NCBI RefSeq assembly: GCF_035207705.1
Contig: NZ_CP128187.1
Coordinates: forward strand, 186,001-250,000
Direction of reading: 5' to 3'
Length of the DNA: 64,000 bases
DNA from: Maribacter sp. BPC-D8
GTDB taxonomy: Bacteria; Bacteroidota; Bacteroidia; Flavobacteriales; Flavobacteriaceae
Within the stretch, counting starts at the first letter, position 1, and each line of letters begins with the position of its first letter. The notes beneath the pieces are model-generated. The model was not told the origin of the DNA. It searched no databases and saw nothing but the letters and a program-made list of their open reading frames with translations. A program made the translations under genes and the position numbers. Below are positions 1 through 64,000 of the stretch, one piece after another.

Positions 1-3000
1 GTGTTATTGTCTCTATGACTGGAGGTAGTACTTTTAATTCAGGATTACTTATGGTTCGTGATGGGTTAAATACCACTTTTACAATATCAGGGTCAGTCCC
101 GGTTTACATTGAAGCTAAGCATTCAGAGCTAACTGCTTCAAATAGTAGAGATGGAATAGTTTCTTTGGATGGTGTGGATTATGATTTCACTACTGCTGTT
201 TTAGCAAGTGGTTTAACTTCTAATATTGAGAGTGATAATTATTATATTCAAAATAATACAAGTCATATTATTGATGAACATGAAAGGTTTACATGGGAGT
301 CTAATTCAGTTGCTAATCATATTGAGTTTTATACAACTTCTCCTTTTCATAGTGCTGTTTTTTTAAGTTTAAAACCTTTGGTATGTCAAACTAATCTTGA
401 TACCGACGGGGACGGAGTTCCTGACAGTACTGATCTTGATGATGACAACGATGGTATATTGGATAGTGTTGAGGATCCTAATTTAGATGGTGACAACAAT
501 CCGTTAACTAATCCATTGGATAGCGATGATGATGGAATACCTAACCATTTGGATATCGATAGTGACAATGACGGAATTCCAGATAATGTAGAGGCACAGA
601 CTACTGATGGTTATATAGCGCCTAACGAGGACGATGCTGCAACATATGCATCTAACGATGGTGTTAACAGTGCTTATCCAGATGGTCTTACACCTGTTAA
701 TACGGATGATGCCGATAATGTAGACTATCTTGATTTAGATAGTGATAACGATTCTGTACCTGATAACAACGAAGGCAATGATTTTAATTTTGATGGAATC
801 CCTGATCAAAGCTATACAGGTGTCGATACTGATGGTGATGGTTTGGACGATGGTTATGAAGGTTCAGATGTAAACGACGGTTTCGATGTCAACGATGAGA
901 TCAACGACCCAGCTAACGATCTACCTGATACCGATGGTACAGACGATGTAAACTATAGGGATTTGGACGATGACGGTGATGGAATTAATACACCTGACGA
1001 GGATGCGAACAACGATGGTGACCCTACCAACGACGATAGTGATAATGATGGTACTCCTGATTATTTAGACCCAGACAGTAATCCTGGTCCAGATACTGAT
1101 GGCGATGGAGTAGCCGATAGTGCTGATCTTGATGATGACAACGATGGTATATTGGATAGTGTTGAGGATCCTAATTTAGATGGTGACAACAATCCGTTAA
1201 CTAATCCATTGGATAGCGATGATGATGGAATACCTAACCATTTGGATATCGATAGTGATAACGATGGAATTCCAGATAATGTTGAGGCACAGACTACTGA
1301 TGGTTATATAGCACCTAACGATGACGATGCTGCAACATATGCATCTAACGATGGTGTAAATAGTGCTTATCCAGATGGACTTACACCTGTAAATACAGAT
1401 GGAACGGATAATGAAGATTATATTGATTTGGACAGTGATAATGATTCTGTTCCTGATAACAACGAAGGCAATGATTTTAACTTTGATGGAATCCCTGATC
1501 AAAGCTATACAGGTGTCGATACTGATGGTGATGGTTTGGACGATGGTTATGAAGGTTCAGATGTAAACGACGGTTTCGATGTCAACGATGAGATCAACGA
1601 CCCAGCTAACGATCTACCTGATACCGATGGTACAGACGATGTAAACTATAGGGATTTGGACGATGACGGTGATGGAATTAATACACCTGACGAGGATGCG
1701 AACAACGATGGTGACCCTACCAACGACGATAGTGATAATGATGGTACTCCTGATTATTTAGATCCAGATAGTGGTACTCCAGTTACTTTAGATGTCGTAG
1801 ACGATTCTGTAGCAACACCTATCGATTCTCCAGTAGAAATAGATATTTTAGATAATGATTTTGGTATTCCTGCCGATGGTACGCTGACTGTAACGGATCC
1901 ATCAAATGGTACTGTTGAAATTAATGATGGAGGAACTCCCGATGATATTTCAGATGATACCATTACATATACACCGAACGATGGTTTTGAAGGAACCGAT
2001 GTAATAGAGTATACTGTATGTGATGCGGAAGGAAACTGTGATACGGCAACTGTTACAATTACTGTAGGAGAACCGGTAGCTCTAGATGTTGTAGACGATT
2101 CTGTATCTACACCGATAGATACTCCAATCGAAATAGATATTTTAGATAACGATTTTGGTATCCCTAGCGATGGTACGTTAACTGTAACAGATCCATCAAA
2201 TGGAACCGTTGAAATCAATGATGGAGGAACTCCTGATGATATTTCAGATGATACGATTACATATACACCGAACGATGGTTTTGAAGGAACCGATGTAATA
2301 GAGTATATTGTATGTGATGCGGAAGGAAACTGTGATACGGCAACTGTTACAATTACTGTAGGAGAACCGGTAGCTCTAGATGTTGTAGATGATTCTGTAT
2401 CTACACCGATAGATACTCCAATCGAAATAGATATTTTAGATAATGATTTTGGTATTCCTAGCGATGGTACGTTAACTGTAACAGATCCATCAAATGGAAC
2501 CGTTGAAATCAATGATGGAGGAACTCCTGATGATATTTCAGATGATACGATTACATATACACCGAACGATGGTTTTGAAGGAACCGATGTAATAGAGTAT
2601 ATTGTATGTGATGCGGAAGGAAACTGTGATACGGCAACTGTTACAATTACTGTAGGAGAACCGGTAGCTCTAGATGTTGTAGATGATTCTGTATCTACAC
2701 CGATAGATACTCCAATCGAAATAGATATTTTAGATAATGATTTTGGTATTCCTAGCGATGGTACGCTGACTGTAACGGATCCATCAAATGGTACTGTTGA
2801 AATCAATGATGGGGGAACTCCCGATGATATTTCAGATGATACGATTACATATACACCGAACGATGGTTTTGAAGGAACCGATGTAATAGAGTATACTGTA
2901 TGTGATACGGAAGGAAACTGTGATACGGCAACGGTAGAAATTACAATTGTAGACAATAATCCTACAGAAACAGATGACAACCCTATCGAAGTGAATCAAA

Positions 3001-3284
3001 TGGTAACGCCAAATGGTGATGGTAGAAATGAGTTCTTATTCATTAGAGGTGTAGATAAAATTCGTAGTAGTACTTTAAAGATTTTTAATAGATGGGGTGT
3101 TGCAGTCTATGAAGGTGAAAATTATAATAATCAAAATAATGTATTTGATGGTAGATCAAGAGGTAGATCTACGTTAAGCACTGATGATTATCTTCCAGCT
3201 GGAATATATTTCTATATATTTGATTATACTACCTTTGAAGGAGAAAGCAAAGTAGATAGTGAATATCTTTATATTAGTAGATAA
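1..3284 (+). CDS. Gliding-motility/T9SS type B C-terminal domain protein, 5'-truncated
   Basis: The reading frame is open from base 3 with no stop, so the gene starts upstream and the N-terminus and signal peptide are missing; the first in-window ATG (15) is probably internal. The visible part has a short beta-rich segment, then calcium-binding thrombospondin type 3-like repeats (DxDxDG, DSDxDG) in two 231-residue copies, then four 98-residue Ig/cadherin-like repeats each holding a [13 protein letters not shown] motif. The last ~95 residues are a type B sorting domain ([25 protein letters not shown], ending YLYISR), which directs secretion by T9SS in Bacteroidota. A PorP/SprF gene follows 13 bases downstream, the usual partner of type B substrates. 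Role is inferred: calcium-stiffened surface adhesin or structural protein. Confidence 0.88.
405..1790 (+). repeat. Two direct 693-bp coding repeats (TSP3-like block)
   Basis: The segment beginning near 432 recurs near 1125, an offset of 693 bases (231 codons), with only scattered substitutions. It encodes the aspartate-rich thrombospondin type 3-like block of the first protein. Conservation at third codon positions suggests recent duplication or gene conversion. Confidence 0.85.
1782..2957 (+). repeat. Four tandem 294-bp coding repeats (Ig-like domains)
   Basis: Four in-frame units of exactly 294 bases (98 residues) start at 1782, 2076, 2370 and 2664. Units 2 and 3 are almost identical; 1 and 4 diverge slightly. 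Each encodes one Ig/cadherin-like domain beginning LDVVDDSV and ending TVTITVGEP or a variant of it. Confidence 0.9.
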
Positions 3285-3297
3285 TAGTTTATAAAAT

Positions 3298-4251
3298 ATG
3301 AATATTAAAAATAAGTTTTTAATCCTGTTTGGAGGTTTGTTGCTAATGTTTAGTAGCGCCAATGCCCAGCAAGATGCGCAGTATACTCAGTATATGTTCA
3401 ATACAATGAGCGTCAATCCTGCATATGCAGGCTCTAGAGGTCAGTTAAGTATAACAGGGTTATATCGATCGCAATGGGTCGGTTTGGAAGGAGCGCCCAA
3501 AACACAAACACTAAATATACAATCTCCTATTAGAAATAGTAAGCTAGGTTATGGTTTATCGATTGTAAATGATGAGATAGGAAACGGCGTTGTTCAAGAA
3601 ACATACTTCGATGCTGTTATATCTTATACAATAGATGTATCGGCAGAGGGTAAATTGTCCTTTGGATTAAAAGCAGGGGGTAACTTGTTAAATTTAGATT
3701 TTAACCAGCTCCGTAATTTTGATTCGGAACCTGTAGATTCTGATAATATTGAAAATAGATTCTCACCAAATGTGGGTGTGGGTCTTTATTATCATTCCAA
3801 TGCTTTTTATGCAGGACTTTCAGCTCCGAATTTATTTCAAACGGAACATTTTGATAACTCTCAAAGAGATGCTAACAGTGTTCAGTTTTTGTCTAAAGAG
3901 AGAATTAATTTTTATTTAATAACAGGGTACGTTTTTGATTTAAATGGAAATTTAAAATTTAAACCAGCTTTACTTACAAAAGTGGTTGGTGGAGCACCAT
4001 TACAGGTTGATTTTTCTGCAAACTTCATGTTTAATGAGAAATTTACTTTTGGTGCAGCATATAGATGGGATGCAGCAGTAAGTGCAATGGCCGGCTTCCA
4101 AATTTCAGATCAATTAATGATTGGTTTAGCATACGATAGAGAAACAACAGATTTAGGAGGTACTCAATTTAACGACGGATCATTTGAAGTTCTCTTGAGA
4201 TATGAATTGGTAAAATCTTTTCAAAGATTGGTTTCACCTCGTTTTTTCTAA
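3298..4251 (+). CDS. PorP/SprF family type IX secretion membrane protein
   Basis: 317 aa, normal for the family. A signal peptide (about residues 1-23, ending SSANAQ) is followed by the family hallmark QQDAQYTQYMFNTMSVNPAY and a predicted outer-membrane beta-barrel of alternating hydrophobic strands. PorP/SprF proteins work with T9SS in export or surface attachment of type B substrates; in Flavobacterium johnsoniae SprF is needed for secretion of the adhesin SprB. It lies 13 bases after a type B substrate and abuts the next gene, so the three are probably co-transcribed. A clear paralogue lies at the far end of the locus (34105). Family assignment is firm; pairing with the upstream substrate is inferred from position. 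Confidence 0.93.
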   Translation: MNIKNKFLILFGGLLLMFSSANAQQDAQYTQYMFNTMSVNPAYAGSRGQLSITGLYRSQWVGLEGAPKTQTLNIQSPIRNSKLGYGLSIVNDEIGNGVVQETYFDAVISYTIDVSAEGKLSFGLKAGGNLLNLDFNQLRNFDSEPVDSDNIENRFSPNVGVGLYYHSNAFYAGLSAPNLFQTEHFDNSQRDANSVQFLSKERINFYLITGYVFDLNGNLKFKPALLTKVVGGAPLQVDFSANFMFNEKFTFGAAYRWDAAVSAMAGFQISDQLMIGLAYDRETTDLGGTQFNDGSFEVLLRYELVKSFQRLVSPRFF

Positions 4252-6207
4252 ATGGCAAACTTATATATGAAACATAAAGTTAAATTTATTTTAATATTCT
4301 TGATGTTCTTTCACGGATTAACTGAAGCTCAAGAACGACTAATTCAAAAAGGAAATGAGAATTTCGATTCGTATTCTTTTAGTCCGGCAATAGATATTTA
4401 TAAAAAGGTCTTAGATAAGGGTTATGTATCTGCAGATTTACTTAGAAAGTTAGGTAATTCATACTATTATAATGCCGATTATAAAGAAGCCGCTGAAACT
4501 TACAAACAACTCGTTTCAGATTATTCGGAGGAAGTTACTGCAGAAGACTATTTTAAGTATGCGCAGTCGCTTAAAACCTTGGGAGATTATGATGCTTCTA
4601 CGGGTGTAATGAATAAATTTTTAGAGATCACGAAAAGTGATGGTCGTGCTAACGCATTTAATGAAGACCGTGATTTCATGTCAGAAATAGAGCAAAATTC
4701 TGCTAGATATAATTTAGGTCCTTTTGAGTATAATTCACCTTATTCAGATTTTGCACCTTCATTCTACAAAGAAGGATTAATCTTTTCTTCCGATAGAGAT
4801 ACGGGTAATTTTGCTAGATATCGTCATACTTGGAATGCAAAAGATTTTTTAGATCTATATGAAGTAAACGCAGATAGTTCATCTGTAGGTCATGTGAAAA
4901 AATTAGATGAAAATGTAAATACACGCTATCATGAATCTACATCTATAGTTACAAAAGATGGTCAGACAATGTATTTTACACGAAACAACTCTGAAAAGAG
5001 GAAAACCGTAAAAGATGATAAAGGTATTGTAAGATTAAAGGTTTTAAGGGCTGTATTAACCGATGAGGGTATTTGGGGAGAGGTTGAGGAGTTACCTTTT
5101 AATAGTGATTCTTATTCTGTTGCAAACCCTGCTTTGAGTCCTGATGAGAAGATATTATACTTTGCTTCAGACATGCCTGGCACGTTAGGAGAATCAGATT
5201 TATTTATGGTTGCTATTAATGAAGATCGTTCATTTGGTACACCTCAAAATTTAGGTTCAAATATAAATACAGAAGCAAGAGAGACTTTCCCTTATATTAC
5301 AAGCGATGAAGTATTGTATTTTTCTTCAGATGGGCATCCGGGTTTAGGTGGTTTAGATGTTTTTGCAACTAAAATAAAAAGACAAGATTTCTCAGGTAAG
5401 GTATTAAATATAGGAAAACCTGTAAATAGTAATAGTGATGATTTTACTTTTATTTTCGATGAGGAGTTAAGAACTGGTTATGTTGCCTCAAATCGTGAAG
5501 GCGGTATGGGATATGATGATATTTATAGTTTTACAGAAACACGACCTTTAGAATTTGATTGTATTCAAAAAATTAATGGTACTGTAAGAGATAAAATATC
5601 TAATGAAGTTTTAGTTGGAGCAACTATTAAGGTTATCGACGAGAATAATGAAGAGGTATTAGCTACCATTACAGATTCCGATGGAAACTATGATTTGGAA
5701 TTAGATTGTAATAAAGGAAATTTTGTAAGAGCCTTGATGGAGGGTTATGTGCCTTTTGAAGAGTATATTGGCGTATCTGATGGAAAACCAAAAATTATTG
5801 ATTTTTATCTTGAAAGAGATAATATCACCGCTGGGTTTGGCGATGATTTAGCGAAACTTCTGCAATTAAGCACGATATATTTTGATTTCGATAAATATGA
5901 CATTAAAAAAGTTTCAGAAGTAGAGATAGAAAAGGTAATAGCAGCGATGGAGAAATACCCAAGTTTGAAATTAAAGGTGAATTCTCATACAGATAGTCGA
6001 GGTCCTGCAGCTTATAATCTTTGGTTATCTCAAAAAAGAGCAGAGTCAACTGTAAATTATATGATCAAAAAGGGCATATCGAAAGACAGATTGGTAAGTG
6101 AAGGTTTCGGTGAGACTAAATTGCTAAATGAATGTTCAGATGGTGTTAAATGTTCGGCAGCTAAACACGATATTAATAGAAGATCAGAATTTATAATTTT
6201 AGAATAA
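4252..6207 (+). CDS. OmpA family protein with TPR, PD40 propeller and CarboxypepD-like domains (PorE-like)
   Basis: 651 aa from an ATG touching the previous stop; an ATG at 4267 (MKHKVKFILIF) gives a cleaner signal peptide and may be the real start. Order: signal peptide, TPR-like helices (~30-130), PD40/WD40-like beta-propeller (~150-430, repeats such as FSSDRDTG, YFASDMPG, YFSSDGHPG, YVASNREGG), carboxypeptidase-regulatory-like fold (~437-520), and an OmpA C-terminal domain (~540-651) with HTDSRG, LSQKRAES and NRRSEF for peptidoglycan binding. This matches PorE of Porphyromonas gingivalis, which tethers the T9SS ring to peptidoglycan. Similar proteins are often encoded beside porP/sprF, so this may be an accessory copy rather than the core PorE. 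A strong terminator follows. Confidence 0.9.
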   Translation: MANLYMKHKVKFILIFLMFFHGLTEAQERLIQKGNENFDSYSFSPAIDIYKKVLDKGYVSADLLRKLGNSYYYNADYKEAAETYKQLVSDYSEEVTAEDYFKYAQSLKTLGDYDASTGVMNKFLEITKSDGRANAFNEDRDFMSEIEQNSARYNLGPFEYNSPYSDFAPSFYKEGLIFSSDRDTGNFARYRHTWNAKDFLDLYEVNADSSSVGHVKKLDENVNTRYHESTSIVTKDGQTMYFTRNNSEKRKTVKDDKGIVRLKVLRAVLTDEGIWGEVEELPFNSDSYSVANPALSPDEKILYFASDMPGTLGESDLFMVAINEDRSFGTPQNLGSNINTEARETFPYITSDEVLYFSSDGHPGLGGLDVFATKIKRQDFSGKVLNIGKPVNSNSDDFTFIFDEELRTGYVASNREGGMGYDDIYSFTETRPLEFDCIQKINGTVRDKISNEVLVGATIKVIDENNEEVLATITDSDGNYDLELDCNKGNFVRALMEGYVPFEEYIGVSDGKPKIIDFYLERDNITAGFGDDLAKLLQLSTIYFDFDKYDIKKVSEVEIEKVIAAMEKYPSLKLKVNSHTDSRGPAAYNLWLSQKRAESTVNYMIKKGISKDRLVSEGFGETKLLNECSDGVKCSAAKHDINRRSEFIILE

Positions 6208-6222
6208 ATTTTTATATATACT

Positions 6223-6260
6223 ACAGAAAAGGCAGCTATATCTATAGCTGCCTTTTCTGT
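6223..6260 (+). terminator. Rho-independent terminator after the PorP/OmpA operon
   Basis: A perfect 18-base inverted repeat (6223-6240 with 6243-6260) with AGGCAGCTATA in the arm and T-rich sequence after it lies 16 bases past the OmpA gene stop. It separates the first operon from the giant genes. Confidence 0.85.
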
Positions 6261-6488
6261 TTATACTTGTTTGCTTTGATTTGCATTTAATCGATCAGGT
6301 ATTATGTTTACACGTGTTTGGGGCATATTTAGATATCTACTTACAATGAAAAGAACAGTAGTTACATCTAATATTAGGCGCTACACAACACTTTTTCTCA
6401 TAACAACTTAAGTCTAAATATATTTACCTAGGAATAGCGTCAATAAAATCTGTTGGCGAATAAGCTTAGTTATTTGAAGGTCTATAGC

Positions 6489-9400
6489 ATGTTGTATAAC
6501 CCAGTAAAATTCTTTTACGTTTTAGTATCAGTACTTTTTTTCTGTACGCTAAATCTAAGAGCTCAGAATATTGTTGTCAACCCATCAACTGATCTTCCAA
6601 CTGAGGTTATCGCTTGTGGTGATGCGTCAACATTTAGTTTTAGGTTATATGGCACTACCTCTGGCAATGAACAAGTGAGTGTTCAGTTGCCTAGTCAATC
6701 TGAATTTTTAGGGCTTACTTCACCTTTAGCAGGGGTTATTGTAGATTCATCTAATCCTAATAAACCGGTATTTACTGTTAGTACGCCGCTAATTGGTTCT
6801 ATAAGTTTTATAGATATATCATACACAGTTCAGACAGGGTGTTCGGCAATGGTCGATCCTGAAATTGAACATACACTTGTCAGTAACTCTTCTATTTCAA
6901 CTACTGTTGATTATCCATCAGTGTTGTATTCTTCTTTAGAAGTCGATAATGCTATTATACCTCTGTCGGGTTCATTAAGAATTAATGAAACTCAAGAGTT
7001 TACCTTTACAATTGGTAACTCCCCAGTAAATTCTAATGCCTACAGTAATAATGTTCTGGCTTATATTGAACATTCTGACAATATTTCTATCACATATGAT
7101 GGTACGGGAAATTTTTCTCAAGGTATATCGGTAGGGGATATGGTCACAGATACTTTAGAATTAAATGCTGGAGAGATTTCGGCTATAGGGGATAATGATT
7201 CTCGCTTTGAAGAAAATGAGAATATTTCAATAACTGTAAAGGCTAAACTTCTCAATTGCCCATCTGGTGCAGGAGAAACAATTACATACCAATCAGCCTA
7301 TGGTGGTTGTATTACAGGTGCTGATTCTTGCGAAACAGGTAATACCTCTACCTCAGGGATAGCCTTGGCTTCTGGAGCACCAGATTTATATACTAGAGTA
7401 GTCAAAAGAGCCTGGCCAGGATTGTCCACTACCGATACCGCTGAATTTTTATTGCGGAATGATGGTACAGGTGCTGGTGACATCTATAACCTTACGCTTG
7501 ATTTAGGTTTTAGTAATGGAGGTGCGACCTATATTCCGACGGATTATAATATTTATACTTGGTCTAATTTCAATGTAGATGGAAAATCTTTTCCCAATCA
7601 GGGAGCAGAAGGTAGTTTTGCAGATTTTCAATTGACAACAGATCCTGATGGGGCAGGAGTAGGTTTAGAAGATTTAGACGGTGATGGTTTTTTTGATGAT
7701 CTGCCAGTTGGTAATTCATTGATTTTAGAGGCGGAGTTAGCATATAATTATTTATTAGATTCAAATAATGACACCGCTTGTGATCGCATGAATGCAGGTT
7801 ATTCGATGGTACGTTGGGCTTATGAATACACAGATCAATGTGGTAATGCAACAAGTTTAAATGTGCCGAATAATGGATTGAATACTTGGCGACCTTGGAG
7901 TTTTTATAATACGCAATCGATAGCAACTAATATTAATTCATCTAGCGGAAGTGCTAATTTTGGTCCTGGAGATACTTTTGATTTTTATATAAGTACTTCA
8001 AGTAGTCAAACACCAACGACAACCAGTATTCCTGGTATGCATTGGGAAGTTCACTATACCTTGCCCCCAGGTATTATACCTAATGGTAATGGATTATGGG
8101 GTTCAGAGCCTTTTAACTTACTAAGTTTCGATTCAGGTACTGGTCTTGCTATATATTCCTCTAATTCAGCACCTACGTATGGTTATTTAATTAGTAGAAA
8201 TCCTCAGGTTCCATTAATGGTTGATCCAACCTGTTCGGGTAGTTTTGCTGGAGGCATATCTTACGAATATCATTTAAAAGGTGATTCCACATATGAACCT
8301 ATTCACATTTGTGAAGACGGTCCTACGTTTACAGTTACTTGCCCAAGTGGTGGACCATCGGTTTGCGTATCTAACTTTTCACTTGATCGTACTACGTTGG
8401 GGTATACTGATATGAGCGAGACCACGCCTATTTCAATAAACACGCCCGGTCTTCGCTTAGATCATGTTCTGGAAGGGGATATGGTTAGATGGCATGTTGA
8501 GATTGATGTGAATGAAACAAATCTTTCTTCTGCTAAAGCACTTCTTGAATATGATACTAATAATTGGTTTGGTACACAATCGGATGGAGGTATAAAAGCA
8601 ATACAAGTAGAATACCTTCCAAATGGTGGAGGGTCATCAACAATATCAAATAATTTAGGTCAGTATTCTTATATTCAGAATAATGGTGGGAAAAGTAATC
8701 ATTCAGTAGATATATTAGGTGGCGATTTTTCAGCAATTATACCAGGACTTGGTGATAAATACATCATTGATGTAGATTTAAAAGTTTCTGAAAATAGTTC
8801 TATATCTTATACTAGGTATATGCCAATGACCGGAATTTTGGTTTCATCTCCTGTAACTTCTACGGCTAATTCAACTGAACATACTTGTAATTTTCTTACG
8901 GAAGAATTTGGAATCTTAGCTTATAAAGATGTGCCGACCACACAAGTGGTTCAACAAAGTTTAACCATTGATGGTTGTAATGAATTTGGAATGGGAATAC
9001 GGTTTCATCATGCAACCTATTCGATTTTAGGAGATCTTTTTCCTAATGAATTTCGAAATTTTGCTATACCTAAAGTAGTAGATATTCTAGTTCCGGTAGG
9101 CGTAGATTATGTACCTGGTACTTCAAGTTATAGAGGTTATGGAGAGTTTATACATGACATTACAGACCCTGTTATAACTTATAATGCAGAACCTGGGTTT
9201 CATAGGTACAGATGGACGAATGATGGCTCTTGGTCAAAAGAAAAAGCTTCTGCTAGTTACGCAATTAAAGATGTTAATTTTAATGTTGTTGCAAATTGTA
9301 CAATTGAAGATTGGTCTTTTTCTGGTGAAAGATTGGGTATTATTGTTTTGCCAAGTACTGAGTTTGAAATTTTTAGAAATGTAAGCATACCAGGTAGGTC

Positions 9401-12056
9401 TATCAATATGCAAAGATTGACCAACGTGAGAAATACACAGTATTTGCCCCTAAGTTATACCGTAAGTTCACCTACACCTACAATTTCTACAAATACGCAA
9501 AATGCAGCATGGGTGGTTGATATTAATAATACGACATCGGGCGGGGCTTCTCTACAAAACACGTGGATTGCCATAGAGATTACAAATAATAACATTGTAC
9601 CAACCCTTTGGGATAATACAACAGAGATCCCTCTTATCGGCTATGGTACTGGAAAATATTGGGCGCAAGTGGGAGACATTTCTAGTGCTGGTAAACAATT
9701 AGAAATTCGGTCAGACGATTTCACTGTTTGCGGTACAGATAGTTTTGATATTCGAGTAGGTCAAAATTGTAGTCAGTATCCTATTGACCCCGATACGGGA
9801 TACCCTTTAGGGAGTTCTGGTAGTAATTATATCTGTAAAGAAGAAGTGATTCAACTTTCGTTAAGTACTCAAAATCCTTCTATAAATGTAACTACCGCTC
9901 TTGGCGTACCTCCGGCAACTTATGATTTTTGCGATGTTGTACCTTATTCAATAGACGTGAATAATGCTGCCAACGGTTTTGCTTATGCCTTGGCTGCCGA
10001 TATAAAATTACCTGTAGGCATGGTACTCGATAATACTTCAGGGGTTTTGACTTATAACGCAGTAGATTATGCAATAGGTTCAGGTCTAATAATATTTAAT
10101 GCGGGTACAAATACATATTCAATAGATATTTCTGCAATTGTTGGTAGTCCTATTAGTGGTGCTAATGGTCTACCAGGTGTATCTGTTCCAGAGCCTAATG
10201 AATTTAATGTGAATTTTGAATTAGCGTTTACTTGCGATTATGTATCTGGCAGTAAGATAATCACGCAAATAAATGCAGAGTCTGGTTGTCAACAACCCAT
10301 TGATCCTAATGATGGACAAAGTGAAATTAAGACCAACCCAGTAAATGTCACTCAGGTACCTTCTAATATTGATTATGACATTTCGGTCATTTCAAACGAT
10401 AATGCTGTTCAAGCTTGTAATGATACTGAAGGTATTTCAGTAGAAATAACCAACCAGGGTATTGAAAGTGATGGGGATATAGAATTTATTGTTGCTACAA
10501 TTGACGATGCATTTAATTACGTATCAGGTTCGTATGTAGCTGGCACTAACGGTCCTTCCGCAGAGCCCACGGTATCAACCGATGCAGTAGCGGGAACTCG
10601 TGTATTAAAATGGCAAATCCCTGATGGAGTTGGGGTCACATCTCTTATTGCCTTCGATTTTGAAATTGAAGTTGTTTCACCTGAAGATGTTAGTTGTCAA
10701 AATTATGATTTAAATGTAGCTACGCGAATAGAACAAAGTATTGATTGTTCAGGTTCAGGTGGACCAAGTTGTCCGGTAGTTCAAAGTGTTACAGCGCAGA
10801 CCGATGAAACTATTTCCGTAGAAAAATCTAATTTGGTTATAAGTTCAACATCTACAGTTGCTACAGTCAGTGGTAATGATCAGAATATCACTGCTAATTT
10901 TTCCATTGAAAATACTTCCGGTACAACAATGCCTACTGGTACTATTGTTTCAGCATATTATGACGCTGATGCTAACGGGGTTTTCTCCGCTGGAGATATT
11001 TTAATAGGTACTGAAACTATGACAGTTCAGGTTCCAGCGACTAGTACTGTTAATGGTGCTATTGACTTTACTACGTCACCAAATAGGGTTTGTAATATTT
11101 TAATTGTAATTGAATCATTAGATAACTCATGTGCTTGTACTACATCAGAAACAGAAATGATTCCTCCTACAGTTCTTTCAGGTTTAGCGGGATCGAACGT
11201 AACAGTTTGCGAAGTATCAGATGCTATTCAAATAGGTGAAACATCAAATCCAAATTATAGTTATACATGGTCAGGTGCAACGGCCGTTGAGACAGCTTAT
11301 TTAGACAATATAGGCGCAGCACAACCAATTTTTACATATTCAGGAGCAGATCTTACAATTACAACTAATTTAATATATACGGTTACCGCAACATTGCCTA
11401 ATGGTTGTACTATGTCAGATGATGTACAAGTAAAAGTATATCCTTCACCAAATCCTACCGTTAATATTACAGCGTCTAGTTGTAATTTAACTAATGGTGA
11501 AATTAACTTTGCTTTTCCTGATAATTCAAATAGATCTTCGATAGAGTTTAGTTTGGATAATCAGGTTTCTTATCAATCATCAGTTCCAGATAATAGCGGC
11601 TCTGTTACATATTCTAATTTAGCCTCTGGTACATATCATTTATGGGCGAGGTGGGGTAATAACCAATGTCCGGTAGATTTAGGGGAGCATATTATTTCTG
11701 ATATCCCAGAATCTACCATTGATATACAACCAGTAACACAGTTTGTTTTTGTAAATAACAATGCTGTTTTTAGCGTGAATACGACTAATGCAGACACTTT
11801 TCAATGGCAAGTAAGCATAGATGGCGGGGTTACATTTAATGATATTTCTAATGGACCTAATTATACAGGTACTCAAACAGAAACCTTAAATGTTATTGGG
11901 GTAGACTTAACTCAAAATAATTATCAATATAGAATCTTAGCTTCAAATGCTGCTACCTCTTGTGATGCTCAAATCTCAAATGCAGCTTTGCTAACGGTTC
12001 AAGTTAAATCTGTGATTACCAACAAAAGAATAACGTATCGTGTAAAATTGAATTGA
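6489..12056 (+). CDS. Giant secreted surface protein with C-terminal VITNKRITYR tag
   Basis: About 1855 aa. An upstream in-frame TTG (6453) exists, but the ATG at 6489 gives a good signal peptide (MLYNPVKFFYVLVSVLFF...LRAQ), so I chose it. Most of the protein is beta-rich, Asn/Ser/Thr-rich and resembles DUF11/choice-of-anchor type extracellular domains. Near the C-terminus are a PKD-like stretch (PNYSYTWSG), a SprB-repeat-like stretch (ASSCNLTNGEINF) and an Ig-like domain (TNADTFQWQVSIDGG). It has no recognisable type A or type B T9SS domain; it ends VITNKRITYRVKLN, shared with the next two proteins. No catalytic motif was seen. Function inferred: large surface or matrix protein, exported by Sec and possibly T9SS. 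Confidence 0.82.
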   Translation: MLYNPVKFFYVLVSVLFFCTLNLRAQNIVVNPSTDLPTEVIACGDASTFSFRLYGTTSGNEQVSVQLPSQSEFLGLTSPLAGVIVDSSNPNKPVFTVSTPLIGSISFIDISYTVQTGCSAMVDPEIEHTLVSNSSISTTVDYPSVLYSSLEVDNAIIPLSGSLRINETQEFTFTIGNSPVNSNAYSNNVLAYIEHSDNISITYDGTGNFSQGISVGDMVTDTLELNAGEISAIGDNDSRFEENENISITVKAKLLNCPSGAGETITYQSAYGGCITGADSCETGNTSTSGIALASGAPDLYTRVVKRAWPGLSTTDTAEFLLRNDGTGAGDIYNLTLDLGFSNGGATYIPTDYNIYTWSNFNVDGKSFPNQGAEGSFADFQLTTDPDGAGVGLEDLDGDGFFDDLPVGNSLILEAELAYNYLLDSNNDTACDRMNAGYSMVRWAYEYTDQCGNATSLNVPNNGLNTWRPWSFYNTQSIATNINSSSGSANFGPGDTFDFYISTSSSQTPTTTSIPGMHWEVHYTLPPGIIPNGNGLWGSEPFNLLSFDSGTGLAIYSSNSAPTYGYLISRNPQVPLMVDPTCSGSFAGGISYEYHLKGDSTYEPIHICEDGPTFTVTCPSGGPSVCVSNFSLDRTTLGYTDMSETTPISINTPGLRLDHVLEGDMVRWHVEIDVNETNLSSAKALLEYDTNNWFGTQSDGGIKAIQVEYLPNGGGSSTISNNLGQYSYIQNNGGKSNHSVDILGGDFSAIIPGLGDKYIIDVDLKVSENSSISYTRYMPMTGILVSSPVTSTANSTEHTCNFLTEEFGILAYKDVPTTQVVQQSLTIDGCNEFGMGIRFHHATYSILGDLFPNEFRNFAIPKVVDILVPVGVDYVPGTSSYRGYGEFIHDITDPVITYNAEPGFHRYRWTNDGSWSKEKASASYAIKDVNFNVVANCTIEDWSFSGERLGIIVLPSTEFEIFRNVSIPGRSINMQRLTNVRNTQYLPLSYTVSSPTPTISTNTQNAAWVVDINNTTSGGASLQNTWIAIEITNNNIVPTLWDNTTEIPLIGYGTGKYWAQVGDISSAGKQLEIRSDDFTVCGTDSFDIRVGQNCSQYPIDPDTGYPLGSSGSNYICKEEVIQLSLSTQNPSINVTTALGVPPATYDFCDVVPYSIDVNNAANGFAYALAADIKLPVGMVLDNTSGVLTYNAVDYAIGSGLIIFNAGTNTYSIDISAIVGSPISGANGLPGVSVPEPNEFNVNFELAFTCDYVSGSKIITQINAESGCQQPIDPNDGQSEIKTNPVNVTQVPSNIDYDISVISNDNAVQACNDTEGISVEITNQGIESDGDIEFIVATIDDAFNYVSGSYVAGTNGPSAEPTVSTDAVAGTRVLKWQIPDGVGVTSLIAFDFEIEVVSPEDVSCQNYDLNVATRIEQSIDCSGSGGPSCPVVQSVTAQTDETISVEKSNLVISSTSTVATVSGNDQNITANFSIENTSGTTMPTGTIVSAYYDADANGVFSAGDILIGTETMTVQVPATSTVNGAIDFTTSPNRVCNILIVIESLDNSCACTTSETEMIPPTVLSGLAGSNVTVCEVSDAIQIGETSNPNYSYTWSGATAVETAYLDNIGAAQPIFTYSGADLTITTNLIYTVTATLPNGCTMSDDVQVKVYPSPNPTVNITASSCNLTNGEINFAFPDNSNRSSIEFSLDNQVSYQSSVPDNSGSVTYSNLASGTYHLWARWGNNQCPVDLGEHIISDIPESTIDIQPVTQFVFVNNNAVFSVNTTNADTFQWQVSIDGGVTFNDISNGPNYTGTQTETLNVIGVDLTQNNYQYRILASNAATSCDAQISNAALLTVQVKSVITNKRITYRVKLN

Positions 12057-12389
12057 TCTTTAGTTCTAGTTTAATAATTTTTTGACACTATTTACAAGTG
12101 TAGTATCACCTTTTTAGATTACCTAAAACTCAAGTGCGTTTAAAGTGATTACTATTTAATCAAGTCGCTGTTAGTATCATATTTTTAGGTGTCTAATAGA
12201 TTAAATGCAAGCATAAAAAGCAATTTAAACAGTAATTTTAAAAGGCTTAACAGCAGTATTTTAGGCGTACACTTGCTAATAGCCTTACTTCACAACAAAT
12301 TTTAGGGATGACCTCAACTCCTAGTTATTTTTACAGATGATATGCATTATAGATTGTTTTTGCATTTCAATGCCCCCATTAATTTGATT
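12057..12389. other. Long AT-rich intergenic leader
   Basis: About 333 bases without a credible gene between two giant genes. It is AT-rich with no strong terminator hairpin. The only item of note is CTTCACAACA at 12288, 102 bases before the chosen start downstream, which resembles a decamer upstream of two neighbouring giant genes. Confidence 0.5.
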
Positions 12390-15300
12390 ATGAGATTAAG
12401 ACATTTTTGTTATTTATTAGTTCTATTGTGTGCCACAAGTTTCTATGCCCAAGAAACTTACTTGGATACATTTACCAGTACTTTTTACGGTAGTAATGAA
12501 GGGACACAAAATTTTAGTTCTGATTGGATTGAAATTGGAGATGACGGTAATGCCTGGGGTGGTCGTATACAAATTACTGGTGGTCAGTTACGTTTTAGAG
12601 ATATAGATAATAGATACATTTATAGATTTGTTCCTTTGGCAGGGGCTTCATCTGCAACCTTAACTTTAGATTATGATGCCAATTCTGCAGGGGGTGAGGC
12701 AATCGATGTATATATTTATAATGCCGACAGCAACCAATGGGGTTTTGTTCAAAGAATTAATAGTGGAACAGGTTCATTAACCTATAATTTAACCGCTGCG
12801 CAAATAGCATCAAATCCTGCAATTATATTTTATCGTGGTGATACTAGTTGGCAAACAAATGATGCCATTTATATAGATAATGTACAGTTTAGTGCCACTT
12901 TTGGGTCAGAAGTACTAGTAGATGATGTTACCGTTAATGAAAATGCTGGAACTGCAACATTTACCGTAAGGCACGGTGGTAGTGCGGCAAGCGGACCTTA
13001 TAGTGTAAATTATACAACTTCGAATATATCTGCGATTGCGGGTCAAGATTATACGGCATCAAGTGGAACTTTAAATTTTGACGGTACCATTTTTGATACC
13101 GAAACCATAACTATTTTTATTACAGATGATACTATATTTGAAGGCGATGAAACATTTCAATTTTCATTTACGTCAACTTCAGATTCTAATATAGATATTA
13201 CAGATACGGCGATTGGTACAATTTTAGCCAATGATGCTTTAATTATAACAGATGGAGGCTCTGCAACAACTTGTGATGACATATTTTTAGATTCTGGAGG
13301 TATAAGTAATTATTCTGATAATGAAGATAAAGTGTATACTATCTGTCCAGATACGGCTAATAATTACACGCAGGTAAGTTTTGATCAGTTCGACGTTATA
13401 CCCGGAGATATTCTTTATGTGTATGATGGTAATAATACCGGTGCTACTTTATTAGGGCAATATGATAATGACAATATACCTACCCAAATTTTTGCGACGA
13501 ATGCTAATGGTTGTCTAACTTTTAGATTTACATCCAATAATAATACTACAGGTAATGGTTGGCAAGCAACTGTTAGTTGTTCACCACCAGGACCAAAAAT
13601 TGTTGTAGAAGATGTTTATGTAGATGAAGATTCTGGTAGTGCAATTTTTACTGTAACCCACGTACGTGATCGTCATGGATACAGCTGGTTTTTTGGTTTT
13701 ATTGAAACACCGTTTACCGTAAATTATATGGTAAGCGATGGTACAGCTAGTAATGGTAGTGATTATATATCAGTAAACGGTACACTTACTTTTACAGGTG
13801 AGGTGGGCAATGTTCAAACTTTTTCAGTACCTATTGTAGATGATGGTGTACCTGAATTAGTGGAGTATTTTACCGTTGGTTTTTCAGACGCTACAGCCCA
13901 ATATGCTTCTGTAGATTATAGCGACACTGCAGATGGTTATATTAACTCGCAAATTTTAGCAAATGACCCATTAACTTTATTTCAAGAATTTGATGGTTAT
14001 TATGACTATTCTACAACAGGTGGATCATTAAGAACAAATGATAACAACACAGATGCATGTTCAATAACAACATCGTCATCAAATACGTTGATTGCACCTA
14101 TACCAAATACAGGTACTATTAAAAAAGCATATTTATACTGGGCGCATTCAAGTACAGTAGTTGATGGTGCAGTTACTTTTGAAGGGCAAACGGTAAATGC
14201 TAATTATCAATACCAAACAACACTTACCAATAGAAATTTCTATGGTTATGTAAGTGATGTTACAGATATAGTGGCAGGTGTAGCAGATCCATCCACCAAT
14301 GTTTTTGATTTTTCAGGGTTGTCTATAGATAACTCAAATACGTATTGCTCATCGGCAACTGTATTAGGAGGTTGGACATTGTTCGTTTTCTACGAAGATC
14401 CTAACCTTCCTGCTGTAAACATTAACCTGTATCAAGGTTTTGATGGTTTAAGTAATGACGGAAATTCATTTACATTGGATGGTTTTTATGCCATTGCCGG
14501 TGCTGGTGCAAAAGCATCATTTTTATCATGGGAAGGAGATTCAACCTTAGATGGTAACAGTTCTGGAACAACCAACCCTAATGGAGAAAGATTATCTATT
14601 ACAAATCAGGCAAATCAACCACCTTTTGTATTATCGGGAGATGGTGGTCAAACAGGAAATAATGCCTATAATTCTACTATGTATGATAATACTACAACAC
14701 CAGATTATAATGTAAATACAACATATGGTGTAGATTTAGATACATATGATATTTCTACCTATATATCCCCTGGAGATTCCCAGGTAACAGCAAATGTAGA
14801 TGTAGGGCAAGATTTCTTAATTTCTGCAGCGGTAGTATTAAAAGTGCCATCGAACTTAATTGCAGGTACTGTTTTTGAAGATGTCAACTACGGTGGTGGG
14901 CAAGGTAGAAATATGACAAATGCCAATGGCGTTGGTATATCTAGTGCTATTGTTGAATTATACGAAAGCGATGGTACTTTCGTAAGAAGAACGAACTCAA
15001 AAGTAAGTGGGGATTATAGTTTTGGTGGTATGGCAGATGGCAATTACTATGTAAAATTGGTAAACTCTACTGTTAGATCAACTAGGGCCAACGGTATAAA
15101 CTGTACTACCTGCGTTCCTGTACAAACTTTTAGAACGTATGGCGATGTTACAAATACTATTGAGGTTTTAACTGAAATAGGAGGTACTGATCCATCAGCA
15201 ATTTCAGATTCTGCTCTTGGAGTCTTTGACGATTCACAAAGTTTATCATTGGTAAGTATAGCTAGTAGTGGTGTAGCCAATATAGATTTCGGATTCAATT

Positions 15301-16844
15301 TTAATACTATTGTAAATACAAACGAATTTGGTCAAGGCTCTCTTGAGCAATTTATTTTGAACAGTAATACATTAGGAGAAACAGGTCTTGATATAGAGGC
15401 TAATTCAATATTTGACCCAGCAGTGGAAGAAGATGTCTCTATTTTCATGATACCACCAACAAGTGATAGTTTTGGTAGAACAGCAGATGTAAATTATAAT
15501 GCTGGTGGATATTTCGATTTTATTGTAAGTAATTCTACGACTTTATCTACAGTAATTGGTACAAATACTATTATTGATGGAAGAACACAAACAGCATTCT
15601 CTGGAGATACAAACACTGGTACTGTTGGGGCTGGAGGCACAGGTGTAGGTGTTTCAAATACTGCATTGACAAATTATGACAGACCAGAAATACAAGTAAA
15701 TAGAACAAATGGCGACGTTTTTAAATTAAATGGAGATAATGTTACCGTTAGAAATATTTCGGTTTATTCTAATAGTAATGCAGGTATTCAGGTCTTAGGA
15801 GGAACAGCAAGCGTAACCAACAATTTAATAGGTGTAAATGCTCTAGGTACCACTTCTGGTAATATTGATTACGGTGTAGAACAAACTGGTGGTGAAGCTA
15901 CAATAGCATCTAATTATATAGCATCTAACACTGTTGCGGGTATTTATATTGATGGAGGCACAAGAAGTAACATTGAACTTAATCATCTTGAAAATAATGG
16001 AGATACCGCTTGCTCTGATAATATTTTAATTGAAGATGGCAGTACCATTATTGTACAAAATAATTTAATTGAAAACTCAGCTTCTTCAGGTATTGAAATT
16101 AATAATGTAAATGATGTAGTAGTCACAAATAATAGTATATCTACTTCTGGACAAAATGGAGGTAATTGCACCATAAGTTATGATGGAATGGCAATAAAAT
16201 TAAATGGTAACGGTGCACTAATTAATCAAAATAGAATATTTTCAAATGGTAGTGAAGGTATTGCGGTACTTTCAGGAACTTCAAATACTATAAGTCAAAA
16301 TTCTATTTACGCAAATGGTACAGTAACGCCAAGTTTAGGTATAGATTTAGATATGGACGGTGTAACATTAAATGATACTTCAGATTCAGATTCAGGTCCT
16401 AATAATTTAGAAAATTTCCCTGTTATTAACTCTGCTTTTATTTCTGGAACCAATCTAGTCGTAACCGGGTGGACTTCATCAGGGTCAACCGTTGAGGTAT
16501 TTTTTACTGATATAAACGAAGGCACAGCTGTTTTAGGTGATAATCAATTTGGATTAACTCAAGATTATGGTGAAGGTCAAATTTTTATAGGTAAAGCGAT
16601 AGAAGGTAGTTCAGATGATCAAGATGCAACATCATCATTATATCTTGACGATGATGGAAATACTGATAATACAAATAAATATAAGTTCGTATTCCCTTTA
16701 CCATCAGGTACTGCTGTAGGAGATTTAATAACCACTACAGGAACAAGGTCAAATTCAACTTCAGAGTTCTCACCAGAAGTTGTAATTAAGACTTATACGG
16801 TAATTACCAATAGAAATATTACGTATCGTATAAAAAGTAATTAA
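12390..16844 (+). CDS. Giant secreted protein: Calx-beta, CUB-like, SdrD_B-like and beta-helix domains
   Basis: About 1484 aa from the ATG at 12390, which opens a clean signal peptide (MRLRHFCYLLVLLCATSFYAQ); an ATG at 12342 would add 16 residues. Domains in order: jelly-roll-like N-terminal region, Calx-beta (~180-280, DETFQFSF), CUB-like domain (~285-395), second Calx-beta (~400-515), a DUF3344-like stretch (AYLYWAHSS, GWTLFVFYED), SdrD_B/prealbumin-like domain (~830-940, VFEDVNYGG), then a right-handed parallel beta-helix (~1090-1330) with repeating N-N-x-I/L turns. The C-terminus is VITNRNITYRIKSN, directly after non-Ig sequence. Calx-beta domains usually bind calcium. Inferred role: surface adhesin or matrix component. 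No canonical T9SS domain was seen. Confidence 0.83.
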   Translation: MRLRHFCYLLVLLCATSFYAQETYLDTFTSTFYGSNEGTQNFSSDWIEIGDDGNAWGGRIQITGGQLRFRDIDNRYIYRFVPLAGASSATLTLDYDANSAGGEAIDVYIYNADSNQWGFVQRINSGTGSLTYNLTAAQIASNPAIIFYRGDTSWQTNDAIYIDNVQFSATFGSEVLVDDVTVNENAGTATFTVRHGGSAASGPYSVNYTTSNISAIAGQDYTASSGTLNFDGTIFDTETITIFITDDTIFEGDETFQFSFTSTSDSNIDITDTAIGTILANDALIITDGGSATTCDDIFLDSGGISNYSDNEDKVYTICPDTANNYTQVSFDQFDVIPGDILYVYDGNNTGATLLGQYDNDNIPTQIFATNANGCLTFRFTSNNNTTGNGWQATVSCSPPGPKIVVEDVYVDEDSGSAIFTVTHVRDRHGYSWFFGFIETPFTVNYMVSDGTASNGSDYISVNGTLTFTGEVGNVQTFSVPIVDDGVPELVEYFTVGFSDATAQYASVDYSDTADGYINSQILANDPLTLFQEFDGYYDYSTTGGSLRTNDNNTDACSITTSSSNTLIAPIPNTGTIKKAYLYWAHSSTVVDGAVTFEGQTVNANYQYQTTLTNRNFYGYVSDVTDIVAGVADPSTNVFDFSGLSIDNSNTYCSSATVLGGWTLFVFYEDPNLPAVNINLYQGFDGLSNDGNSFTLDGFYAIAGAGAKASFLSWEGDSTLDGNSSGTTNPNGERLSITNQANQPPFVLSGDGGQTGNNAYNSTMYDNTTTPDYNVNTTYGVDLDTYDISTYISPGDSQVTANVDVGQDFLISAAVVLKVPSNLIAGTVFEDVNYGGGQGRNMTNANGVGISSAIVELYESDGTFVRRTNSKVSGDYSFGGMADGNYYVKLVNSTVRSTRANGINCTTCVPVQTFRTYGDVTNTIEVLTEIGGTDPSAISDSALGVFDDSQSLSLVSIASSGVANIDFGFNFNTIVNTNEFGQGSLEQFILNSNTLGETGLDIEANSIFDPAVEEDVSIFMIPPTSDSFGRTADVNYNAGGYFDFIVSNSTTLSTVIGTNTIIDGRTQTAFSGDTNTGTVGAGGTGVGVSNTALTNYDRPEIQVNRTNGDVFKLNGDNVTVRNISVYSNSNAGIQVLGGTASVTNNLIGVNALGTTSGNIDYGVEQTGGEATIASNYIASNTVAGIYIDGGTRSNIELNHLENNGDTACSDNILIEDGSTIIVQNNLIENSASSGIEINNVNDVVVTNNSISTSGQNGGNCTISYDGMAIKLNGNGALINQNRIFSNGSEGIAVLSGTSNTISQNSIYANGTVTPSLGIDLDMDGVTLNDTSDSDSGPNNLENFPVINSAFISGTNLVVTGWTSSGSTVEVFFTDINEGTAVLGDNQFGLTQDYGEGQIFIGKAIEGSSDDQDATSSLYLDDDGNTDNTNKYKFVFPLPSGTAVGDLITTTGTRSNSTSEFSPEVVIKTYTVITNRNITYRIKSN

Positions 16845-17051
16845 AATTAATACAGATAATTCCTACAAAAAAAGCTTGTTAGCTCTGTGTTTTATTGAGG
16901 TTTAAAGATTAAACCACATTTTTTGACTAGTTAACCTTACCCTTGTCTTCATTGGCAACATTAATTTCCTAGCCTTCTAAAAACAGCGGATTTTTATAAT
17001 AAGAAATCATGCTAAATAATTCCCCCTTATTGGCATTATAAAAATATTTCC

Positions 17052-20000
17052 ATGGGGGTCTCTCTTATTAAGAGGATAAATTTGAGTTATATAGGCTTTA
17101 TTATAATAGTCTTATTATCAAGTTTAAAAATACAAGCACAAACAACTTTCACTGAAAGTGCAGCTTCGTTTGGTTTAGATTTAGGTCAACCAAAAGATGG
17201 TGGTCATGCTTGGTCAGATTTTGACAATGATGGAGATTTAGATGTTCTCGTTCTAGAGAATAATAATAATAGCGGAGTAAAAAGTTTTTTAATGCGTAAC
17301 AATGGTAACAACACGTTTACCAATGTGCAACCTACCTTAGTACCTGGTCTGTTAGGTGACTGGGCAGAAAGACAAGCTGCATGGGGAGACATTAATAATG
17401 ATGGCAGACCAGATTTTTTAATAAACTCTTCAGGTAATAACAATGCTAGAAAAGCAATACAAATTTTTATTCAGAACGCTAATGGCACCTTTGGTGATGG
17501 TATAGGTGGTTCAGCTCCAATAACCATAGGTAGATCAGGTGCGACCATAGTTGTGCCAGGGGTTAATTCTGAAGGAGTCGGTTTCTTTGATTTTGAAGGA
17601 GATGGTGATTTAGATATTTTCTTTGATAATCATGATATGGGTATAGAATTATTACGAAATAATTTTATAGACCACACTAGCCATACAGTAGTTAACCCAG
17701 CCCCTAATGTTTTATTTACCCATATCACAACAGGTAATGGAAGTGGGGTCACTGAGTTTGGGTTAAATCAATTTGCTACAGATGGTGATTATGGTACAGC
17801 GGCAGATGTTAACGATGATGGTTGGGTAGATATTTTTATGCGTAAGCGAGATGAAAATGACTTTTTCTTAAATCAAGGTGGTAATTTTTCTAATGGTGCA
17901 GATTTAGGGCAAGCAGCAAATAATAACAAAGGTGGTAACGGACTTTGGGATTTAGATAATGATGGAGATTTAGATGCTGTATGGACAGAAAACGGACAAA
18001 CCCAGATTCATAGAAATGATGGAGGCGGAGTATTTACGGCATTAGGTGCAGTGTCTTTTCCTGGTTTACCACAACCGGGTAATTTAAATAATGGTAGTTC
18101 AGGTGCCAGAATTGATGCATTGGCTGGGGGCGATATCGATAATGATGGCGATATCGATATTATTCTGGTAGGTAATAGTAGAAGTTATTTATACATCAAT
18201 CAACTGAATAGTCCTACACCCGCACCTGGGGTAATAGGTAGTGGTTCGGCAATGAGTTTTTCTTTAGATTCTCAGCAATTTAACTCAGGTAGAGATGGTG
18301 AGGGTACCACCATGGTAGATGTTGATGATGATGGCGATTTAGATATTTATATCAATATAAATAATAATAGCAATCAACTATATATTAATAATTTACCTGC
18401 GGCAAATAGAAATAACCACCTACTTATAGATGTTACTGAAGATAGGGGTGCCAATGGCTCTACAGGAGGTTTCTTAGGTAGAGTAGCTATTGGAACAAAC
18501 GTTTTAATTAGAGATTGTTCTGGTAATATAGTCAGCGGTTTGCGACAGGTAAATGGAGTATATGGTCATGGTACGCAACAACCAGAAGAAGTACATTTTG
18601 GTTTGCCTTTAGGTGAAAATGAAACCTATATTATAGAAGTTCATTATCCCAATTTTTATGATTCTTCCAGTGGAACCGGTATTTCCAGATTGGTAGCCAC
18701 CGCCATTGCACAACCAAGTACAATTGCAGGTACAAACCATTATACACTTACTACTACTGATGCGGAAGCTATAGAAAACCCTAATGCCCCTATTGCAGAA
18801 GATGACGAAGTGCGAGTAGCCTATGGAAATTCTGTTTCTGTTCAAATTCACCTATTTATAAACGATTCTGAACCAGATGGCGAAAATTTTTCAATTGAAA
18901 ACATAACGCAGCCACCTGTCGGTACTGTTGTTGTCGATGATGCCGAAAATGGTATTGTAACCTACACGTATACTGGAGTTACACCGTTTCCTGGTACAAC
19001 TAGTTTTGACTACACTATAACAGATTCGGCAGACTCCCTTTGTCCTTCTTTGGGTAAAAGTGATTCGGCTACGGTACGTATTATTGAGCGATGTACAGAT
19101 CCATCAGGGATAGATACTGATGGGGATGGAATAAATGATGTATGTGATCTTGATAATGATAATGATGGTATTCTTGATTTTGATGAAGGTTGTGGTAATT
19201 TAATCATCAATCCTTCTTTTGAGATGCAAGATTTTACGGATCCGGCAGCTTTTCCAGATGGATTTACAGATGGGTCAGGAACGTTTATAGGCGCTACATA
19301 TAATTCAAATCAATTAACAGGCTGGGACTACACGACCAATTTAGATGGTTGGGTAGGTTTAGGTAGTCCTTCTTGGACTCCAGATATTTATGCACCAGCA
19401 TATCATGGAAATCAATATGTAGATGTTACTGGTAATAATAATGTTACAGGAGGTATAAATAATACGATTTCTCAAGAAGTAAATACAGTAATTGGTACAA
19501 CCTATACCGTCTCCTTTCATTGGGGCGAAGATATTGGGCATGAAGAGGGGGCACCAGTAACATTAGATATAGACATTATAGATTCGGGTAATAGTCACCT
19601 TATTAACGAAACCCTAAATTATACAGCAGAGGGCTTGGTTGCAGGTATAAGAGGACCCAAGCAATGGTTTTATTACGAACGTAATTTTGTTGCGACCACT
19701 ACAACCACAACAATACAATTTTATGCCATTCCAGATGGTACATCTAATGGTGCAGCTATAGATTTGATTAGTATAGCGCCAATAACACAATGTTTAGATA
19801 CTGATGGTGATGGCACCCCAGATGCGTTAGATTTAGATAGCGATGGTGATGGATGTTTTGATGCCTTGGAAGGAAATGATAGCTTAGATTTTGCAGATTT
19901 AAACGGAGATGGCAGTATTTCTGGAGCTGTTGATGCCAATGGTGTACCTACCGCTGTAAGTGGAGGGCAAGGAAAAGGTAGTGCAAGAGATTATACCTTT

Positions 20001-21293
20001 ACCTCAAATTTGTGTGATGATGATGGTGACGGGGTAAACAATGCGAATGACAAGTGTCCCTATTTTGATGATGCCATTGATAGTGATAATGATGGTGTGC
20101 CAGATGGTTGTGATGTAGATGATGATAATGACGGTGTTACTGATTGCGATGAATCTTCAGAGAGTATAAGAAATGAGTTTGCATGGACCTTGAATAGTCC
20201 TGCAGGGAACCTTAATATGGATACCAATTACACACCAGAAGTAAATGATTGGATTTTAGACAGCACAGATGCCATGCTGTTAAATACCCCAAGTTTTTAT
20301 GCTAATGGCAGTAATTTACACATTCAGCCATTAGCATCAATTAGCAAAGAAGATGCCTTAGCTAAAGGAGAGTATGTTGAGATTTCCTTTACAACAGGTA
20401 CTGAGCTTTCTTCTTTTGAATTAAGAGAGATCAGATCAGGTTGGTATCAGCCAAATCAAGGAGACTCGTACCGTACGGCAACGGCTTATAAAAAAGCGGG
20501 GTCGAACGCATGGTCTACATTATCTACAGATGTTTTACATACAGATAATGGAGGTAGCTACGCAACATTTCAACATATGGCAAATGGTTCGGTCTATTTA
20601 GAGGCAAATACTAAGTATGTCTTTAGATTTTTCGCGTATGGTCAATTAGACGACTCTTCACAAACGTATTCGGTTTTTGATGATGTAGCTTTTGTTTTTA
20701 CAGCTTGTAGAAGTAATAATTTAGACGGCGATGGCTTACCAAATCATCTTGATGATGATAGTGACGGCGATGGTTGTAATGATGCAGATGAAGCTTACGC
20801 AAACACCTCTGCAGATTCTGATAATAATGGCATGTATGGTTCAGGTTCACCAGCAGTAAATTCTGATGGATCTGTTATAGCGGCATCCTATGAATCTCCA
20901 GCAGATGGTGATTCTAATGGTATATATGATTTTTTACAAGTTACAACAGCTCTAGTAGTTACAGATCAACCACAAAATCAAACTGTATTTACAGGAGAAG
21001 ATGCAATTTTTACATCAACTGTTACTAATGCAGACAACTATCAATGGCAAGTTAGTATAGACGGTGTAAATTATACTAATCTGGTAAATGATTCAGAGTA
21101 TTCAGGTACGGAAACTTCAACTTTGACGGTTTTGAATGTACCAAAACAAAAGGAAGGATATTCATATAGATTACTCGCTTCTAATTCGAGTAATACATGC
21201 GCAGAAGTAGCTTCTAATGCAGCATTACTATTTGTAAAAGTTAGAACTGTAATTACAAATAAGAGAATTACATATCGTATAAAACCGAACTAA
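17052..21293 (+). CDS. Giant secreted FG-GAP/VCBS and TSP3 repeat protein with C-terminal VITNKRITYR tag
   Basis: 1413 aa with a signal peptide (residues ~1-30, ending KIQAQ). Residues ~45-440 are FG-GAP/VCBS beta-propeller repeats with DxDxDGxxD loops (DFDNDGDLDV, DINNDGRPDF, DLDNDGDLDA), followed by an ASPIC/UnbV-like segment (YGHGTQQPEEVHFGL). Then come an Ig/cadherin-like domain (~575-680), TSP3 repeats (DTDGDGINDVCDLDNDND), two jelly-roll or choice-of-anchor-like modules split by TSP3 blocks, and an Ig-like domain (TNADNYQWQVSIDGV) like the one ending the protein at 6489. The last 14 residues are VITNKRITYRIKPN. Most loops are typical calcium sites. Likely a surface or extracellular structural protein; no enzyme motif was seen. 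Confidence 0.84.
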   Translation: MGVSLIKRINLSYIGFIIIVLLSSLKIQAQTTFTESAASFGLDLGQPKDGGHAWSDFDNDGDLDVLVLENNNNSGVKSFLMRNNGNNTFTNVQPTLVPGLLGDWAERQAAWGDINNDGRPDFLINSSGNNNARKAIQIFIQNANGTFGDGIGGSAPITIGRSGATIVVPGVNSEGVGFFDFEGDGDLDIFFDNHDMGIELLRNNFIDHTSHTVVNPAPNVLFTHITTGNGSGVTEFGLNQFATDGDYGTAADVNDDGWVDIFMRKRDENDFFLNQGGNFSNGADLGQAANNNKGGNGLWDLDNDGDLDAVWTENGQTQIHRNDGGGVFTALGAVSFPGLPQPGNLNNGSSGARIDALAGGDIDNDGDIDIILVGNSRSYLYINQLNSPTPAPGVIGSGSAMSFSLDSQQFNSGRDGEGTTMVDVDDDGDLDIYININNNSNQLYINNLPAANRNNHLLIDVTEDRGANGSTGGFLGRVAIGTNVLIRDCSGNIVSGLRQVNGVYGHGTQQPEEVHFGLPLGENETYIIEVHYPNFYDSSSGTGISRLVATAIAQPSTIAGTNHYTLTTTDAEAIENPNAPIAEDDEVRVAYGNSVSVQIHLFINDSEPDGENFSIENITQPPVGTVVVDDAENGIVTYTYTGVTPFPGTTSFDYTITDSADSLCPSLGKSDSATVRIIERCTDPSGIDTDGDGINDVCDLDNDNDGILDFDEGCGNLIINPSFEMQDFTDPAAFPDGFTDGSGTFIGATYNSNQLTGWDYTTNLDGWVGLGSPSWTPDIYAPAYHGNQYVDVTGNNNVTGGINNTISQEVNTVIGTTYTVSFHWGEDIGHEEGAPVTLDIDIIDSGNSHLINETLNYTAEGLVAGIRGPKQWFYYERNFVATTTTTTIQFYAIPDGTSNGAAIDLISIAPITQCLDTDGDGTPDALDLDSDGDGCFDALEGNDSLDFADLNGDGSISGAVDANGVPTAVSGGQGKGSARDYTFTSNLCDDDGDGVNNANDKCPYFDDAIDSDNDGVPDGCDVDDDNDGVTDCDESSESIRNEFAWTLNSPAGNLNMDTNYTPEVNDWILDSTDAMLLNTPSFYANGSNLHIQPLASISKEDALAKGEYVEISFTTGTELSSFELREIRSGWYQPNQGDSYRTATAYKKAGSNAWSTLSTDVLHTDNGGSYATFQHMANGSVYLEANTKYVFRFFAYGQLDDSSQTYSVFDDVAFVFTACRSNNLDGDGLPNHLDDDSDGDGCNDADEAYANTSADSDNNGMYGSGSPAVNSDGSVIAASYESPADGDSNGIYDFLQVTTALVVTDQPQNQTVFTGEDAIFTSTVTNADNYQWQVSIDGVNYTNLVNDSEYSGTETSTLTVLNVPKQKEGYSYRLLASNSSNTCAEVASNAALLFVKVRTVITNKRITYRIKPN

Positions 21294-21704
21294 AAAAAAC
21301 ATCATATTTTTTTAATTAAGTAGTACATAAGAAGAATTTTTATATGATTTCCTCGAAAAAAAAACATTTATAATATACCAGAAAATCAGCCGTAAATAGA
21401 AAGTTTTTGAAAAGGACATTCGTGCAGATTTTACCAAAAATATAAAAAGTCTATGGTTTTTCATATTTAAGAAAAGTACTTGAACAACAGTGCATCTTCG
21501 ACGAACAACCATCTTTAATTATGAATAATTAACAAACCCAAACCTCATCTTTATAGTAGTATATAGCGTAAATATTGGTCTACACAACATTTATTTTAAG
21601 GACCACTACTTTTAATCAATATTTGTGTGTTGTGATTACCATTGATCCGCTTTTTTGAAATTTAAGATAAGCGAGCATTGGAAATAACATTTTGAAAAAC
21701 CTAT
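21294..21704. other. 411-bp AT-rich leader before the repeat/collagen operon
   Basis: No credible gene. It probably carries the promoter of the three-gene operon that follows. CTACACAACA at 21580 is identical to a decamer at 6381 in the leader of another giant gene. I found no clear Bacteroidota promoter pair (TTTG-N17-23-TAnnTTTG). Confidence 0.5.
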
Positions 21705-24700
21705 ATGGCCATCGAATTATTGAAGATGAAATTGAATATTAAAAGTATGAAGAGTCAAACTAATACAACACTAAGTAATGCCATTAAATTTATAATGGTA
21801 CTATTTACTTTACTAATATCAGGTATCTCTATGGCACAGACCACTGTGACTTTAGAAGACCAATGTAATTGTGAAGTACTGCAGGGTACCGATGTATCAG
21901 CACCCGGAGTCGCAACTCCGGCAGGTGCAGATTTAGGAGATCTGTATGTAAATACAGATACCGGAACTATTTACTATTGGAATGGAACTACATGGGAGTT
22001 AACATCTACGGATGATCAGCAATTACAAAATTTCACTTTTGATGCCTTGACGAATATCTTATCTCTAGAAATCGAAAATGGTAATATAGTAACTGCAGAT
22101 TTATCGAGTCTTAATCTAGTGGAAACCTTAACTACTATTATTACCAATACGGACGGTACGTTTACGTATACCGATGAAGATGGCGTTGATACGATCATCG
22201 ATGTAACGGATCTAGAGACTTTGACAACAATCGCTTTAAATGCGGACAATACGAATATCGATTATACTGATGAAGATGGTGTAGTTACGCAATTAGATCT
22301 ATCTGCGATCGTAGCGAACTTGGAAGCGTTGACTACAGTGGTAGCCAATACGGACGGTACGTTCACATATACGGATGAAGATGGCATTGATACAATTATC
22401 GATGTAACTGATTTAGAAACATTGACAACAATCGCTTTAAATGCGGATAATACGAATATCGATTATACGGATGAAGACGGATTGGTAACCCAATTAGATC
22501 TATCGGCAATCGTTGCGAACTTGGAAGCGTTGACTACGGTAGTAGCCAATACGGACGGTACGTTCACATATACGGATGAAGATGGCGTTGATACAATCAT
22601 CGATGTAACGGATCTAGAGACATTGACAACAATCGCTTTAAATGCGGATAATACAAATATCGATTATACGGATGAAGATGGTGTAGTTACGCAATTGGAT
22701 CTATCGGCAATCGTAGCGAACTTGGAAGCATTGACTACGGTAGTAGCCAATACTGACGGTACGTTCACATATACTGATGAAGATGGCGTTGATACAATTA
22801 TCGATGTAACGGATCTGGAGACATTGACAACAATCGCTTTAAATGCGGATAATACGAATATCGATTATACGGATGAAGATGGTGTAGTTACGCAATTGGA
22901 TCTATCGGCTATCGTAGCGAACTTGGAAGCTTTGACTACGGTAGTAGCCAATACGGATGGTACGTTCACATATACTGATGAAGATGGCGTTGATACGATT
23001 ATCGATGTTACCGATCTAGAGACCTTGACAACAATCGCTTTAAATGCGGATGATACGAATATCGATTATACTGATGAAGACGGATTGGTAACCCAATTAG
23101 ATCTATCTGCGATCGTAGCGAACTTGGAAGCATTGACTACAGTGGTAGCCAATACGGACGGTACGTTTACGTATACAGATGAAGATGGCGTTGATACGAT
23201 TATCGATGTAGCGGATCTAGAGACTTTGACAACAATCGCTTTAAATGCGGATGATACGAATATCGATTATACGGATGAAGACGGATTGGTAACCCAATTA
23301 GATTTATCTGCGATCGTAGCGAACCTGGAAGCGTTGACTACGGTAGTGGCCAACACGGACGGAACGTTCACATATACCGATGAAGATGGCGTTGATACAA
23401 TTATCGATGTAACGGATCTGGAGACATTGACAACAATCGCTTTAAATGCGGATAATACGAATATCGATTATACGGATGAAGATGGTGTAGTTACGCAATT
23501 GGATCTATCGGCAATCGTAGCGAACTTGGAAGCTTTGACTACGGTAGTAGCCAATACGGATGGTACGTTCACATATACTGATGAAGATGGCGTTGATACG
23601 ATTATCGATGTTACCGATCTAGAGACCTTGACAACAATCACTTTAAATGCGGATGATACGAATATCGATTATACTGATGAAGACGGATTGGTAACCCAAT
23701 TAGATCTATCTGCGATCGTAGCGAACTTGGAAGCATTGACTACAGTGGTAGCCAATACGGACGGTACGTTTACGTATACAGATGAAGATGGCGTTGATAC
23801 GATTATCGATGTAGCGGATCTAGAGACTTTGACAACAATCGCTTTAAATGCGGATGATACGAATATAGATTATACTGATGAAGACGGATTGGTAACCCAA
23901 TTAGATCTATCTGCGATCGTAGCGAACCTGGAAGCGTTGACTACGGTAGTGGCCAACACGGACGGAACGTTCACATATACCGATGAAGATGGTATTGATA
24001 CGATTATCGATGTAGCGGATCTAGAGACTTTGACAACAATCGCTTTAAATGCGGATAATACGAATATCGATTATACTGATGAAGACGGATTGGTAACCCA
24101 GTTAGATTTATCTGCAATCGTAGCGAACTTGGAAGCATTGACTACGGTAGTAGCCAATACGGACGGTACGTTTACGTATACAGATGAAGATGGCGTTGAT
24201 ACGATTATCGATGTTACCGATTTGGAGACCTTGACGACAATCGCTTTAAATGCGGATAATACGAATATCGATTATACTGATGAAGACGGCATAGTTACGC
24301 AATTGGATCTATCTGCGATCGTTGCGAACTTGGAAGCGTTGACTACGGTAGTAGCCAACACGGACGGTACGTTTACGTATACCGATGAAGATGGCGTTGA
24401 TACGATTATCGATGTTACCGATTTGGAGACCTTGACGACAATCGCTTTAAATGCGGACAATACGAATATCGATTATACGGATGAGGACGGCGTAGTTACG
24501 CAATTGGATCTAACGGCTATCGTAGCGAACCTGGAAGCGTTGACTACGGTAGTGGCCAACACGGACGGTACGTTTACGTATACTGATGAAGATGGCGTTG
24601 ATACCATTATCGATGTAACTGATCTGGAGACCTTGACCAATATTGTTAATAATAATGACGGAACTATCACGTATACTAATGAAGATGGAGTAGATCAAAC

Positions 24701-27700
24701 TATAGATTTAGTAAGTAATGTTGCAAATAATGATATTCAAGTTGGAGCAGATGGTGGTTTATACTTAAATGTAGCTTCGGTAACGATTTCAGAAACTATC
24801 ACATCTCTAACAGACAATGCAGACGGAACATTTACCTATACAAATGAAGATGGCGTAGTAACTATATTTGATGCTAAACGTTCTACCGTATTAGATAATG
24901 GCGATGGTACTTTTACGATCACAGATGATTCAGGAAACTCGGCAGTAGTAGATACAAACAATACGGTAACCACATTGGTTGATAATGGAGACGGTAGCTT
25001 TACCTATACCTCAGAAAATGGTACGGTAACTACTTTTACAGAAACATTATCAACTTTAGTAGATAATGCAGACGGAACATTTACATATACAAATGAAGAC
25101 GGAGTAGTAACTACATTTGACGCTAAACGTTCTACAGTTTTAGATAATGGCGATGGAACTTTTACCATTACGGATGATTCAGGAAACTCAGCAACAGTAG
25201 ATACTAACAATACAGTAACAACCTTAGTTAATAATGGTGATGGTAGTTTCACGTATACATCAGAAGATGGTACAGTAACAACATTTACAGAAACATTATC
25301 AACTTTAGTAGACAATGCAGACGGAACATTTACATATACAAATGAAGACGGAGTTGTAACTACATTCGATGCTAAGCGTTCTACGGTTTTAGATAATGGA
25401 GATGGTACATTCACAATCACAGATGATTCTGGTAACTCGGCAGTAGTAGATACTAACAATACGGTAACTACATTGGTAGACAATGGTGATGGTAGTTTCA
25501 CGTATACATCAGAAGATGGTACAGTAACAACATTTACAGAAACATTATCAACTTTAGTAGACAATGCGGACGGAACATTTACATACACTAATGAAGACGG
25601 AGTTGTAACTATATTTGATGCTAAACGTTCTACCGTATTAGATAACGGAGACGGAACATTTACAATCACAGATGATTCAGGAAACTCAGCAACAGTAGAT
25701 ACCAACAATACGGTAACTACATTGGTAAATAATGGAGATGGTAGTTTCACGTACACATCAGAAGATGGTACGGTAACAACATTTACAGAAACATTATCAA
25801 CTTTAGTAGATAATGCGGACGGAACATTTACATACACTAATGAAGACGGAGTAGTAACTACATTCGATGCTAAGCGTTCTACAGTTTTAGATAATGGAGA
25901 TGGTACATTCACAATCACAGATGATTCTGGTAACTCGGCAGTAGTAGATACTAACAATACGGTAACTACATTGGTAGACAATGGTGATGGTAGTTTCACG
26001 TATACATCAGAAGATGGTACAGTAACAACATTTACAGAAACATTATCAACTTTAGTAGACAATGCGGACGGAACATTTACATACACTAATGAAGACGGAG
26101 TTGTAACTATATTTGATGCTAAACGTTCTACCGTATTAGATAACGGAGACGGAACATTTACAATCACAGATGATTCAGGAAACTCAGCAACAGTAGATAC
26201 CAACAATACGGTAACTACATTGGTAAATAATGGAGATGGTAGTTTCACGTACACATCAGAAGATGGTACGGTAACAACATTTACAGAAACATTATCAACT
26301 TTAGTAGATAATGCGGACGGAACATTTACATACACTAATGAAGACGGAGTAGTAACTACATTCGATGCTAAGCGTTCTACAGTTTTAGATAATGGAGATG
26401 GTACATTTACAATCACGGACGATTCAGGAAACTCAGCAACAGTAGATACTAACAATACAGTAACAACCTTAGTTAATAATGGAGATGGTAGTTTCACGTA
26501 TACATCAGAAGATGGTACAGTAACAACATTTACAGAAACATTATCAACTTTAGTAGATAATGCAGACGGAACATTTACATATACAAATGAAGACGGAGTT
26601 GTAACTACATTCGATGCTAAGCGTTCTACCGTATTAGATAACGGAGACGGAACATTTACAATCACAGATGATTCAGGAAATTCCGCAACAATAGATACTA
26701 ACAATACAGTAACAACCTTAGTTAATAATGGTGATGGTAGTTTCACGTATACATCAGAAGATGGTACAGTAACAACATTCACAGAAACATTATCAACTTT
26801 AGTAGATAATGCTGACGGAACATTTACGTATACAAATGAAGATGGCATAGTAACTACATTCGATGCAAAGCGTTCTACAGTTTTAGATAATGGCGATGGT
26901 ACTTTTACGATCACGGATGACTCTGGTAATGCTGCAACTATTGATACAAATCAGGTTGCAGGATCATTAGTTAATAATAACGATGGTACTATAACATATA
27001 CAGATGGTACAGGTTCTTCTCAAACTTTAGGTTTGGTAAGTGCTAATGCTAATAATGATATCCAAGTTGGAACAGATGGTGGTTTATACTTAAATGTAGC
27101 ATCTGTTACAATTGATGAAACATTATCAACTTTAGTAGACAATGCGGACGGAACATTTACCTATACCAATGAAGATGGCGTAGTAACTACATTCGATGCA
27201 AAACGTTCTACAGTTTTAGATAATGGCGATGGTACTTTTACAATCACGGACGATTCAGGAAACTCGGCAGTAGTAGATACTAACAATACGGTAACTACAT
27301 TGGTAGACAATGGTGATGGTAGTTTCACGTATACATCAGAAGATGGTACAGTAACAACATTTACAGAAACATTATCAACTTTAGTAGACAATGCAGACGG
27401 AACATTTACATATACAAATGAAGACGGAGTTGTAACTATATTTGATGCTAAACGTTCTACCGTATTAGATAACGGAGACGGAACATTTACAATCACAGAT
27501 GATTCAGGAAACTCAGCAACAGTAGATACTAACAATACAGTAACAACCTTAGTTAATAATGGTGATGGTAGTTTCACGTATACATCAGAAGATGGTACGG
27601 TAGCAACATTTACAGAAACATTATCAACTTTATTAGACAATGCGGACGGAACATTTACATACACTAATGAAGACGGAGTAGTAACTACATTCGATGCTAA

Positions 27701-30700
27701 GCGTTCTACAGTTTTAGATAATGGAGATGGTACATTCACAATCACGGACGATTCAGGAAACTCAGCAACAGTAGATACCAACAATACGGTAACTACATTG
27801 GTAAATAATGGAGATGGTAGTTTTACGTACACATCAGAAGATGGTACGGTAACAACATTTACAGAAACATTATCAACTTTAGTAGATAATGCGGACGGAA
27901 CATTTACATACACTAATGAAGACGGAGTAGTAACTACATTCGATGCTAAGCGTTCTACAGTTTTAGATAATGGCGATGGTACTTTTACAATCACGGACGA
28001 TTCAGGAAACTCGGCAGTAGTAGATACTAACAATACGGTAACTACATTGGTAGACAATGGTGATGGTAGTTTCACGTATACATCAGAAGATGGTACAGTA
28101 ACGACATTTACAGAAACGTTATCAACTTTAGTAGACAACGCGGACGGAACATTTACATACACTAATGAAGACGGAGTAACGACGACATTTGATGCAAAGC
28201 GTTCAACAGTATTAGATAACGGTGATGGAACATTTACAATCACAGATGACTCTGGTAACTCAGCAGTAGTAGATACCAACAATACGGTAACTACATTGGT
28301 AAATAATGGTGATGGTAGTTTCACGTACACATCAGAAGATGGTACGGTAACAACATTTACAGAGACACTATCTACACTAGTAGATAATGCAGACGGAACA
28401 TTTACATACACAAATGAAGATGGTGTAGTAACGGCATTTGATGCAAAACGTTCTACGGTATTAGATAATGGAGATGGAACATTTACAATCACAGATGATT
28501 CAGGTAACTCGGCAATAGTAGATACCAACAATACGGTAACTACATTGGTAAATAATGGTGATGGTAGTTTCACGTACACATCAGAAGATGGTACAGTAAC
28601 GACATTTACGGAAACATTATCGACTTTAGTAGATAATGCAGACGGAACATTTACCTATACAAATGAAGACGGAGTAGTAACTACATTTGACGCTAAACGT
28701 TCAACAGTATTAGATAATGGTGATGGTACATTTACAATCACAGATGACTCAGGAAACTCAGCAACCGTAGATACCAACAATACAGTAACAACCTTAGTTA
28801 ATAATGGTGATGGTAGTTTCACGTACACATCAGAAGATGGTACAGTAACGACATTTACGGAAACATTATCGACTTTAGTAGATAATGCAGACGGAACATT
28901 TACCTATACAAATGAAGACGGAGTAGTAACTACATTTGACGCTAAACGTTCTACGGTTTTAGATAACGGTGATGGAACATTTACAATCACAGATGACTCA
29001 GGAAACTCAGCAGTAGTAGATACCAACAATACGGTAACTACATTGGTAGATAATGGTGATGGTAGTTTTACCTATACAAATGAAAGCGGTACTCCAGTAT
29101 TGTTTAGAGCGTCAACAATTACCGATAATTTAGATGGAACATCCACAATTGTTTTAGCCGATGGAGGAACAATCACTGTAGATAACGACGGAGTAGATAA
29201 TGTTGATGATGCGGATTCAGAAATCGGAAACGAATACAACACAGGAAGTGCTATTACAGACGGTAGTTTAGAAATTACCGATGGTGGCGGAACTGAATCG
29301 GTTAATCTTATCAGTACTAATGCTAATAACGATTTAGCCTTTGGTACAGATGGTGCATTGTATTTAAATGTAGCTTCTGTAACAATATCAGAAACTGTAA
29401 CAACCCTTGCGGATAATGGAGATGGTAGCTTTACGTATACAAATGAAAGCGGAGCACCTGTATCATTCCAAGCATCAACAATAACAAATAATGGTGATGG
29501 AACATCAACGGTTGCATTAGCAGATGGAGGATCTATCATTTTAGATAATGATGGAATCGATAATGTAGACGATGCAGATAACAATCCATTTAACGAAATA
29601 GAATTACCAATAGGTGGTACTAACGGACAAGTTTTGTCCACAGACGGTTCGGGAACATATACATGGGTTGATGCAGATACAGGTCCACAGGGAACTGCAG
29701 GAACCAATGGTACGAACGGTACAGATGGCGATGATGGGAACGGAATAGCTTCTACTTTGGATAATGGAGATGGAACATTTACATTGACTTACGATGACGG
29801 TTCCACATTTACAACATCCGACTTAACAGGACCTCAGGGAACTGCAGGAACAAACGGTACGAATGGAACAAACGGAACGAACGGAACGAACGGTGCCGAT
29901 GGGGCAACAGGTGCTCCGGGAGCCGATGGAATAAACGGAACGAACGGTGCCGATGGGGCAACAGGTGCTCCGGGAGTAGACGGAGCCGATGGAACGAACG
30001 GAACGAACGGTGCCGATGGGGCAACAGGTGCGCCGGGAGCAGACGGAGCCGATGGAACAAACGGAACGAACGGTGCCGATGGGGCAACAGGTGCTCCGGG
30101 AGCAGATGGAACGAACGGTACCGATGGGGCAACAGGTGCTCCGGGAGCGGATGGAACAAACGGTGCCGATGGGGCAACAGGTGCGCCGGGAGCAGACGGA
30201 GCCGATGGAATAAACGGAACAAACGGTACCGATGGGGCAACAGGTGCTCCGGGAGCGGATGGAACAAACGGTGCCGATGGGGCAACAGGTGCGCCGGGAG
30301 CAGACGGAGCCGATGGAATAAACGGAACAAACGGTGCCGATGGGGCAACAGGTGCTCCGGGAGCAGACGGAGCCGATGGAATAAACGGAACAAACGGTGC
30401 CGATGGGGCAACAGGTGCGCCGGGAGCAGACGGAGCCGATGGAACAAACGGAACGAACGGTGCCGATGGGGCAACAGGTGCTCCGGGAGCAGACGGAGCC
30501 GATGGAACAAACGGAACGAACGGTGCCGATGGGGCAACAGGTGCTCCGGGAGCAGACGGAGCCGATGGAATAAACGGAACGAACGGTGCCGATGGGGCAA
30601 CAGGTGCTCCGGGAGCAGATGGAACAAACGGAACGAACGGTGCCGATGGGGCGACAGGTGCTCCGGGAGCAGATGGGACTAATGGAACGAACGGTGCCGA

Positions 30701-32045
30701 TGGGGCAACAGGTGCTCCGGGAGCAGATGGGACTAATGGAACGAACGGTGCCGATGGGGCGACAGGTGCTCCGGGAGCAGATGGAGCCGATGGAATAAAC
30801 GGAACGAACGGTGCCGATGGGGCAACAGGTGCTCCGGGAGCAGATGGGACTAATGGAACGAACGGTGCCGATGGGGCGACAGGTGCTCCGGGAGCAGATG
30901 GAGCCGATGGAATAAACGGAACGAACGGTGCCGATGGGGCAACAGGTGCTCCGGGAGCAGATGGGACTAATGGAACGAACGGTGCCGATGGGGCAACAGG
31001 TGCGCCGGGAGCAGACGGAGCAGATGGAACAAACGGAACGAATGGTACTAATGGCGCACCAGGCGCAACAGGTCCAGCAGGTGATCCTGCAACTGATGAT
31101 CAAACATTAGCAACAACAGGTACAGCTGGTCAAATATCAATTACTGGAGGTAATGCAATTACTTTAAATGTAAATGATGCCGATTCAAATGCAACGAACG
31201 AGATTCAGACTTTAACGTCTAGTGATGGTTCTATTACTTTAACACCTTCAGGAAATGATTACGACTTAGAAGTTAATTTCCCAGCGAGTAGCGATAATCA
31301 AAATATTGAAAACCTTGCAATAAATACAAGTTCAAATGTGCTTACGGTTGGTATTGAAGATGGTAATAGTCAAACTGTTAATCTATCTCATTTAGATAAT
31401 TCAGGGACTGATAACCAAAGTATTAGAAATCTAACATTTTCAGGTAATACTTTAACGGTAGGTATTGAAGACGGTAGTTCTGATACGGTAAGTTTAGCAG
31501 CACTAGCAGATAATCAAAGCATCAAAAACTTAGGTTTATCGGGCACAACATTGACGGTAGGTATAGAAGATGGTTCTTCTCAAACGGTTAGTTTGGCTTC
31601 ATTGGCGAATACAGATGATCAATTTGATGATGAAGTATTATTGAGGACTCCAATTGATGTTGATGAGGGTGGTGTAGCATCTCCTACCAATGAAACTACG
31701 GTAGAAGAAGTAATTCAAGCAATTGCACCTATAACATCTAAAGCGGCACGTATATTTTATCCACCTTCTATAGAAGTTGATGTAGCAACAACAGGTACGG
31801 GAAGAACAATAGATTTACATGATGAATATATTAGTCAATATGGTACTCCAGCAGTTAGTAGTGCAGGTGCACCGGGAGCAATACCAACGTATACAAACAC
31901 TGAGTTATACTACTATGTTACGTATTATGATACTACAGTATTTGCCAATGTAACAGTTAGTGCAACAGGTATTATGCAATATGATGTTATTGCAGCGCCT
32001 ACTGACTATAATACATTAATAAATGTGGTATTTGTAGTTAAATAA
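21705..32045 (+). CDS. Giant 3446-aa repeat and collagen-like surface protein
   Basis: Starts are possible at 21705, 21726 (MKLNIKSMK) or 21747 (MKSQTNT); all keep a signal peptide ending GISMAQ. The head (DLYVNTDTGTIYYWNGTTW) resembles heads of long Bacteroidota fibre proteins. Then come 12 repeats of 67 aa (TNIDYTDEDG, LDLSAIVANLEALTTV), 17 repeats of 83 aa (FDAKRSTVLDNGDGTF) in two blocks of 9 and 8, and about 140 Gly-X-Y triplets (GADGATGAPGADGTNG). A beta-rich tail has three LTVGIEDGSS motifs and a unique ~100-residue C-terminal domain (ARIFYPPSIEVD ... INVVFVVK). No T9SS sorting domain or VITN tag is present. The protein is very acidic. A type B substrate starts 32 bases downstream. Inferred role: surface stalk or fibre, with repeats as shaft and the unique tail as tip or assembly domain. 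Confidence 0.85.
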   Translation: MAIELLKMKLNIKSMKSQTNTTLSNAIKFIMVLFTLLISGISMAQTTVTLEDQCNCEVLQGTDVSAPGVATPAGADLGDLYVNTDTGTIYYWNGTTWELTSTDDQQLQNFTFDALTNILSLEIENGNIVTADLSSLNLVETLTTIITNTDGTFTYTDEDGVDTIIDVTDLETLTTIALNADNTNIDYTDEDGVVTQLDLSAIVANLEALTTVVANTDGTFTYTDEDGIDTIIDVTDLETLTTIALNADNTNIDYTDEDGLVTQLDLSAIVANLEALTTVVANTDGTFTYTDEDGVDTIIDVTDLETLTTIALNADNTNIDYTDEDGVVTQLDLSAIVANLEALTTVVANTDGTFTYTDEDGVDTIIDVTDLETLTTIALNADNTNIDYTDEDGVVTQLDLSAIVANLEALTTVVANTDGTFTYTDEDGVDTIIDVTDLETLTTIALNADDTNIDYTDEDGLVTQLDLSAIVANLEALTTVVANTDGTFTYTDEDGVDTIIDVADLETLTTIALNADDTNIDYTDEDGLVTQLDLSAIVANLEALTTVVANTDGTFTYTDEDGVDTIIDVTDLETLTTIALNADNTNIDYTDEDGVVTQLDLSAIVANLEALTTVVANTDGTFTYTDEDGVDTIIDVTDLETLTTITLNADDTNIDYTDEDGLVTQLDLSAIVANLEALTTVVANTDGTFTYTDEDGVDTIIDVADLETLTTIALNADDTNIDYTDEDGLVTQLDLSAIVANLEALTTVVANTDGTFTYTDEDGIDTIIDVADLETLTTIALNADNTNIDYTDEDGLVTQLDLSAIVANLEALTTVVANTDGTFTYTDEDGVDTIIDVTDLETLTTIALNADNTNIDYTDEDGIVTQLDLSAIVANLEALTTVVANTDGTFTYTDEDGVDTIIDVTDLETLTTIALNADNTNIDYTDEDGVVTQLDLTAIVANLEALTTVVANTDGTFTYTDEDGVDTIIDVTDLETLTNIVNNNDGTITYTNEDGVDQTIDLVSNVANNDIQVGADGGLYLNVASVTISETITSLTDNADGTFTYTNEDGVVTIFDAKRSTVLDNGDGTFTITDDSGNSAVVDTNNTVTTLVDNGDGSFTYTSENGTVTTFTETLSTLVDNADGTFTYTNEDGVVTTFDAKRSTVLDNGDGTFTITDDSGNSATVDTNNTVTTLVNNGDGSFTYTSEDGTVTTFTETLSTLVDNADGTFTYTNEDGVVTTFDAKRSTVLDNGDGTFTITDDSGNSAVVDTNNTVTTLVDNGDGSFTYTSEDGTVTTFTETLSTLVDNADGTFTYTNEDGVVTIFDAKRSTVLDNGDGTFTITDDSGNSATVDTNNTVTTLVNNGDGSFTYTSEDGTVTTFTETLSTLVDNADGTFTYTNEDGVVTTFDAKRSTVLDNGDGTFTITDDSGNSAVVDTNNTVTTLVDNGDGSFTYTSEDGTVTTFTETLSTLVDNADGTFTYTNEDGVVTIFDAKRSTVLDNGDGTFTITDDSGNSATVDTNNTVTTLVNNGDGSFTYTSEDGTVTTFTETLSTLVDNADGTFTYTNEDGVVTTFDAKRSTVLDNGDGTFTITDDSGNSATVDTNNTVTTLVNNGDGSFTYTSEDGTVTTFTETLSTLVDNADGTFTYTNEDGVVTTFDAKRSTVLDNGDGTFTITDDSGNSATIDTNNTVTTLVNNGDGSFTYTSEDGTVTTFTETLSTLVDNADGTFTYTNEDGIVTTFDAKRSTVLDNGDGTFTITDDSGNAATIDTNQVAGSLVNNNDGTITYTDGTGSSQTLGLVSANANNDIQVGTDGGLYLNVASVTIDETLSTLVDNADGTFTYTNEDGVVTTFDAKRSTVLDNGDGTFTITDDSGNSAVVDTNNTVTTLVDNGDGSFTYTSEDGTVTTFTETLSTLVDNADGTFTYTNEDGVVTIFDAKRSTVLDNGDGTFTITDDSGNSATVDTNNTVTTLVNNGDGSFTYTSEDGTVATFTETLSTLLDNADGTFTYTNEDGVVTTFDAKRSTVLDNGDGTFTITDDSGNSATVDTNNTVTTLVNNGDGSFTYTSEDGTVTTFTETLSTLVDNADGTFTYTNEDGVVTTFDAKRSTVLDNGDGTFTITDDSGNSAVVDTNNTVTTLVDNGDGSFTYTSEDGTVTTFTETLSTLVDNADGTFTYTNEDGVTTTFDAKRSTVLDNGDGTFTITDDSGNSAVVDTNNTVTTLVNNGDGSFTYTSEDGTVTTFTETLSTLVDNADGTFTYTNEDGVVTAFDAKRSTVLDNGDGTFTITDDSGNSAIVDTNNTVTTLVNNGDGSFTYTSEDGTVTTFTETLSTLVDNADGTFTYTNEDGVVTTFDAKRSTVLDNGDGTFTITDDSGNSATVDTNNTVTTLVNNGDGSFTYTSEDGTVTTFTETLSTLVDNADGTFTYTNEDGVVTTFDAKRSTVLDNGDGTFTITDDSGNSAVVDTNNTVTTLVDNGDGSFTYTNESGTPVLFRASTITDNLDGTSTIVLADGGTITVDNDGVDNVDDADSEIGNEYNTGSAITDGSLEITDGGGTESVNLISTNANNDLAFGTDGALYLNVASVTISETVTTLADNGDGSFTYTNESGAPVSFQASTITNNGDGTSTVALADGGSIILDNDGIDNVDDADNNPFNEIELPIGGTNGQVLSTDGSGTYTWVDADTGPQGTAGTNGTNGTDGDDGNGIASTLDNGDGTFTLTYDDGSTFTTSDLTGPQGTAGTNGTNGTNGTNGTNGADGATGAPGADGINGTNGADGATGAPGVDGADGTNGTNGADGATGAPGADGADGTNGTNGADGATGAPGADGTNGTDGATGAPGADGTNGADGATGAPGADGADGINGTNGTDGATGAPGADGTNGADGATGAPGADGADGINGTNGADGATGAPGADGADGINGTNGADGATGAPGADGADGTNGTNGADGATGAPGADGADGTNGTNGADGATGAPGADGADGINGTNGADGATGAPGADGTNGTNGADGATGAPGADGTNGTNGADGATGAPGADGTNGTNGADGATGAPGADGADGINGTNGADGATGAPGADGTNGTNGADGATGAPGADGADGINGTNGADGATGAPGADGTNGTNGADGATGAPGADGADGTNGTNGTNGAPGATGPAGDPATDDQTLATTGTAGQISITGGNAITLNVNDADSNATNEIQTLTSSDGSITLTPSGNDYDLEVNFPASSDNQNIENLAINTSSNVLTVGIEDGNSQTVNLSHLDNSGTDNQSIRNLTFSGNTLTVGIEDGSSDTVSLAALADNQSIKNLGLSGTTLTVGIEDGSSQTVSLASLANTDDQFDDEVLLRTPIDVDEGGVASPTNETTVEEVIQAIAPITSKAARIFYPPSIEVDVATTGTGRTIDLHDEYISQYGTPAVSSAGAPGAIPTYTNTELYYYVTYYDTTVFANVTVSATGIMQYDVIAAPTDYNTLINVVFVVK
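22212..24623 (+). repeat. Twelve tandem 201-bp coding repeats
   Basis: Twelve in-frame units of exactly 201 bases (67 residues), starting at the LETLTT motif, run without a gap. Units 5-6 and 8-9 match each other closely, giving a higher-order repeat of 603 bases (for example near 22988 and 23591). Confidence 0.93.
24795..26950 (+). repeat. First block of 249-bp coding repeats (about nine copies)
   Basis: In-frame units of 249 bases (83 residues) begin at 24795, 25044, 25293 and so on to 26787; the ninth is partial. Each has two paired hairpin-like motifs, NADGTFTYTNEDG and NGDGSFTYTSEDG. A 498-base stretch (two units) is duplicated almost exactly near 25600 and 26098. Confidence 0.92.
27120..29090 (+). 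repeat. Second block of 249-bp coding repeats (eight copies)
   Basis: Eight further 83-residue units of the same family start at 27120 and end with one at 28863 that grades into FTYTNESGTP. The block is split from the first by a module (NNDIQVGTDGGLYLNVASVTI) that also precedes the first block and, in diverged form, follows the second. Confidence 0.92.
29829..31088 (+). repeat. Collagen-like Gly-X-Y repeat region (~140 triplets)
   Basis: About 420 residues in uninterrupted Gly-X-Y register, built of 9-base steps such as gcc gat ggg, gca aca ggt, gct ccg gga. Units are combinations of GADGATGAPGADG with GADGTNGTN or GINGTNG. Proline sits mostly at X (GAP) and no lysine or hydroxyproline context exists, as in bacterial collagens. 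GC content is visibly higher than in flanking sequence. A short seven-triplet stretch occurs earlier, from 29682. Confidence 0.93.
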
Positions 32046-32077
32046 TTAGCTAATTAAAGCATAGATTCCAAATCGAT

Positions 32078-34099
32078 TTGAAAAAAACGCATATATATAA
32101 AACCATATTTCTCAGTATCGTTACTACGATACTGGGGGTATTGGTATCTAATGCCCAGTTCTTACTTCAGGCACCTACGGATAGTGATCAAAATAACTTT
32201 CGTTGGTATGAAGCTTCAGATACGGCAACGGTACTAGGTACAGATTCTTTTTACGAAGTAACCCAACCAGGTATTTACTTTGCAACATACGATGGTACCT
32301 TATGTGGTTCTAATGCAACAGGTTACTTTATTGTAACCGATTGTAATAATCCAGATAATGAAGTAACGATGGATATTACTTCTAACGTACCAAGCACTGC
32401 TTCGGTAAGTTGGAGTCCGCCATTACCTGGTGATCAATTAAGCCCCATGGTTATTGCTACCGATGCTGTGGTAAGATATACGGCAATGGTTACAAAAGCA
32501 GGTAATACTTTTAGTCTACCAAATTTCACGGTAGTGTGTTTACCTGAAGCTGCAGATTTAGAAGATGACTTGGTAACTACAGATGAAGAAGTACCGGTTA
32601 TTATAGATATTTATGGCAATGATGCCGATTTACCAGATGTAGGTGCTTTAACAACCACAGATCCGGCAAATGGTACGGTAACAATTGATGATGGTGGTAC
32701 ACCAAACAATCCGTTGGATGATATTGTTACTTATACTCCTGATGAAGATTTTAACGGTACAGACACTTTCGATTATACAATTTGTAATGCTTATGGTGAT
32801 TGTAGTACCGCTACGGTAACCATAGAGGTATTGCCAATATTAGATACTAACGATGATTCTATCGCTATTGATATCAATGCAATTACAGCTATAGATACTT
32901 GGCAGGTAAACGATAATGATTTACCTACAGATGGTACGTTTAGCGTAACGCAACCAACGAATGGTTCGGTAACTGTTGATGATAATGGTACACCGAATGA
33001 TCCATCCGATGATATTCCGACATACTTCCCGAATAATAATTACTTAGGCACAGATGCTTTTGATTATACTGTTTGTGATGCTGTTGGCAACTGTAGTACA
33101 TCGACCATAACAATTCTTATCAATCCTTTAGGTGTTGATATGGATAGTGATGATGATGGTATCGTTGATAGCTTTGAAGATCTTAATTTAGATGGCGATA
33201 ATGACCCATCTACCGATCCAACAGATTCTGATGGTGACGGCTTCCCAGATTATTTAGATATCGATGCAGATGGTGATGGTATACCAGATAATGTTGAAGC
33301 TCAAGCGACGGCAGATTACATTCCGCCTTCAGGGATCGACGCGAATACCAACGGGTTAGATGATGCGTATGAAGCTAATGGTTTAACTGGATTATTCCCT
33401 GTGGATACAGATGGAGATAATCTACCTGATTATTTAGATGAGGATAGTGATAACGATAATGTGTTAGATGCAATCGAAGCTCATGACTATGATCATGATG
33501 GTATTGCAGATGTTGTTATGATTGGTTCAGATAAGGACAATGACGGTCTAGATGATGGCTATGAAGGTGCAATTTCAGTTGATATTGACGTCAATGATGA
33601 AATAGATGATCCATACGCACAATTGCCAAATACAGATAGTGATGAAGAATCAGATTATAGAGATACCGATGATGACGATGATGGTATCGAAACAAGAGAT
33701 GAAGACGTCAACCTTAATGGAGATTACGTTGATGATGATTCTGACGATGATGGTATACCAAACTACTTAGATTCAGATTTAGGTCAGCTAGAAGAAGAAA
33801 TTGAAATTTTCAACGTTATTACACCTAATGGTGATGGCATTCATGATGTTCTTAGAATAGACGGTTTACAGAATTACCCGAACAATACATTGAAAGTCTA
33901 TAACAGATGGGGTATTGCGGTGTATATGACAAAAGCATATGATACCGAAGGTAATGTCTTTGATGGAACGTCTGAAGGTAGGGTAACCGTTGATATGGAC
34001 AGTAAATTACCAGTAGGTACATATTTCTATATTCTAGATTATGAATTACCGAACGGAGAAACAAAAACCTTGTCTGGTTACATATATATAAATAGATAA
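32078..34099 (+). CDS. Gliding-motility/T9SS type B C-terminal domain protein
   Basis: 673 aa. The start is TTG ([11 protein letters not shown]), because no in-frame ATG lies nearby; the signal peptide ends SNAQ. Residues ~28-170 are an Ig/PKD-like sensor-type region ([19 protein letters not shown]), ~175-365 two cadherin/Ig-like domains with [14 protein letters not shown] motifs, ~368-590 aspartate-rich TSP3 repeats, and ~590-673 a type B sorting domain ([39 protein letters not shown]). It lies between the giant repeat protein (32-base gap) and a PorP/SprF gene (5-base gap), so the three are probably one operon. It could carry or anchor the giant protein, which lacks its own sorting domain; that part is inference. 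Confidence 0.9.
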
Positions 34100-34104
34100 T
34101 AAGA

Positions 34105-35058
34105 ATGTTGAACACATATATAACCATACTTAAAAAGAATTTTCTAAAACGAGCTGTTGCTATAGTGGCAGTTTGTTTTGGAGTATTTTCTTATGGGCAG
34201 CAAGATGCACAGTATACACAGTATATGTATAATACTATAAGTGTAAACCCTGCATACGCGGGTTCTAGAGGGCATATTAGTATGGGTGCTTTGCATCGTT
34301 CTCAATGGGTAGGTTTAGATGGTGCGCCAACTACGCAAACTATTAATGTGCATTCACCTATTGGGTATAGAGGTGTAGGTTTAGGCTTGTCGATAGTTAA
34401 TGACGAAATAGGGCCCACTTCAGAAACTAATTTTGATATTGATTTCTCATATACGGTATGGACATCGGAAGAAGGTAGATTAAGTTTCGGATTGAAAGCC
34501 AGCGCTAACTTATTAGATGTTAGGTTTTCAGAATTAAACCAGTATACAACAGATCCAACCTTACAACAAGATATCGATAATAGACTTTCACCAAATATTG
34601 GAGCGGGTATTTATTATCATACCGAAAGATTCTATGCAGGTTTATCCGTACCTCGATTTTTAGAAACATCACATTTTCAAGAAACCAACCTTTCTACGGC
34701 TAAAGAACAAATGAACCTTTATTTAATAACTGGTTATGTTTGGGATTTGAATGAGTCTGTAAAGTTTAAACCGGCATTGCTTACCAAGGTGGTACAAGGA
34801 GCACCCTTACAATTAGATTTATCGGCAAACTTTATGTTTAACGAAAAGTTTATTTTAGGAGCTGCCTACAGATGGGATGCCGCATTTAGTGGTATGGTAG
34901 GTTTCAATGTATCTAATAAATTCTTAATTGGTTTAGCGTATGATAAGGAAACTACAGACCTTGGTAATACTGCTTTCAATGATGGCTCTTTTGAAATCAT
35001 TTTCAGATACGATTTCATTATGACCAAGAACAACTTAAAATCTCCTCGTTTCTTCTAG
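34105..35058 (+). CDS. PorP/SprF family type IX secretion membrane protein (second copy)
   Basis: 317 aa, the same length as the paralogue at 3298, and strongly similar along its length: QQDAQYTQYMYNTISVNPAY at the mature N-terminus, LHRSQWVGLDGAPTTQT, FKPALLTKVVQGAPLQ, AYRWDAAFSGM, and the shared C-terminus SPRFF. The signal peptide is residues ~1-31 (GVFSYGQ). It is the last gene of the giant-protein operon and the probable outer-membrane partner for the type B substrate just upstream. After its stop there is no convincing terminator before idi. Confidence 0.93.
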   Translation: MLNTYITILKKNFLKRAVAIVAVCFGVFSYGQQDAQYTQYMYNTISVNPAYAGSRGHISMGALHRSQWVGLDGAPTTQTINVHSPIGYRGVGLGLSIVNDEIGPTSETNFDIDFSYTVWTSEEGRLSFGLKASANLLDVRFSELNQYTTDPTLQQDIDNRLSPNIGAGIYYHTERFYAGLSVPRFLETSHFQETNLSTAKEQMNLYLITGYVWDLNESVKFKPALLTKVVQGAPLQLDLSANFMFNEKFILGAAYRWDAAFSGMVGFNVSNKFLIGLAYDKETTDLGNTAFNDGSFEIIFRYDFIMTKNNLKSPRFF

Positions 35059-35118
35059 ATTTTTCTTTTTATATATTCATCATTACGTAAAATACCTAAA
35101 ACGCCTTATTTTTACCTA

Positions 35119-35649
35119 ATGAAGGAAGAACAGGTAATTCTCGTAAACGAAAATAACGAGCAAATAGGCACTATGGCCAAAATGGAAGCCCATGAAAAGG
35201 CAGTTTTGCATAGGGCATTCTCAGTATTTATTACAAATGATAACGGTGAAATTATGCTGCAACAACGAGCGGCATCTAAATATCATTCTCCGTTATTATG
35301 GACAAATACATGTTGTAGTCATCAACGTGTAGGTGAAACTAATATTGAAGCAGGTAAACGTAGACTTCAAGAAGAAATGGGGTTTCAGGCAGAATTAAAA
35401 GAATTATTTTCCTTCATTTATAAAGCTCCTTTCGATAATGGTTTAACCGAACATGAATTAGATCATGTAATGATCGGTAGTTATAATGCAGAACCAAACA
35501 TTAATCCTGATGAAGTAGAGGCATGGAAATGGATGTCACCTGAGGCTATAAAAGAAGATATCTCTAATAATCCTAAGGAATACACGGCTTGGTTTAAGAT
35601 TATCTTTGATAAGTTTTACGAACATTTATTTAAAATGCCAGCGAAATAA
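35119..35649 (+). CDS. idi: Isopentenyl-diphosphate delta-isomerase, type I
   Basis: 176 aa, full length. It interconverts isopentenyl and dimethylallyl diphosphate, the precursors of menaquinone side chains, carotenoids and undecaprenyl carriers. The Nudix-type fold is visible: HRAFSVFI, LLWTNTCCSHQRVGE (catalytic Cys in the TCCSHQ segment, metal-binding His), GKRRLQEEMGF (Nudix-like box) and LTEHELDHVMIG (catalytic Glu). Its stop overlaps the start of the next gene by one base, so they are translationally coupled. The enzyme is cytoplasmic and Mg/Mn dependent. Confidence 0.95.
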   Translation: MKEEQVILVNENNEQIGTMAKMEAHEKAVLHRAFSVFITNDNGEIMLQQRAASKYHSPLLWTNTCCSHQRVGETNIEAGKRRLQEEMGFQAELKELFSFIYKAPFDNGLTEHELDHVMIGSYNAEPNINPDEVEAWKWMSPEAIKEDISNNPKEYTAWFKIIFDKFYEHLFKMPAK

Positions 35650-36056
35650 TGAAAGTAAAAGTAAGTAGAAAAGCACATTTTAACGCAGCCCATCGTTTAT
35701 ATAGAAAAGATTGGGACGACAATAAGAACACTGAAATTTTTGGTAAATGTAATAACCCTAATTTCCACGGACACAATTATGAACTAGTTGTAAGCGTTAC
35801 TGGTGAGATAGATGCTGAAACCGGTTTTGTTATGGATATGAAGGTGTTAAAAGATCTGATCAAAGTAGAGATTGAAGACTATTTAGACCATAAGAATTTA
35901 AATATTGAAGTACCCGAGTTTAAAACTTTAAATCCAACAGCAGAAAACATTTCGGTAATCATATGGCAGAAGTTAAGACCACATATTCAAAAATCACACG
36001 ATTTAGAAGTGGTGCTTTATGAAACGCCAAGAAATTTTGTAACCTTCTCTGGATAA
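35649..36056 (+). CDS. queD: 6-carboxytetrahydropterin synthase / 6-pyruvoyltetrahydropterin synthase family
   Basis: 135 aa. Zinc-binding histidines lie in HFNAAHRL and NFHGHNYEL, and the catalytic Cys in FGKCNNPN sits just before the second His cluster, as in QueD/PTPS enzymes. The C-terminal LEVVLYETPRNFV contains the substrate-binding Glu. In bacteria this family usually makes 6-carboxy-5,6,7,8-tetrahydropterin for queuosine; a pterin role cannot be excluded from sequence alone. It overlaps idi by one base; manA follows 78 bases later. Confidence 0.88.
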   Translation: MKVKVSRKAHFNAAHRLYRKDWDDNKNTEIFGKCNNPNFHGHNYELVVSVTGEIDAETGFVMDMKVLKDLIKVEIEDYLDHKNLNIEVPEFKTLNPTAENISVIIWQKLRPHIQKSHDLEVVLYETPRNFVTFSG

Positions 36057-36134
36057 TTCAAATAGCAAAATGTAAGAAAAATCCTTAATTATCGTTATAA
36101 ACCTGAATTAATTGACCAACAAATAAGATATACA

Positions 36135-37100
36135 ATGATACATCCTCTGAAATTTAGACCAATTTTAAAAGAAAGACTTTGGGGCGGTACCAAGCTTAAA
36201 GAAGTTTTTGGTAAACCTATAGAAAGTGATATTACCGGCGAAAGTTGGGAGTTGTCTACGGTTAAAGGTGATATTTCTGTTGTTGCCAATGGCAGCTTAG
36301 CAGGCAAGTCACTTCAAGATCTTATAGAATCGAATGCAGAAGAGCTTTTGGGTAAAAGTGTTGTAGAACGCTTCGGAAAAGAATTTCCTATTCTGATAAA
36401 GTTTATCGACGCCAAACAAGATTTGTCTATTCAACTGCACCCAAATGATGCCTTGGCGAAAGAACGTCATAATTCTTTCGGTAAGACTGAGATGTGGTAC
36501 ATTATGGATGCTGACCCTAAAGCAGAACTAATTGTTGGTTTTAACAAAGATGTTACCAAAGAAGAATACGCTGAAAGTATTGATAATGATACCTTGCTTG
36601 ATCTTCTTAATTATGAGGAAGTTAAAGAAGGTGATACCTTTTTTATAAATACAGGTAAAATTCATGCTATTGGGGCAGGGGTGATGTTGGCAGAAATTCA
36701 ACAAACATCTGATGTTACCTATCGTGTTTTTGATTTTAATAGAAAAGATAAAGATGGTAACCTTCGAGAATTACATACAGAACTAGCACTAGATGCCGTT
36801 GATTACGAGAAGAAAGACGATTTTAAAGTTTCTTACGGTCATGAAAAGAATGAGGTGAATACCATGGTAGATTGTCCTTATTTCAAAACTAACTTCATAG
36901 AGCTTACAGAGAATTTAGATTTAGACACTACACAAAGAGATTCATTTACAATATTTATGTGTGTTGGTGGTGAGGCTAAAATCAGTACTGCTGAAGGAGA
37001 AGTCTCTATAAAAAGTGGAGAAACGGCATTATTACCTGCTTCAACACAGAAGATTTCTTTAAAGTCTACCGGTGCAAAACTATTAGAAGTTACTATTTAA
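36135..37100 (+). CDS. manA: Mannose-6-phosphate isomerase, class I
   Basis: 321 aa, typical of the short class I enzymes. It interconverts fructose 6-phosphate and mannose 6-phosphate, feeding GDP-mannose for surface glycans. The zinc-site cupin motif SIQLHPND, then FGKTEMWY, and the later FINTGKIHAIGAGVMLAEIQQ with TYRVFDFNR are all present. The start MIHPLKFRPILKERLWGG is typical of Bacteroidota members. The C-terminal second cupin (~235-321) is complete. Confidence 0.94.
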   Translation: MIHPLKFRPILKERLWGGTKLKEVFGKPIESDITGESWELSTVKGDISVVANGSLAGKSLQDLIESNAEELLGKSVVERFGKEFPILIKFIDAKQDLSIQLHPNDALAKERHNSFGKTEMWYIMDADPKAELIVGFNKDVTKEEYAESIDNDTLLDLLNYEEVKEGDTFFINTGKIHAIGAGVMLAEIQQTSDVTYRVFDFNRKDKDGNLRELHTELALDAVDYEKKDDFKVSYGHEKNEVNTMVDCPYFKTNFIELTENLDLDTTQRDSFTIFMCVGGEAKISTAEGEVSIKSGETALLPASTQKISLKSTGAKLLEVTI

Positions 37101-37133
37101 GGTCTAATTAACTGTACGGCAGTTCAAATATTG

Positions 37134-37141
37134 TATTTTTG
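37134..37141 (+). promoter_or_regulatory. Candidate Bacteroidota -7 box (TATTTTTG)
   Basis: TATTTTTG fits the TAnnTTTG -7 element and sits 18 bases before the start of the 89-aa gene. No clear TTTG -33 partner was found at 17-23 bases upstream, so the call is tentative. Confidence 0.4.
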
Positions 37142-37159
37142 CAAAAAAAATAATTAGAG

Positions 37160-37429
37160 ATGGCAAGTATTAAAAATTTAAAGAAAGATATTAATAATGT
37201 TCTTGGTGACATTATAGAAGGTGTTTATATAGTTGAGGCTGCTAATGGAACTACGCATTCAAAAGAAGGTTCTGCAATTATAGATAATGCAATTTCATCT
37301 TTTGATGAGTTGGTTGCTAAAGTCAACCAAAATGATGTTGAGAACAAGAAGGCACATTTCAAAGAAGTAAGAAAAGATTTGGAAACAAAAGCAACTAAAT
37401 TGGTCGATGACCTTAACAAGTTAGTATAG
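37160..37429 (+). CDS. Small conserved helical protein, unknown function
   Basis: 89 aa, soluble, with no signal peptide. It is almost all amphipathic helix with heptad-like spacing of Ile/Leu/Val (IKNLKKDINNVLGDIIEGVY, then FKEVRKDLETKATKLVDDL) and balanced Lys/Asp/Glu. I do not recognise a named family, although similar small proteins are common in Flavobacteriia. It has its own -7-like box and is followed by a strong hairpin terminator, so it is probably a single-gene transcript. It could be a small coiled-coil adaptor or stress protein; the function is unknown. Confidence 0.8.
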   Translation: MASIKNLKKDINNVLGDIIEGVYIVEAANGTTHSKEGSAIIDNAISSFDELVAKVNQNDVENKKAHFKEVRKDLETKATKLVDDLNKLV

Positions 37430-37450
37430 TTTACCTCTTCCTTAAAATAA

Positions 37451-37480
37451 AAAAGCATCCTAATAATTTAGGATGCTTTT
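37451..37480. terminator. Bidirectional Rho-independent terminator
   Basis: A 13-base perfect stem (AAAAGCATCCTAA, 37451-37463, with 37468-37480) and 4-base loop lies between convergent genes, with A-tract on one side and T-tract on the other. It can serve both strands. Confidence 0.88.
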
Positions 37481-37508
37481 TTATTTGTACTAAGTTAGTT
37501 TGTTCAAT

Positions 37509-38204
37509 TTAGTTTTTTTTCAATGCTTCAGCCAATTCTTTACCATATTTCGATTCAGCAACCTCTGGTGAAAGCACGCTGTAGATAGAATCTAAGTATT
37601 TGATATTTGCATCGGGTATTTCTTTTAACGCTATGTAAGGCGCTATAAACGACGATTTATTGTTTAAGGCAAAGTTAATCGCAAACGCATAACCTCTTTG
37701 CGTATTTCTATTGCTAATATTCGCCAAAGAATCTATGCTTAATTGGCTAGTTTGATTTTCTGGTTGGGCAGCCTTCATCATTATTTCAACATTCCTTTTA
37801 TTGATGCCTGTCATGGTCTGCTTGTATTCTTCAAATTTTTCTTGAGATTCAGAACCTGTTATTTTAGCAGTAGTATCAAAGGTGTTCCAGTCTGTATTGA
37901 TAGTAGTTGTGCCTGGTTCAGCAAAGAAAGTAATACGGTCGTTAATGTCGTTATTGTCCTTTTTATCTAGGTATAAGTAGAATATCTCAGGACTCATTAA
38001 TTTGGTCTTGAAAGAAAAATTTCCATCTCCGTTTATGGCAACCGAATCAACAGTAACTAGAACAGAGTCAGGTACATGTTGTAAATAAAGAGTCCCTTTT
38101 TTTAGTCCTTTTATTTTACCGTTTACGATCATCGTCTCTTCTGGGTTATCGCCACATGAGCTTAATGCCAATAGTGCGGTAATAACGAATAGTATTTTCT
38201 TCAT
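37509..38204 (-). CDS. DUF4369 domain lipoprotein
   Basis: 231 aa. The N-terminus MKKILFVITALLALSSCGD has a lipobox with Cys17, so it is a predicted lipoprotein. Residues ~25-125 match DUF4369 (VNGKIKGLKKGTLYLQHV, ITFFAEPGTTTINTDW), a small beta domain often found at the N-terminus of Bacteroidota thioredoxin-like lipoproteins. Here the thioredoxin part is absent and a helical tail (~125-231) replaces it. Substrate or partner is unknown. It ends at the shared terminator; its upstream region holds an (AC)11 tract. Confidence 0.85.
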   Translation of the reverse strand: MKKILFVITALLALSSCGDNPEETMIVNGKIKGLKKGTLYLQHVPDSVLVTVDSVAINGDGNFSFKTKLMSPEIFYLYLDKKDNNDINDRITFFAEPGTTTINTDWNTFDTTAKITGSESQEKFEEYKQTMTGINKRNVEIMMKAAQPENQTSQLSIDSLANISNRNTQRGYAFAINFALNNKSSFIAPYIALKEIPDANIKYLDSIYSVLSPEVAESKYGKELAEALKKN

Positions 38205-38397
38205 TCTTATTATTTAGGGCGCAAATATCTATAAAATTTGATAATAAAGGACGCCAACCTTTATTTTGTTATTAAATATAGCAATTCGATTATATGAAGT
38301 ACAAAAATAAATAAGTGTATAATTTCGGATTGGACATAAGCTCATTTTTTAAATTTTGCTATAGACTCAAATGAAAAGACTAGTTAATGTTCAATAA

Positions 38398-38419
38398 ACA
38401 CACACACACACACACACAC
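38398..38419. repeat. (AC)11 dinucleotide microsatellite
   Basis: A perfect run of eleven AC units lies between two minus-strand lipoprotein genes, 25 bases past the end of one and about 195 bases upstream of the start of the other. It is in noncoding sequence. Confidence 0.97.
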
Positions 38420-38444
38420 GAATTATATCTTTTTAAATTCCTAG

Positions 38445-39023
38445 TTATTTTAATATCTCAAATGTTCTTAGAGATTGTACTAACATAGCCATGTCAGTAT
38501 TGAAGTCTTTTGCTTTTGGTGTGGATAAAGTTAAATTATAGTAAATTCCTTCTTTATTTCCATTTATTAAGAAATTTAAAACCTCTGAATCTCCATTATT
38601 ATCACTCTTAGACTTTGTGTGAAAAAAATAAGATTCTTGATTAAATATATCTGTAGGACCAAAATCCACGATTTCTTTAATTTGTGAATGATTTTGAATC
38701 TGTTTGGACAAATATTCAAATTCGGATTTCAAATCCTTGCTTTTCTGACTGCTTTTATATTTTTTAACAAGAATAATACTTTTGATACCATTTTTATTTG
38801 GTTTTGAATTTGCAAAAAGTCCTAGTAAATCATTATCATTCTCTTTATATGGGGCTATCCATTCCCAATTTTTTGGAATAAATATTGAAAAATCATTATT
38901 AGGATAATCAATTTTCTGCTTAGCAAATTTCACTGGGTGATTTGCATATTGTTCCAAACTATTTTCTTTGGATGAACAAGAAAAAACTAAAATCAGAATA
39001 ATAAATTTTCCTATGAATTTCAT
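38445..39023 (-). CDS. Hypothetical lipoprotein
   Basis: 192 aa. The signal MKFIGKFIILILVFSCSSKE carries a lipobox with Cys16. The mature part is a mixed alpha/beta domain (FSIFIPKNWEWIAPYKEND, KSIILVKKYKSS, YYNLTLSTPKAKDF) that resembles PsbP-like or DUF1795-type folds in general layout, but I cannot assign it firmly. By eye its coding sequence is more AT-rich than the neighbours. It sits alone between the DUF819 gene (25 bases upstream) and the microsatellite. Confidence 0.72.
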   Translation of the reverse strand: MKFIGKFIILILVFSCSSKENSLEQYANHPVKFAKQKIDYPNNDFSIFIPKNWEWIAPYKENDNDLLGLFANSKPNKNGIKSIILVKKYKSSQKSKDLKSEFEYLSKQIQNHSQIKEIVDFGPTDIFNQESYFFHTKSKSDNNGDSEVLNFLINGNKEGIYYNLTLSTPKAKDFNTDMAMLVQSLRTFEILK

Positions 39024-39048
39024 TTTTTTTGTATTAAGTAAAACTTAC

Positions 39049-40323
39049 CTATAAGCTAGATGCTACCTCCATTAAATAGGCACAAAGTAAAGCGCCACCT
39101 GTACCTACAACATACCCTAAAACTGCTAATAGAACACCTACAGAAGTTAATGACGGGTGAAATTCAGCAGCTACTACAGGTGCAGATGCCGCACCGCCAA
39201 CATTCGCTTGACTACCTACCGCTAAAAAGAAATATGGAGCTCTTATGAGTTTTGCAACCAATATCATTAATCCGGCATGAATTGTAATCCAAATAAAACC
39301 AACAGCAATCAATCCTGGGTTTTCAAGTACTTTGTTTAAATCCATTTTCATACCGATGGTAGCTACCAATATATAAATAAACACACTGCCAATTTTACTG
39401 GCACCTGCACCTTCGTAATTTTTTGCTTTGGTAAATGATAGCGCTATACCTAAACCGGTGGCAATAACCACCATCCAAAAGAAAGCAGAGCCTAAGAACG
39501 AAAGAAAACTTTTTTGGTCGCTTACAGATTCAAAATTCTTGGTAAGAAAGGAACTGATATTGTCTCCGAAAAAATGTGCTAGACCAACTGCTGTAAAGGC
39601 TAACGATAGCATGATTATGTAATCGTTTAGAGTAGGTACACGAGTAATTTTCTCGGTAAACTCCGTTACTTTTATTTTTAATGTTTCAATAGCAGAAGTA
39701 TCCGCCTTTAACCATTTGTCAATCTGTTTGGTCTTACCAACACCTAAAAGAACAATAGCCATCCACACATTGGCAACAACGATATCAATCAATACCATCC
39801 CTCCATATTTTTCAGGATTGTATTGAAAAATTTCTAACATAGCAGCTTGGTTGGCACCACCACCGATCCAACTACCTGCGATAGTAGATAAACCCCTCCA
39901 AATAGCATCAAAATCATTGCCACCAACGGTATCGGGAGAAAATATAGAAACAATAAGAATAGCAATTGGCCCGCCGATAATGATACCTGCGCTACCGGTC
40001 AAAAACATAATAATAGCTTTTGATCCTAAATTGGAAATTGCTTTAATGTCTATACTTAAAGTCATCAAAACAAGTGCTGCAGGTAGTAAATACCTACTTG
40101 CCATAAAGTATAAATTTGAAATCTCATCAGAGACAATACCGGTGCTGGTCAATATTGCTGGTAATAGATAACACATCAGTACAGCCGGCACAATAGAGTA
40201 GAACTTACTCCAAAACCCGGTTTTTAAACTTGAGGTGTAAAAGATGAAACCTAGGCATAGCGCCAATAATCCGAATACTACGGTATCGTTAGTAATTAAA
40301 GGTTGTGCAAAAAGATATGGCAT
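39049..40323 (-). CDS. DUF819 family integral membrane protein
   Basis: 424 aa with about eleven predicted membrane segments. It matches the DUF819/YjcL family over its length, with glycine-rich membrane loops (GSAGIIIGGPIAIL, GSWIGGGANQAAML, GSQANVGGAASAPVVA) typical of that family and reminiscent of sodium-coupled carboxylate carriers. A substrate is not known. The start MPYLFAQPLITNDTVV places the first segment at ~18-30. It is followed at 25 bases by the hypothetical lipoprotein and preceded by the HAD gene, all on the minus strand. Confidence 0.88.
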   Translation of the reverse strand: MPYLFAQPLITNDTVVFGLLALCLGFIFYTSSLKTGFWSKFYSIVPAVLMCYLLPAILTSTGIVSDEISNLYFMASRYLLPAALVLMTLSIDIKAISNLGSKAIIMFLTGSAGIIIGGPIAILIVSIFSPDTVGGNDFDAIWRGLSTIAGSWIGGGANQAAMLEIFQYNPEKYGGMVLIDIVVANVWMAIVLLGVGKTKQIDKWLKADTSAIETLKIKVTEFTEKITRVPTLNDYIIMLSLAFTAVGLAHFFGDNISSFLTKNFESVSDQKSFLSFLGSAFFWMVVIATGLGIALSFTKAKNYEGAGASKIGSVFIYILVATIGMKMDLNKVLENPGLIAVGFIWITIHAGLMILVAKLIRAPYFFLAVGSQANVGGAASAPVVAAEFHPSLTSVGVLLAVLGYVVGTGGALLCAYLMEVASSL

Positions 40324-40357
40324 AAATAGTATGATACGTTGCTAGTTTCAAATATAG

Positions 40358-41161
40358 TTAATAAACCAAGTTATTGGCTATGTAATGTGCTACTCCGTCT
40401 GCTGTATTCTCTAATGTTATATAATTTGAAATCGCTTTGACTTCATCTCGTGCATTAGCAACGGCAACACCGCAACCTACATTTTCAAGCATTTCAATAT
40501 CATTGTAATTATCACCAAAGGCAATGATGTCTGATAGCAATTCATGCTCTTGCATGAGTAGTTTAATTGCAGAAAGTTTCGATACCGATTCTGGTGCAAT
40601 TTCGATAAGGGTATCATTAGAACGGTATAGGTTGAGCGAATCACCTAGTTTTTCTTGTAGAATTGGCATTAATAAATCTGCACTTGTTTTTGTACACATC
40701 AACATGATTTTGTGAGCACCGATTTTACGCTCTTGCCAATTTTGTAATGTTTGCTCGGTATCTTGAAATACAGGGTTAGATTTTGTGTATTTGATTTCTT
40801 TTTCTACTCGTAAAGAGGTTTTTGGTACATACCATTCATTACTATAGTACAACCCTAAATCAGCTTCTAGTTCCGCGCACAACTCGTAAATCGTATTTAA
40901 AATATCAATTGGGATAAACACCGAATTAAGTTCTTTATTACCTGATAAAACCAACGCCCCATTATAGCAAATGATGGGTTGGTCTGTAATACCTAGGTCT
41001 TCTTGTATGTACCACATGGCACTGGGCATTCTTGCAGAAACAAGTATGATTTTGGTTTCATTTTTTATTTTACGTATTTGTTCGATAGCATTTAGCGAAA
41101 CATCACTTTTTGTTGAAAGTAGTGTGCCATCTAAATCTGAACACAAAATTTTATACTTCAT
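40358..41161 (-). CDS. HAD superfamily phosphatase, Cof type
   Basis: 267 aa, usual length for Cof-type (IIB) HAD hydrolases. Motif I is DLDGTLLST (nucleophile and acid Asp at ~10 and 12), motif II LVSARMP, motif III Lys in KLSAIKLL, and motif IV GDNYNDIEML. The cap domain lies between motifs II and III (~85-190). The family dephosphorylates sugar phosphates, flavin mononucleotide or pyridoxal phosphate; the substrate here is not evident. Its start is one base away from the end of the DUF5916 gene, so they may be co-transcribed. Confidence 0.92.
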   Translation of the reverse strand: MKYKILCSDLDGTLLSTKSDVSLNAIEQIRKIKNETKIILVSARMPSAMWYIQEDLGITDQPIICYNGALVLSGNKELNSVFIPIDILNTIYELCAELEADLGLYYSNEWYVPKTSLRVEKEIKYTKSNPVFQDTEQTLQNWQERKIGAHKIMLMCTKTSADLLMPILQEKLGDSLNLYRSNDTLIEIAPESVSKLSAIKLLMQEHELLSDIIAFGDNYNDIEMLENVGCGVAVANARDEVKAISNYITLENTADGVAHYIANNLVY

Positions 41162-41162
41162 A

Positions 41163-43370
41163 TTAGATATTTAACCAGTAGGTAAGTTTAAGATTGATAG
41201 ATCTATATTTTGGTTCGAAAGAGTTGACAAAGTAATTATCGTTATAAACAATAAATAAATCAGACAAAGGAGCAAAACGCCATTGTAATCTAGAATTAAA
41301 ACCGAGATTATCACGTTGATTACTATACTGAACCAGGGTTGACCAAAAAATAGATTTACTAAAAGTAACGTCTATTTTAGGGCTAATAAGCCAAATATCG
41401 GTGCTTGAATACGGTTCTGGTAGCGATATTTTATCATAGTTCATTGCTAACGATAAAAATACCTTGGGTTGAAACCTCAAGTACATTTCTGCCCCTACAG
41501 AGAATCTATCACCATTGAAAAAGCTACCCATTGTTGGTGATATAGAATATGCAAATCGCTTTCTGCTATCAGATTGATATTCTAATGAAACATAGTTGTA
41601 ATGATAGCCAACTTCATTGGGTAGGGGAATGGCATCATCTAAATCGGTTGGGTCAAATTCATCAAAAAGATAGGTATATGAATGCGTATAAGAAACATTA
41701 ATTTCTGATTGGTCGTTAAATTTCGATTCCCAAGCACCCATTAAATCATAATCTGTATGAAGAAAATCATTTTCGGGGCTCCATGTCATAACCGGGAAGA
41801 ACTGAAAACTATGGCTTTGCAAGGCGCTATCTTCTGGCCAGAAAACACGCTCGATCATTGTTGCCGATTTAAAAATATCTGTTCTACGAATAAAGCCAAG
41901 GTCAGACCTAAAATCTTCACCGATGTAAACCACATCTTCAAAAAAGTTCCAGTTTCTTGAATTATACTGCATAAATGCACCCGAAGAAAGATTTGCTTTC
42001 CCGGCATTGTGGGCAAAAGATTTATGTAAATAGAATTTACCGTTCCAGACATTGTTATCAGAAATAAGGTTGTAATCTATACCTGCAACTCTATTATAGC
42101 GGTCATCAGGATCTTGAAATTCGTAATCTTCAAAAGTTTGTCTATTGATAAAGAACATACCAATGTTAGATCGCCCGAATACATTTTGTTGTAATGCCAA
42201 CATTGTATTATTATTGGAGGCTATCTTTTCATCTAGGTCTTCAGCAGTCTGTAGAGTTAGAAAGCCTAGTCTAAGTCCTTTATTTACTTTACCACTTAAA
42301 CGAACACCACCAATAATTTTATTTTCGATAGAATTGTCAGCAGTATCTTTGGCGATACCTATTCGTCTAGAGAAAAACGGATTAGCATCTCTACCACCAC
42401 CAAAACTGCCGAATAAATCGCTGTTGTCAATAAAAAATTGTCTTTTTTCTGGTAATGAAACTTCAAAACGAGTTAAGTTGGTTACCTGATTGTCAACTTC
42501 AACTTGAGAGAAATCTGGATTTACCGTAACATCTAAATTCATACTATTACCTATAGCAATTTTGGCATCGCCACCGACATTAACTTTCGTGTTGCCCTCG
42601 TTTAGTTCAAAGTCTTTTTGAGAACCCATATTTACATAAGGGATAATAGTTAGGGGAGTACTGTATTTACCTAACGGTTTCTCAAAAATCATATCACCCA
42701 TAAAGGTGAGTCCGTATATGTTCTGATTTTGCGGAATATTTGTCCACGTACTATTTTCGTTAGATTGTGTGTCGAATCTATAGCTATTGAAACGCCATTT
42801 GGTTTCCCCTTCTTTAAATTTGAATGCGGTTAAGGGGATGACCATTTCTGCGGTGTAGTAACCATCATAAATTTTAGAATCTCCGCGCCACTTAACATCC
42901 CATGAAATGGTAAATCCGTTTAGATTTAGACCGCCACCAGAAACTAGACCTTCACGCCGAACTCCATACGGATTGATACCAAAAAGGAATGCATTGTTAC
43001 CATCGTTGAACGTATCAAAAAGCAAAGTGATATTGTCACTATTGCCAGCTCTAAAATCTCGTTTTAAAGATTGAATGGAATAGTCGTTACCAGCTGTGTA
43101 TACAGTAATACCCACATAAAGATTGTTGTTGTCATACATCATCTTTATATCGGTCTGCTTTTTTGACTGTACCGTGTCTAAGGGGAAATATTGCCAAAAC
43201 TCGTTTGCTTGATCAGCAGTTTCCCAACTTGGTTCATCTAAAATTCCGTCTGGGGTAATTTTATCATTTGTTTCTTTTACTACAAATGATTTATCTGAAA
43301 TTTGCGCATGTAAAGAATAGCAAAAAAGTATAAGTACTAGGGTACCTAAGTATTTGGTCATTTTGGTCAT
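41163..43370 (-). CDS. DUF5916 outer-membrane protein with CBM9-like N-terminal domain
   Basis: About 735 aa from the ATG at 43370 (MTKMTKYLGTLVLILFC); upstream in-frame codons give six unlikely extra residues. The signal peptide ends LHAQ. Residues ~25-200 are a carbohydrate-binding-module-9-like domain (ITPDGILDEPSWETADQAN, LYVGITVYT). The rest is DUF5916, a predicted beta-barrel with many aromatic alternating strands and a C-terminal aromatic-rich strand (LKLTYWLNI). The family is common in Bacteroidota, has unknown substrate and may be a surface receptor or channel. A TAAATTTG box 16 bases upstream of the start could be its promoter. Confidence 0.88.
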   Translation of the reverse strand: MTKMTKYLGTLVLILFCYSLHAQISDKSFVVKETNDKITPDGILDEPSWETADQANEFWQYFPLDTVQSKKQTDIKMMYDNNNLYVGITVYTAGNDYSIQSLKRDFRAGNSDNITLLFDTFNDGNNAFLFGINPYGVRREGLVSGGGLNLNGFTISWDVKWRGDSKIYDGYYTAEMVIPLTAFKFKEGETKWRFNSYRFDTQSNENSTWTNIPQNQNIYGLTFMGDMIFEKPLGKYSTPLTIIPYVNMGSQKDFELNEGNTKVNVGGDAKIAIGNSMNLDVTVNPDFSQVEVDNQVTNLTRFEVSLPEKRQFFIDNSDLFGSFGGGRDANPFFSRRIGIAKDTADNSIENKIIGGVRLSGKVNKGLRLGFLTLQTAEDLDEKIASNNNTMLALQQNVFGRSNIGMFFINRQTFEDYEFQDPDDRYNRVAGIDYNLISDNNVWNGKFYLHKSFAHNAGKANLSSGAFMQYNSRNWNFFEDVVYIGEDFRSDLGFIRRTDIFKSATMIERVFWPEDSALQSHSFQFFPVMTWSPENDFLHTDYDLMGAWESKFNDQSEINVSYTHSYTYLFDEFDPTDLDDAIPLPNEVGYHYNYVSLEYQSDSRKRFAYSISPTMGSFFNGDRFSVGAEMYLRFQPKVFLSLAMNYDKISLPEPYSSTDIWLISPKIDVTFSKSIFWSTLVQYSNQRDNLGFNSRLQWRFAPLSDLFIVYNDNYFVNSFEPKYRSINLKLTYWLNI

Positions 43371-43385
43371 GGTTTGGTAGATGAC

Positions 43386-43393
43386 CAAATTTA
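43386..43393 (-). promoter_or_regulatory. Candidate -7 box (TAAATTTG) for the DUF5916 gene
   Basis: TAAATTTG on the minus strand matches TAnnTTTG and is 15 bases upstream of the chosen start. A TTTG occurs 25 bases further upstream, slightly beyond the usual 17-23 spacing. Confidence 0.4.
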
Positions 43394-43423
43394 AGATTTT
43401 GTTTTGTTAAATAAATGCCAAAC

Positions 43424-43591
43424 TCATTTTGGTTTATTTGATTTGGGTTCTCTTTTAGCTTCTTTTAAAGCCTTCATTAAGATCCACTCAATTTGCCCAT
43501 TGGTACTACGAAACTCATCTGCAGCCCATTTTTCAATAGCCTGCAGCATTTCTTCGTTGACACGTAGTGCAAAAGGTTTTTTCTTACTCAT
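43424..43591 (-). CDS. Arc-family ribbon-helix-helix DNA-binding protein
   Basis: 55 aa: MSKKKPFALRVNEEMLQAIE, then KWAADEFRSTNGQIEWILMK and a basic tail. The layout is a short beta strand (PFALRV) followed by two helices, as in Arc/CopG repressors, with the NGQIEWIL helix-2 core. The gene is short but has a clear ATG and stop. It lies 32 bases downstream of the SPFH gene on the same strand, so the two are probably co-transcribed. It could be an autoregulator; targets are unknown. Confidence 0.85.
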   Translation of the reverse strand: MSKKKPFALRVNEEMLQAIEKWAADEFRSTNGQIEWILMKALKEAKREPKSNKPK

Positions 43592-43623
43592 CTAATAACA
43601 AAAATATGAATTGTAGCCCTAGT

Positions 43624-44475
43624 CTAATGATTTAAGGTACCGGTATTTACAATAGGTGAAACATCTTTATCTGAACATAGAACGACCATTAGGTTGCTGA
43701 CCATTGCAGATTTTCTTTCGTCATCTAAATCTACCAAATTCTTTTTACTCAATTCTTCTAAAGCCATTTCTACCATACTTACGGCACCTTCAACTATTTT
43801 ATGTCTTGCAGCAACAATGGCTGTGGCCTGTTGTCTTCGCAGCATGGCATTTGCAATTTCTTGTGCATATGCCAAATACCCGATGCGTGCTTCAAGTACT
43901 TCTAAACCTGCCATAGAAAGGCGCTCTTGAAGTTCTTTCTCAAGCGCTTCACTTACTTCGTTAACGCTAGATCTTAGTGTAATATCTTCATCAAGTCCTT
44001 CATCTGCAAAATTATCATAAGGGTACATACTTGCTAGTTTTCGAACTGCGGCATCGGTCTGTACACGTACAAAATTTTGATAATCATCAACATCGAAAGC
44101 AGCTTTATAGGTGTTGGTAACTCGCCAAACAAGAATGGTACTGATCATTACTGGGTTACCCAGCTTGTCATTAACCTTTAATCGTTCGCTATCAAAATTG
44201 CTAGCTCTTAATGAAATTCTTTTTTTAGTGTATAAAGGATTCGCCCAAAACAGACCATTCTCTTTAATTGTACCTACGTACTTACCAAATAGAAGTAAAA
44301 CTCTTGAGCTATTCGGATTCACCAGTACAAACCCTGCACACATAAATAATGCGGCAAAAATCATAAAGGCACCAACATAGATTCTAAGAAGTGCAATACC
44401 CCCAACTAACAGTACTAAGGCGACAAAAAGCATTATGTAGCCATTTTGTGCTTTGTGAATTTTCTCTACTTTCAT
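43624..44475 (-). CDS. SPFH/band 7 domain membrane protein
   Basis: 283 aa. Two N-terminal membrane segments (~14-31 and ~34-52) precede an SPFH domain (~55-250) with [56 protein letters not shown] and ARIGYLAYAQEIANAMLRRQQA. Such stomatin/flotillin-like proteins form oligomers in membranes and influence protease or raft function. A ribbon-helix-helix gene follows at once. The start MKVEKIHKAQNGY is preceded by an 86-base gap to the penicillin-binding protein gene. Confidence 0.92.
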   Translation of the reverse strand: MKVEKIHKAQNGYIMLFVALVLLVGGIALLRIYVGAFMIFAALFMCAGFVLVNPNSSRVLLLFGKYVGTIKENGLFWANPLYTKKRISLRASNFDSERLKVNDKLGNPVMISTILVWRVTNTYKAAFDVDDYQNFVRVQTDAAVRKLASMYPYDNFADEGLDEDITLRSSVNEVSEALEKELQERLSMAGLEVLEARIGYLAYAQEIANAMLRRQQATAIVAARHKIVEGAVSMVEMALEELSKKNLVDLDDERKSAMVSNLMVVLCSDKDVSPIVNTGTLNH

Positions 44476-44561
44476 AATTTATGATATTAAAATGATATCA
44501 TAAATATATCAAAATAAATAACACCAATTACGATTGAGGTAAAATTTGACTGAAAAATCGA

Positions 44562-46820
44562 TTATCCATTAAACTTTTTGTTCTTCTTTTTATTCGGATT
44601 TTTAAAGAGACGTTTAAAGAATCCGTCACGTTTAACAGGGTCGCAATTCAATGCCTCTAATACGGAAGCAGAAGGTTTCGGAAAATTTGTTTTGGTGTAG
44701 GTATCAAAATCTTTGTCTTTGTTCAATTCTTGCATCCATAGTGCGAATAGGGGTAGAGCGGCATTTGCACCTTGCCCAATACTTGTATTGCTGAATCCGA
44801 TTTCATGTTGGTCAAGACCTACCCAAGTAATATGTACTAGTTTCGGCGTCAAGGCAACAAACCAAGCATCTTTATTATTTTGGGTAGTACCGGTTTTACC
44901 CGCAATGTCATTTTTGAGTCCGTATGTATTTCGAAGTCTAGCAGCCGTTCCAGAATTAACCGTAGATTTCATCATTTCGATCATAATTTGACTAGTTTCT
45001 TTCGAAAAGGCAGCTTTTTCATTCAATTCGGACTTAAATTCAACCAAAACGGAGTCTTTATGATTAGAGATACCTTTAATTAAATTCGGCTGAATATGCT
45101 TGCCATTATTCGCATAACTGGTATAAGCTTGCGCTAAATCAATAATTTTAATTTCACCAGTACCTAAAGCAATCGAAGCTTCTTTGGGTAATTTATCTTC
45201 TATACCCATGTCTTTGGCCATTGTCAAAACATTGTCAATACCCGCTTGCTCCAAAACTTTTACAGCGATAGTATTGATGGAGTTACTTAGACCTTCTTCC
45301 ATTGAGTAGTTGAGGTACGCTTCATCTTTATTGCCTGAATTAGAAGGTGACCACCCTTTTAGATTATCATATTCAATTTCTTCGGCAGAAAAATAAGTAC
45401 ATGGCGAAACACCTTGTTCTACAGCAGAGGTGTATACAATGGGTTTGAATGTAGAACCAACTTGGCGTTTACTTTGCGAGATATGATCATACTTATATTG
45501 TTCAAAATTAATACCACCGATCCATACCAAAATATCTCCATTAGTAGGGTCTACAGCTAGAGAACCAGTGTTTAAAAATTTGGTATAATGCTGAATACTA
45601 TCCATAGTACTGGCAGTAATTTCTTTATCGCCGTCCCATGAATTAAAAATCCTCGATTGTTTGTCATTAGATAAGCTATCTATAATTTTCGCATGCGACA
45701 AGCCCGATTTCTGTAGTTTTTTATACGTAGATGTTCGCTTGGCTATTTTTTCCATCAAATTCTTATCCTTTAACCAAGGTGCATTCGATCCATAACTTTT
45801 TTCAAAACTATGCTGCAGTTTGGTCATGTGTGCTACCATGGCTTCTTCAGCCAATTTTTGCATTTTGTAGTTTAGTGTAGTATAAATTTTTAATCCCGAT
45901 GTATAGATGTTGTAATCTGTATCATCATTTTGCTCGGCAATCCATCGTAGCATTTCTTTACGAACCTCTTCTCTGAAGTAAGGCGCAATTCCGGCATTGT
46001 AGTCAAATTCTCTATAGTCTAGATTAATACCTTCTTGAGAATATTTTGCGACCTGTTCTTCTGTAATAAAATCATTGTTATACATAGCACGCAATACCAA
46101 ATTACGTCTGCCCAAACTTTTTTCAGGGAATACTCTTGGGTTATAGCCATAAGTAGCTTTTAGCATACCCACTAAAGTAGCGGCTTGGGTAGCGGTTATA
46201 TCTTTAGTGCTAGAATTGAAAAATTTAAGAGCGGCGCTTTCAATACCAAAGGTGTTATCACCAAAAGAAACGGTATTTAGGTAATTGGTAAGAATCTCGT
46301 CTTTCGTGAAAATCTTCTCTAGCCTTTTGGCGATGATCATTTCTTTCACCTTATTGACTATTATATTGGTCTTATTTCGCTCTTTTCTAGGGTAGAGATT
46401 TTTAGCTAACTGTTGCGTAAGCGTACTACCGCCGCCAGAAGAGTTGTCGCCCAAAAGAACTGTTTTAAAACCGACTCTAATTAAACTTCTAATGTCAACA
46501 CCAGAGTGTTCGTAAAAGCGCTCATCTTCAATAGCAATTAATGCGTATATTAAATCTTCTGGAAAATCTGTAAAAGCAACAGGTTGCCTGTCGTACAAAT
46601 AATATTTACCGATCAATACACTATCTGCCGAATAAACTTCAGAAGCCATTTGGTATTGAAAATTAGAGAGTTCTTTTTTAGAGGGAATTTTACCCCATAA
46701 ACCTATGTTAACACTACCAATAAATATGATGAATATCGCAAAAAGAGCTAGTATGCCTAAGCCGATTATTTTACGAATGCTCAATTTTCGTTTAGATGAT
46801 TTTCTCCTCTTCTTCTTCAT
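44562..46820 (-). CDS. Class A penicillin-binding protein (PBP1A-type transglycosylase/transpeptidase)
   Basis: 752 aa. The chosen ATG at 46820 gives MKKKRRKSSKRKLSIRK, a basic cytoplasmic tail followed by one membrane segment (~17-37); a longer frame would run into the opposite-strand nuclease gene and is rejected. GT51 domain (~55-240): EDERFYEHSG, GGGSTLTQQLAKNLYP, KRLEKIFTKDEIL. Transpeptidase domain (~390-700): serine nucleophile in GSTFKPIVY, SNSINT, and KTGTTQN. It polymerises and cross-links peptidoglycan at the inner membrane. It is head-to-head with the S1/P1 nuclease gene across 88 bases. Confidence 0.96.
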   Translation of the reverse strand: MKKKRRKSSKRKLSIRKIIGLGILALFAIFIIFIGSVNIGLWGKIPSKKELSNFQYQMASEVYSADSVLIGKYYLYDRQPVAFTDFPEDLIYALIAIEDERFYEHSGVDIRSLIRVGFKTVLLGDNSSGGGSTLTQQLAKNLYPRKERNKTNIIVNKVKEMIIAKRLEKIFTKDEILTNYLNTVSFGDNTFGIESAALKFFNSSTKDITATQAATLVGMLKATYGYNPRVFPEKSLGRRNLVLRAMYNNDFITEEQVAKYSQEGINLDYREFDYNAGIAPYFREEVRKEMLRWIAEQNDDTDYNIYTSGLKIYTTLNYKMQKLAEEAMVAHMTKLQHSFEKSYGSNAPWLKDKNLMEKIAKRTSTYKKLQKSGLSHAKIIDSLSNDKQSRIFNSWDGDKEITASTMDSIQHYTKFLNTGSLAVDPTNGDILVWIGGINFEQYKYDHISQSKRQVGSTFKPIVYTSAVEQGVSPCTYFSAEEIEYDNLKGWSPSNSGNKDEAYLNYSMEEGLSNSINTIAVKVLEQAGIDNVLTMAKDMGIEDKLPKEASIALGTGEIKIIDLAQAYTSYANNGKHIQPNLIKGISNHKDSVLVEFKSELNEKAAFSKETSQIMIEMMKSTVNSGTAARLRNTYGLKNDIAGKTGTTQNNKDAWFVALTPKLVHITWVGLDQHEIGFSNTSIGQGANAALPLFALWMQELNKDKDFDTYTKTNFPKPSASVLEALNCDPVKRDGFFKRLFKNPNKKKNKKFNG

Positions 46821-46885
46821 GTACGCAAGTTCAGATATAAATTTAATCTTACCAAGTTTTAACAATACCTTAAAATATGTTGTAC

Positions 46886-46893
46886 TATTTTTG
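46886..46893 (+). promoter_or_regulatory. Candidate -7 box (TATTTTTG) for the nuclease gene
   Basis: TATTTTTG fits TAnnTTTG and lies 16 bases before the ATG at 46909, inside the 88-base divergent gap. The -33 element is not clear. Confidence 0.45.
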
Positions 46894-46908
46894 GATAAAA
46901 TTTTAGTG

Positions 46909-47682
46909 ATGAAGAATTGTATTATTTTATTGTTTTTGGTAACGAATTTCACCTTTGCAAATGATATGTATTGGTCAAAAACTGGGCATAGAGTTGTTGG
47001 TGAAGTAGCTGAACAACATTTGAGTAAAAAGGCAAAACGTGCCATTGAAAGCTTGTTAGACGGAGAAAGTTTAGCAGCCGTAGCCAATTTTGGCGATGAA
47101 ATAAAATCTGATCGTGCCTATCGCAAATTCAGTGCGTGGCATTACGTAAATATTCCTTTTGGTAAAACTTACGCAGAAATTGAGAAGAACGAATATGGAG
47201 ATTTGGTACAAGGGGTTAATACCTGTTTAGAAATTATAAAAGACGAAAAGAGTAGCAAAGAGGATAAAGCTTTCTATTTAAAATTTCTAGTTCATTTAAT
47301 TGGAGATTTGCACCAACCTATGCATGTGGGTAGAGGAGAGGATAAAGGCGGTAATGATATACAACTACAATGGTTTGGTAGTGGCACCAATTTACATAGA
47401 GTTTGGGATTCTAATATGATCAACGAAAACGGAATGAGTTTTACAGAGCTCGCTACTGAATACCCAGAAATGTCTAAAGCGCAAATTAAATTTTTACAAA
47501 GCGGTAGTTTACTTGACTGGGTAGAAGAATCTCATTTATTGGCAGAGAAAGTTTACGCATCGGTAGAGCCTGGCGAAAAACTAAGTTACCGATACAGTTA
47601 TGACTGGTGGGATACTGCTGCCGATCAATTACAAAAAGGCGGGGTTCGCCTTGCTGCAGTATTGAACGAGGCATTTAAATAA
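46909..47682 (+). CDS. S1/P1 family nuclease
   Basis: 257 aa from the ATG at 46909; the upstream in-frame region lies over the penicillin-binding protein gene and is not coding. The signal peptide (MKNCIILLFLVTNFTFA) is followed closely by YWSKTGHRVVGEVA. Zinc-site motifs of the S1/P1 family are present: FGDEIKSD, WHYVNIPF, HLIGDLHQPMHVGR, GGNDIQ and LHRVWDSNMI. These zinc enzymes cut single-stranded DNA/RNA and 3'-nucleotides outside the cytoplasm. It is convergent with, and ends one base before, the next gene. The likely role is extracellular or periplasmic nucleic-acid scavenging. Confidence 0.94.
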   Translation: MKNCIILLFLVTNFTFANDMYWSKTGHRVVGEVAEQHLSKKAKRAIESLLDGESLAAVANFGDEIKSDRAYRKFSAWHYVNIPFGKTYAEIEKNEYGDLVQGVNTCLEIIKDEKSSKEDKAFYLKFLVHLIGDLHQPMHVGRGEDKGGNDIQLQWFGSGTNLHRVWDSNMINENGMSFTELATEYPEMSKAQIKFLQSGSLLDWVEESHLLAEKVYASVEPGEKLSYRYSYDWWDTAADQLQKGGVRLAAVLNEAFK

Positions 47683-47961
47683 TTATCGTTTAGATATTTT
47701 ATTACCGCTAATGTTGCGTTGTCTAGAACATCTAAAACGGTCCATTTCATCGGATCTTAATTTAGCATGTTTTGTGGCGCGACCTTGAACACGTTTACGC
47801 CACATTCTAAAACTACTTGGTTTCATTTCGCGACGCATGACCTCGATAGTCTCTTGTTCACTAATACCAAATTGAAAAGTAATGGCTTCAAATGGCGTAC
47901 GGTCTTCCCATGCCATCTCAATAATACGGTCTAATTCTCTTTCTGTAAATTCTTTAATCAT
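47683..47961 (-). CDS. TIGR03643 family protein
   Basis: 92 aa from MIKEFTERELDRIIEMAWED; a longer frame (to 48027) lacks support. It matches TIGR03643 (RTPFEAITFQFGISEQETI, MRREMKPSSFRMWRKRVQGR), a small basic conserved protein of Bacteroidota and Proteobacteria with a helix-turn-helix-like N-terminal half. The function is unknown; basic charge and HTH-like helices hint at nucleic-acid binding. Its last base is adjacent to the stop of the convergent nuclease gene. Confidence 0.86.
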   Translation of the reverse strand: MIKEFTERELDRIIEMAWEDRTPFEAITFQFGISEQETIEVMRREMKPSSFRMWRKRVQGRATKHAKLRSDEMDRFRCSRQRNISGNKISKR

Positions 47962-48045
47962 AGCGGTATAAAGATAATACATGATGATAAATAGTAAAGA
48001 ACACGTATCCGTTTTTTTATAACTCAAACGAATAGAGCAAAAAAG

Positions 48046-48088
48046 AAAGCTTCCAAAATGGTAATTGAATACACCATCTGGAAGCTTT
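48046..48088. terminator. Hairpin terminator downstream of the AraC gene
   Basis: The arms AAAGCTTCCA (48046-48055) and TGGAAGCTTT (48079-48088) pair, extended by ATGGT/ACCAT, with a 10-base loop. It lies just past the minus-strand AraC gene and upstream of the TIGR03643 gene. Confidence 0.75.
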
Positions 48089-48120
48089 AAAATTTTGATA
48101 CTATATATAAGGTATAGCTT

Positions 48121-48993
48121 TTACACCAAAACATTCTTTAGTTCATTACGGTACTCCGACGGATTTTGCCCTGTAAATGCTTTGAACGATTTATTAAAGT
48201 GAGAGAAGTTATTGAATCCGCATTCAAAACAAACCTCTGTAATACTCATTGGTTTTTCTGCCAAAAGTTTAGAGGCATGTACTAAACGATACTCGTTAAC
48301 GAACTGTATGTAGGTTTTATTTGTAATTTTTTTAAAGTACCTACAGAAAGAAGGTATTGTCATGCTTACCATAGAAGATATCTCTTCTAGCGTCAGCTCT
48401 TCTTTAAAATTATTTTTAACGTGATTGAATACGATATTAATACGGTCATTATCTTTTACATCGGTAGTAAATGAAAATCCTTCCGCATTCAATAATCGCA
48501 TATCTTCTGAATTTCCTAATTCATTCAATATATTAAGGATAGAAAGTAACCTTTGAAAATCGGTCTGATATTCTAAAACCTCCATTTTGTCTCCTATTTT
48601 TCGTTTTGTCTTACCAGAAAAGGCAATTCCGCCACTAGCGCTATTAAACAAGCTCGCTATTTTCTTCATTTCAGGAAGATCAAAGAAATCAGGTCCTAAG
48701 AAATCTAACTTCATCTGAACAACCGTTTCGCTAGTATTACCGGTAAGGGCATCTGTAAAGCCGCAATGAGGTAGGTTGCTACCTATTAATATAAGGTCAC
48801 CGTTTGTATAGTAAGATACATGACTACCAATTTGTCTTTTACCAGACCCACCGTTTACATATACTAATTCAAGTTCTGGGTGGTAGTGCCAAAGATTATT
48901 TTTGTTCAGCTTATGTTCATCAAACTTCTGATATGTAAAAGAATGACCGAAATCTGGCTTTATGGCTTCAAATGTAGGTTTTTGCTTTACCAT
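48121..48993 (-). CDS. AraC family transcriptional regulator
   Basis: 290 aa. A cupin-like sensor domain (~15-110, LWHYHPELELVYVNGG, GDLILIGSNLPHCGF) is followed by two helix-turn-helix motifs (~190-288): LTLEEISSMVSMTIPSFCRY and ITEVCFECGFNNFSHFNKSF, ending GQNPSEYR. It probably responds to a small ligand such as a sugar. It is divergent from the secreted protein gene at 49208 (214-base gap), which may be a target. A candidate promoter with both boxes lies just upstream. Confidence 0.93.
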   Translation of the reverse strand: MVKQKPTFEAIKPDFGHSFTYQKFDEHKLNKNNLWHYHPELELVYVNGGSGKRQIGSHVSYYTNGDLILIGSNLPHCGFTDALTGNTSETVVQMKLDFLGPDFFDLPEMKKIASLFNSASGGIAFSGKTKRKIGDKMEVLEYQTDFQRLLSILNILNELGNSEDMRLLNAEGFSFTTDVKDNDRINIVFNHVKNNFKEELTLEEISSMVSMTIPSFCRYFKKITNKTYIQFVNEYRLVHASKLLAEKPMSITEVCFECGFNNFSHFNKSFKAFTGQNPSEYRNELKNVLV

Positions 48994-49046
48994 GTTATTT
49001 TGGGTTTATACTATAAAATTAAACATCCTATTTTGTATGTTCTTTG

Positions 49047-49081
49047 CAAAATTAACCAAAATATGTGGAATTTTAACCAAA
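49047..49081 (-). promoter_or_regulatory. Candidate promoter of the AraC gene
   Basis: Reading the minus strand, TTTG (49081-49078) is followed after 23 bases by TAATTTTG (49054-49047), matching the Bacteroidota TTTG-N17-23-TAnnTTTG pattern. The start codon lies about 54 bases downstream. Confidence 0.5.
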
Positions 49082-49162
49082 GGGTAAGAGTGAATATGTA
49101 AGGTGGTTAAAATAGCACATAAATTGGGAAAATATGATGTAGTGAGCGCTTTATAACGGCTG

Positions 49163-49170
49163 TATGTTTG
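49163..49170 (+). promoter_or_regulatory. Candidate -7 box (TATGTTTG) for the secreted-protein gene
   Basis: TATGTTTG fits TAnnTTTG and lies 37 bases upstream of the ATG at 49208. No TTG at the right spacing was found, as expected for an activator-dependent promoter. Confidence 0.45.
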
Positions 49171-49207
49171 CAGAGTAAATTATCATTAACCCTTAAAATA
49201 ATTTATT

Positions 49208-49792
49208 ATGAAAAACCTAGTAAAATTCACAACAGTTGTTGCCTTTATGTTAGCTACAGTAGCAGGCATGGCAAGAGAGCCGAAATTAAACCTATTATCT
49301 GCAGGTAAAGCCAAGAGTGTGGTTTTGACAATGGATGCATCTATTAATGGTGTACAGGTTAAGTTAATGGATTCTGATTTAAATGTTATTTATTCAGAAA
49401 AAATGACCGAAGGTCAGTTTAGCAAGAAATTAAATCTTAAAGATTTGGTAGACGGAGTATACTTCTTATCTGCCGATGATAATATGACAGCATATTCATA
49501 TACAATCGTTTTAGATAACGATAATGTGAAAATCGTAGAGTCTGATGAAGAGATCAAGCCTTTCTTTAGAAAGACTGATAATATGATCTTCATGAACTAT
49601 TTAAACTTAGATAGAGCAGATTTGTCTATCAAGATTTACGATACAGAAAGTAGAACAGTATTTACACAAGAAGTAGCAGATGAGTTGATTGTTGAGAAAG
49701 CATTCAATTTCACAGATGCTTTTCCAGGAACGTACACGGTAACCGTGAAGTCTGCTGGTAAAACATATACTGAAGAGTTTGTTGTTAATTAA
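49208..49792 (+). CDS. Secreted protein of unknown function, beta-rich
   Basis: 194 aa with a clean signal peptide (MKNLVKFTTVVAFMLATVAGMA). The mature part shows two Ig-like or DUF3244-like beta sandwiches, each with a DGVYFLSADD- or PGTYTVTVKS-type end strand, as in T9SS-type A fold remnants, but there is no true sorting domain. Gene layout (own promoter, own strong terminator) indicates a single-gene transcript. An AraC gene is divergent. The function is not assigned. Confidence 0.8.
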   Translation: MKNLVKFTTVVAFMLATVAGMAREPKLNLLSAGKAKSVVLTMDASINGVQVKLMDSDLNVIYSEKMTEGQFSKKLNLKDLVDGVYFLSADDNMTAYSYTIVLDNDNVKIVESDEEIKPFFRKTDNMIFMNYLNLDRADLSIKIYDTESRTVFTQEVADELIVEKAFNFTDAFPGTYTVTVKSAGKTYTEEFVVN

Positions 49793-49814
49793 GTTGATTT
49801 AAGTTGATTTTAAG

Positions 49815-49842
49815 AAGGGGACGGGAGCGTCCCCTTTTTTGT
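49815..49842 (+). terminator. Rho-independent terminator
   Basis: A GC-rich stem (AAGGGGACG, 49815-49823, with CGTCCCCTT, 49828-49836), a 4-base loop and eight Ts follow the secreted-protein gene by about 22 bases. Confidence 0.9.
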
Positions 49843-49845
49843 TTT

Positions 49846-50205
49846 CTATACTTTCAAATACATGAAAGCCCAGTACATTAATGCAAATTGTATTGGCAAC
49901 CTTAATAGTAATAACCATTTCGGAAAACCTGCACTTGCCTTTTCGCTAGACAACATATAAAAGTGTACTAATAAGAATACCGCAAGCATGGCTATAATAC
50001 CATAAACAGCAATTGCTCTTGTAGGTTCAAAAAATAAACCGAAACCCAATAAAATTTCTGCCACACCACTTAGTAAAACAAGCGGTTTATGAAAAGGTAA
50101 ATACCTTGGCATAATTCTAAGATATACCTTAGGTTTAATAAAATGCATAATGCCCGCAAAAATGTAGATTGCGCCCATTAGATATAAGTGCCAAGCATTT
50201 GTCAT
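49846..50205 (-). CDS. DoxX-like small membrane protein
   Basis: 119 aa with four predicted membrane helices (LYLMGAIYIFAGIMHF, PLVLLSGVAEILLGFGLFF, AVYGIIAMLAVFLLVHFYML, LLRLPIQFALMYWAFMYL). The pattern and the PRYLPFHKPLV loop fit the DoxX/MauE family. Some relatives act in redox or quinone-linked steps, but no specific role can be given. It begins 17 bases after the end of the DUF885 gene on the same strand, so it is the last gene of a small operon. Confidence 0.82.
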   Translation of the reverse strand: MTNAWHLYLMGAIYIFAGIMHFIKPKVYLRIMPRYLPFHKPLVLLSGVAEILLGFGLFFEPTRAIAVYGIIAMLAVFLLVHFYMLSSEKASAGFPKWLLLLRLPIQFALMYWAFMYLKV

Positions 50206-50222
50206 AAATATTTTTTATGTAG

Positions 50223-52016
50223 TTACGCTTTTGTGTTCGCGTTGATCCAATTCATTATTTGTTCTTCAAGTAACGCTAATGGTACACAACCAAGTTCTAG
50301 CACCTTTTCGTGAAAAACTTTAATATCAAAATCTTTACCTAGACTAGCTTCAGCTTTAGCACGAAGTTCCATGATTTTCAGTTGACCAATTTTATAGGAT
50401 AATGCCTGACCTGGGTTAGCCATATATCTTTCAATTTCCGCAGTAATACCAGCTTCAGACTCTGCTTCATTATCTAAAGAATACTGAATAGCTTTCTCTC
50501 TAGACCATCCTTTTGAATGTAAACCGGTGTCTACCACCAAACGAACGGCACGGTGCATTTCAGCTCCCAGCATACCGAAATATTGATAAGGATCCGTGTA
50601 TAGGCCTAATTCTTTACCTAAAGATTCGGTATACAAGGCCCAACCTTCACCATAGGCGCTATACCAAAGTGTCTTTCTAAATTGTGGTAAATCTTCATTT
50701 TCTTGAGTAAGCGAAACTTGAAAATGGTGACCAGGTATTGCTTCATGCAAGAATAAATCTTCATCAGAATACGTATTATAAGAATTTACATCTGGTATGG
50801 GAACATAAAATATACCAGGTCTGGTACCATCTAAAGAACCAGGGTTATATTCTGCACTAGCAGATGCTTCTCTAAAAGCCTCTGTACGTCTTACCTCAAA
50901 AGGTGTTTTAGGTTGTTTGCTGAATAATGCATTTACCTTAGGCATCATTTTTTTATGAATAGCGTTGAAATTATCGACTACCTCTTGTGGATCTTTAAAA
51001 GGCATCAATTCTTTTTTGTTACGTACTTCTGTGAAGAATGCTTTTAAGTCACCTTTGAATCCGACCTGTTTTTTAACAGCTTCCATTTCAGCACTAATTC
51101 TAGCCACTTCTTTTAATCCTATTTCATGGATCTCTGCAGCCGTCATATTTGTTGTCGTATACAACTTAATTTGATGAGCATAGTACGCATCGCCATCTGG
51201 TACGCCCTGTATGCCGCTAGTTTCTCTACCCGCATTTAAATATTCGGTAGCCATAAAATCATGCAATTCTTTATATGCCGGAATAATTTTATTGGTAATA
51301 ACAGCTGTATAAACTTCAGTTAATCTTTGCTTATCAGCATCAGAAAAATCAGCTGGAAAGTTTTTAGTAGGAGTATAGAATAAGTTTTCTTCAAGTTCGG
51401 TGTTAGCAACACTTGCCAGTTGCGGTAATACCTTTTTGATTAGAGATTTCGGTAATACATTTTTAGCCTTAATACCCGCTTCCATTTTAGATTTAGCGGA
51501 GTGTAACCACACTTCATAATCTTCTAAACGTTTGCTCCAGTTTATATAATCATCAGTAGTCTTAAAAGGTTGTGCACTAGTGCCACCAGCTAACTGCCCC
51601 ATCATTAAATTCGTCGACCACATTTGATCTATCGGCGTGTACTGCTCAAAAGCTAGTCCCTCTAAATTGACTTCGCATTCCCATTTTAAAATAGCTTTAG
51701 ACATGAGCTCACTTTCAGAAAGTTGTGCATTGTCAAATTTCTCTGCTTTTTCTAAATAGGTTTGGTAGTAGTTGACCAGTTCTTTCTTGTAACTATCAGA
51801 TAGAAAATTTGGCAAGGTATCATTGTATCTATTATCACCTTGAGAAGTGGCATTTAACGGATTCAGTTTTAATCCGTCATCATAATAATGCGCCAATAGT
51901 GTGATGAAACCAATATTGTGAATAGTTGGGTTTGTTGAAATCTCTGCGTTCGTCGTTAGTTGAGCCTGAGTATGCAGCCCAGCAGTTAGGGCAAGAAGTA
52001 TAATTAGCTTTTTCAT
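50223..52016 (-). CDS. DUF885 family secreted peptidase-like protein
   Basis: 597 aa with a signal peptide (MKKLIILLALTAGLHTQAQ). The DUF885 core carries the zinc-metallopeptidase-like motif HEAIPGHHFQ (~430) with downstream AEMHRAVRLVVDTGLH and NEAESEAGITAEIERYM, and GQALSYKIGQLKIMELR near the end, all characteristic of the family. The family is thought to be gluzincin-related, but substrates are largely unknown. The likely location is periplasm or cell surface. It is followed by the DoxX-like gene and preceded by the MOSC gene. Confidence 0.9.
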   Translation of the reverse strand: MKKLIILLALTAGLHTQAQLTTNAEISTNPTIHNIGFITLLAHYYDDGLKLNPLNATSQGDNRYNDTLPNFLSDSYKKELVNYYQTYLEKAEKFDNAQLSESELMSKAILKWECEVNLEGLAFEQYTPIDQMWSTNLMMGQLAGGTSAQPFKTTDDYINWSKRLEDYEVWLHSAKSKMEAGIKAKNVLPKSLIKKVLPQLASVANTELEENLFYTPTKNFPADFSDADKQRLTEVYTAVITNKIIPAYKELHDFMATEYLNAGRETSGIQGVPDGDAYYAHQIKLYTTTNMTAAEIHEIGLKEVARISAEMEAVKKQVGFKGDLKAFFTEVRNKKELMPFKDPQEVVDNFNAIHKKMMPKVNALFSKQPKTPFEVRRTEAFREASASAEYNPGSLDGTRPGIFYVPIPDVNSYNTYSDEDLFLHEAIPGHHFQVSLTQENEDLPQFRKTLWYSAYGEGWALYTESLGKELGLYTDPYQYFGMLGAEMHRAVRLVVDTGLHSKGWSREKAIQYSLDNEAESEAGITAEIERYMANPGQALSYKIGQLKIMELRAKAEASLGKDFDIKVFHEKVLELGCVPLALLEEQIMNWINANTKA

Positions 52017-52033
52017 TAAATTGAGTATTATAA

Positions 52034-52669
52034 TTAAGATAGGTATTTCTTGAATCTGTCCTTTTTGTATTGCGGTACAGCTTCGTTGGTCATGAACAGT
52101 TCAAGCAAATCTTTAGATTTTTCTTTTGCGAACATCAATTCATAAAATTGTTGAGCCGTAAATGTATTTTCAGATTGCTCAACTAATATCATTTCATCAC
52201 CAGCAGATACAAGACCTTCTTCTAGTATTTTTACGTAGGTACCTGGGTGATTATGGATAATAAATTCTTTAAGTATTTTTTGTGTACCAAAGCGAATGCC
52301 TAGTTTATAGCAAGGCTCGCGTGGCTGAGAAACTTGCACAAGAGCTTTACCCAGTTTATAAATATCGCCGACACGAATTTTAGATTCATCTAGACCTTCT
52401 ACGGTAAGGTTTTCACCGAACATTCCCCAGTCCCATTCTAAATTTGGGTAAAGGTTTTTCCAATAATTATAGTAATCGGCAGAGAAAAGATAACAGGCTT
52501 TGTTGGTGCCACCATGGTGCACACGATCTATAACAGTGTCATTTTTGACATCATTTTTAGTAAGAAATAAACTTTTAGAAGTTGGGTATTTAAAGATACC
52601 GGTTTGTTCTGTTGCGCCGTTCCATTCAAAAGATACTGCGTCACCTATGTTTGTTGAAATCACCTTCAT
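52034..52669 (-). CDS. MOSC domain protein
   Basis: About 211 aa from the ATG at 52669 (MKVISTNIGDAVSFEWNG). The MOSC core (~30-165) has VHHGGTNKACYLFSADYY, WGMFGENLTVEG, GDIYKLGKALVQVSQPREPC and LGIRFG. The conserved Cys in REPC is the expected sulfur or Mo ligand site. MOSC proteins resemble YiiM and mediate N-hydroxylated base reduction or sulfur transfer with molybdopterin. No molybdopterin genes are nearby. The C-terminal ~45 residues are helical. Confidence 0.9.
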   Translation of the reverse strand: MKVISTNIGDAVSFEWNGATEQTGIFKYPTSKSLFLTKNDVKNDTVIDRVHHGGTNKACYLFSADYYNYWKNLYPNLEWDWGMFGENLTVEGLDESKIRVGDIYKLGKALVQVSQPREPCYKLGIRFGTQKILKEFIIHNHPGTYVKILEEGLVSAGDEMILVEQSENTFTAQQFYELMFAKEKSKDLLELFMTNEAVPQYKKDRFKKYLS

Positions 52670-52823
52670 ATGGTGAAGATAAAAAAAGCACAAGTATTTC
52701 TAGTAAAAGGTTTATCTAAACTTTAAGCAACTATTATGAAATCGAGTATTAAAACTGTTTAATACCTATTTATTAAAGCTGATAATTGTCAAATTCCTAT
52801 TTCATCGATGGTTTGCGTATTTC

Positions 52824-54233
52824 TCAATTCGAGGTTATAGAATCTAGTTGAATGCTTGTGTTTTGAATATTTGATGGTTCTCTGTTTTCTGGGAAATACC
52901 AGAAGGGGATGGTAACTAAAACTTTCTCAATGGTCTTAGATTTTGGGTTCATTGGATTCTCTTTAGTAAGGCCTGTTATGGTCAAAAAGTGTTTTCCCTC
53001 ATCTAACTTTTTAATATTTAAATAGGTTTCAAAGCCTAATCTTTCTTTAGTATTTGAGCTTATTATAAAATCACTTTGGTATTGATTTGAATCTATTTTA
53101 ATAGTGTAGATTTCATTTACTGTTTTAAGATATTCTTTTAAATTTAATGAATCTTTTATTCCAGCAGCATCATTTAAGCCTCTTTTAAAATCAATGGTTA
53201 ATGAAGATTGAAAACCTCTTTGGTCTTCTTTGGGTTTTAGGGTGTTGTTTTTATCAAATATATAATCTTCTATTTCTTCATTATATATTAAGAAAAGAGG
53301 TAGGTACTTAGTTTCAATAATTTTTGAAGGTATTGAGGCTGCGTTGATAAATTTCCCTTCTTCGATTGATAAATTATCATAGTGCTCACTTAATATCTGA
53401 AATTCAGAAGAATCATTTGTAGAATTCACATAATTCGAATTTCGATATTGTAACGAAGAAACAGTAACGATTATAAGATATACAGGGAGTATTATAAAAC
53501 TTAAGCGTTTGCCTAATTTGTTATCTAAAAAATTATATGCTAAAGGTCGATATAAAAAGGATAACGTTAGTTTGCTGAATACCCAGTAAATAGGAAAATA
53601 TATTGTTGACGTCCATTTTTTCTTTTTCAAAAATCCTTGACCTAAAAAGTCAATAAAAACTACTAACGATGACAAGACAAAAGGTATTACTAGTGCTATA
53701 ATTAGGGTTCGTATCGCCCATTTTGGAAGAAAAGTAAGAAGTTCGAAACTTTGAGTAATTAAAACAAAACTAAATGTTACGGTAAAGAATCCGATAACAT
53801 AAAAAATCATTAAAAATGAAGCTGCAAAAATGATACTACAATAGGTTTCGAGGTTGGCTATATATTGATCAAAAGAGCCAACTTTTCTCTTTAAGTAAGA
53901 TGTGAATTTTTCAGAATAATTAAGAGTTTGATAATTGATATCCCCAGATACATACCTTAAGCCTATTGCGCCTATCCATAGCCCTCTTAATAGTACATGT
54001 ACGACCAAGTTGAAAGTAAATATTTGACAGCATATAAGAATAATGGCCCATATTATTCCAAATTGATCCGATTCTGTAACAGAGCTTGCTGCGGCTTTTA
54101 ATTCTAAAGGTTCATTTGCAGCAAATAATCCATAAATAGCAAAACCTGAAATAATCAATTCTAATTGCCAACTTTCTTGTTGTAATTTATCAAGTAGCTT
54201 TTTGAAATTGACGCTTCGGTAGTTAGTGCTCAT
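52824..54233 (-). CDS. Membrane protein of unknown function, paralogue 1
   Basis: 469 aa. The N-terminus starts MSTNYRSVNFKKLLDKLQQE, then SWQLELIISGFAIYGL; about six membrane helices fill residues ~20-265 (with IWAIILICCQIFTFNLVVHV and YVSGDINYQTLNYSEKFTSY between). The C-terminal ~200 residues are outside the membrane region and beta-rich (FQSSLTIDFKRGLNDAAG, GFETYLNIKKLDEGKHFLTI, VTIPFWYFPEN). I recognise no family. It is a tandem paralogue of the protein encoded just upstream; both keep the same length and motifs. Coding sequence looks AT-rich by eye. The function is unknown; a sensor or transporter subunit is possible. Confidence 0.82.
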   Translation of the reverse strand: MSTNYRSVNFKKLLDKLQQESWQLELIISGFAIYGLFAANEPLELKAAASSVTESDQFGIIWAIILICCQIFTFNLVVHVLLRGLWIGAIGLRYVSGDINYQTLNYSEKFTSYLKRKVGSFDQYIANLETYCSIIFAASFLMIFYVIGFFTVTFSFVLITQSFELLTFLPKWAIRTLIIALVIPFVLSSLVVFIDFLGQGFLKKKKWTSTIYFPIYWVFSKLTLSFLYRPLAYNFLDNKLGKRLSFIILPVYLIIVTVSSLQYRNSNYVNSTNDSSEFQILSEHYDNLSIEEGKFINAASIPSKIIETKYLPLFLIYNEEIEDYIFDKNNTLKPKEDQRGFQSSLTIDFKRGLNDAAGIKDSLNLKEYLKTVNEIYTIKIDSNQYQSDFIISSNTKERLGFETYLNIKKLDEGKHFLTITGLTKENPMNPKSKTIEKVLVTIPFWYFPENREPSNIQNTSIQLDSITSN

Positions 54234-54276
54234 TTAATTCTTAGTTTCTATGCTGAAAGATAACAACATTTAACAA

Positions 54277-54307
54277 AAAAGCCACTACAAAAAATGTAGT
54301 GGCTTTT
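54277..54307 (-). terminator. Hairpin terminator of paralogue 2
   Basis: A 13-base perfect stem (AAAAGCCACTACA, 54277-54289, with 54295-54307) and 5-base loop, with a T-tract when read on the minus strand. It is nearly the same hairpin as the one after htpG. Confidence 0.88.
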
Positions 54308-54333
54308 GGATTTTTTTTGAAAGGAAGATTGGT

Positions 54334-55737
54334 TTAATTTAATGATGTAGAATCTATTAGAATTTCATTTTTATTTTGATGTGAGCTATTCAAAGGAAAA
54401 TACCAGAAGGGTATAGTGATTAGGGTATCTCTCTCAAAAACTCCTTTCTCCTTCTCGTCGGGACCAAGTATCCTTAAAAAATGTTTTCCTCTTGGTAATT
54501 CATTTATATCTAATATGGTTTCAAAACCAAACTGTTCTTGTTTGTTTTTAGTTAAATTAAAATGATTGATTTGTTTTTTTGAGTCTATTTGAAGTTCAAA
54601 AATAGAATCGAATATTTTCAAATATTTAGATTGAATTTCAAGATTGTCTACTGGTGTAACGTGAAAATTAACTAAACCTGAGGCTGACTGCATATTAGAT
54701 AAATGAAAGCCAAAGCCCCTTTCATCTTCTTCGGGTAAAAGAGTAGAATCATTTTTAAAAACAGCATCTTCCATATAATTAGTGTAGCTTATAAATATGG
54801 GTAAATAAGATTTTTCTATAATTTTAGAAGGTATTGAGGCAAAATTCACCATATCTGTATCTTCTAATAATTGGTCTTCATAGTTTTCTTTACCTGTAAA
54901 CTGTTGCGAAGTATTTTGGTCATGGTCAAGATAGTTGGATCGTAACGTACCAAAACCGGAAGAAAAAAATGAAACAATAAAATAAGTGGGCACCATTAAA
55001 ATACCGATCCACCGTGCTTTTTTTTGATCTAAGAAATTATATACTAAGGGTCTGTATAAAAACGAAAGTGTAATGTAGCTAAATACCTTATAAATGGGAT
55101 AGTATATTATTGATGTCCATTTGTACTTTTTTAAAATACCAGCGCCTAGAAAATCAATCAATAATAATAGGATACTAAATCCGTAAATAAAAATGAAACT
55201 CCCTTTTATAAATTCATAAAGCGTTTCAGAAGTAGATTTGATTATTTCAAGATAACTTATAGTCACAGCTAAAACACCTATGACCATAAAAAATGAAATC
55301 AAATAGAAAATCATTAAGAAAGCTAAGGCAAATAAGGTGCTACAAATATTCTCAAGTCTAGAAATATAATGATCAAACGATCCTACTTTGTTTTTTAAGA
55401 AAGATGTAAATTTTTCAGAGTAGTTTAAATTTCTATATTCTATATCTCCAGATACATATCGTAACCCAATAGCGCCAATCCATAAGCCTCTTATGATAAC
55501 GTGGGTTAATAAAACACCTATTAAAATGAGCATACTAGTTAAAATTGTACTCAACATGAAACTAGGTGTAACTGCCTCTTTTTGAATAGATTTTAAGTAT
55601 TCTAATTCTATAGAATCATAACCAGCTATTAATCCATAAATGGCAAACCCAGATATAATAAGTTCTAGTTGCCAACTTTCTTGCTGCAGGTTATCCAGTA
55701 GTTTTTTAAATTTATTACTACGGTAGTCGTTCTTCAT
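54334..55737 (-). CDS. Membrane protein of unknown function, paralogue 2
   Basis: 467 aa from the ATG at 55737 (MKNDYRSNKFKKLLDNLQQE), chosen by alignment with its paralogue; a longer frame adds 12 residues. It shares SWQLELIISGFAIYGL, RGLWIGAIGLRYVSGD, LNYSEKFTSFL, KVGSFDHYI, SLPF-type loops and the tail VTIPFWYFP-type segment (LITIPFWYFPLN here). About six membrane helices lie in residues ~25-265, then a soluble beta-rich domain. It lies between htpG and paralogue 1, all minus strand, each with its own terminator, so each is probably transcribed separately. Confidence 0.82.
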   Translation of the reverse strand: MKNDYRSNKFKKLLDNLQQESWQLELIISGFAIYGLIAGYDSIELEYLKSIQKEAVTPSFMLSTILTSMLILIGVLLTHVIIRGLWIGAIGLRYVSGDIEYRNLNYSEKFTSFLKNKVGSFDHYISRLENICSTLFALAFLMIFYLISFFMVIGVLAVTISYLEIIKSTSETLYEFIKGSFIFIYGFSILLLLIDFLGAGILKKYKWTSIIYYPIYKVFSYITLSFLYRPLVYNFLDQKKARWIGILMVPTYFIVSFFSSGFGTLRSNYLDHDQNTSQQFTGKENYEDQLLEDTDMVNFASIPSKIIEKSYLPIFISYTNYMEDAVFKNDSTLLPEEDERGFGFHLSNMQSASGLVNFHVTPVDNLEIQSKYLKIFDSIFELQIDSKKQINHFNLTKNKQEQFGFETILDINELPRGKHFLRILGPDEKEKGVFERDTLITIPFWYFPLNSSHQNKNEILIDSTSLN

Positions 55738-55782
55738 TTGGTCAATGGTTTCTCGGTTGAAAGATAATAACATTTAACAAAA

Positions 55783-55813
55783 AAAAGCCACTACATTTTT
55801 TGTAGTGGCTTTT
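55783..55813 (-). terminator. Hairpin terminator of htpG
   Basis: A 13-base perfect stem (AAAAGCCACTACA, 55783-55795, with 55801-55813) and 5-base loop lies 23 bases past the htpG stop. It shares its stem and ~20 bases of 3' flank with the terminator at 54277. Confidence 0.9.
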
Positions 55814-55835
55814 TCAAAATTATAAGAAATGGAAA

Positions 55836-57725
55836 TTACTTCACCATCTCGTAGCTACGTTTAATAAACTCGGTTAAAGCTTTACCTTTAAGTAAGCCTT
55901 TAGATAACTTTGCCAAGTCAAGTGATTGATTGATCAATCGCTCTTTTTTCTTCGCTGTCTTTGTATTTAAAAACTCACTAACCAATGGGTGATTTGTATT
56001 TACAATCAAGTTGTACATGTCTGGCATAGAACCCATACCGAACATACCGCCGCCACCGCCGGTTTGTTGCATTTCTTTCATACGACGCATAAACTCAGGC
56101 TCAGTAATCGTGAACGGAGAAGAATCGCTATCCATAGCTTCTAATTGAACCGTAAAGCTTTTATCTGTAATAGCTTCTTCCAATTCTTTCTTCAAAGTCT
56201 CTTTTTCTTCTTCAGATAATTTAGAGATTTGAGTTTCTTCTTTCTGGATTAGTTTGTCAATATGGTCAGCATCTACACGAGCAAAAGAAATATTCTCTTT
56301 AGAACTTTCTAGCTTCTGCATTAAGTGACCGATAATTGGCGAATCTAATAACAATACTTCATAACCTTTAGCCTTCGCAGTTTCAATATAACTGTGTTGT
56401 GCTTCTTTGTCAGATGCGTAAAGAATAACTGTTTTTCCGTCTTTATCTGTTTGCGTATCTTTTATTTTCTCTTGTAGTTCTTCAAACGTAAAGTAAGAAC
56501 CATCTACTGTTGGGTAAAGGGCAAACTTATCTGCTTTGTCAAAGAACTTATCTTCAGAAAGCATTCCGTATTCAATAACGATTTTAATATCGTTCCATTT
56601 TGCTTCAAACTCGGCGCGATCATTTTTGAACAGTGAGCTCATCTTATCAGCTACTTTTCTAGTGATATAAGAAGAGATTTTCTTAACGGCACCATCAGCC
56701 TGTAAATATGAACGAGATACGTTTAAAGGAATATCTGGAGAATCGATAACACCACGTAACATGGTCAAGAATTCTGGTACAATACCTTCAACATTATCAG
56801 TTACGAATACCTGATTTTGGTACAACTGAATTTTATCTTTCTGCTGATTTAAATCGTTAGACAGTTTTGGGAAATATAGAATACCAGTAAGGTTAAAAGG
56901 ATAATCTACATTTAAATGAATATGGAATAAAGGCTCTTCGAACTGCATTGGGTAAAGCTCTCTGTAAAAACTCTTATAGTCTTCTGGCTTTAAATCCGTA
57001 GGTTGTTTTGTCCACGCTGGGTTAGGGTTGTTAATGATATTATCAACCTCTTTCGTTGGTGCAGGATCTTCTTCTTTTGCGCCTTCAGGTTTTGGTAAGG
57101 TTTCAGTCCTCATTCCGAATTTGATCGGAATAGGCATAAACTTATTATACTTACTTAAAAGCTCGTTTATTTTACCATCTTCTAAAAACTCGGTAGAATC
57201 ATCTGCAATATGAAGAATGATTTCTGTACCACGAGTTTCTTTTTCAGCTGGTTCCATTATAAATTCAGGCGAACCATCGCAAGACCATTGTACTGCAGGT
57301 TCATCTTTATAACTCTTGGTAATGATCTCTACTTTATGGGCAACCATAAACGCAGAATAGAACCCAAGTCCGAAATGACCTATGATACCTGAATCTTTAG
57401 CAGAGTCTTCATATTTGTTCAAGAACTCTTCAGCGCCAGAAAATGCTACTTCGTTAATATACTTCTTAACTTCTTCTTCTGTCATACCAAGACCTTGGTC
57501 AATGATATGCAGCTTCTTACCTTCTTTATCAACTTTAACCTCTATAATAGGGTTACCATATTCAACCTTAGCCTCGCCAATAGTGGTCAAGTGCTTCATT
57601 TTTAAGGTTGCATCGGTTGCATTCGAAATCAACTCTCTTAGAAAAATTTCGTGATCACTGTACAAGAACTTCTTGATCAGTGGAAAAATGTTGTCTACGG
57701 ACACATTAATTTTACCTGTTGCCAT
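55836..57725 (-). CDS. htpG: Chaperone protein HtpG (Hsp90)
   Basis: 629 aa, usual length. The N-terminal GHKL ATPase has ELISNATDATLKM, DQGLGMTEEE and GHFGLGFYSAFMVA; the middle domain has LPLNVSRSYLQ and FFDKADKF; the C-terminal dimerisation domain ends FIKRSYEMVK and contains a glycine/methionine-rich stretch (GGGGGMFGMGSM at ~560) common in Bacteroidota HtpG. It is an ATP-dependent cytoplasmic chaperone, usually stress-induced. It is divergent from the small-RNA candidate and the TetR-like gene across a 370-base gap. Confidence 0.97.
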   Translation of the reverse strand: MATGKINVSVDNIFPLIKKFLYSDHEIFLRELISNATDATLKMKHLTTIGEAKVEYGNPIIEVKVDKEGKKLHIIDQGLGMTEEEVKKYINEVAFSGAEEFLNKYEDSAKDSGIIGHFGLGFYSAFMVAHKVEIITKSYKDEPAVQWSCDGSPEFIMEPAEKETRGTEIILHIADDSTEFLEDGKINELLSKYNKFMPIPIKFGMRTETLPKPEGAKEEDPAPTKEVDNIINNPNPAWTKQPTDLKPEDYKSFYRELYPMQFEEPLFHIHLNVDYPFNLTGILYFPKLSNDLNQQKDKIQLYQNQVFVTDNVEGIVPEFLTMLRGVIDSPDIPLNVSRSYLQADGAVKKISSYITRKVADKMSSLFKNDRAEFEAKWNDIKIVIEYGMLSEDKFFDKADKFALYPTVDGSYFTFEELQEKIKDTQTDKDGKTVILYASDKEAQHSYIETAKAKGYEVLLLDSPIIGHLMQKLESSKENISFARVDADHIDKLIQKEETQISKLSEEEKETLKKELEEAITDKSFTVQLEAMDSDSSPFTITEPEFMRRMKEMQQTGGGGGMFGMGSMPDMYNLIVNTNHPLVSEFLNTKTAKKKERLINQSLDLAKLSKGLLKGKALTEFIKRSYEMVK

Positions 57726-57876
57726 TTTTATATTTTTTATGCCACAGTTAGTGCGGCCATTATTAATAATGATTGTTCGATGCTATTGGTCAAAAAAAAT
57801 ACCACAATAGCTTATTGTGACAAACTGACAGTTTACTGCCTTTAAAAGTTTAACATATATTTTTGTTTATGAAATA

Positions 57877-57906
57877 TTGAAAAAAGTTAAACATAATGTA
57901 TATTTG
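57877..57906 (+). promoter_or_regulatory. Bacteroidota sigma-type promoter (TTG-N19-TATATTTG)
   Basis: TTG at 57877-57879, 19 bases, then TATATTTG at 57899-57906, an exact match to the TTTG-N17-23-TAnnTTTG pattern of Bacteroidota. The predicted start is at about 57911-57913, at the base of a stem, with no gene beginning before the hairpin at 57988. Confidence 0.7.
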
Positions 57907-57910
57907 TAGT

Positions 57911-58018
57911 GTGATTATGAAAAAGTGCTATGAGAAAGAATTTTAAGCATAATCACATGTTGATTATTTATTGGTTAGGTTGTTTTGAAAACGTGCTATT
58001 AAAAAATAGCACGTTTTT
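57911..58018 (+). ncRNA. Candidate ~108-nt small RNA or attenuated leader
   Basis: From the predicted start there is a 9-base perfect stem (GTGATTATG, 57911-57919, with CATAATCAC, 57948-57956), a 30-base unpaired middle, and a terminator hairpin (57988-58000 with 58005-58017, loop AAAA, followed by Ts). A nine-codon ORF (57917-57946) lies inside the first stem loop but its start codon is in the stem. GTGCTAT occurs both in the first loop (57925-57931) and in the terminator 5' arm, so an alternative pairing is possible. Either a stand-alone small RNA or a leader attenuator for the TetR-like/UbiB operon. No known Rfam family was recognised. Confidence 0.55.
57988..58018 (+). terminator. Terminator of the small-RNA candidate
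   Basis: A 13-base perfect stem AAAACGTGCTATT/AATAGCACGTTTT with a 4-base loop and a run of five Ts. It lies 78 bases before the TetR-like gene. Confidence 0.9.
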
Positions 58019-58095
58019 GCTAAATAAAAGCTAATGTTTTATGAAAACGGCTAACTATAAAATCTGCATCGTACCTTATATAAAAATAATTCGAT

Positions 58096-58749
58096 ATGGC
58101 CACAAAAGCTAAAAAAGTAACAAAAGAGACGATTGTAACAATGTTTATGGACTACGTTTTAGAAAACGAGCAAGTGCCTAAAACAGTTTATAAGTTTTGT
58201 AAAGTAAACGCTATTGAAGAATCAGATTTTTATCTTCATTTTGGTTCTATAGATGCCATTAAGAAAGGCATTTGGGATACTTTTTATATGAACACGGTTA
58301 GTGTAATAGAGAAAAACAAAGAGTATCAAGAATTTACGAATAGAGATAAGATGCTTACGTTTTTCTATACCTTCTTCGAAGTGTTAACATTGAATAGAAG
58401 CTATATCTTATTTATTATGGATAGTGCTTCTGGTCCGTTTAAAAATTTGGAGCAGTTAAAAGGACTTAGAAAAAACATTAAGGAGTTTTCTAAAGGCTTG
58501 ATTGCAGATGGTAATGCAGATAAGAGTTCAAAAATTACGAAACACAATCCGCAATTGTTTTCAGAAGGGGCATGGTTACAAACTATGTTTTTAATGAATT
58601 TTTGGAAATCAGATGATTCAGCGGCTTTCGAAAAAACAGATGTAGCTATTGAAAAATCTGTGAACACTATTTTCGATGTGTTCGATAACACACCACTAGA
58701 GAATATTCTAGACTTCGGGAAATTTCTGTACAAAGAAACCTTTGCCTAA
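58096..58749 (+). CDS. TetR/AcrR-like protein (regulator or COQ9-like lipid-binding protein)
   Basis: 217 aa. The N-terminal region (~8-60) has the TetR layout, but its helix-turn-helix is weak: VPKTVYKFCKVNAIEESDFYLHF against the usual AEAAGVSKGTLYRHF pattern; the FYLHFGSIDAIKKGIWDTF segment is TetR-like. The C-terminal ~150 residues form the all-helical ligand domain. The next gene, 15 bases downstream, is a UbiB/ABC1 kinase-like gene. Because eukaryotic COQ9 has a TetR fold and works with the UbiB-family protein COQ8, this may be a lipid-binding partner rather than a repressor. That is inference; the fold assignment is moderate. Confidence 0.82.
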   Translation: MATKAKKVTKETIVTMFMDYVLENEQVPKTVYKFCKVNAIEESDFYLHFGSIDAIKKGIWDTFYMNTVSVIEKNKEYQEFTNRDKMLTFFYTFFEVLTLNRSYILFIMDSASGPFKNLEQLKGLRKNIKEFSKGLIADGNADKSSKITKHNPQLFSEGAWLQTMFLMNFWKSDDSAAFEKTDVAIEKSVNTIFDVFDNTPLENILDFGKFLYKETFA

Positions 58750-58764
58750 TCTAACCCCTACGAT

Positions 58765-60078
58765 TTGAAAACACTTGATAAAATACCTACCGGAAAAATA
58801 GAGCGAGCAAGCAAGCTGGTGAAAACCGGAGCTAAGATTGGTGGTAACTATGCCAAGTATTTGGGCAAGAAAATTATCAATCCAGACACGACTAAAGACG
58901 AATTGAACGAAGATAATGCCGCAGATATATATGACGGCTTAAAATCTTTAAAGGGTAGTGCGCTTAAAGTTGCCCAGATGTTAAGTATGGAAAAAAATCT
59001 ACTGCCAAATGCGTATGTAGAGAAGTTTTCATTATCTCAATTTTCAGTTCCCCCATTATCTGCGCCACTGGTTCGAAAAACATTTAAAAAGTATTTAGAC
59101 AAATACCCAGAAGAGGTTTTTGACACTTTTGATAAAGATTCTATAAACGCGGCTAGTATTGGGCAGGTACATAAAGCTACTAAAGATGGTAAAAGCTTAG
59201 CGGTAAAAATTCAGTACCCAGGTGTAGCGCAAAGTATAAGTAGCGATTTGGCGATTGTGAAGCCTATTGCTATTCGTATGTTCAATCTTAAAGGTAAAGA
59301 TTCAGATAAATATTTTAAGGAAGTTGAAAATAAGCTGGTTGAAGAGACAGATTATATTCTAGAAGTAGCACAAAGTAAAGAGATTACCGAAGCATGTTCG
59401 GTAATAACAAATATCAATTTTCCAAAGTATTACACTGAATTATCAAGTGCCCGTATTATTACGATGGATTGGATGACAGGTAAACACTTAAGTGAGTTTA
59501 CAAAAGCAGGTTTCTCTCAAGCTACTGGCGATAAATTAGGTCAAGCCTTGTGGGATTTCTACATGTTTCAAATTCACGGTCTACGAAAAGTACATGCTGA
59601 TCCACACCCAGGCAATTTCTTGGTAAATGATAATGAAGAGCTTATTGCTATTGATTTTGGCTGTATTAAAGAAGTGCCAGATTCCTTTTATGTACCGTAT
59701 TTTGAATTGGCAAGACCAGAGGTGATTTCAAATGATGAGAAGTTTACCGAAAAGTTATACGAGCTTGAAATATTGATGACTACAGATACACCAGAAGAAA
59801 TATTATTTTTCAAATCGATATTTCATCAATTACTAAGTTTATTTACATCACCATTTCATAATGAAGATTTTGATTTTGGCGATGAGGTATTTTGGAGTGA
59901 AATTGCGGCATTAGGAGAACAATTTTCTTCTGATAAGCAAATAAGAAAAATGAACGGTAATAGAGGTTCAAAGCACTTTTTGTATATGAACCGTACCTTC
60001 TTTGGTCTTTACAATCTTCTTCATGATTTAAAGGCAAATATTAAAGTAAACGATTACAAGAAATATTTGAGTAACTAA
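58765..60078 (+). CDS. AarF/ABC1/UbiB kinase-like family protein
   Basis: 437 aa. The start is TTG (MKTLDKIPTGKIERASKLVK); no ATG is better placed. UbiB-type motifs: KGSALKVAQMLSME (KxGQ-like region), AASIGQVHKA (alanine-rich loop replacing the kinase P-loop), VKIQYPGVAQ (Lys), VHADPHPGNFLV (catalytic loop) and IDFGCIKEVP (DFG-like). The family binds ATP and supports quinone and isoprenoid lipid metabolism. The tight link with the TetR-like gene suggests joint function in lipid or menaquinone handling. No quinone-biosynthesis gene is adjacent. Confidence 0.92.
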   Translation: MKTLDKIPTGKIERASKLVKTGAKIGGNYAKYLGKKIINPDTTKDELNEDNAADIYDGLKSLKGSALKVAQMLSMEKNLLPNAYVEKFSLSQFSVPPLSAPLVRKTFKKYLDKYPEEVFDTFDKDSINAASIGQVHKATKDGKSLAVKIQYPGVAQSISSDLAIVKPIAIRMFNLKGKDSDKYFKEVENKLVEETDYILEVAQSKEITEACSVITNINFPKYYTELSSARIITMDWMTGKHLSEFTKAGFSQATGDKLGQALWDFYMFQIHGLRKVHADPHPGNFLVNDNEELIAIDFGCIKEVPDSFYVPYFELARPEVISNDEKFTEKLYELEILMTTDTPEEILFFKSIFHQLLSLFTSPFHNEDFDFGDEVFWSEIAALGEQFSSDKQIRKMNGNRGSKHFLYMNRTFFGLYNLLHDLKANIKVNDYKKYLSN

Positions 60079-60193
60079 TTTTACACTCATTCTTAATAAT
60101 AGATGATTGTTATATTTTCAAATAGAATTCTTAATAGTTGTTTATATTGCAACACTAATTCTACCTGAGCTTTATCAGGATTAAAATATTACT

Positions 60194-61204
60194 ATGTATA
60201 ATTCAAAAATAATTGGCTTAGGTCATTATGTGCCTGATAACGTAGTGACAAACGATGATTTGTCAAAGTTGATGGAAACGAATGATGCCTGGATCCAAGA
60301 GCGTACCGGTATAAAAGAAAGAAGACATGTAGTTAAGGGTGATGGCGACACCACCACAACTATGGGTGTAAAAGCTGCAAAAATTGCAATTGAAAGAGCC
60401 GGTATTGATAAAGACGATATTGATTTTATCGTTTTTGCTACTTTGAGTCCCGATTATTATTTCCCTGGTCCTGGAGTATTGGTTCAAAGAGATTTAGGTA
60501 TTAAAACCGTTGGTGCGTTAGATGTACGTAACCAATGTTCTGGTTTTGTGTATGCTATCTCTATTGCAGATCAGTATATTAAAACAGGTATGTACAAAAA
60601 TGTACTTGTTATAGGTTCAGAACTTCACTCTCATGGTTTAGACATGACCACACGAGGTAGGGGAGTTTCTGTAATTTTTGGTGATGGTGCCGGTGCGGCA
60701 GTTTTGACCAGAGAAGAAGATAACACTAAAGGTATATTATCGACTCATTTACATTCAGAAGGTCAGCATGCAGAAGAACTTTCTTTGATTGCACCTGGTA
60801 TGGGTAATAGATGGGTAACCGATATCATTGAAGATAACGATCCTAACGACGAATCTTACTATCCGCATATGAACGGTCAATTTGTATTTAAAAATGCAGT
60901 TGTTCGTTTCAGTGAGGTTATTGTAGAAGGATTAGAGAAAAATAAATTGAATGCCACCGATATTGATTTATTGGTGCCGCATCAAGCTAATTTGAGAATA
61001 TCTCAATTTATTCAAAAGAAATTTCAATTAAGTGATGACCAGGTTTTTAATAATATTATGAAATATGGTAACACTACAGCTGCATCTATTCCGATAGCGC
61101 TTACAGAGGCATGGGAAGAAGGTAAAGTGAAAAGTGGAGACTTAGTAGTTTTAGCTGCATTTGGTAGTGGTTTTACCTGGGGCAGTGTCATCATTAGATG
61201 GTAA
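60194..61204 (+). CDS. 3-oxoacyl-ACP synthase III (KAS III/FabH-like)
   Basis: 336 aa. Thiolase-fold condensing enzyme with catalytic Cys in DVRNQCSGFVYA, His in VPHQANLRIS and Asn in YGNTTAASIP. The N-terminus VIGLGHYVPD-type (KIIGLGHYVPDNVVTND, WIQERTGIKERR) is typical of FabH. KAS III joins acetyl- or branched acyl-CoA to malonyl-ACP to start fatty-acid synthesis. The motif pattern fits FabH, but Bacteroidota carry several KAS III relatives, so a specialised role is possible. It has a hairpin after its stop. Confidence 0.9.
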   Translation: MYNSKIIGLGHYVPDNVVTNDDLSKLMETNDAWIQERTGIKERRHVVKGDGDTTTTMGVKAAKIAIERAGIDKDDIDFIVFATLSPDYYFPGPGVLVQRDLGIKTVGALDVRNQCSGFVYAISIADQYIKTGMYKNVLVIGSELHSHGLDMTTRGRGVSVIFGDGAGAAVLTREEDNTKGILSTHLHSEGQHAEELSLIAPGMGNRWVTDIIEDNDPNDESYYPHMNGQFVFKNAVVRFSEVIVEGLEKNKLNATDIDLLVPHQANLRISQFIQKKFQLSDDQVFNNIMKYGNTTAASIPIALTEAWEEGKVKSGDLVVLAAFGSGFTWGSVIIRW

Positions 61205-61597
61205 AATAAAGCACCCATAGTTTTGGCTATGGGTGCTATATAGTTTTGCTCAATAAGAAAAAACCAACCAATCTTCTTTATTAAATATCCCTATATAAAG
61301 TAATAGACGCAATTAAGGTTCTATTGTTACTGGATATAGGTAATTATCTCATTTTCAATATAATTTAGAGTATATAGTAAGTTTAGAAAAGCTTTAAAAA
61401 GAAGAAACCCGAACATTCCAAAATGAATTGGAAGCCGGGCTTCAAATGCTGATAGGCTATACTAAACACTAACCATTAACTATAAACATATAGCGTTACC
61501 AACAATATTTTTATACTCGCAGAGTATCTAACTTTACTAATAGACGAAATATTGTCCAATTAGTTACAGTTTATATAATTTTTAACATTTTATTATC
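61205..61597. other. 393-bp gap with two hairpins
   Basis: No gene seen. It contains the hairpin after the KAS III gene (61210-61237) and a second imperfect hairpin (61404-61443). The rest is AT-rich. The second element is not followed by a T-tract and so is not an ordinary terminator; it may be a structured leader of the CoA-binding gene 155 bases downstream. Confidence 0.6.
61210..61237 (+). terminator. Hairpin terminator after the KAS III gene
   Basis: An 11-base perfect stem (AGCACCCATAG, 61210-61220, with CTATGGGTGCT, 61227-61237) and 6-base loop. The T-tract is weak, so efficiency is uncertain. Confidence 0.7.
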
Positions 61598-61957
61598 ATG
61601 AAAAAGACCCTAGTATTCGGAGCCTCCTTAAAACCAAATCGATATAGCAATTTAGCGATACATAGACTGGTTGATTCGGGGGTTGAAACCTTAGCTTATG
61701 GATTAAGAGAAGGTGAGGTTTCAAAAGTCAATATCAGCAATAATTTAGACAAAATTAGTGATATTCATACAATTACCCTATATATAAATCCAAAAAGACA
61801 AGAAGAATATTATGATAGCATAATTTCTTTGGCTCCAAAAAGGGTAATTTTTAATCCTGGAACGGAAAACCCTGAATTCTATAAACTATTGGAAAATAGT
61901 GGAATAGAGGTTGATGTTGCTTGTACTTTAGTGCTTTTAAGTACGGGCCAATATTAA
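61598..61957 (+). CDS. CoA-binding domain protein (YccU-like)
   Basis: 119 aa. A single Rossmann-type CoA-binding domain: [20 protein letters not shown] (glycine-rich loop), [28 protein letters not shown] and the C-terminal [10 protein letters not shown], as in the YccU family and the N-terminal part of succinyl-CoA ligase alpha. It binds CoA or a nucleotide; its role is unknown. Its stop overlaps the convergent symporter gene by four bases. Confidence 0.9.
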
Positions 61958-63441
61958 GTAATACCGTTAATATCTGCATTGGTATTTTTTTTACGAATGA
62001 GCCATAATCCTACAAAGGTTAGCAGACCATTCAACGGTAAAAGTTCATATCCGAAGATATAACCACCAAAATAGTCACTAGGCAACTTCGCTAAAATGAG
62101 AATTATCGACACACAAACTAGCGCAACAATCCATACATATTTGTCTTTTACTTGATGTTTTGTAAAGATTCCGAAAGAGAATAATCCTAGCAACGGTCCG
62201 TAGGTATATGATGCTACGCTTAATAATCCGTCAATTACATTTTTATCCAATATATATTTAAAAGAGATAACCACTAGAATTAACAGAACGCTCATACCAA
62301 TGTGTGTAATTCTACGGGTCTTTTTTGCTACATGTTCAGATTTCTTCTCGGTATTAAGAAAATCTATACAAAATGATGTTGTTAATGATGTAAGTGCACT
62401 GTCTGCGCTACTGTAAGCGGCGGCGATTAAACCGAGCATAAAAGTAACCGCAACTGTTATACCTAAGCCGCTGTTTAATGCTATCTCTGGAAACAATAGG
62501 TCAGACTTCGGTGATCCGTCCATAAGTGGTAGTGCTATATTATGTGCGTCTGCATAAATAAATAGCAAAGCACCAAGAAGCATGAAAACGAAAGTAACTA
62601 CCACTAGTACAATACTGAAGCTGACCATATTTTTTTGTGCTTCACCTAAATTTCTACATGTCAGGTTTTTTTGCATCATATCTTGATCAAGTCCCGTCAT
62701 GCAAATAGTAATGAACATTCCGCCTAAAAAAGATTTTACCAAATGGTTTTTAGAAGAAAGATCGTCAGTAAAAAAGGTTTTGCTGTACTGACCTAATTCA
62801 GGTGAGTTTAGAAACTCCATGAAAGTCCAGTCCATCTTTTCCAATATAAAATAAATAGATAGTCCGACAGATACTAGCATGAATAGGGTTTGCAAGGTGT
62901 CGGTCCAAACAATTGTTTTTATTCCGCCTTTAAAAGTATAAATCCAAATAAGTAAAATGGACAGAATAACGGTGATTTCAAAAGGAACGTTCCAAGCATC
63001 GAACACAAATTGTTGCAGAACAATAGCTACTAGAAATAAACGAAATGCAGCACCAAGAACTCTTGAGATAAAAAATGAAATAGCGCCCACTTTATAACTT
63101 ACAAAGCCAAATCGATCATCTAAATACTGATAAATAGAGGTGACATTTTGTTTGTAATAAATAGGAAGAAGTACAAATGCAGTAACCATATACCCTAGAA
63201 AGTACCCAAAAACAACCTGCATATAGCTGAATTCAGAAGCCTTTACCCAGCCGGGTACAGAAATGAAGGTTACTCCAGATAAAGAGGCGCCCACCATACC
63301 AAATGCAACCAAATACCAAGGCGACTGCTTACCAGCCTTAAAGAAGTCTTCGTTAGAATCGTTTTTACCGGTGAAATAAGAGATAATCAGTAGTAAAACA
63401 AAGTAACCCGAAATCAATAGTAAAATATGGGAGGCGTTCAT
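61954..63441 (-). CDS. Sodium:solute symporter family protein
   Basis: 495 aa with about 13 predicted membrane helices, as usual for the SSS family. The N-terminal half has [20 protein letters not shown] (typical SSS helix 2-3 region) and [20 protein letters not shown]; the middle has [20 protein letters not shown] and [17 protein letters not shown] (conserved sodium-site helix). It transports an organic solute with sodium across the inner membrane; the substrate is not evident. It is divergent from recR (208-base gap) and convergent with the CoA-binding gene (4-base overlap). Confidence 0.92.
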
Positions 63442-63649
63442 GGATTAAAATTTTGCGGCAAATTACAAAAAGTTAAATGACGTTTGGCAAAGAGATGAGA
63501 TGCAAAAGTTTAAAATAATAGTATAAAGGTGTAATTCGATGAAATAAAATTTAATTCAATTCGTCAGCATATAATGTTTAGTTAAATTTTATGAAAACTA
63601 TACGATTAGCATTTCAAGTTTAATCGTAAATTTATACCCATATTAGCCT

Positions 63650-64000
63650 ATGGATTTTTCGTCAAAATTATTAGAAAACGCAGTGTATGAAGTTTCGCAA
63701 TTACCAGGTATTGGTAAGCGAACTGCATTACGTTTGGTATTACATTTATTAAAGCAGCCAGAACAACGTACAGAAAATCTTTCTACGTCTCTGGTAGATT
63801 TAAGAGGTAAAATACAGTTTTGTGAAAATTGCCATAATATTTCAGATACTACAATGTGCGAAATATGTGCCAACCCCAAGAGAGATAGTGCATTGGTTTG
63901 CGTTGTTGAAGATATTAGAGATGTTATGGCTATTGAAAATACGGGTCAATTTAGAGGCAAGTACCATGTTCTTGGTGGTAAAATATCGCCGATGGAAGGT
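63650..64000 (+). CDS. recR: Recombination protein RecR, 3'-truncated by window end
   Basis: The first 117 codons are in the window and the frame runs off the end. They show the helix-hairpin-helix ([14 protein letters not shown]), the C4 zinc finger ([17 protein letters not shown]) and the start of the TOPRIM domain ([15 protein letters not shown], with [15 protein letters not shown] after it), exactly as in RecR. RecR acts with RecFO to load RecA at gaps. Full length would be about 200 aa. Confidence 0.96.

Follow-up and report, generated by a model that had tools for sequence, protein, structure and literature searches.

Why should three consecutive secreted proteins of Maribacter sp. BPC-D8 end in the same fourteen residues? 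Their genes lie on the plus strand of the window, the 64,000-nucleotide stretch of DNA analyzed here: tagged secreted protein 1 at 6453..12056 (1867 aa counted from a TTG; the first ATG is at 6489), protein 2 at 12342..16844 (1500 aa) and protein 3 at 17052..21293 (1413 aa). An earlier note on this DNA had claimed a shared C-terminal tail, and the reading frames bear the claim out. The tails VITNKRITYRVKLN (12012..12053), VITNRNITYRIKSN (16800..16841) and VITNKRITYRIKPN (21249..21290), all on the plus strand, fit the pattern (V/I)ITN(R/K)xIT(Y/H)R(V/I)xxN, and a stop codon stands immediately 3' of each. A fourth protein, encoded elsewhere in the 4.78-Mb genome, ends in a variant of the tail. 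Chance origin is rejected on two lines of evidence. When the core is written as a degenerate DNA pattern and at most three mismatches are allowed, the only matches in the window are the three tag sites, all exact; dinucleotide shuffles at the same tolerance average 0.44 matches and reach three in 1 of 100. The loci examined contain 397 ORF ends: 42 of these have the tag, with 9 to 14 of 14 identities to its consensus, and the best of the 355 non-tag ends has 6. No copy of the tag lies inside a protein in the 244,066 residues of these loci.

A first question is whether the tail is simply the final strand of the domain ahead of it, since an Ig-like domain immediately precedes the tag in two of the three window proteins. 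The observation itself, made in the earlier note together with the remark that the middle protein is unrelated there, stands: the AlphaFold model of the domain before tag 3 is an ordinary Ig fold, the Ig-like domain of protein 1 aligns with that of protein 3 at 46% identity, and protein 2 (Calx-beta, CUB, SdrD_B and beta-helix) has a beta-helix/beta-sheet region, not an Ig domain, ahead of its tag. (Protein 1 has no Pfam family above its cut-off; protein 3 also contains FG-GAP repeats and Big_9.) The Ig model, though, is complete without the tag. The 124-residue model of the protein 3 tail has no strand beyond residue 107, and over the tag its pLDDT drops to about 67 from more than 90; the tag is flexible in the models of both the protein 2 and protein 3 tails. 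The 50 structure matches listed for the protein 3 tail model comprise chains of Ig and T-cell receptors and a single phage capsid chain, with no T9SS domain among them, and the tag lies outside the fold. Mutually unrelated bodies (Ig-like, beta-helix, DUF11, Big_9, Ig_7 and lectin-like) moreover carry the identical tag. We reject the tag as part of the Ig domain because the modelled fold ends before it, and leave scarcely any probability to the final-strand explanation.

Nor do model libraries assign the tail to a known class. The earlier note knew no named family for the motif, and neither Pfam nor NCBIfam has a match over the tag in the window proteins; library and HMM searches likewise agree with its statement that these three proteins lack a type A (TIGR04183/PF18962) or type B (TIGR04131/PF13585) domain. 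The T9SS models of NCBIfam 20.0, run at E 0.1 against 122 tagged tails (a set from which seven tails showing fewer than 150 residues were omitted), gave 0 matches. HMMs of the own-genome type A and type B ends matched 0 of 119 tagged proteins at the C-terminus; the type A HMM has internal matches in 4 of the 119. One tagged protein (L185) has a weak NF058595 match at residues 13-50, under the cut-off and not over the tag. Six tag strings were not found in the PMC library, a scope outside which subscription papers, bioRxiv and supplements fall. PEP-CTERM and LPXTG signals are short motifs that close secreted proteins with little else in common, and they include a transmembrane stretch and a basic tail. 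The tag is likewise short, C-terminal and found on unrelated secreted proteins, but it has neither the transmembrane stretch nor the basic tail: only 2-6 residues follow its core. A transmembrane-like 19-mer after residue 100 occurs in 3 of 119 tagged ORFs vs 22 of 227 controls, and no other outer-membrane export signal is seen in the tagged proteins.

How widely is the tail used, and on what? A pattern search of 149 genomes of the family returned 44 matches, 41 of them C-terminal tags, in 20 genomes and 4-6 residues from the stop; in a phylum sample of 354 genomes outside the family it returned none. Matches judged to be chance were dropped before the counts: in one (G119) the stop codon falls within the core, in another (G071) the frame has 76 residues, 26 of them after the match, and in the third (G101) VITNNKITLSFI closes a 300-aa frame but is unlike other tags after the core. 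One genome (G057) has a near-tag and is not counted among the 20. Of 131 unique matches in GTDB, 126 end 2-5 residues past the core. The remaining five, all from Aquimarina, precede an extra domain, with about 115 residues after the tag; they count against reading the tail as a sorting signal. The motif search proposed in the earlier note thus finds the tail mostly terminal, as expected there, and "always at the very C-terminus" fails for these five proteins. Its description of the bearers as giants is too narrow, the 119 tagged ORFs being 194-1888 residues long, 56 of them with at least 1000. Its suggested check for signal peptides gave a positive result: our own heuristic finds one in 108 of the 119 tagged ORFs vs 113 of 227 neighbor ORFs. 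Because it is common to many secreted proteins of relatives and nearly always terminal, the tail has the look of a cell-surface address label that has not been described before.

Conservation of the tail acts on the protein and is independent of the body before it, as the earlier note had held. Positions outside the search pattern are conserved as well (0.83 for T/S ahead of the core, 0.95 for V/I behind it and 0.83 for the closing N). Every synonymous codon is in use at the invariant tag residues, so a DNA- or RNA-level element is rejected. When the C-terminal body of protein 2 is searched without its tag, homologues appear in 14 of 149 genomes, and in 14 of 14 a tag lies at most 7 bases from the match. 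Across 120 close homologues, retrieved by a query of 411 residues of which 14 are the tag, nine of 14 tag positions are 0.92-1.00 identical vs 0.64 for the body. A lectin-like set selected without the tag gives 0.71 for the whole tag vs 0.74 for the body, which counts against a sorting signal; residues T, N, I, T and R alone score 0.89-0.93. In that set 94 of 120 homologues end in the tag by regular expression, and the other 26 comprise 13 near-tags by eye, 5 with another short tail and 8 seemingly truncated or running into further domains. These results bear on the idea that the tag is a functionless cassette end, spread by recombination between adjacent genes and kept by descent only. Tandem copies do adjoin in the window and in several relatives, as this idea would have it, but the bodies are unrelated, solo genes stand far from the cluster, the full range of synonymous codons is used and the core is near-invariant in body-selected sets. 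Descent alone is very improbable, and is already largely refuted.

What stands in place of the tag when a homologous body lacks it? For a 642-aa IgGFc/DUF11 body, 31 of the 149 genomes give 41 matches: 27 end in a type B domain (frames of 1509-5284 aa), 3 end in the tag (685-722 aa), 2 are distant short homologues (742 and 751 aa) that have another tail and neither the tag nor a type B end, and 9 stretches are unreadable to their end. Each of the three tagged genomes also has a type B paralogue of the body. The long type B homologues have hundreds to thousands of additional residues besides; these residues, the two short homologues and the unreadable stretches all count against the sorting-signal reading. 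For a small tagged protein (of L040), the matches beyond two tagged relatives are mostly short domain matches in larger frames, with no further case of replacement. In one genome (G135) the locus is present with no tag by pattern, and the slot is filled by giants of type B that each have a PorP of their own. Position, unrelated bodies, conservation at the protein level, signal peptides, the lack of a library match and the type B domains that replace it in homologues together give good support to a C-terminal signal on secreted proteins that is undescribed and conserved on its own. Of the earlier suggestion of a sorting, retention or processing signal for giant surface proteins, the conserved C-terminal signal on secreted proteins survives and the restriction to giants does not. 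This signal is probably a short linear one for sorting or anchoring, used in place of a T9SS domain.

The neighborhood suggests what might read such a signal. Most tag genes are housed in a conserved PorP/SprF plus PorE-like locus. In the window (all plus strand) it opens with a trio: a giant with a type B T9SS C-terminal domain (CHU_C/TIGR04131; 15..3284, its open frame running past the window's 5' edge), PorP1, an outer-membrane protein of the PorP/SprF family (3298..4251; PF11751, TIGR03519), and a PorE-like protein (4252..6207; TPR, PD40, carboxypeptidase-regulatory-like, OmpA) that scores too low to pass the NCBIfam cut-offs for PorE and CHU_0125. Downstream of the tag genes come a repeat and collagen-like giant of 3446 aa (21705..32045), found 3' of the tag genes in most related loci read, a second type B T9SS protein (32078..34099) and a second PorP/SprF family protein, PorP2 (34105..35058). 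The neighborhood, called a T9SS locus in the earlier note, is more exactly one of type B, PorP and PorE-like genes and not of core T9SS genes. Its proposed test of co-occurrence with porP/sprF came out positive: with thresholds chosen by eye, PorP2 matches of at least 450 bits occur in 19 of 20 tagged genomes vs 1 of 129 others (Fisher 8e-22, uncorrected for relatedness), and PorE-like matches of at least 660 bits in 18 of 20 vs 3 of 129, one of the three being the near-tag genome (G057). SprA is present in 20 of 20 tagged genomes, but since 146 of the 149 genomes of the family have it, co-occurrence of the tag with the T9SS is uninformative.

The same locus lends itself to a different explanation, in which the tail docks onto a surface complex (the trio of type B adhesin, PorP and PorE, or the giant repeat fiber) and so assembles or retains proteins exported in some other way. 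In most loci read the tag genes sit between trio and giant fiber, the PorE-like counts fit, and the tail is predicted to be flexible; a type B-SprF-PorE set of F. johnsoniae, encoded in an operon, is interpreted as a static surface anchor in the available part of PMC12618676. But tag genes also stand alone elsewhere (L035, L037, L040), one genome (G080) has a tag without the trio, the tagged proteins show no second export signal for the outer membrane, and one body has homologues whose signals are of type B. We consider docking rather unlikely. A signal read in this locus has its own difficulties: the tag without a trio, a tag gene away from the trio (G050) and a tagged genome whose best PorP2 match is 390 bits (G143) all count against the sorting-signal reading, and the first two weaken the trio as an obligatory partner. 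The gene 3' of a tag gene is another tag gene, the repeat giant, a type B giant (L058) or an unrelated gene; in the loci read no porP/sprF lies directly downstream and PorP genes flank the block, unlike the type B criterion of a porP gene directly after.

For a sorting or anchoring signal, the following mechanism can be proposed. The Sec signal peptides predicted from sequence would bring tagged proteins into the periplasm, where the tag would take over the part that a C-terminal domain of type A or B plays for ordinary type IX cargo: a shuttle barrel would recognize the C-terminus, draw the protein from the SprA translocon and hold it on the cell surface. The likeliest partner would be a PorP/SprF protein of the tag locus (PorP2, or PorP1), with PorV as an alternative, and the PorE-like protein would be the cell-wall anchor. 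The type B-SprF-PorE set proposed as a static anchor in F. johnsoniae is a precedent for this reading too. Dependence on the T9SS, the identity of the partner and retention at the surface are things we infer. More tentatively, the 14-residue tag may constitute a fourth class of type IX signals. A PorP/SprF shuttle dedicated to it (PorP2) would read it, and Flavobacteriaceae would use it to bring a set of adhesin-like, lectin-like and repeat proteins together on a single surface structure anchored by PorE. If so, a 14-residue linear signal would be the minimum that a translocon or shuttle reads, unrecognized surface proteins would join the secretomes of marine Flavobacteriaceae, and the tag would offer a short handle for surface display.

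Size is one objection to a sorting signal. At 14 residues and without motif B, the tag is far below the 40 to more than 200 residues of T9SS signals in the cited literature as available, and this counts against it: the short C-terminal domains of Prevotella intermedia, reduced and type A-like, still contain motifs B, D and E in their 40-51 residues, and more than 200 are suggested for type B (available parts of PMC11969387 and PMC10202324). According to the same parts, RgpB secretion stopped when motif B was changed; HBP35, as described in what is available of PMC11285876 and PMC11969387, has its signal within the last 22 residues, which is a precedent in favor of the sorting-signal reading. 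Alternatively, a PorU-like sortase might cut before the tail and link the new C-terminus to a surface glycan. At the tag start, T/S-(V/I)-I is reminiscent of the cleavage region in P. intermedia, where an Ile at +2 is conserved (available part of PMC11969387), and a cleavage site would account for the tag ahead of another domain in Aquimarina. The most conserved residues (TN..IT.R), however, lie beyond any such site, so that the conservation is one of recognition and not of cleavage, and processing is quite improbable.

Among the known classes, the type B domain with its PorP/SprF shuttle shares several features with the tag: a C-terminal position, large adhesin-like secreted proteins as bearers, loci that also contain PorP/SprF and PorE-like genes, and a place at the end of homologues of one tagged body. 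It has about 85-100 conserved residues, and the tag shows no similarity to its last strand (p 0.27, 0.45). The type C domain (F. johnsoniae ChiA), a third T9SS signal class found by sequence, has about 100 residues; no T9SS model in NCBIfam 20.0 matched the tag, in a library from which a type C model may be absent. The type A domain, whose shuttle is PorV, is also C-terminal but is a seven-stranded domain of 70-100 residues that gives no HMM match to the tag. Its last strand is often T-K-K-hydrophobic, loosely resembling IT(Y)R(V) of the tag; this likeness depends on the scoring, with no run decisive. The scored ends came from the genome itself (13 of its 14 type A and 7 of its 27 type B domains) and from the 30 fetched loci with the best scores, which supplied 32 further type A ends. 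One scoring gave a permutation p of 0.29; another gave 0.056 (all 45 ends), 0.024 (13 own-genome) and 0.078 (32 other), with 8, 3 and 11 of 233 control C-termini, respectively, scoring as well. In the first type A strand test, 45% of tags exceed the 95th percentile of the controls.

The proteins encoded at 6453..12056, 12342..16844 and 17052..21293 (proteins 1 to 3) each end in exactly the 14-residue tag that the earlier note gave for them, with the stop directly after it; synonymous sites vary among the three. A degenerate pattern allowing up to two mismatches, run on the whole host genome (4.78 Mb, a single contig, with the window at 186001-250000), recovers these copies and a fourth C-terminal one, VITNRRITIRATSF, the end of a 682-aa IgGFc-binding/DUF11 protein. 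A fifth match does not share the reading frame of the large ORF at that place and was taken as chance. The pattern is present in 23 of 149 same-family genomes, where its reversed control gives 1 match; when all 44 family matches were read, 41, in 20 genomes, proved to be C-terminal tags with the stop 4-6 residues away, and three were judged chance. A phylum sample of 395 genomes contains 4 that match, all within its 41 same-family members, and 0 among the 354 outside the family. A GTDB-wide scan yields at least 117 stretches with the pattern, and all titles among the 117 listed name Maribacter, Aquimarina, Tenacibaculum, Zobellia, Cellulophaga, Arenibacter, Allomuricauda/Flagellimonas, Robiginitalea, Eudoraea and similar genera (all marine Flavobacteriaceae) or "Flavobacteriaceae", except one record titled Cytophaga sp. 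FL35. The tag is real, and it is widespread in one family.

The GTDB stretches contain at least 131 unique matches, and among those listed 126 stop 2-5 residues past the ten-residue core (exactly four in 108 of the 126). The claim that the tag is always at the very C-terminus therefore holds for 126 of 131 unique matches listed and fails for five Aquimarina proteins, which run on for about 115 residues (L071:6847-7326, L087:5426-5905, L105:1-438, L128:692-1171 and L174:6508-6987, on fetched loci). That extension matches no Pfam or NCBIfam family above cut-off; it is common to all five, whose bodies are of two or more unrelated kinds, as though tag and domain were mobile together.

The consensus of the 126 terminal copies listed is T/S, V/I-I-T-N-R-R(K)-I-T-Y(H)-R, V/I, N/K, any, N. 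The search pattern itself set or restricted ten of these positions and left the flanking ones free, and at free positions these copies show preceding T/S at 0.83, following V/I at 0.95 and last N at 0.83. When the body of protein 2 is queried without its tag, 14 of the 149 genomes have a homologue, and a tag lies no more than 7 bases downstream in 14 of 14. A search with a 411-residue query, the tag's 14 included, gives a wider set of 120 close homologues: 116 have the tag by regular expression, three depart from it by one residue and one is truncated, with identity of 0.92-1.00 at nine of the fourteen tag positions versus a body mean of 0.64. More decay is seen in 120 homologues of a lectin-like body picked without the tag in the query: 94 have the tag by regular expression, and identity is 0.71 for the whole tag versus 0.74 for the body, with the tag's T, N, I, T and R at 0.89-0.93. 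The tag is selected at the protein level. A text search of a PMC library with six tag strings found no paper containing them, and neither Pfam nor NCBIfam gave a match over the tag. Five lectin-like homologues without the tag (P0254, P0258, P0259, P0260 and P0262, one named Ancylomarina) carry P(I/S/V)P(V/I)G(V/I/L)FH(E/D) at its position, a different short ending that may be another C-terminal tag.

As the earlier note proposed, the tag is conserved on its own, being found behind Ig-like, beta-helix/TSEFSP, DUF11, Big_9, Ig_7 and C-type-lectin-like bodies. For the protein 3 tail (48 sequences), AlphaFold predicts the Ig domain with confidence and leaves the tag, at pLDDT about 67, without secondary structure; for the protein 2 tail (34 sequences) mean pLDDT is 73, and the blocks of the tag, at 67 and 52, are also unstructured. 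The 50 structural matches listed for the protein 3 model comprise Ig and T-cell-receptor chains and one phage capsid chain, with no T9SS (type IX secretion system) domain among them. Of the tagged ORFs, 119 could be seen from end to end; they span 194-1888 residues (median 894), some of these lengths being upper bounds because they are stop-to-stop. Since 56 of them have at least 1000 residues, the earlier description of tagged proteins as giant is too narrow. By our own heuristic, 108 of the 119 have a signal-peptide-like N-terminus, versus 113 of 227 neighbouring ORFs, and a TM-like stretch past residue 100 occurs in 3 of 119 versus 22 of 227 controls. The claimed lack of a type A or type B T9SS domain was borne out: own-genome HMMs match the end of none of the 119, and NCBIfam T9SS models match none of 122 tagged tails. 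The host genome itself yields, above cut-off, 14 matches to type A and 27 to type B. A 194-aa secreted-looking protein at 49208-49792 has a weak type A match (23.9 bits, cut-off 23).

A search with the 642-aa body of the fourth tagged protein (IgGFc/DUF11) gives 41 matches, spread over 31 of the 149 genomes. The tag ends 3 of those frames (685-722 aa; the host G000, G001 and G011), and a type B domain, called with an HMM built from seven own-genome domains, ends 27 long frames (1509-5284 aa; 27-125 bits, three below 40). Two distant frames (742 and 751 aa; loci L367 and L368) end in neither, and 9 of the 41 were unread to the end, being off contig or stretch, masked or not recovered. Readable copies lacking the tag thus have a known T9SS signal at the terminus in 27 of 29 cases, with much extra sequence between. 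The 27 include, in G000, G001 and G011 alike, a type B-ended paralogue adjoining the tagged gene. In G135 the tag slot is occupied by type B giants, with a porP behind each one. L367 and L368 share a third ending, ..V.KSNGEI(I/V)A.Y.C.

PEP-CTERM and LPXTG are short C-terminal sorting motifs. The tag is best explained as a compact C-terminal export or anchoring signal of T9SS, probably read by a PorP/SprF-type shuttle; judged from sequence, a T9SS-linked sorting role is well motivated. PMC12618676 shows that each type B domain is paired with a cognate PorP/SprF protein, and it proposes that a set of type B protein, SprF and PorE serves as a static surface anchor. The main rival reading is that the tag docks to a surface complex with no role in export. 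According to PMC11285876 and PMC11969387, the HBP35 T9SS signal is carried by the last 22 residues and RgpB secretion is abolished by truncation of two C-terminal residues. Against the T9SS reading, altered motif B also stops RgpB secretion (PMC11969387), and the tag has no motif B. The type A last strand, ITKK(L/I), is loosely like the tag's ITYR(V), a likeness not built upon because scorings of it disagree.

Relatives usually begin with four genes, named by eye as rpoB-rpoC-small gene-prfC, followed by a type B giant, PorP/SprF and a PorE-like gene (here 15..3284, 3298..4251 and 4252..6207); then come 1-4 tag genes and the repeat giant, and after it another type B protein and another PorP/SprF (PorP2, 34105..35058). 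Exceptions are G143 and G086 (rearranged), G080 (without the type B, PorP/SprF and PorE-like trio) and G050 (tag gene elsewhere). With thresholds picked by eye, and with shared ancestry inflating the Fisher values, a PorE-like match of at least 660 bits occurs in 18 of 20 tagged genomes versus 3 of 129 others (G057, G077 and G135), and a PorP2 match of at least 450 bits in 19 of 20 versus 1 of 129 (G103). G057 carries a near-tag, VITNRNMTYRVNKN, and the upstream region in G103 is not assembled because the contig stops inside the repeat giant.

The repeat/collagen-like giant at 21705-32045, 3' of the tag genes, shows none of the known T9SS signals, and Pfam has no match at E 1 to its last 150 residues. 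Its end region, ..DYN(T/S)LINVVFVVK, recurs in several related loci and is possibly a further unrecognised C-terminal signal, or a tip domain. The PorE-like gene adjoining a tag gene in G086 is split into two frames (L041:3771-5975), by a genuine split or an assembly error. Three closely similar PorE-like and PorP/SprF gene pairs at G000:C1:2131508-2170537 are apparently a repeated type B locus on the same chromosome.
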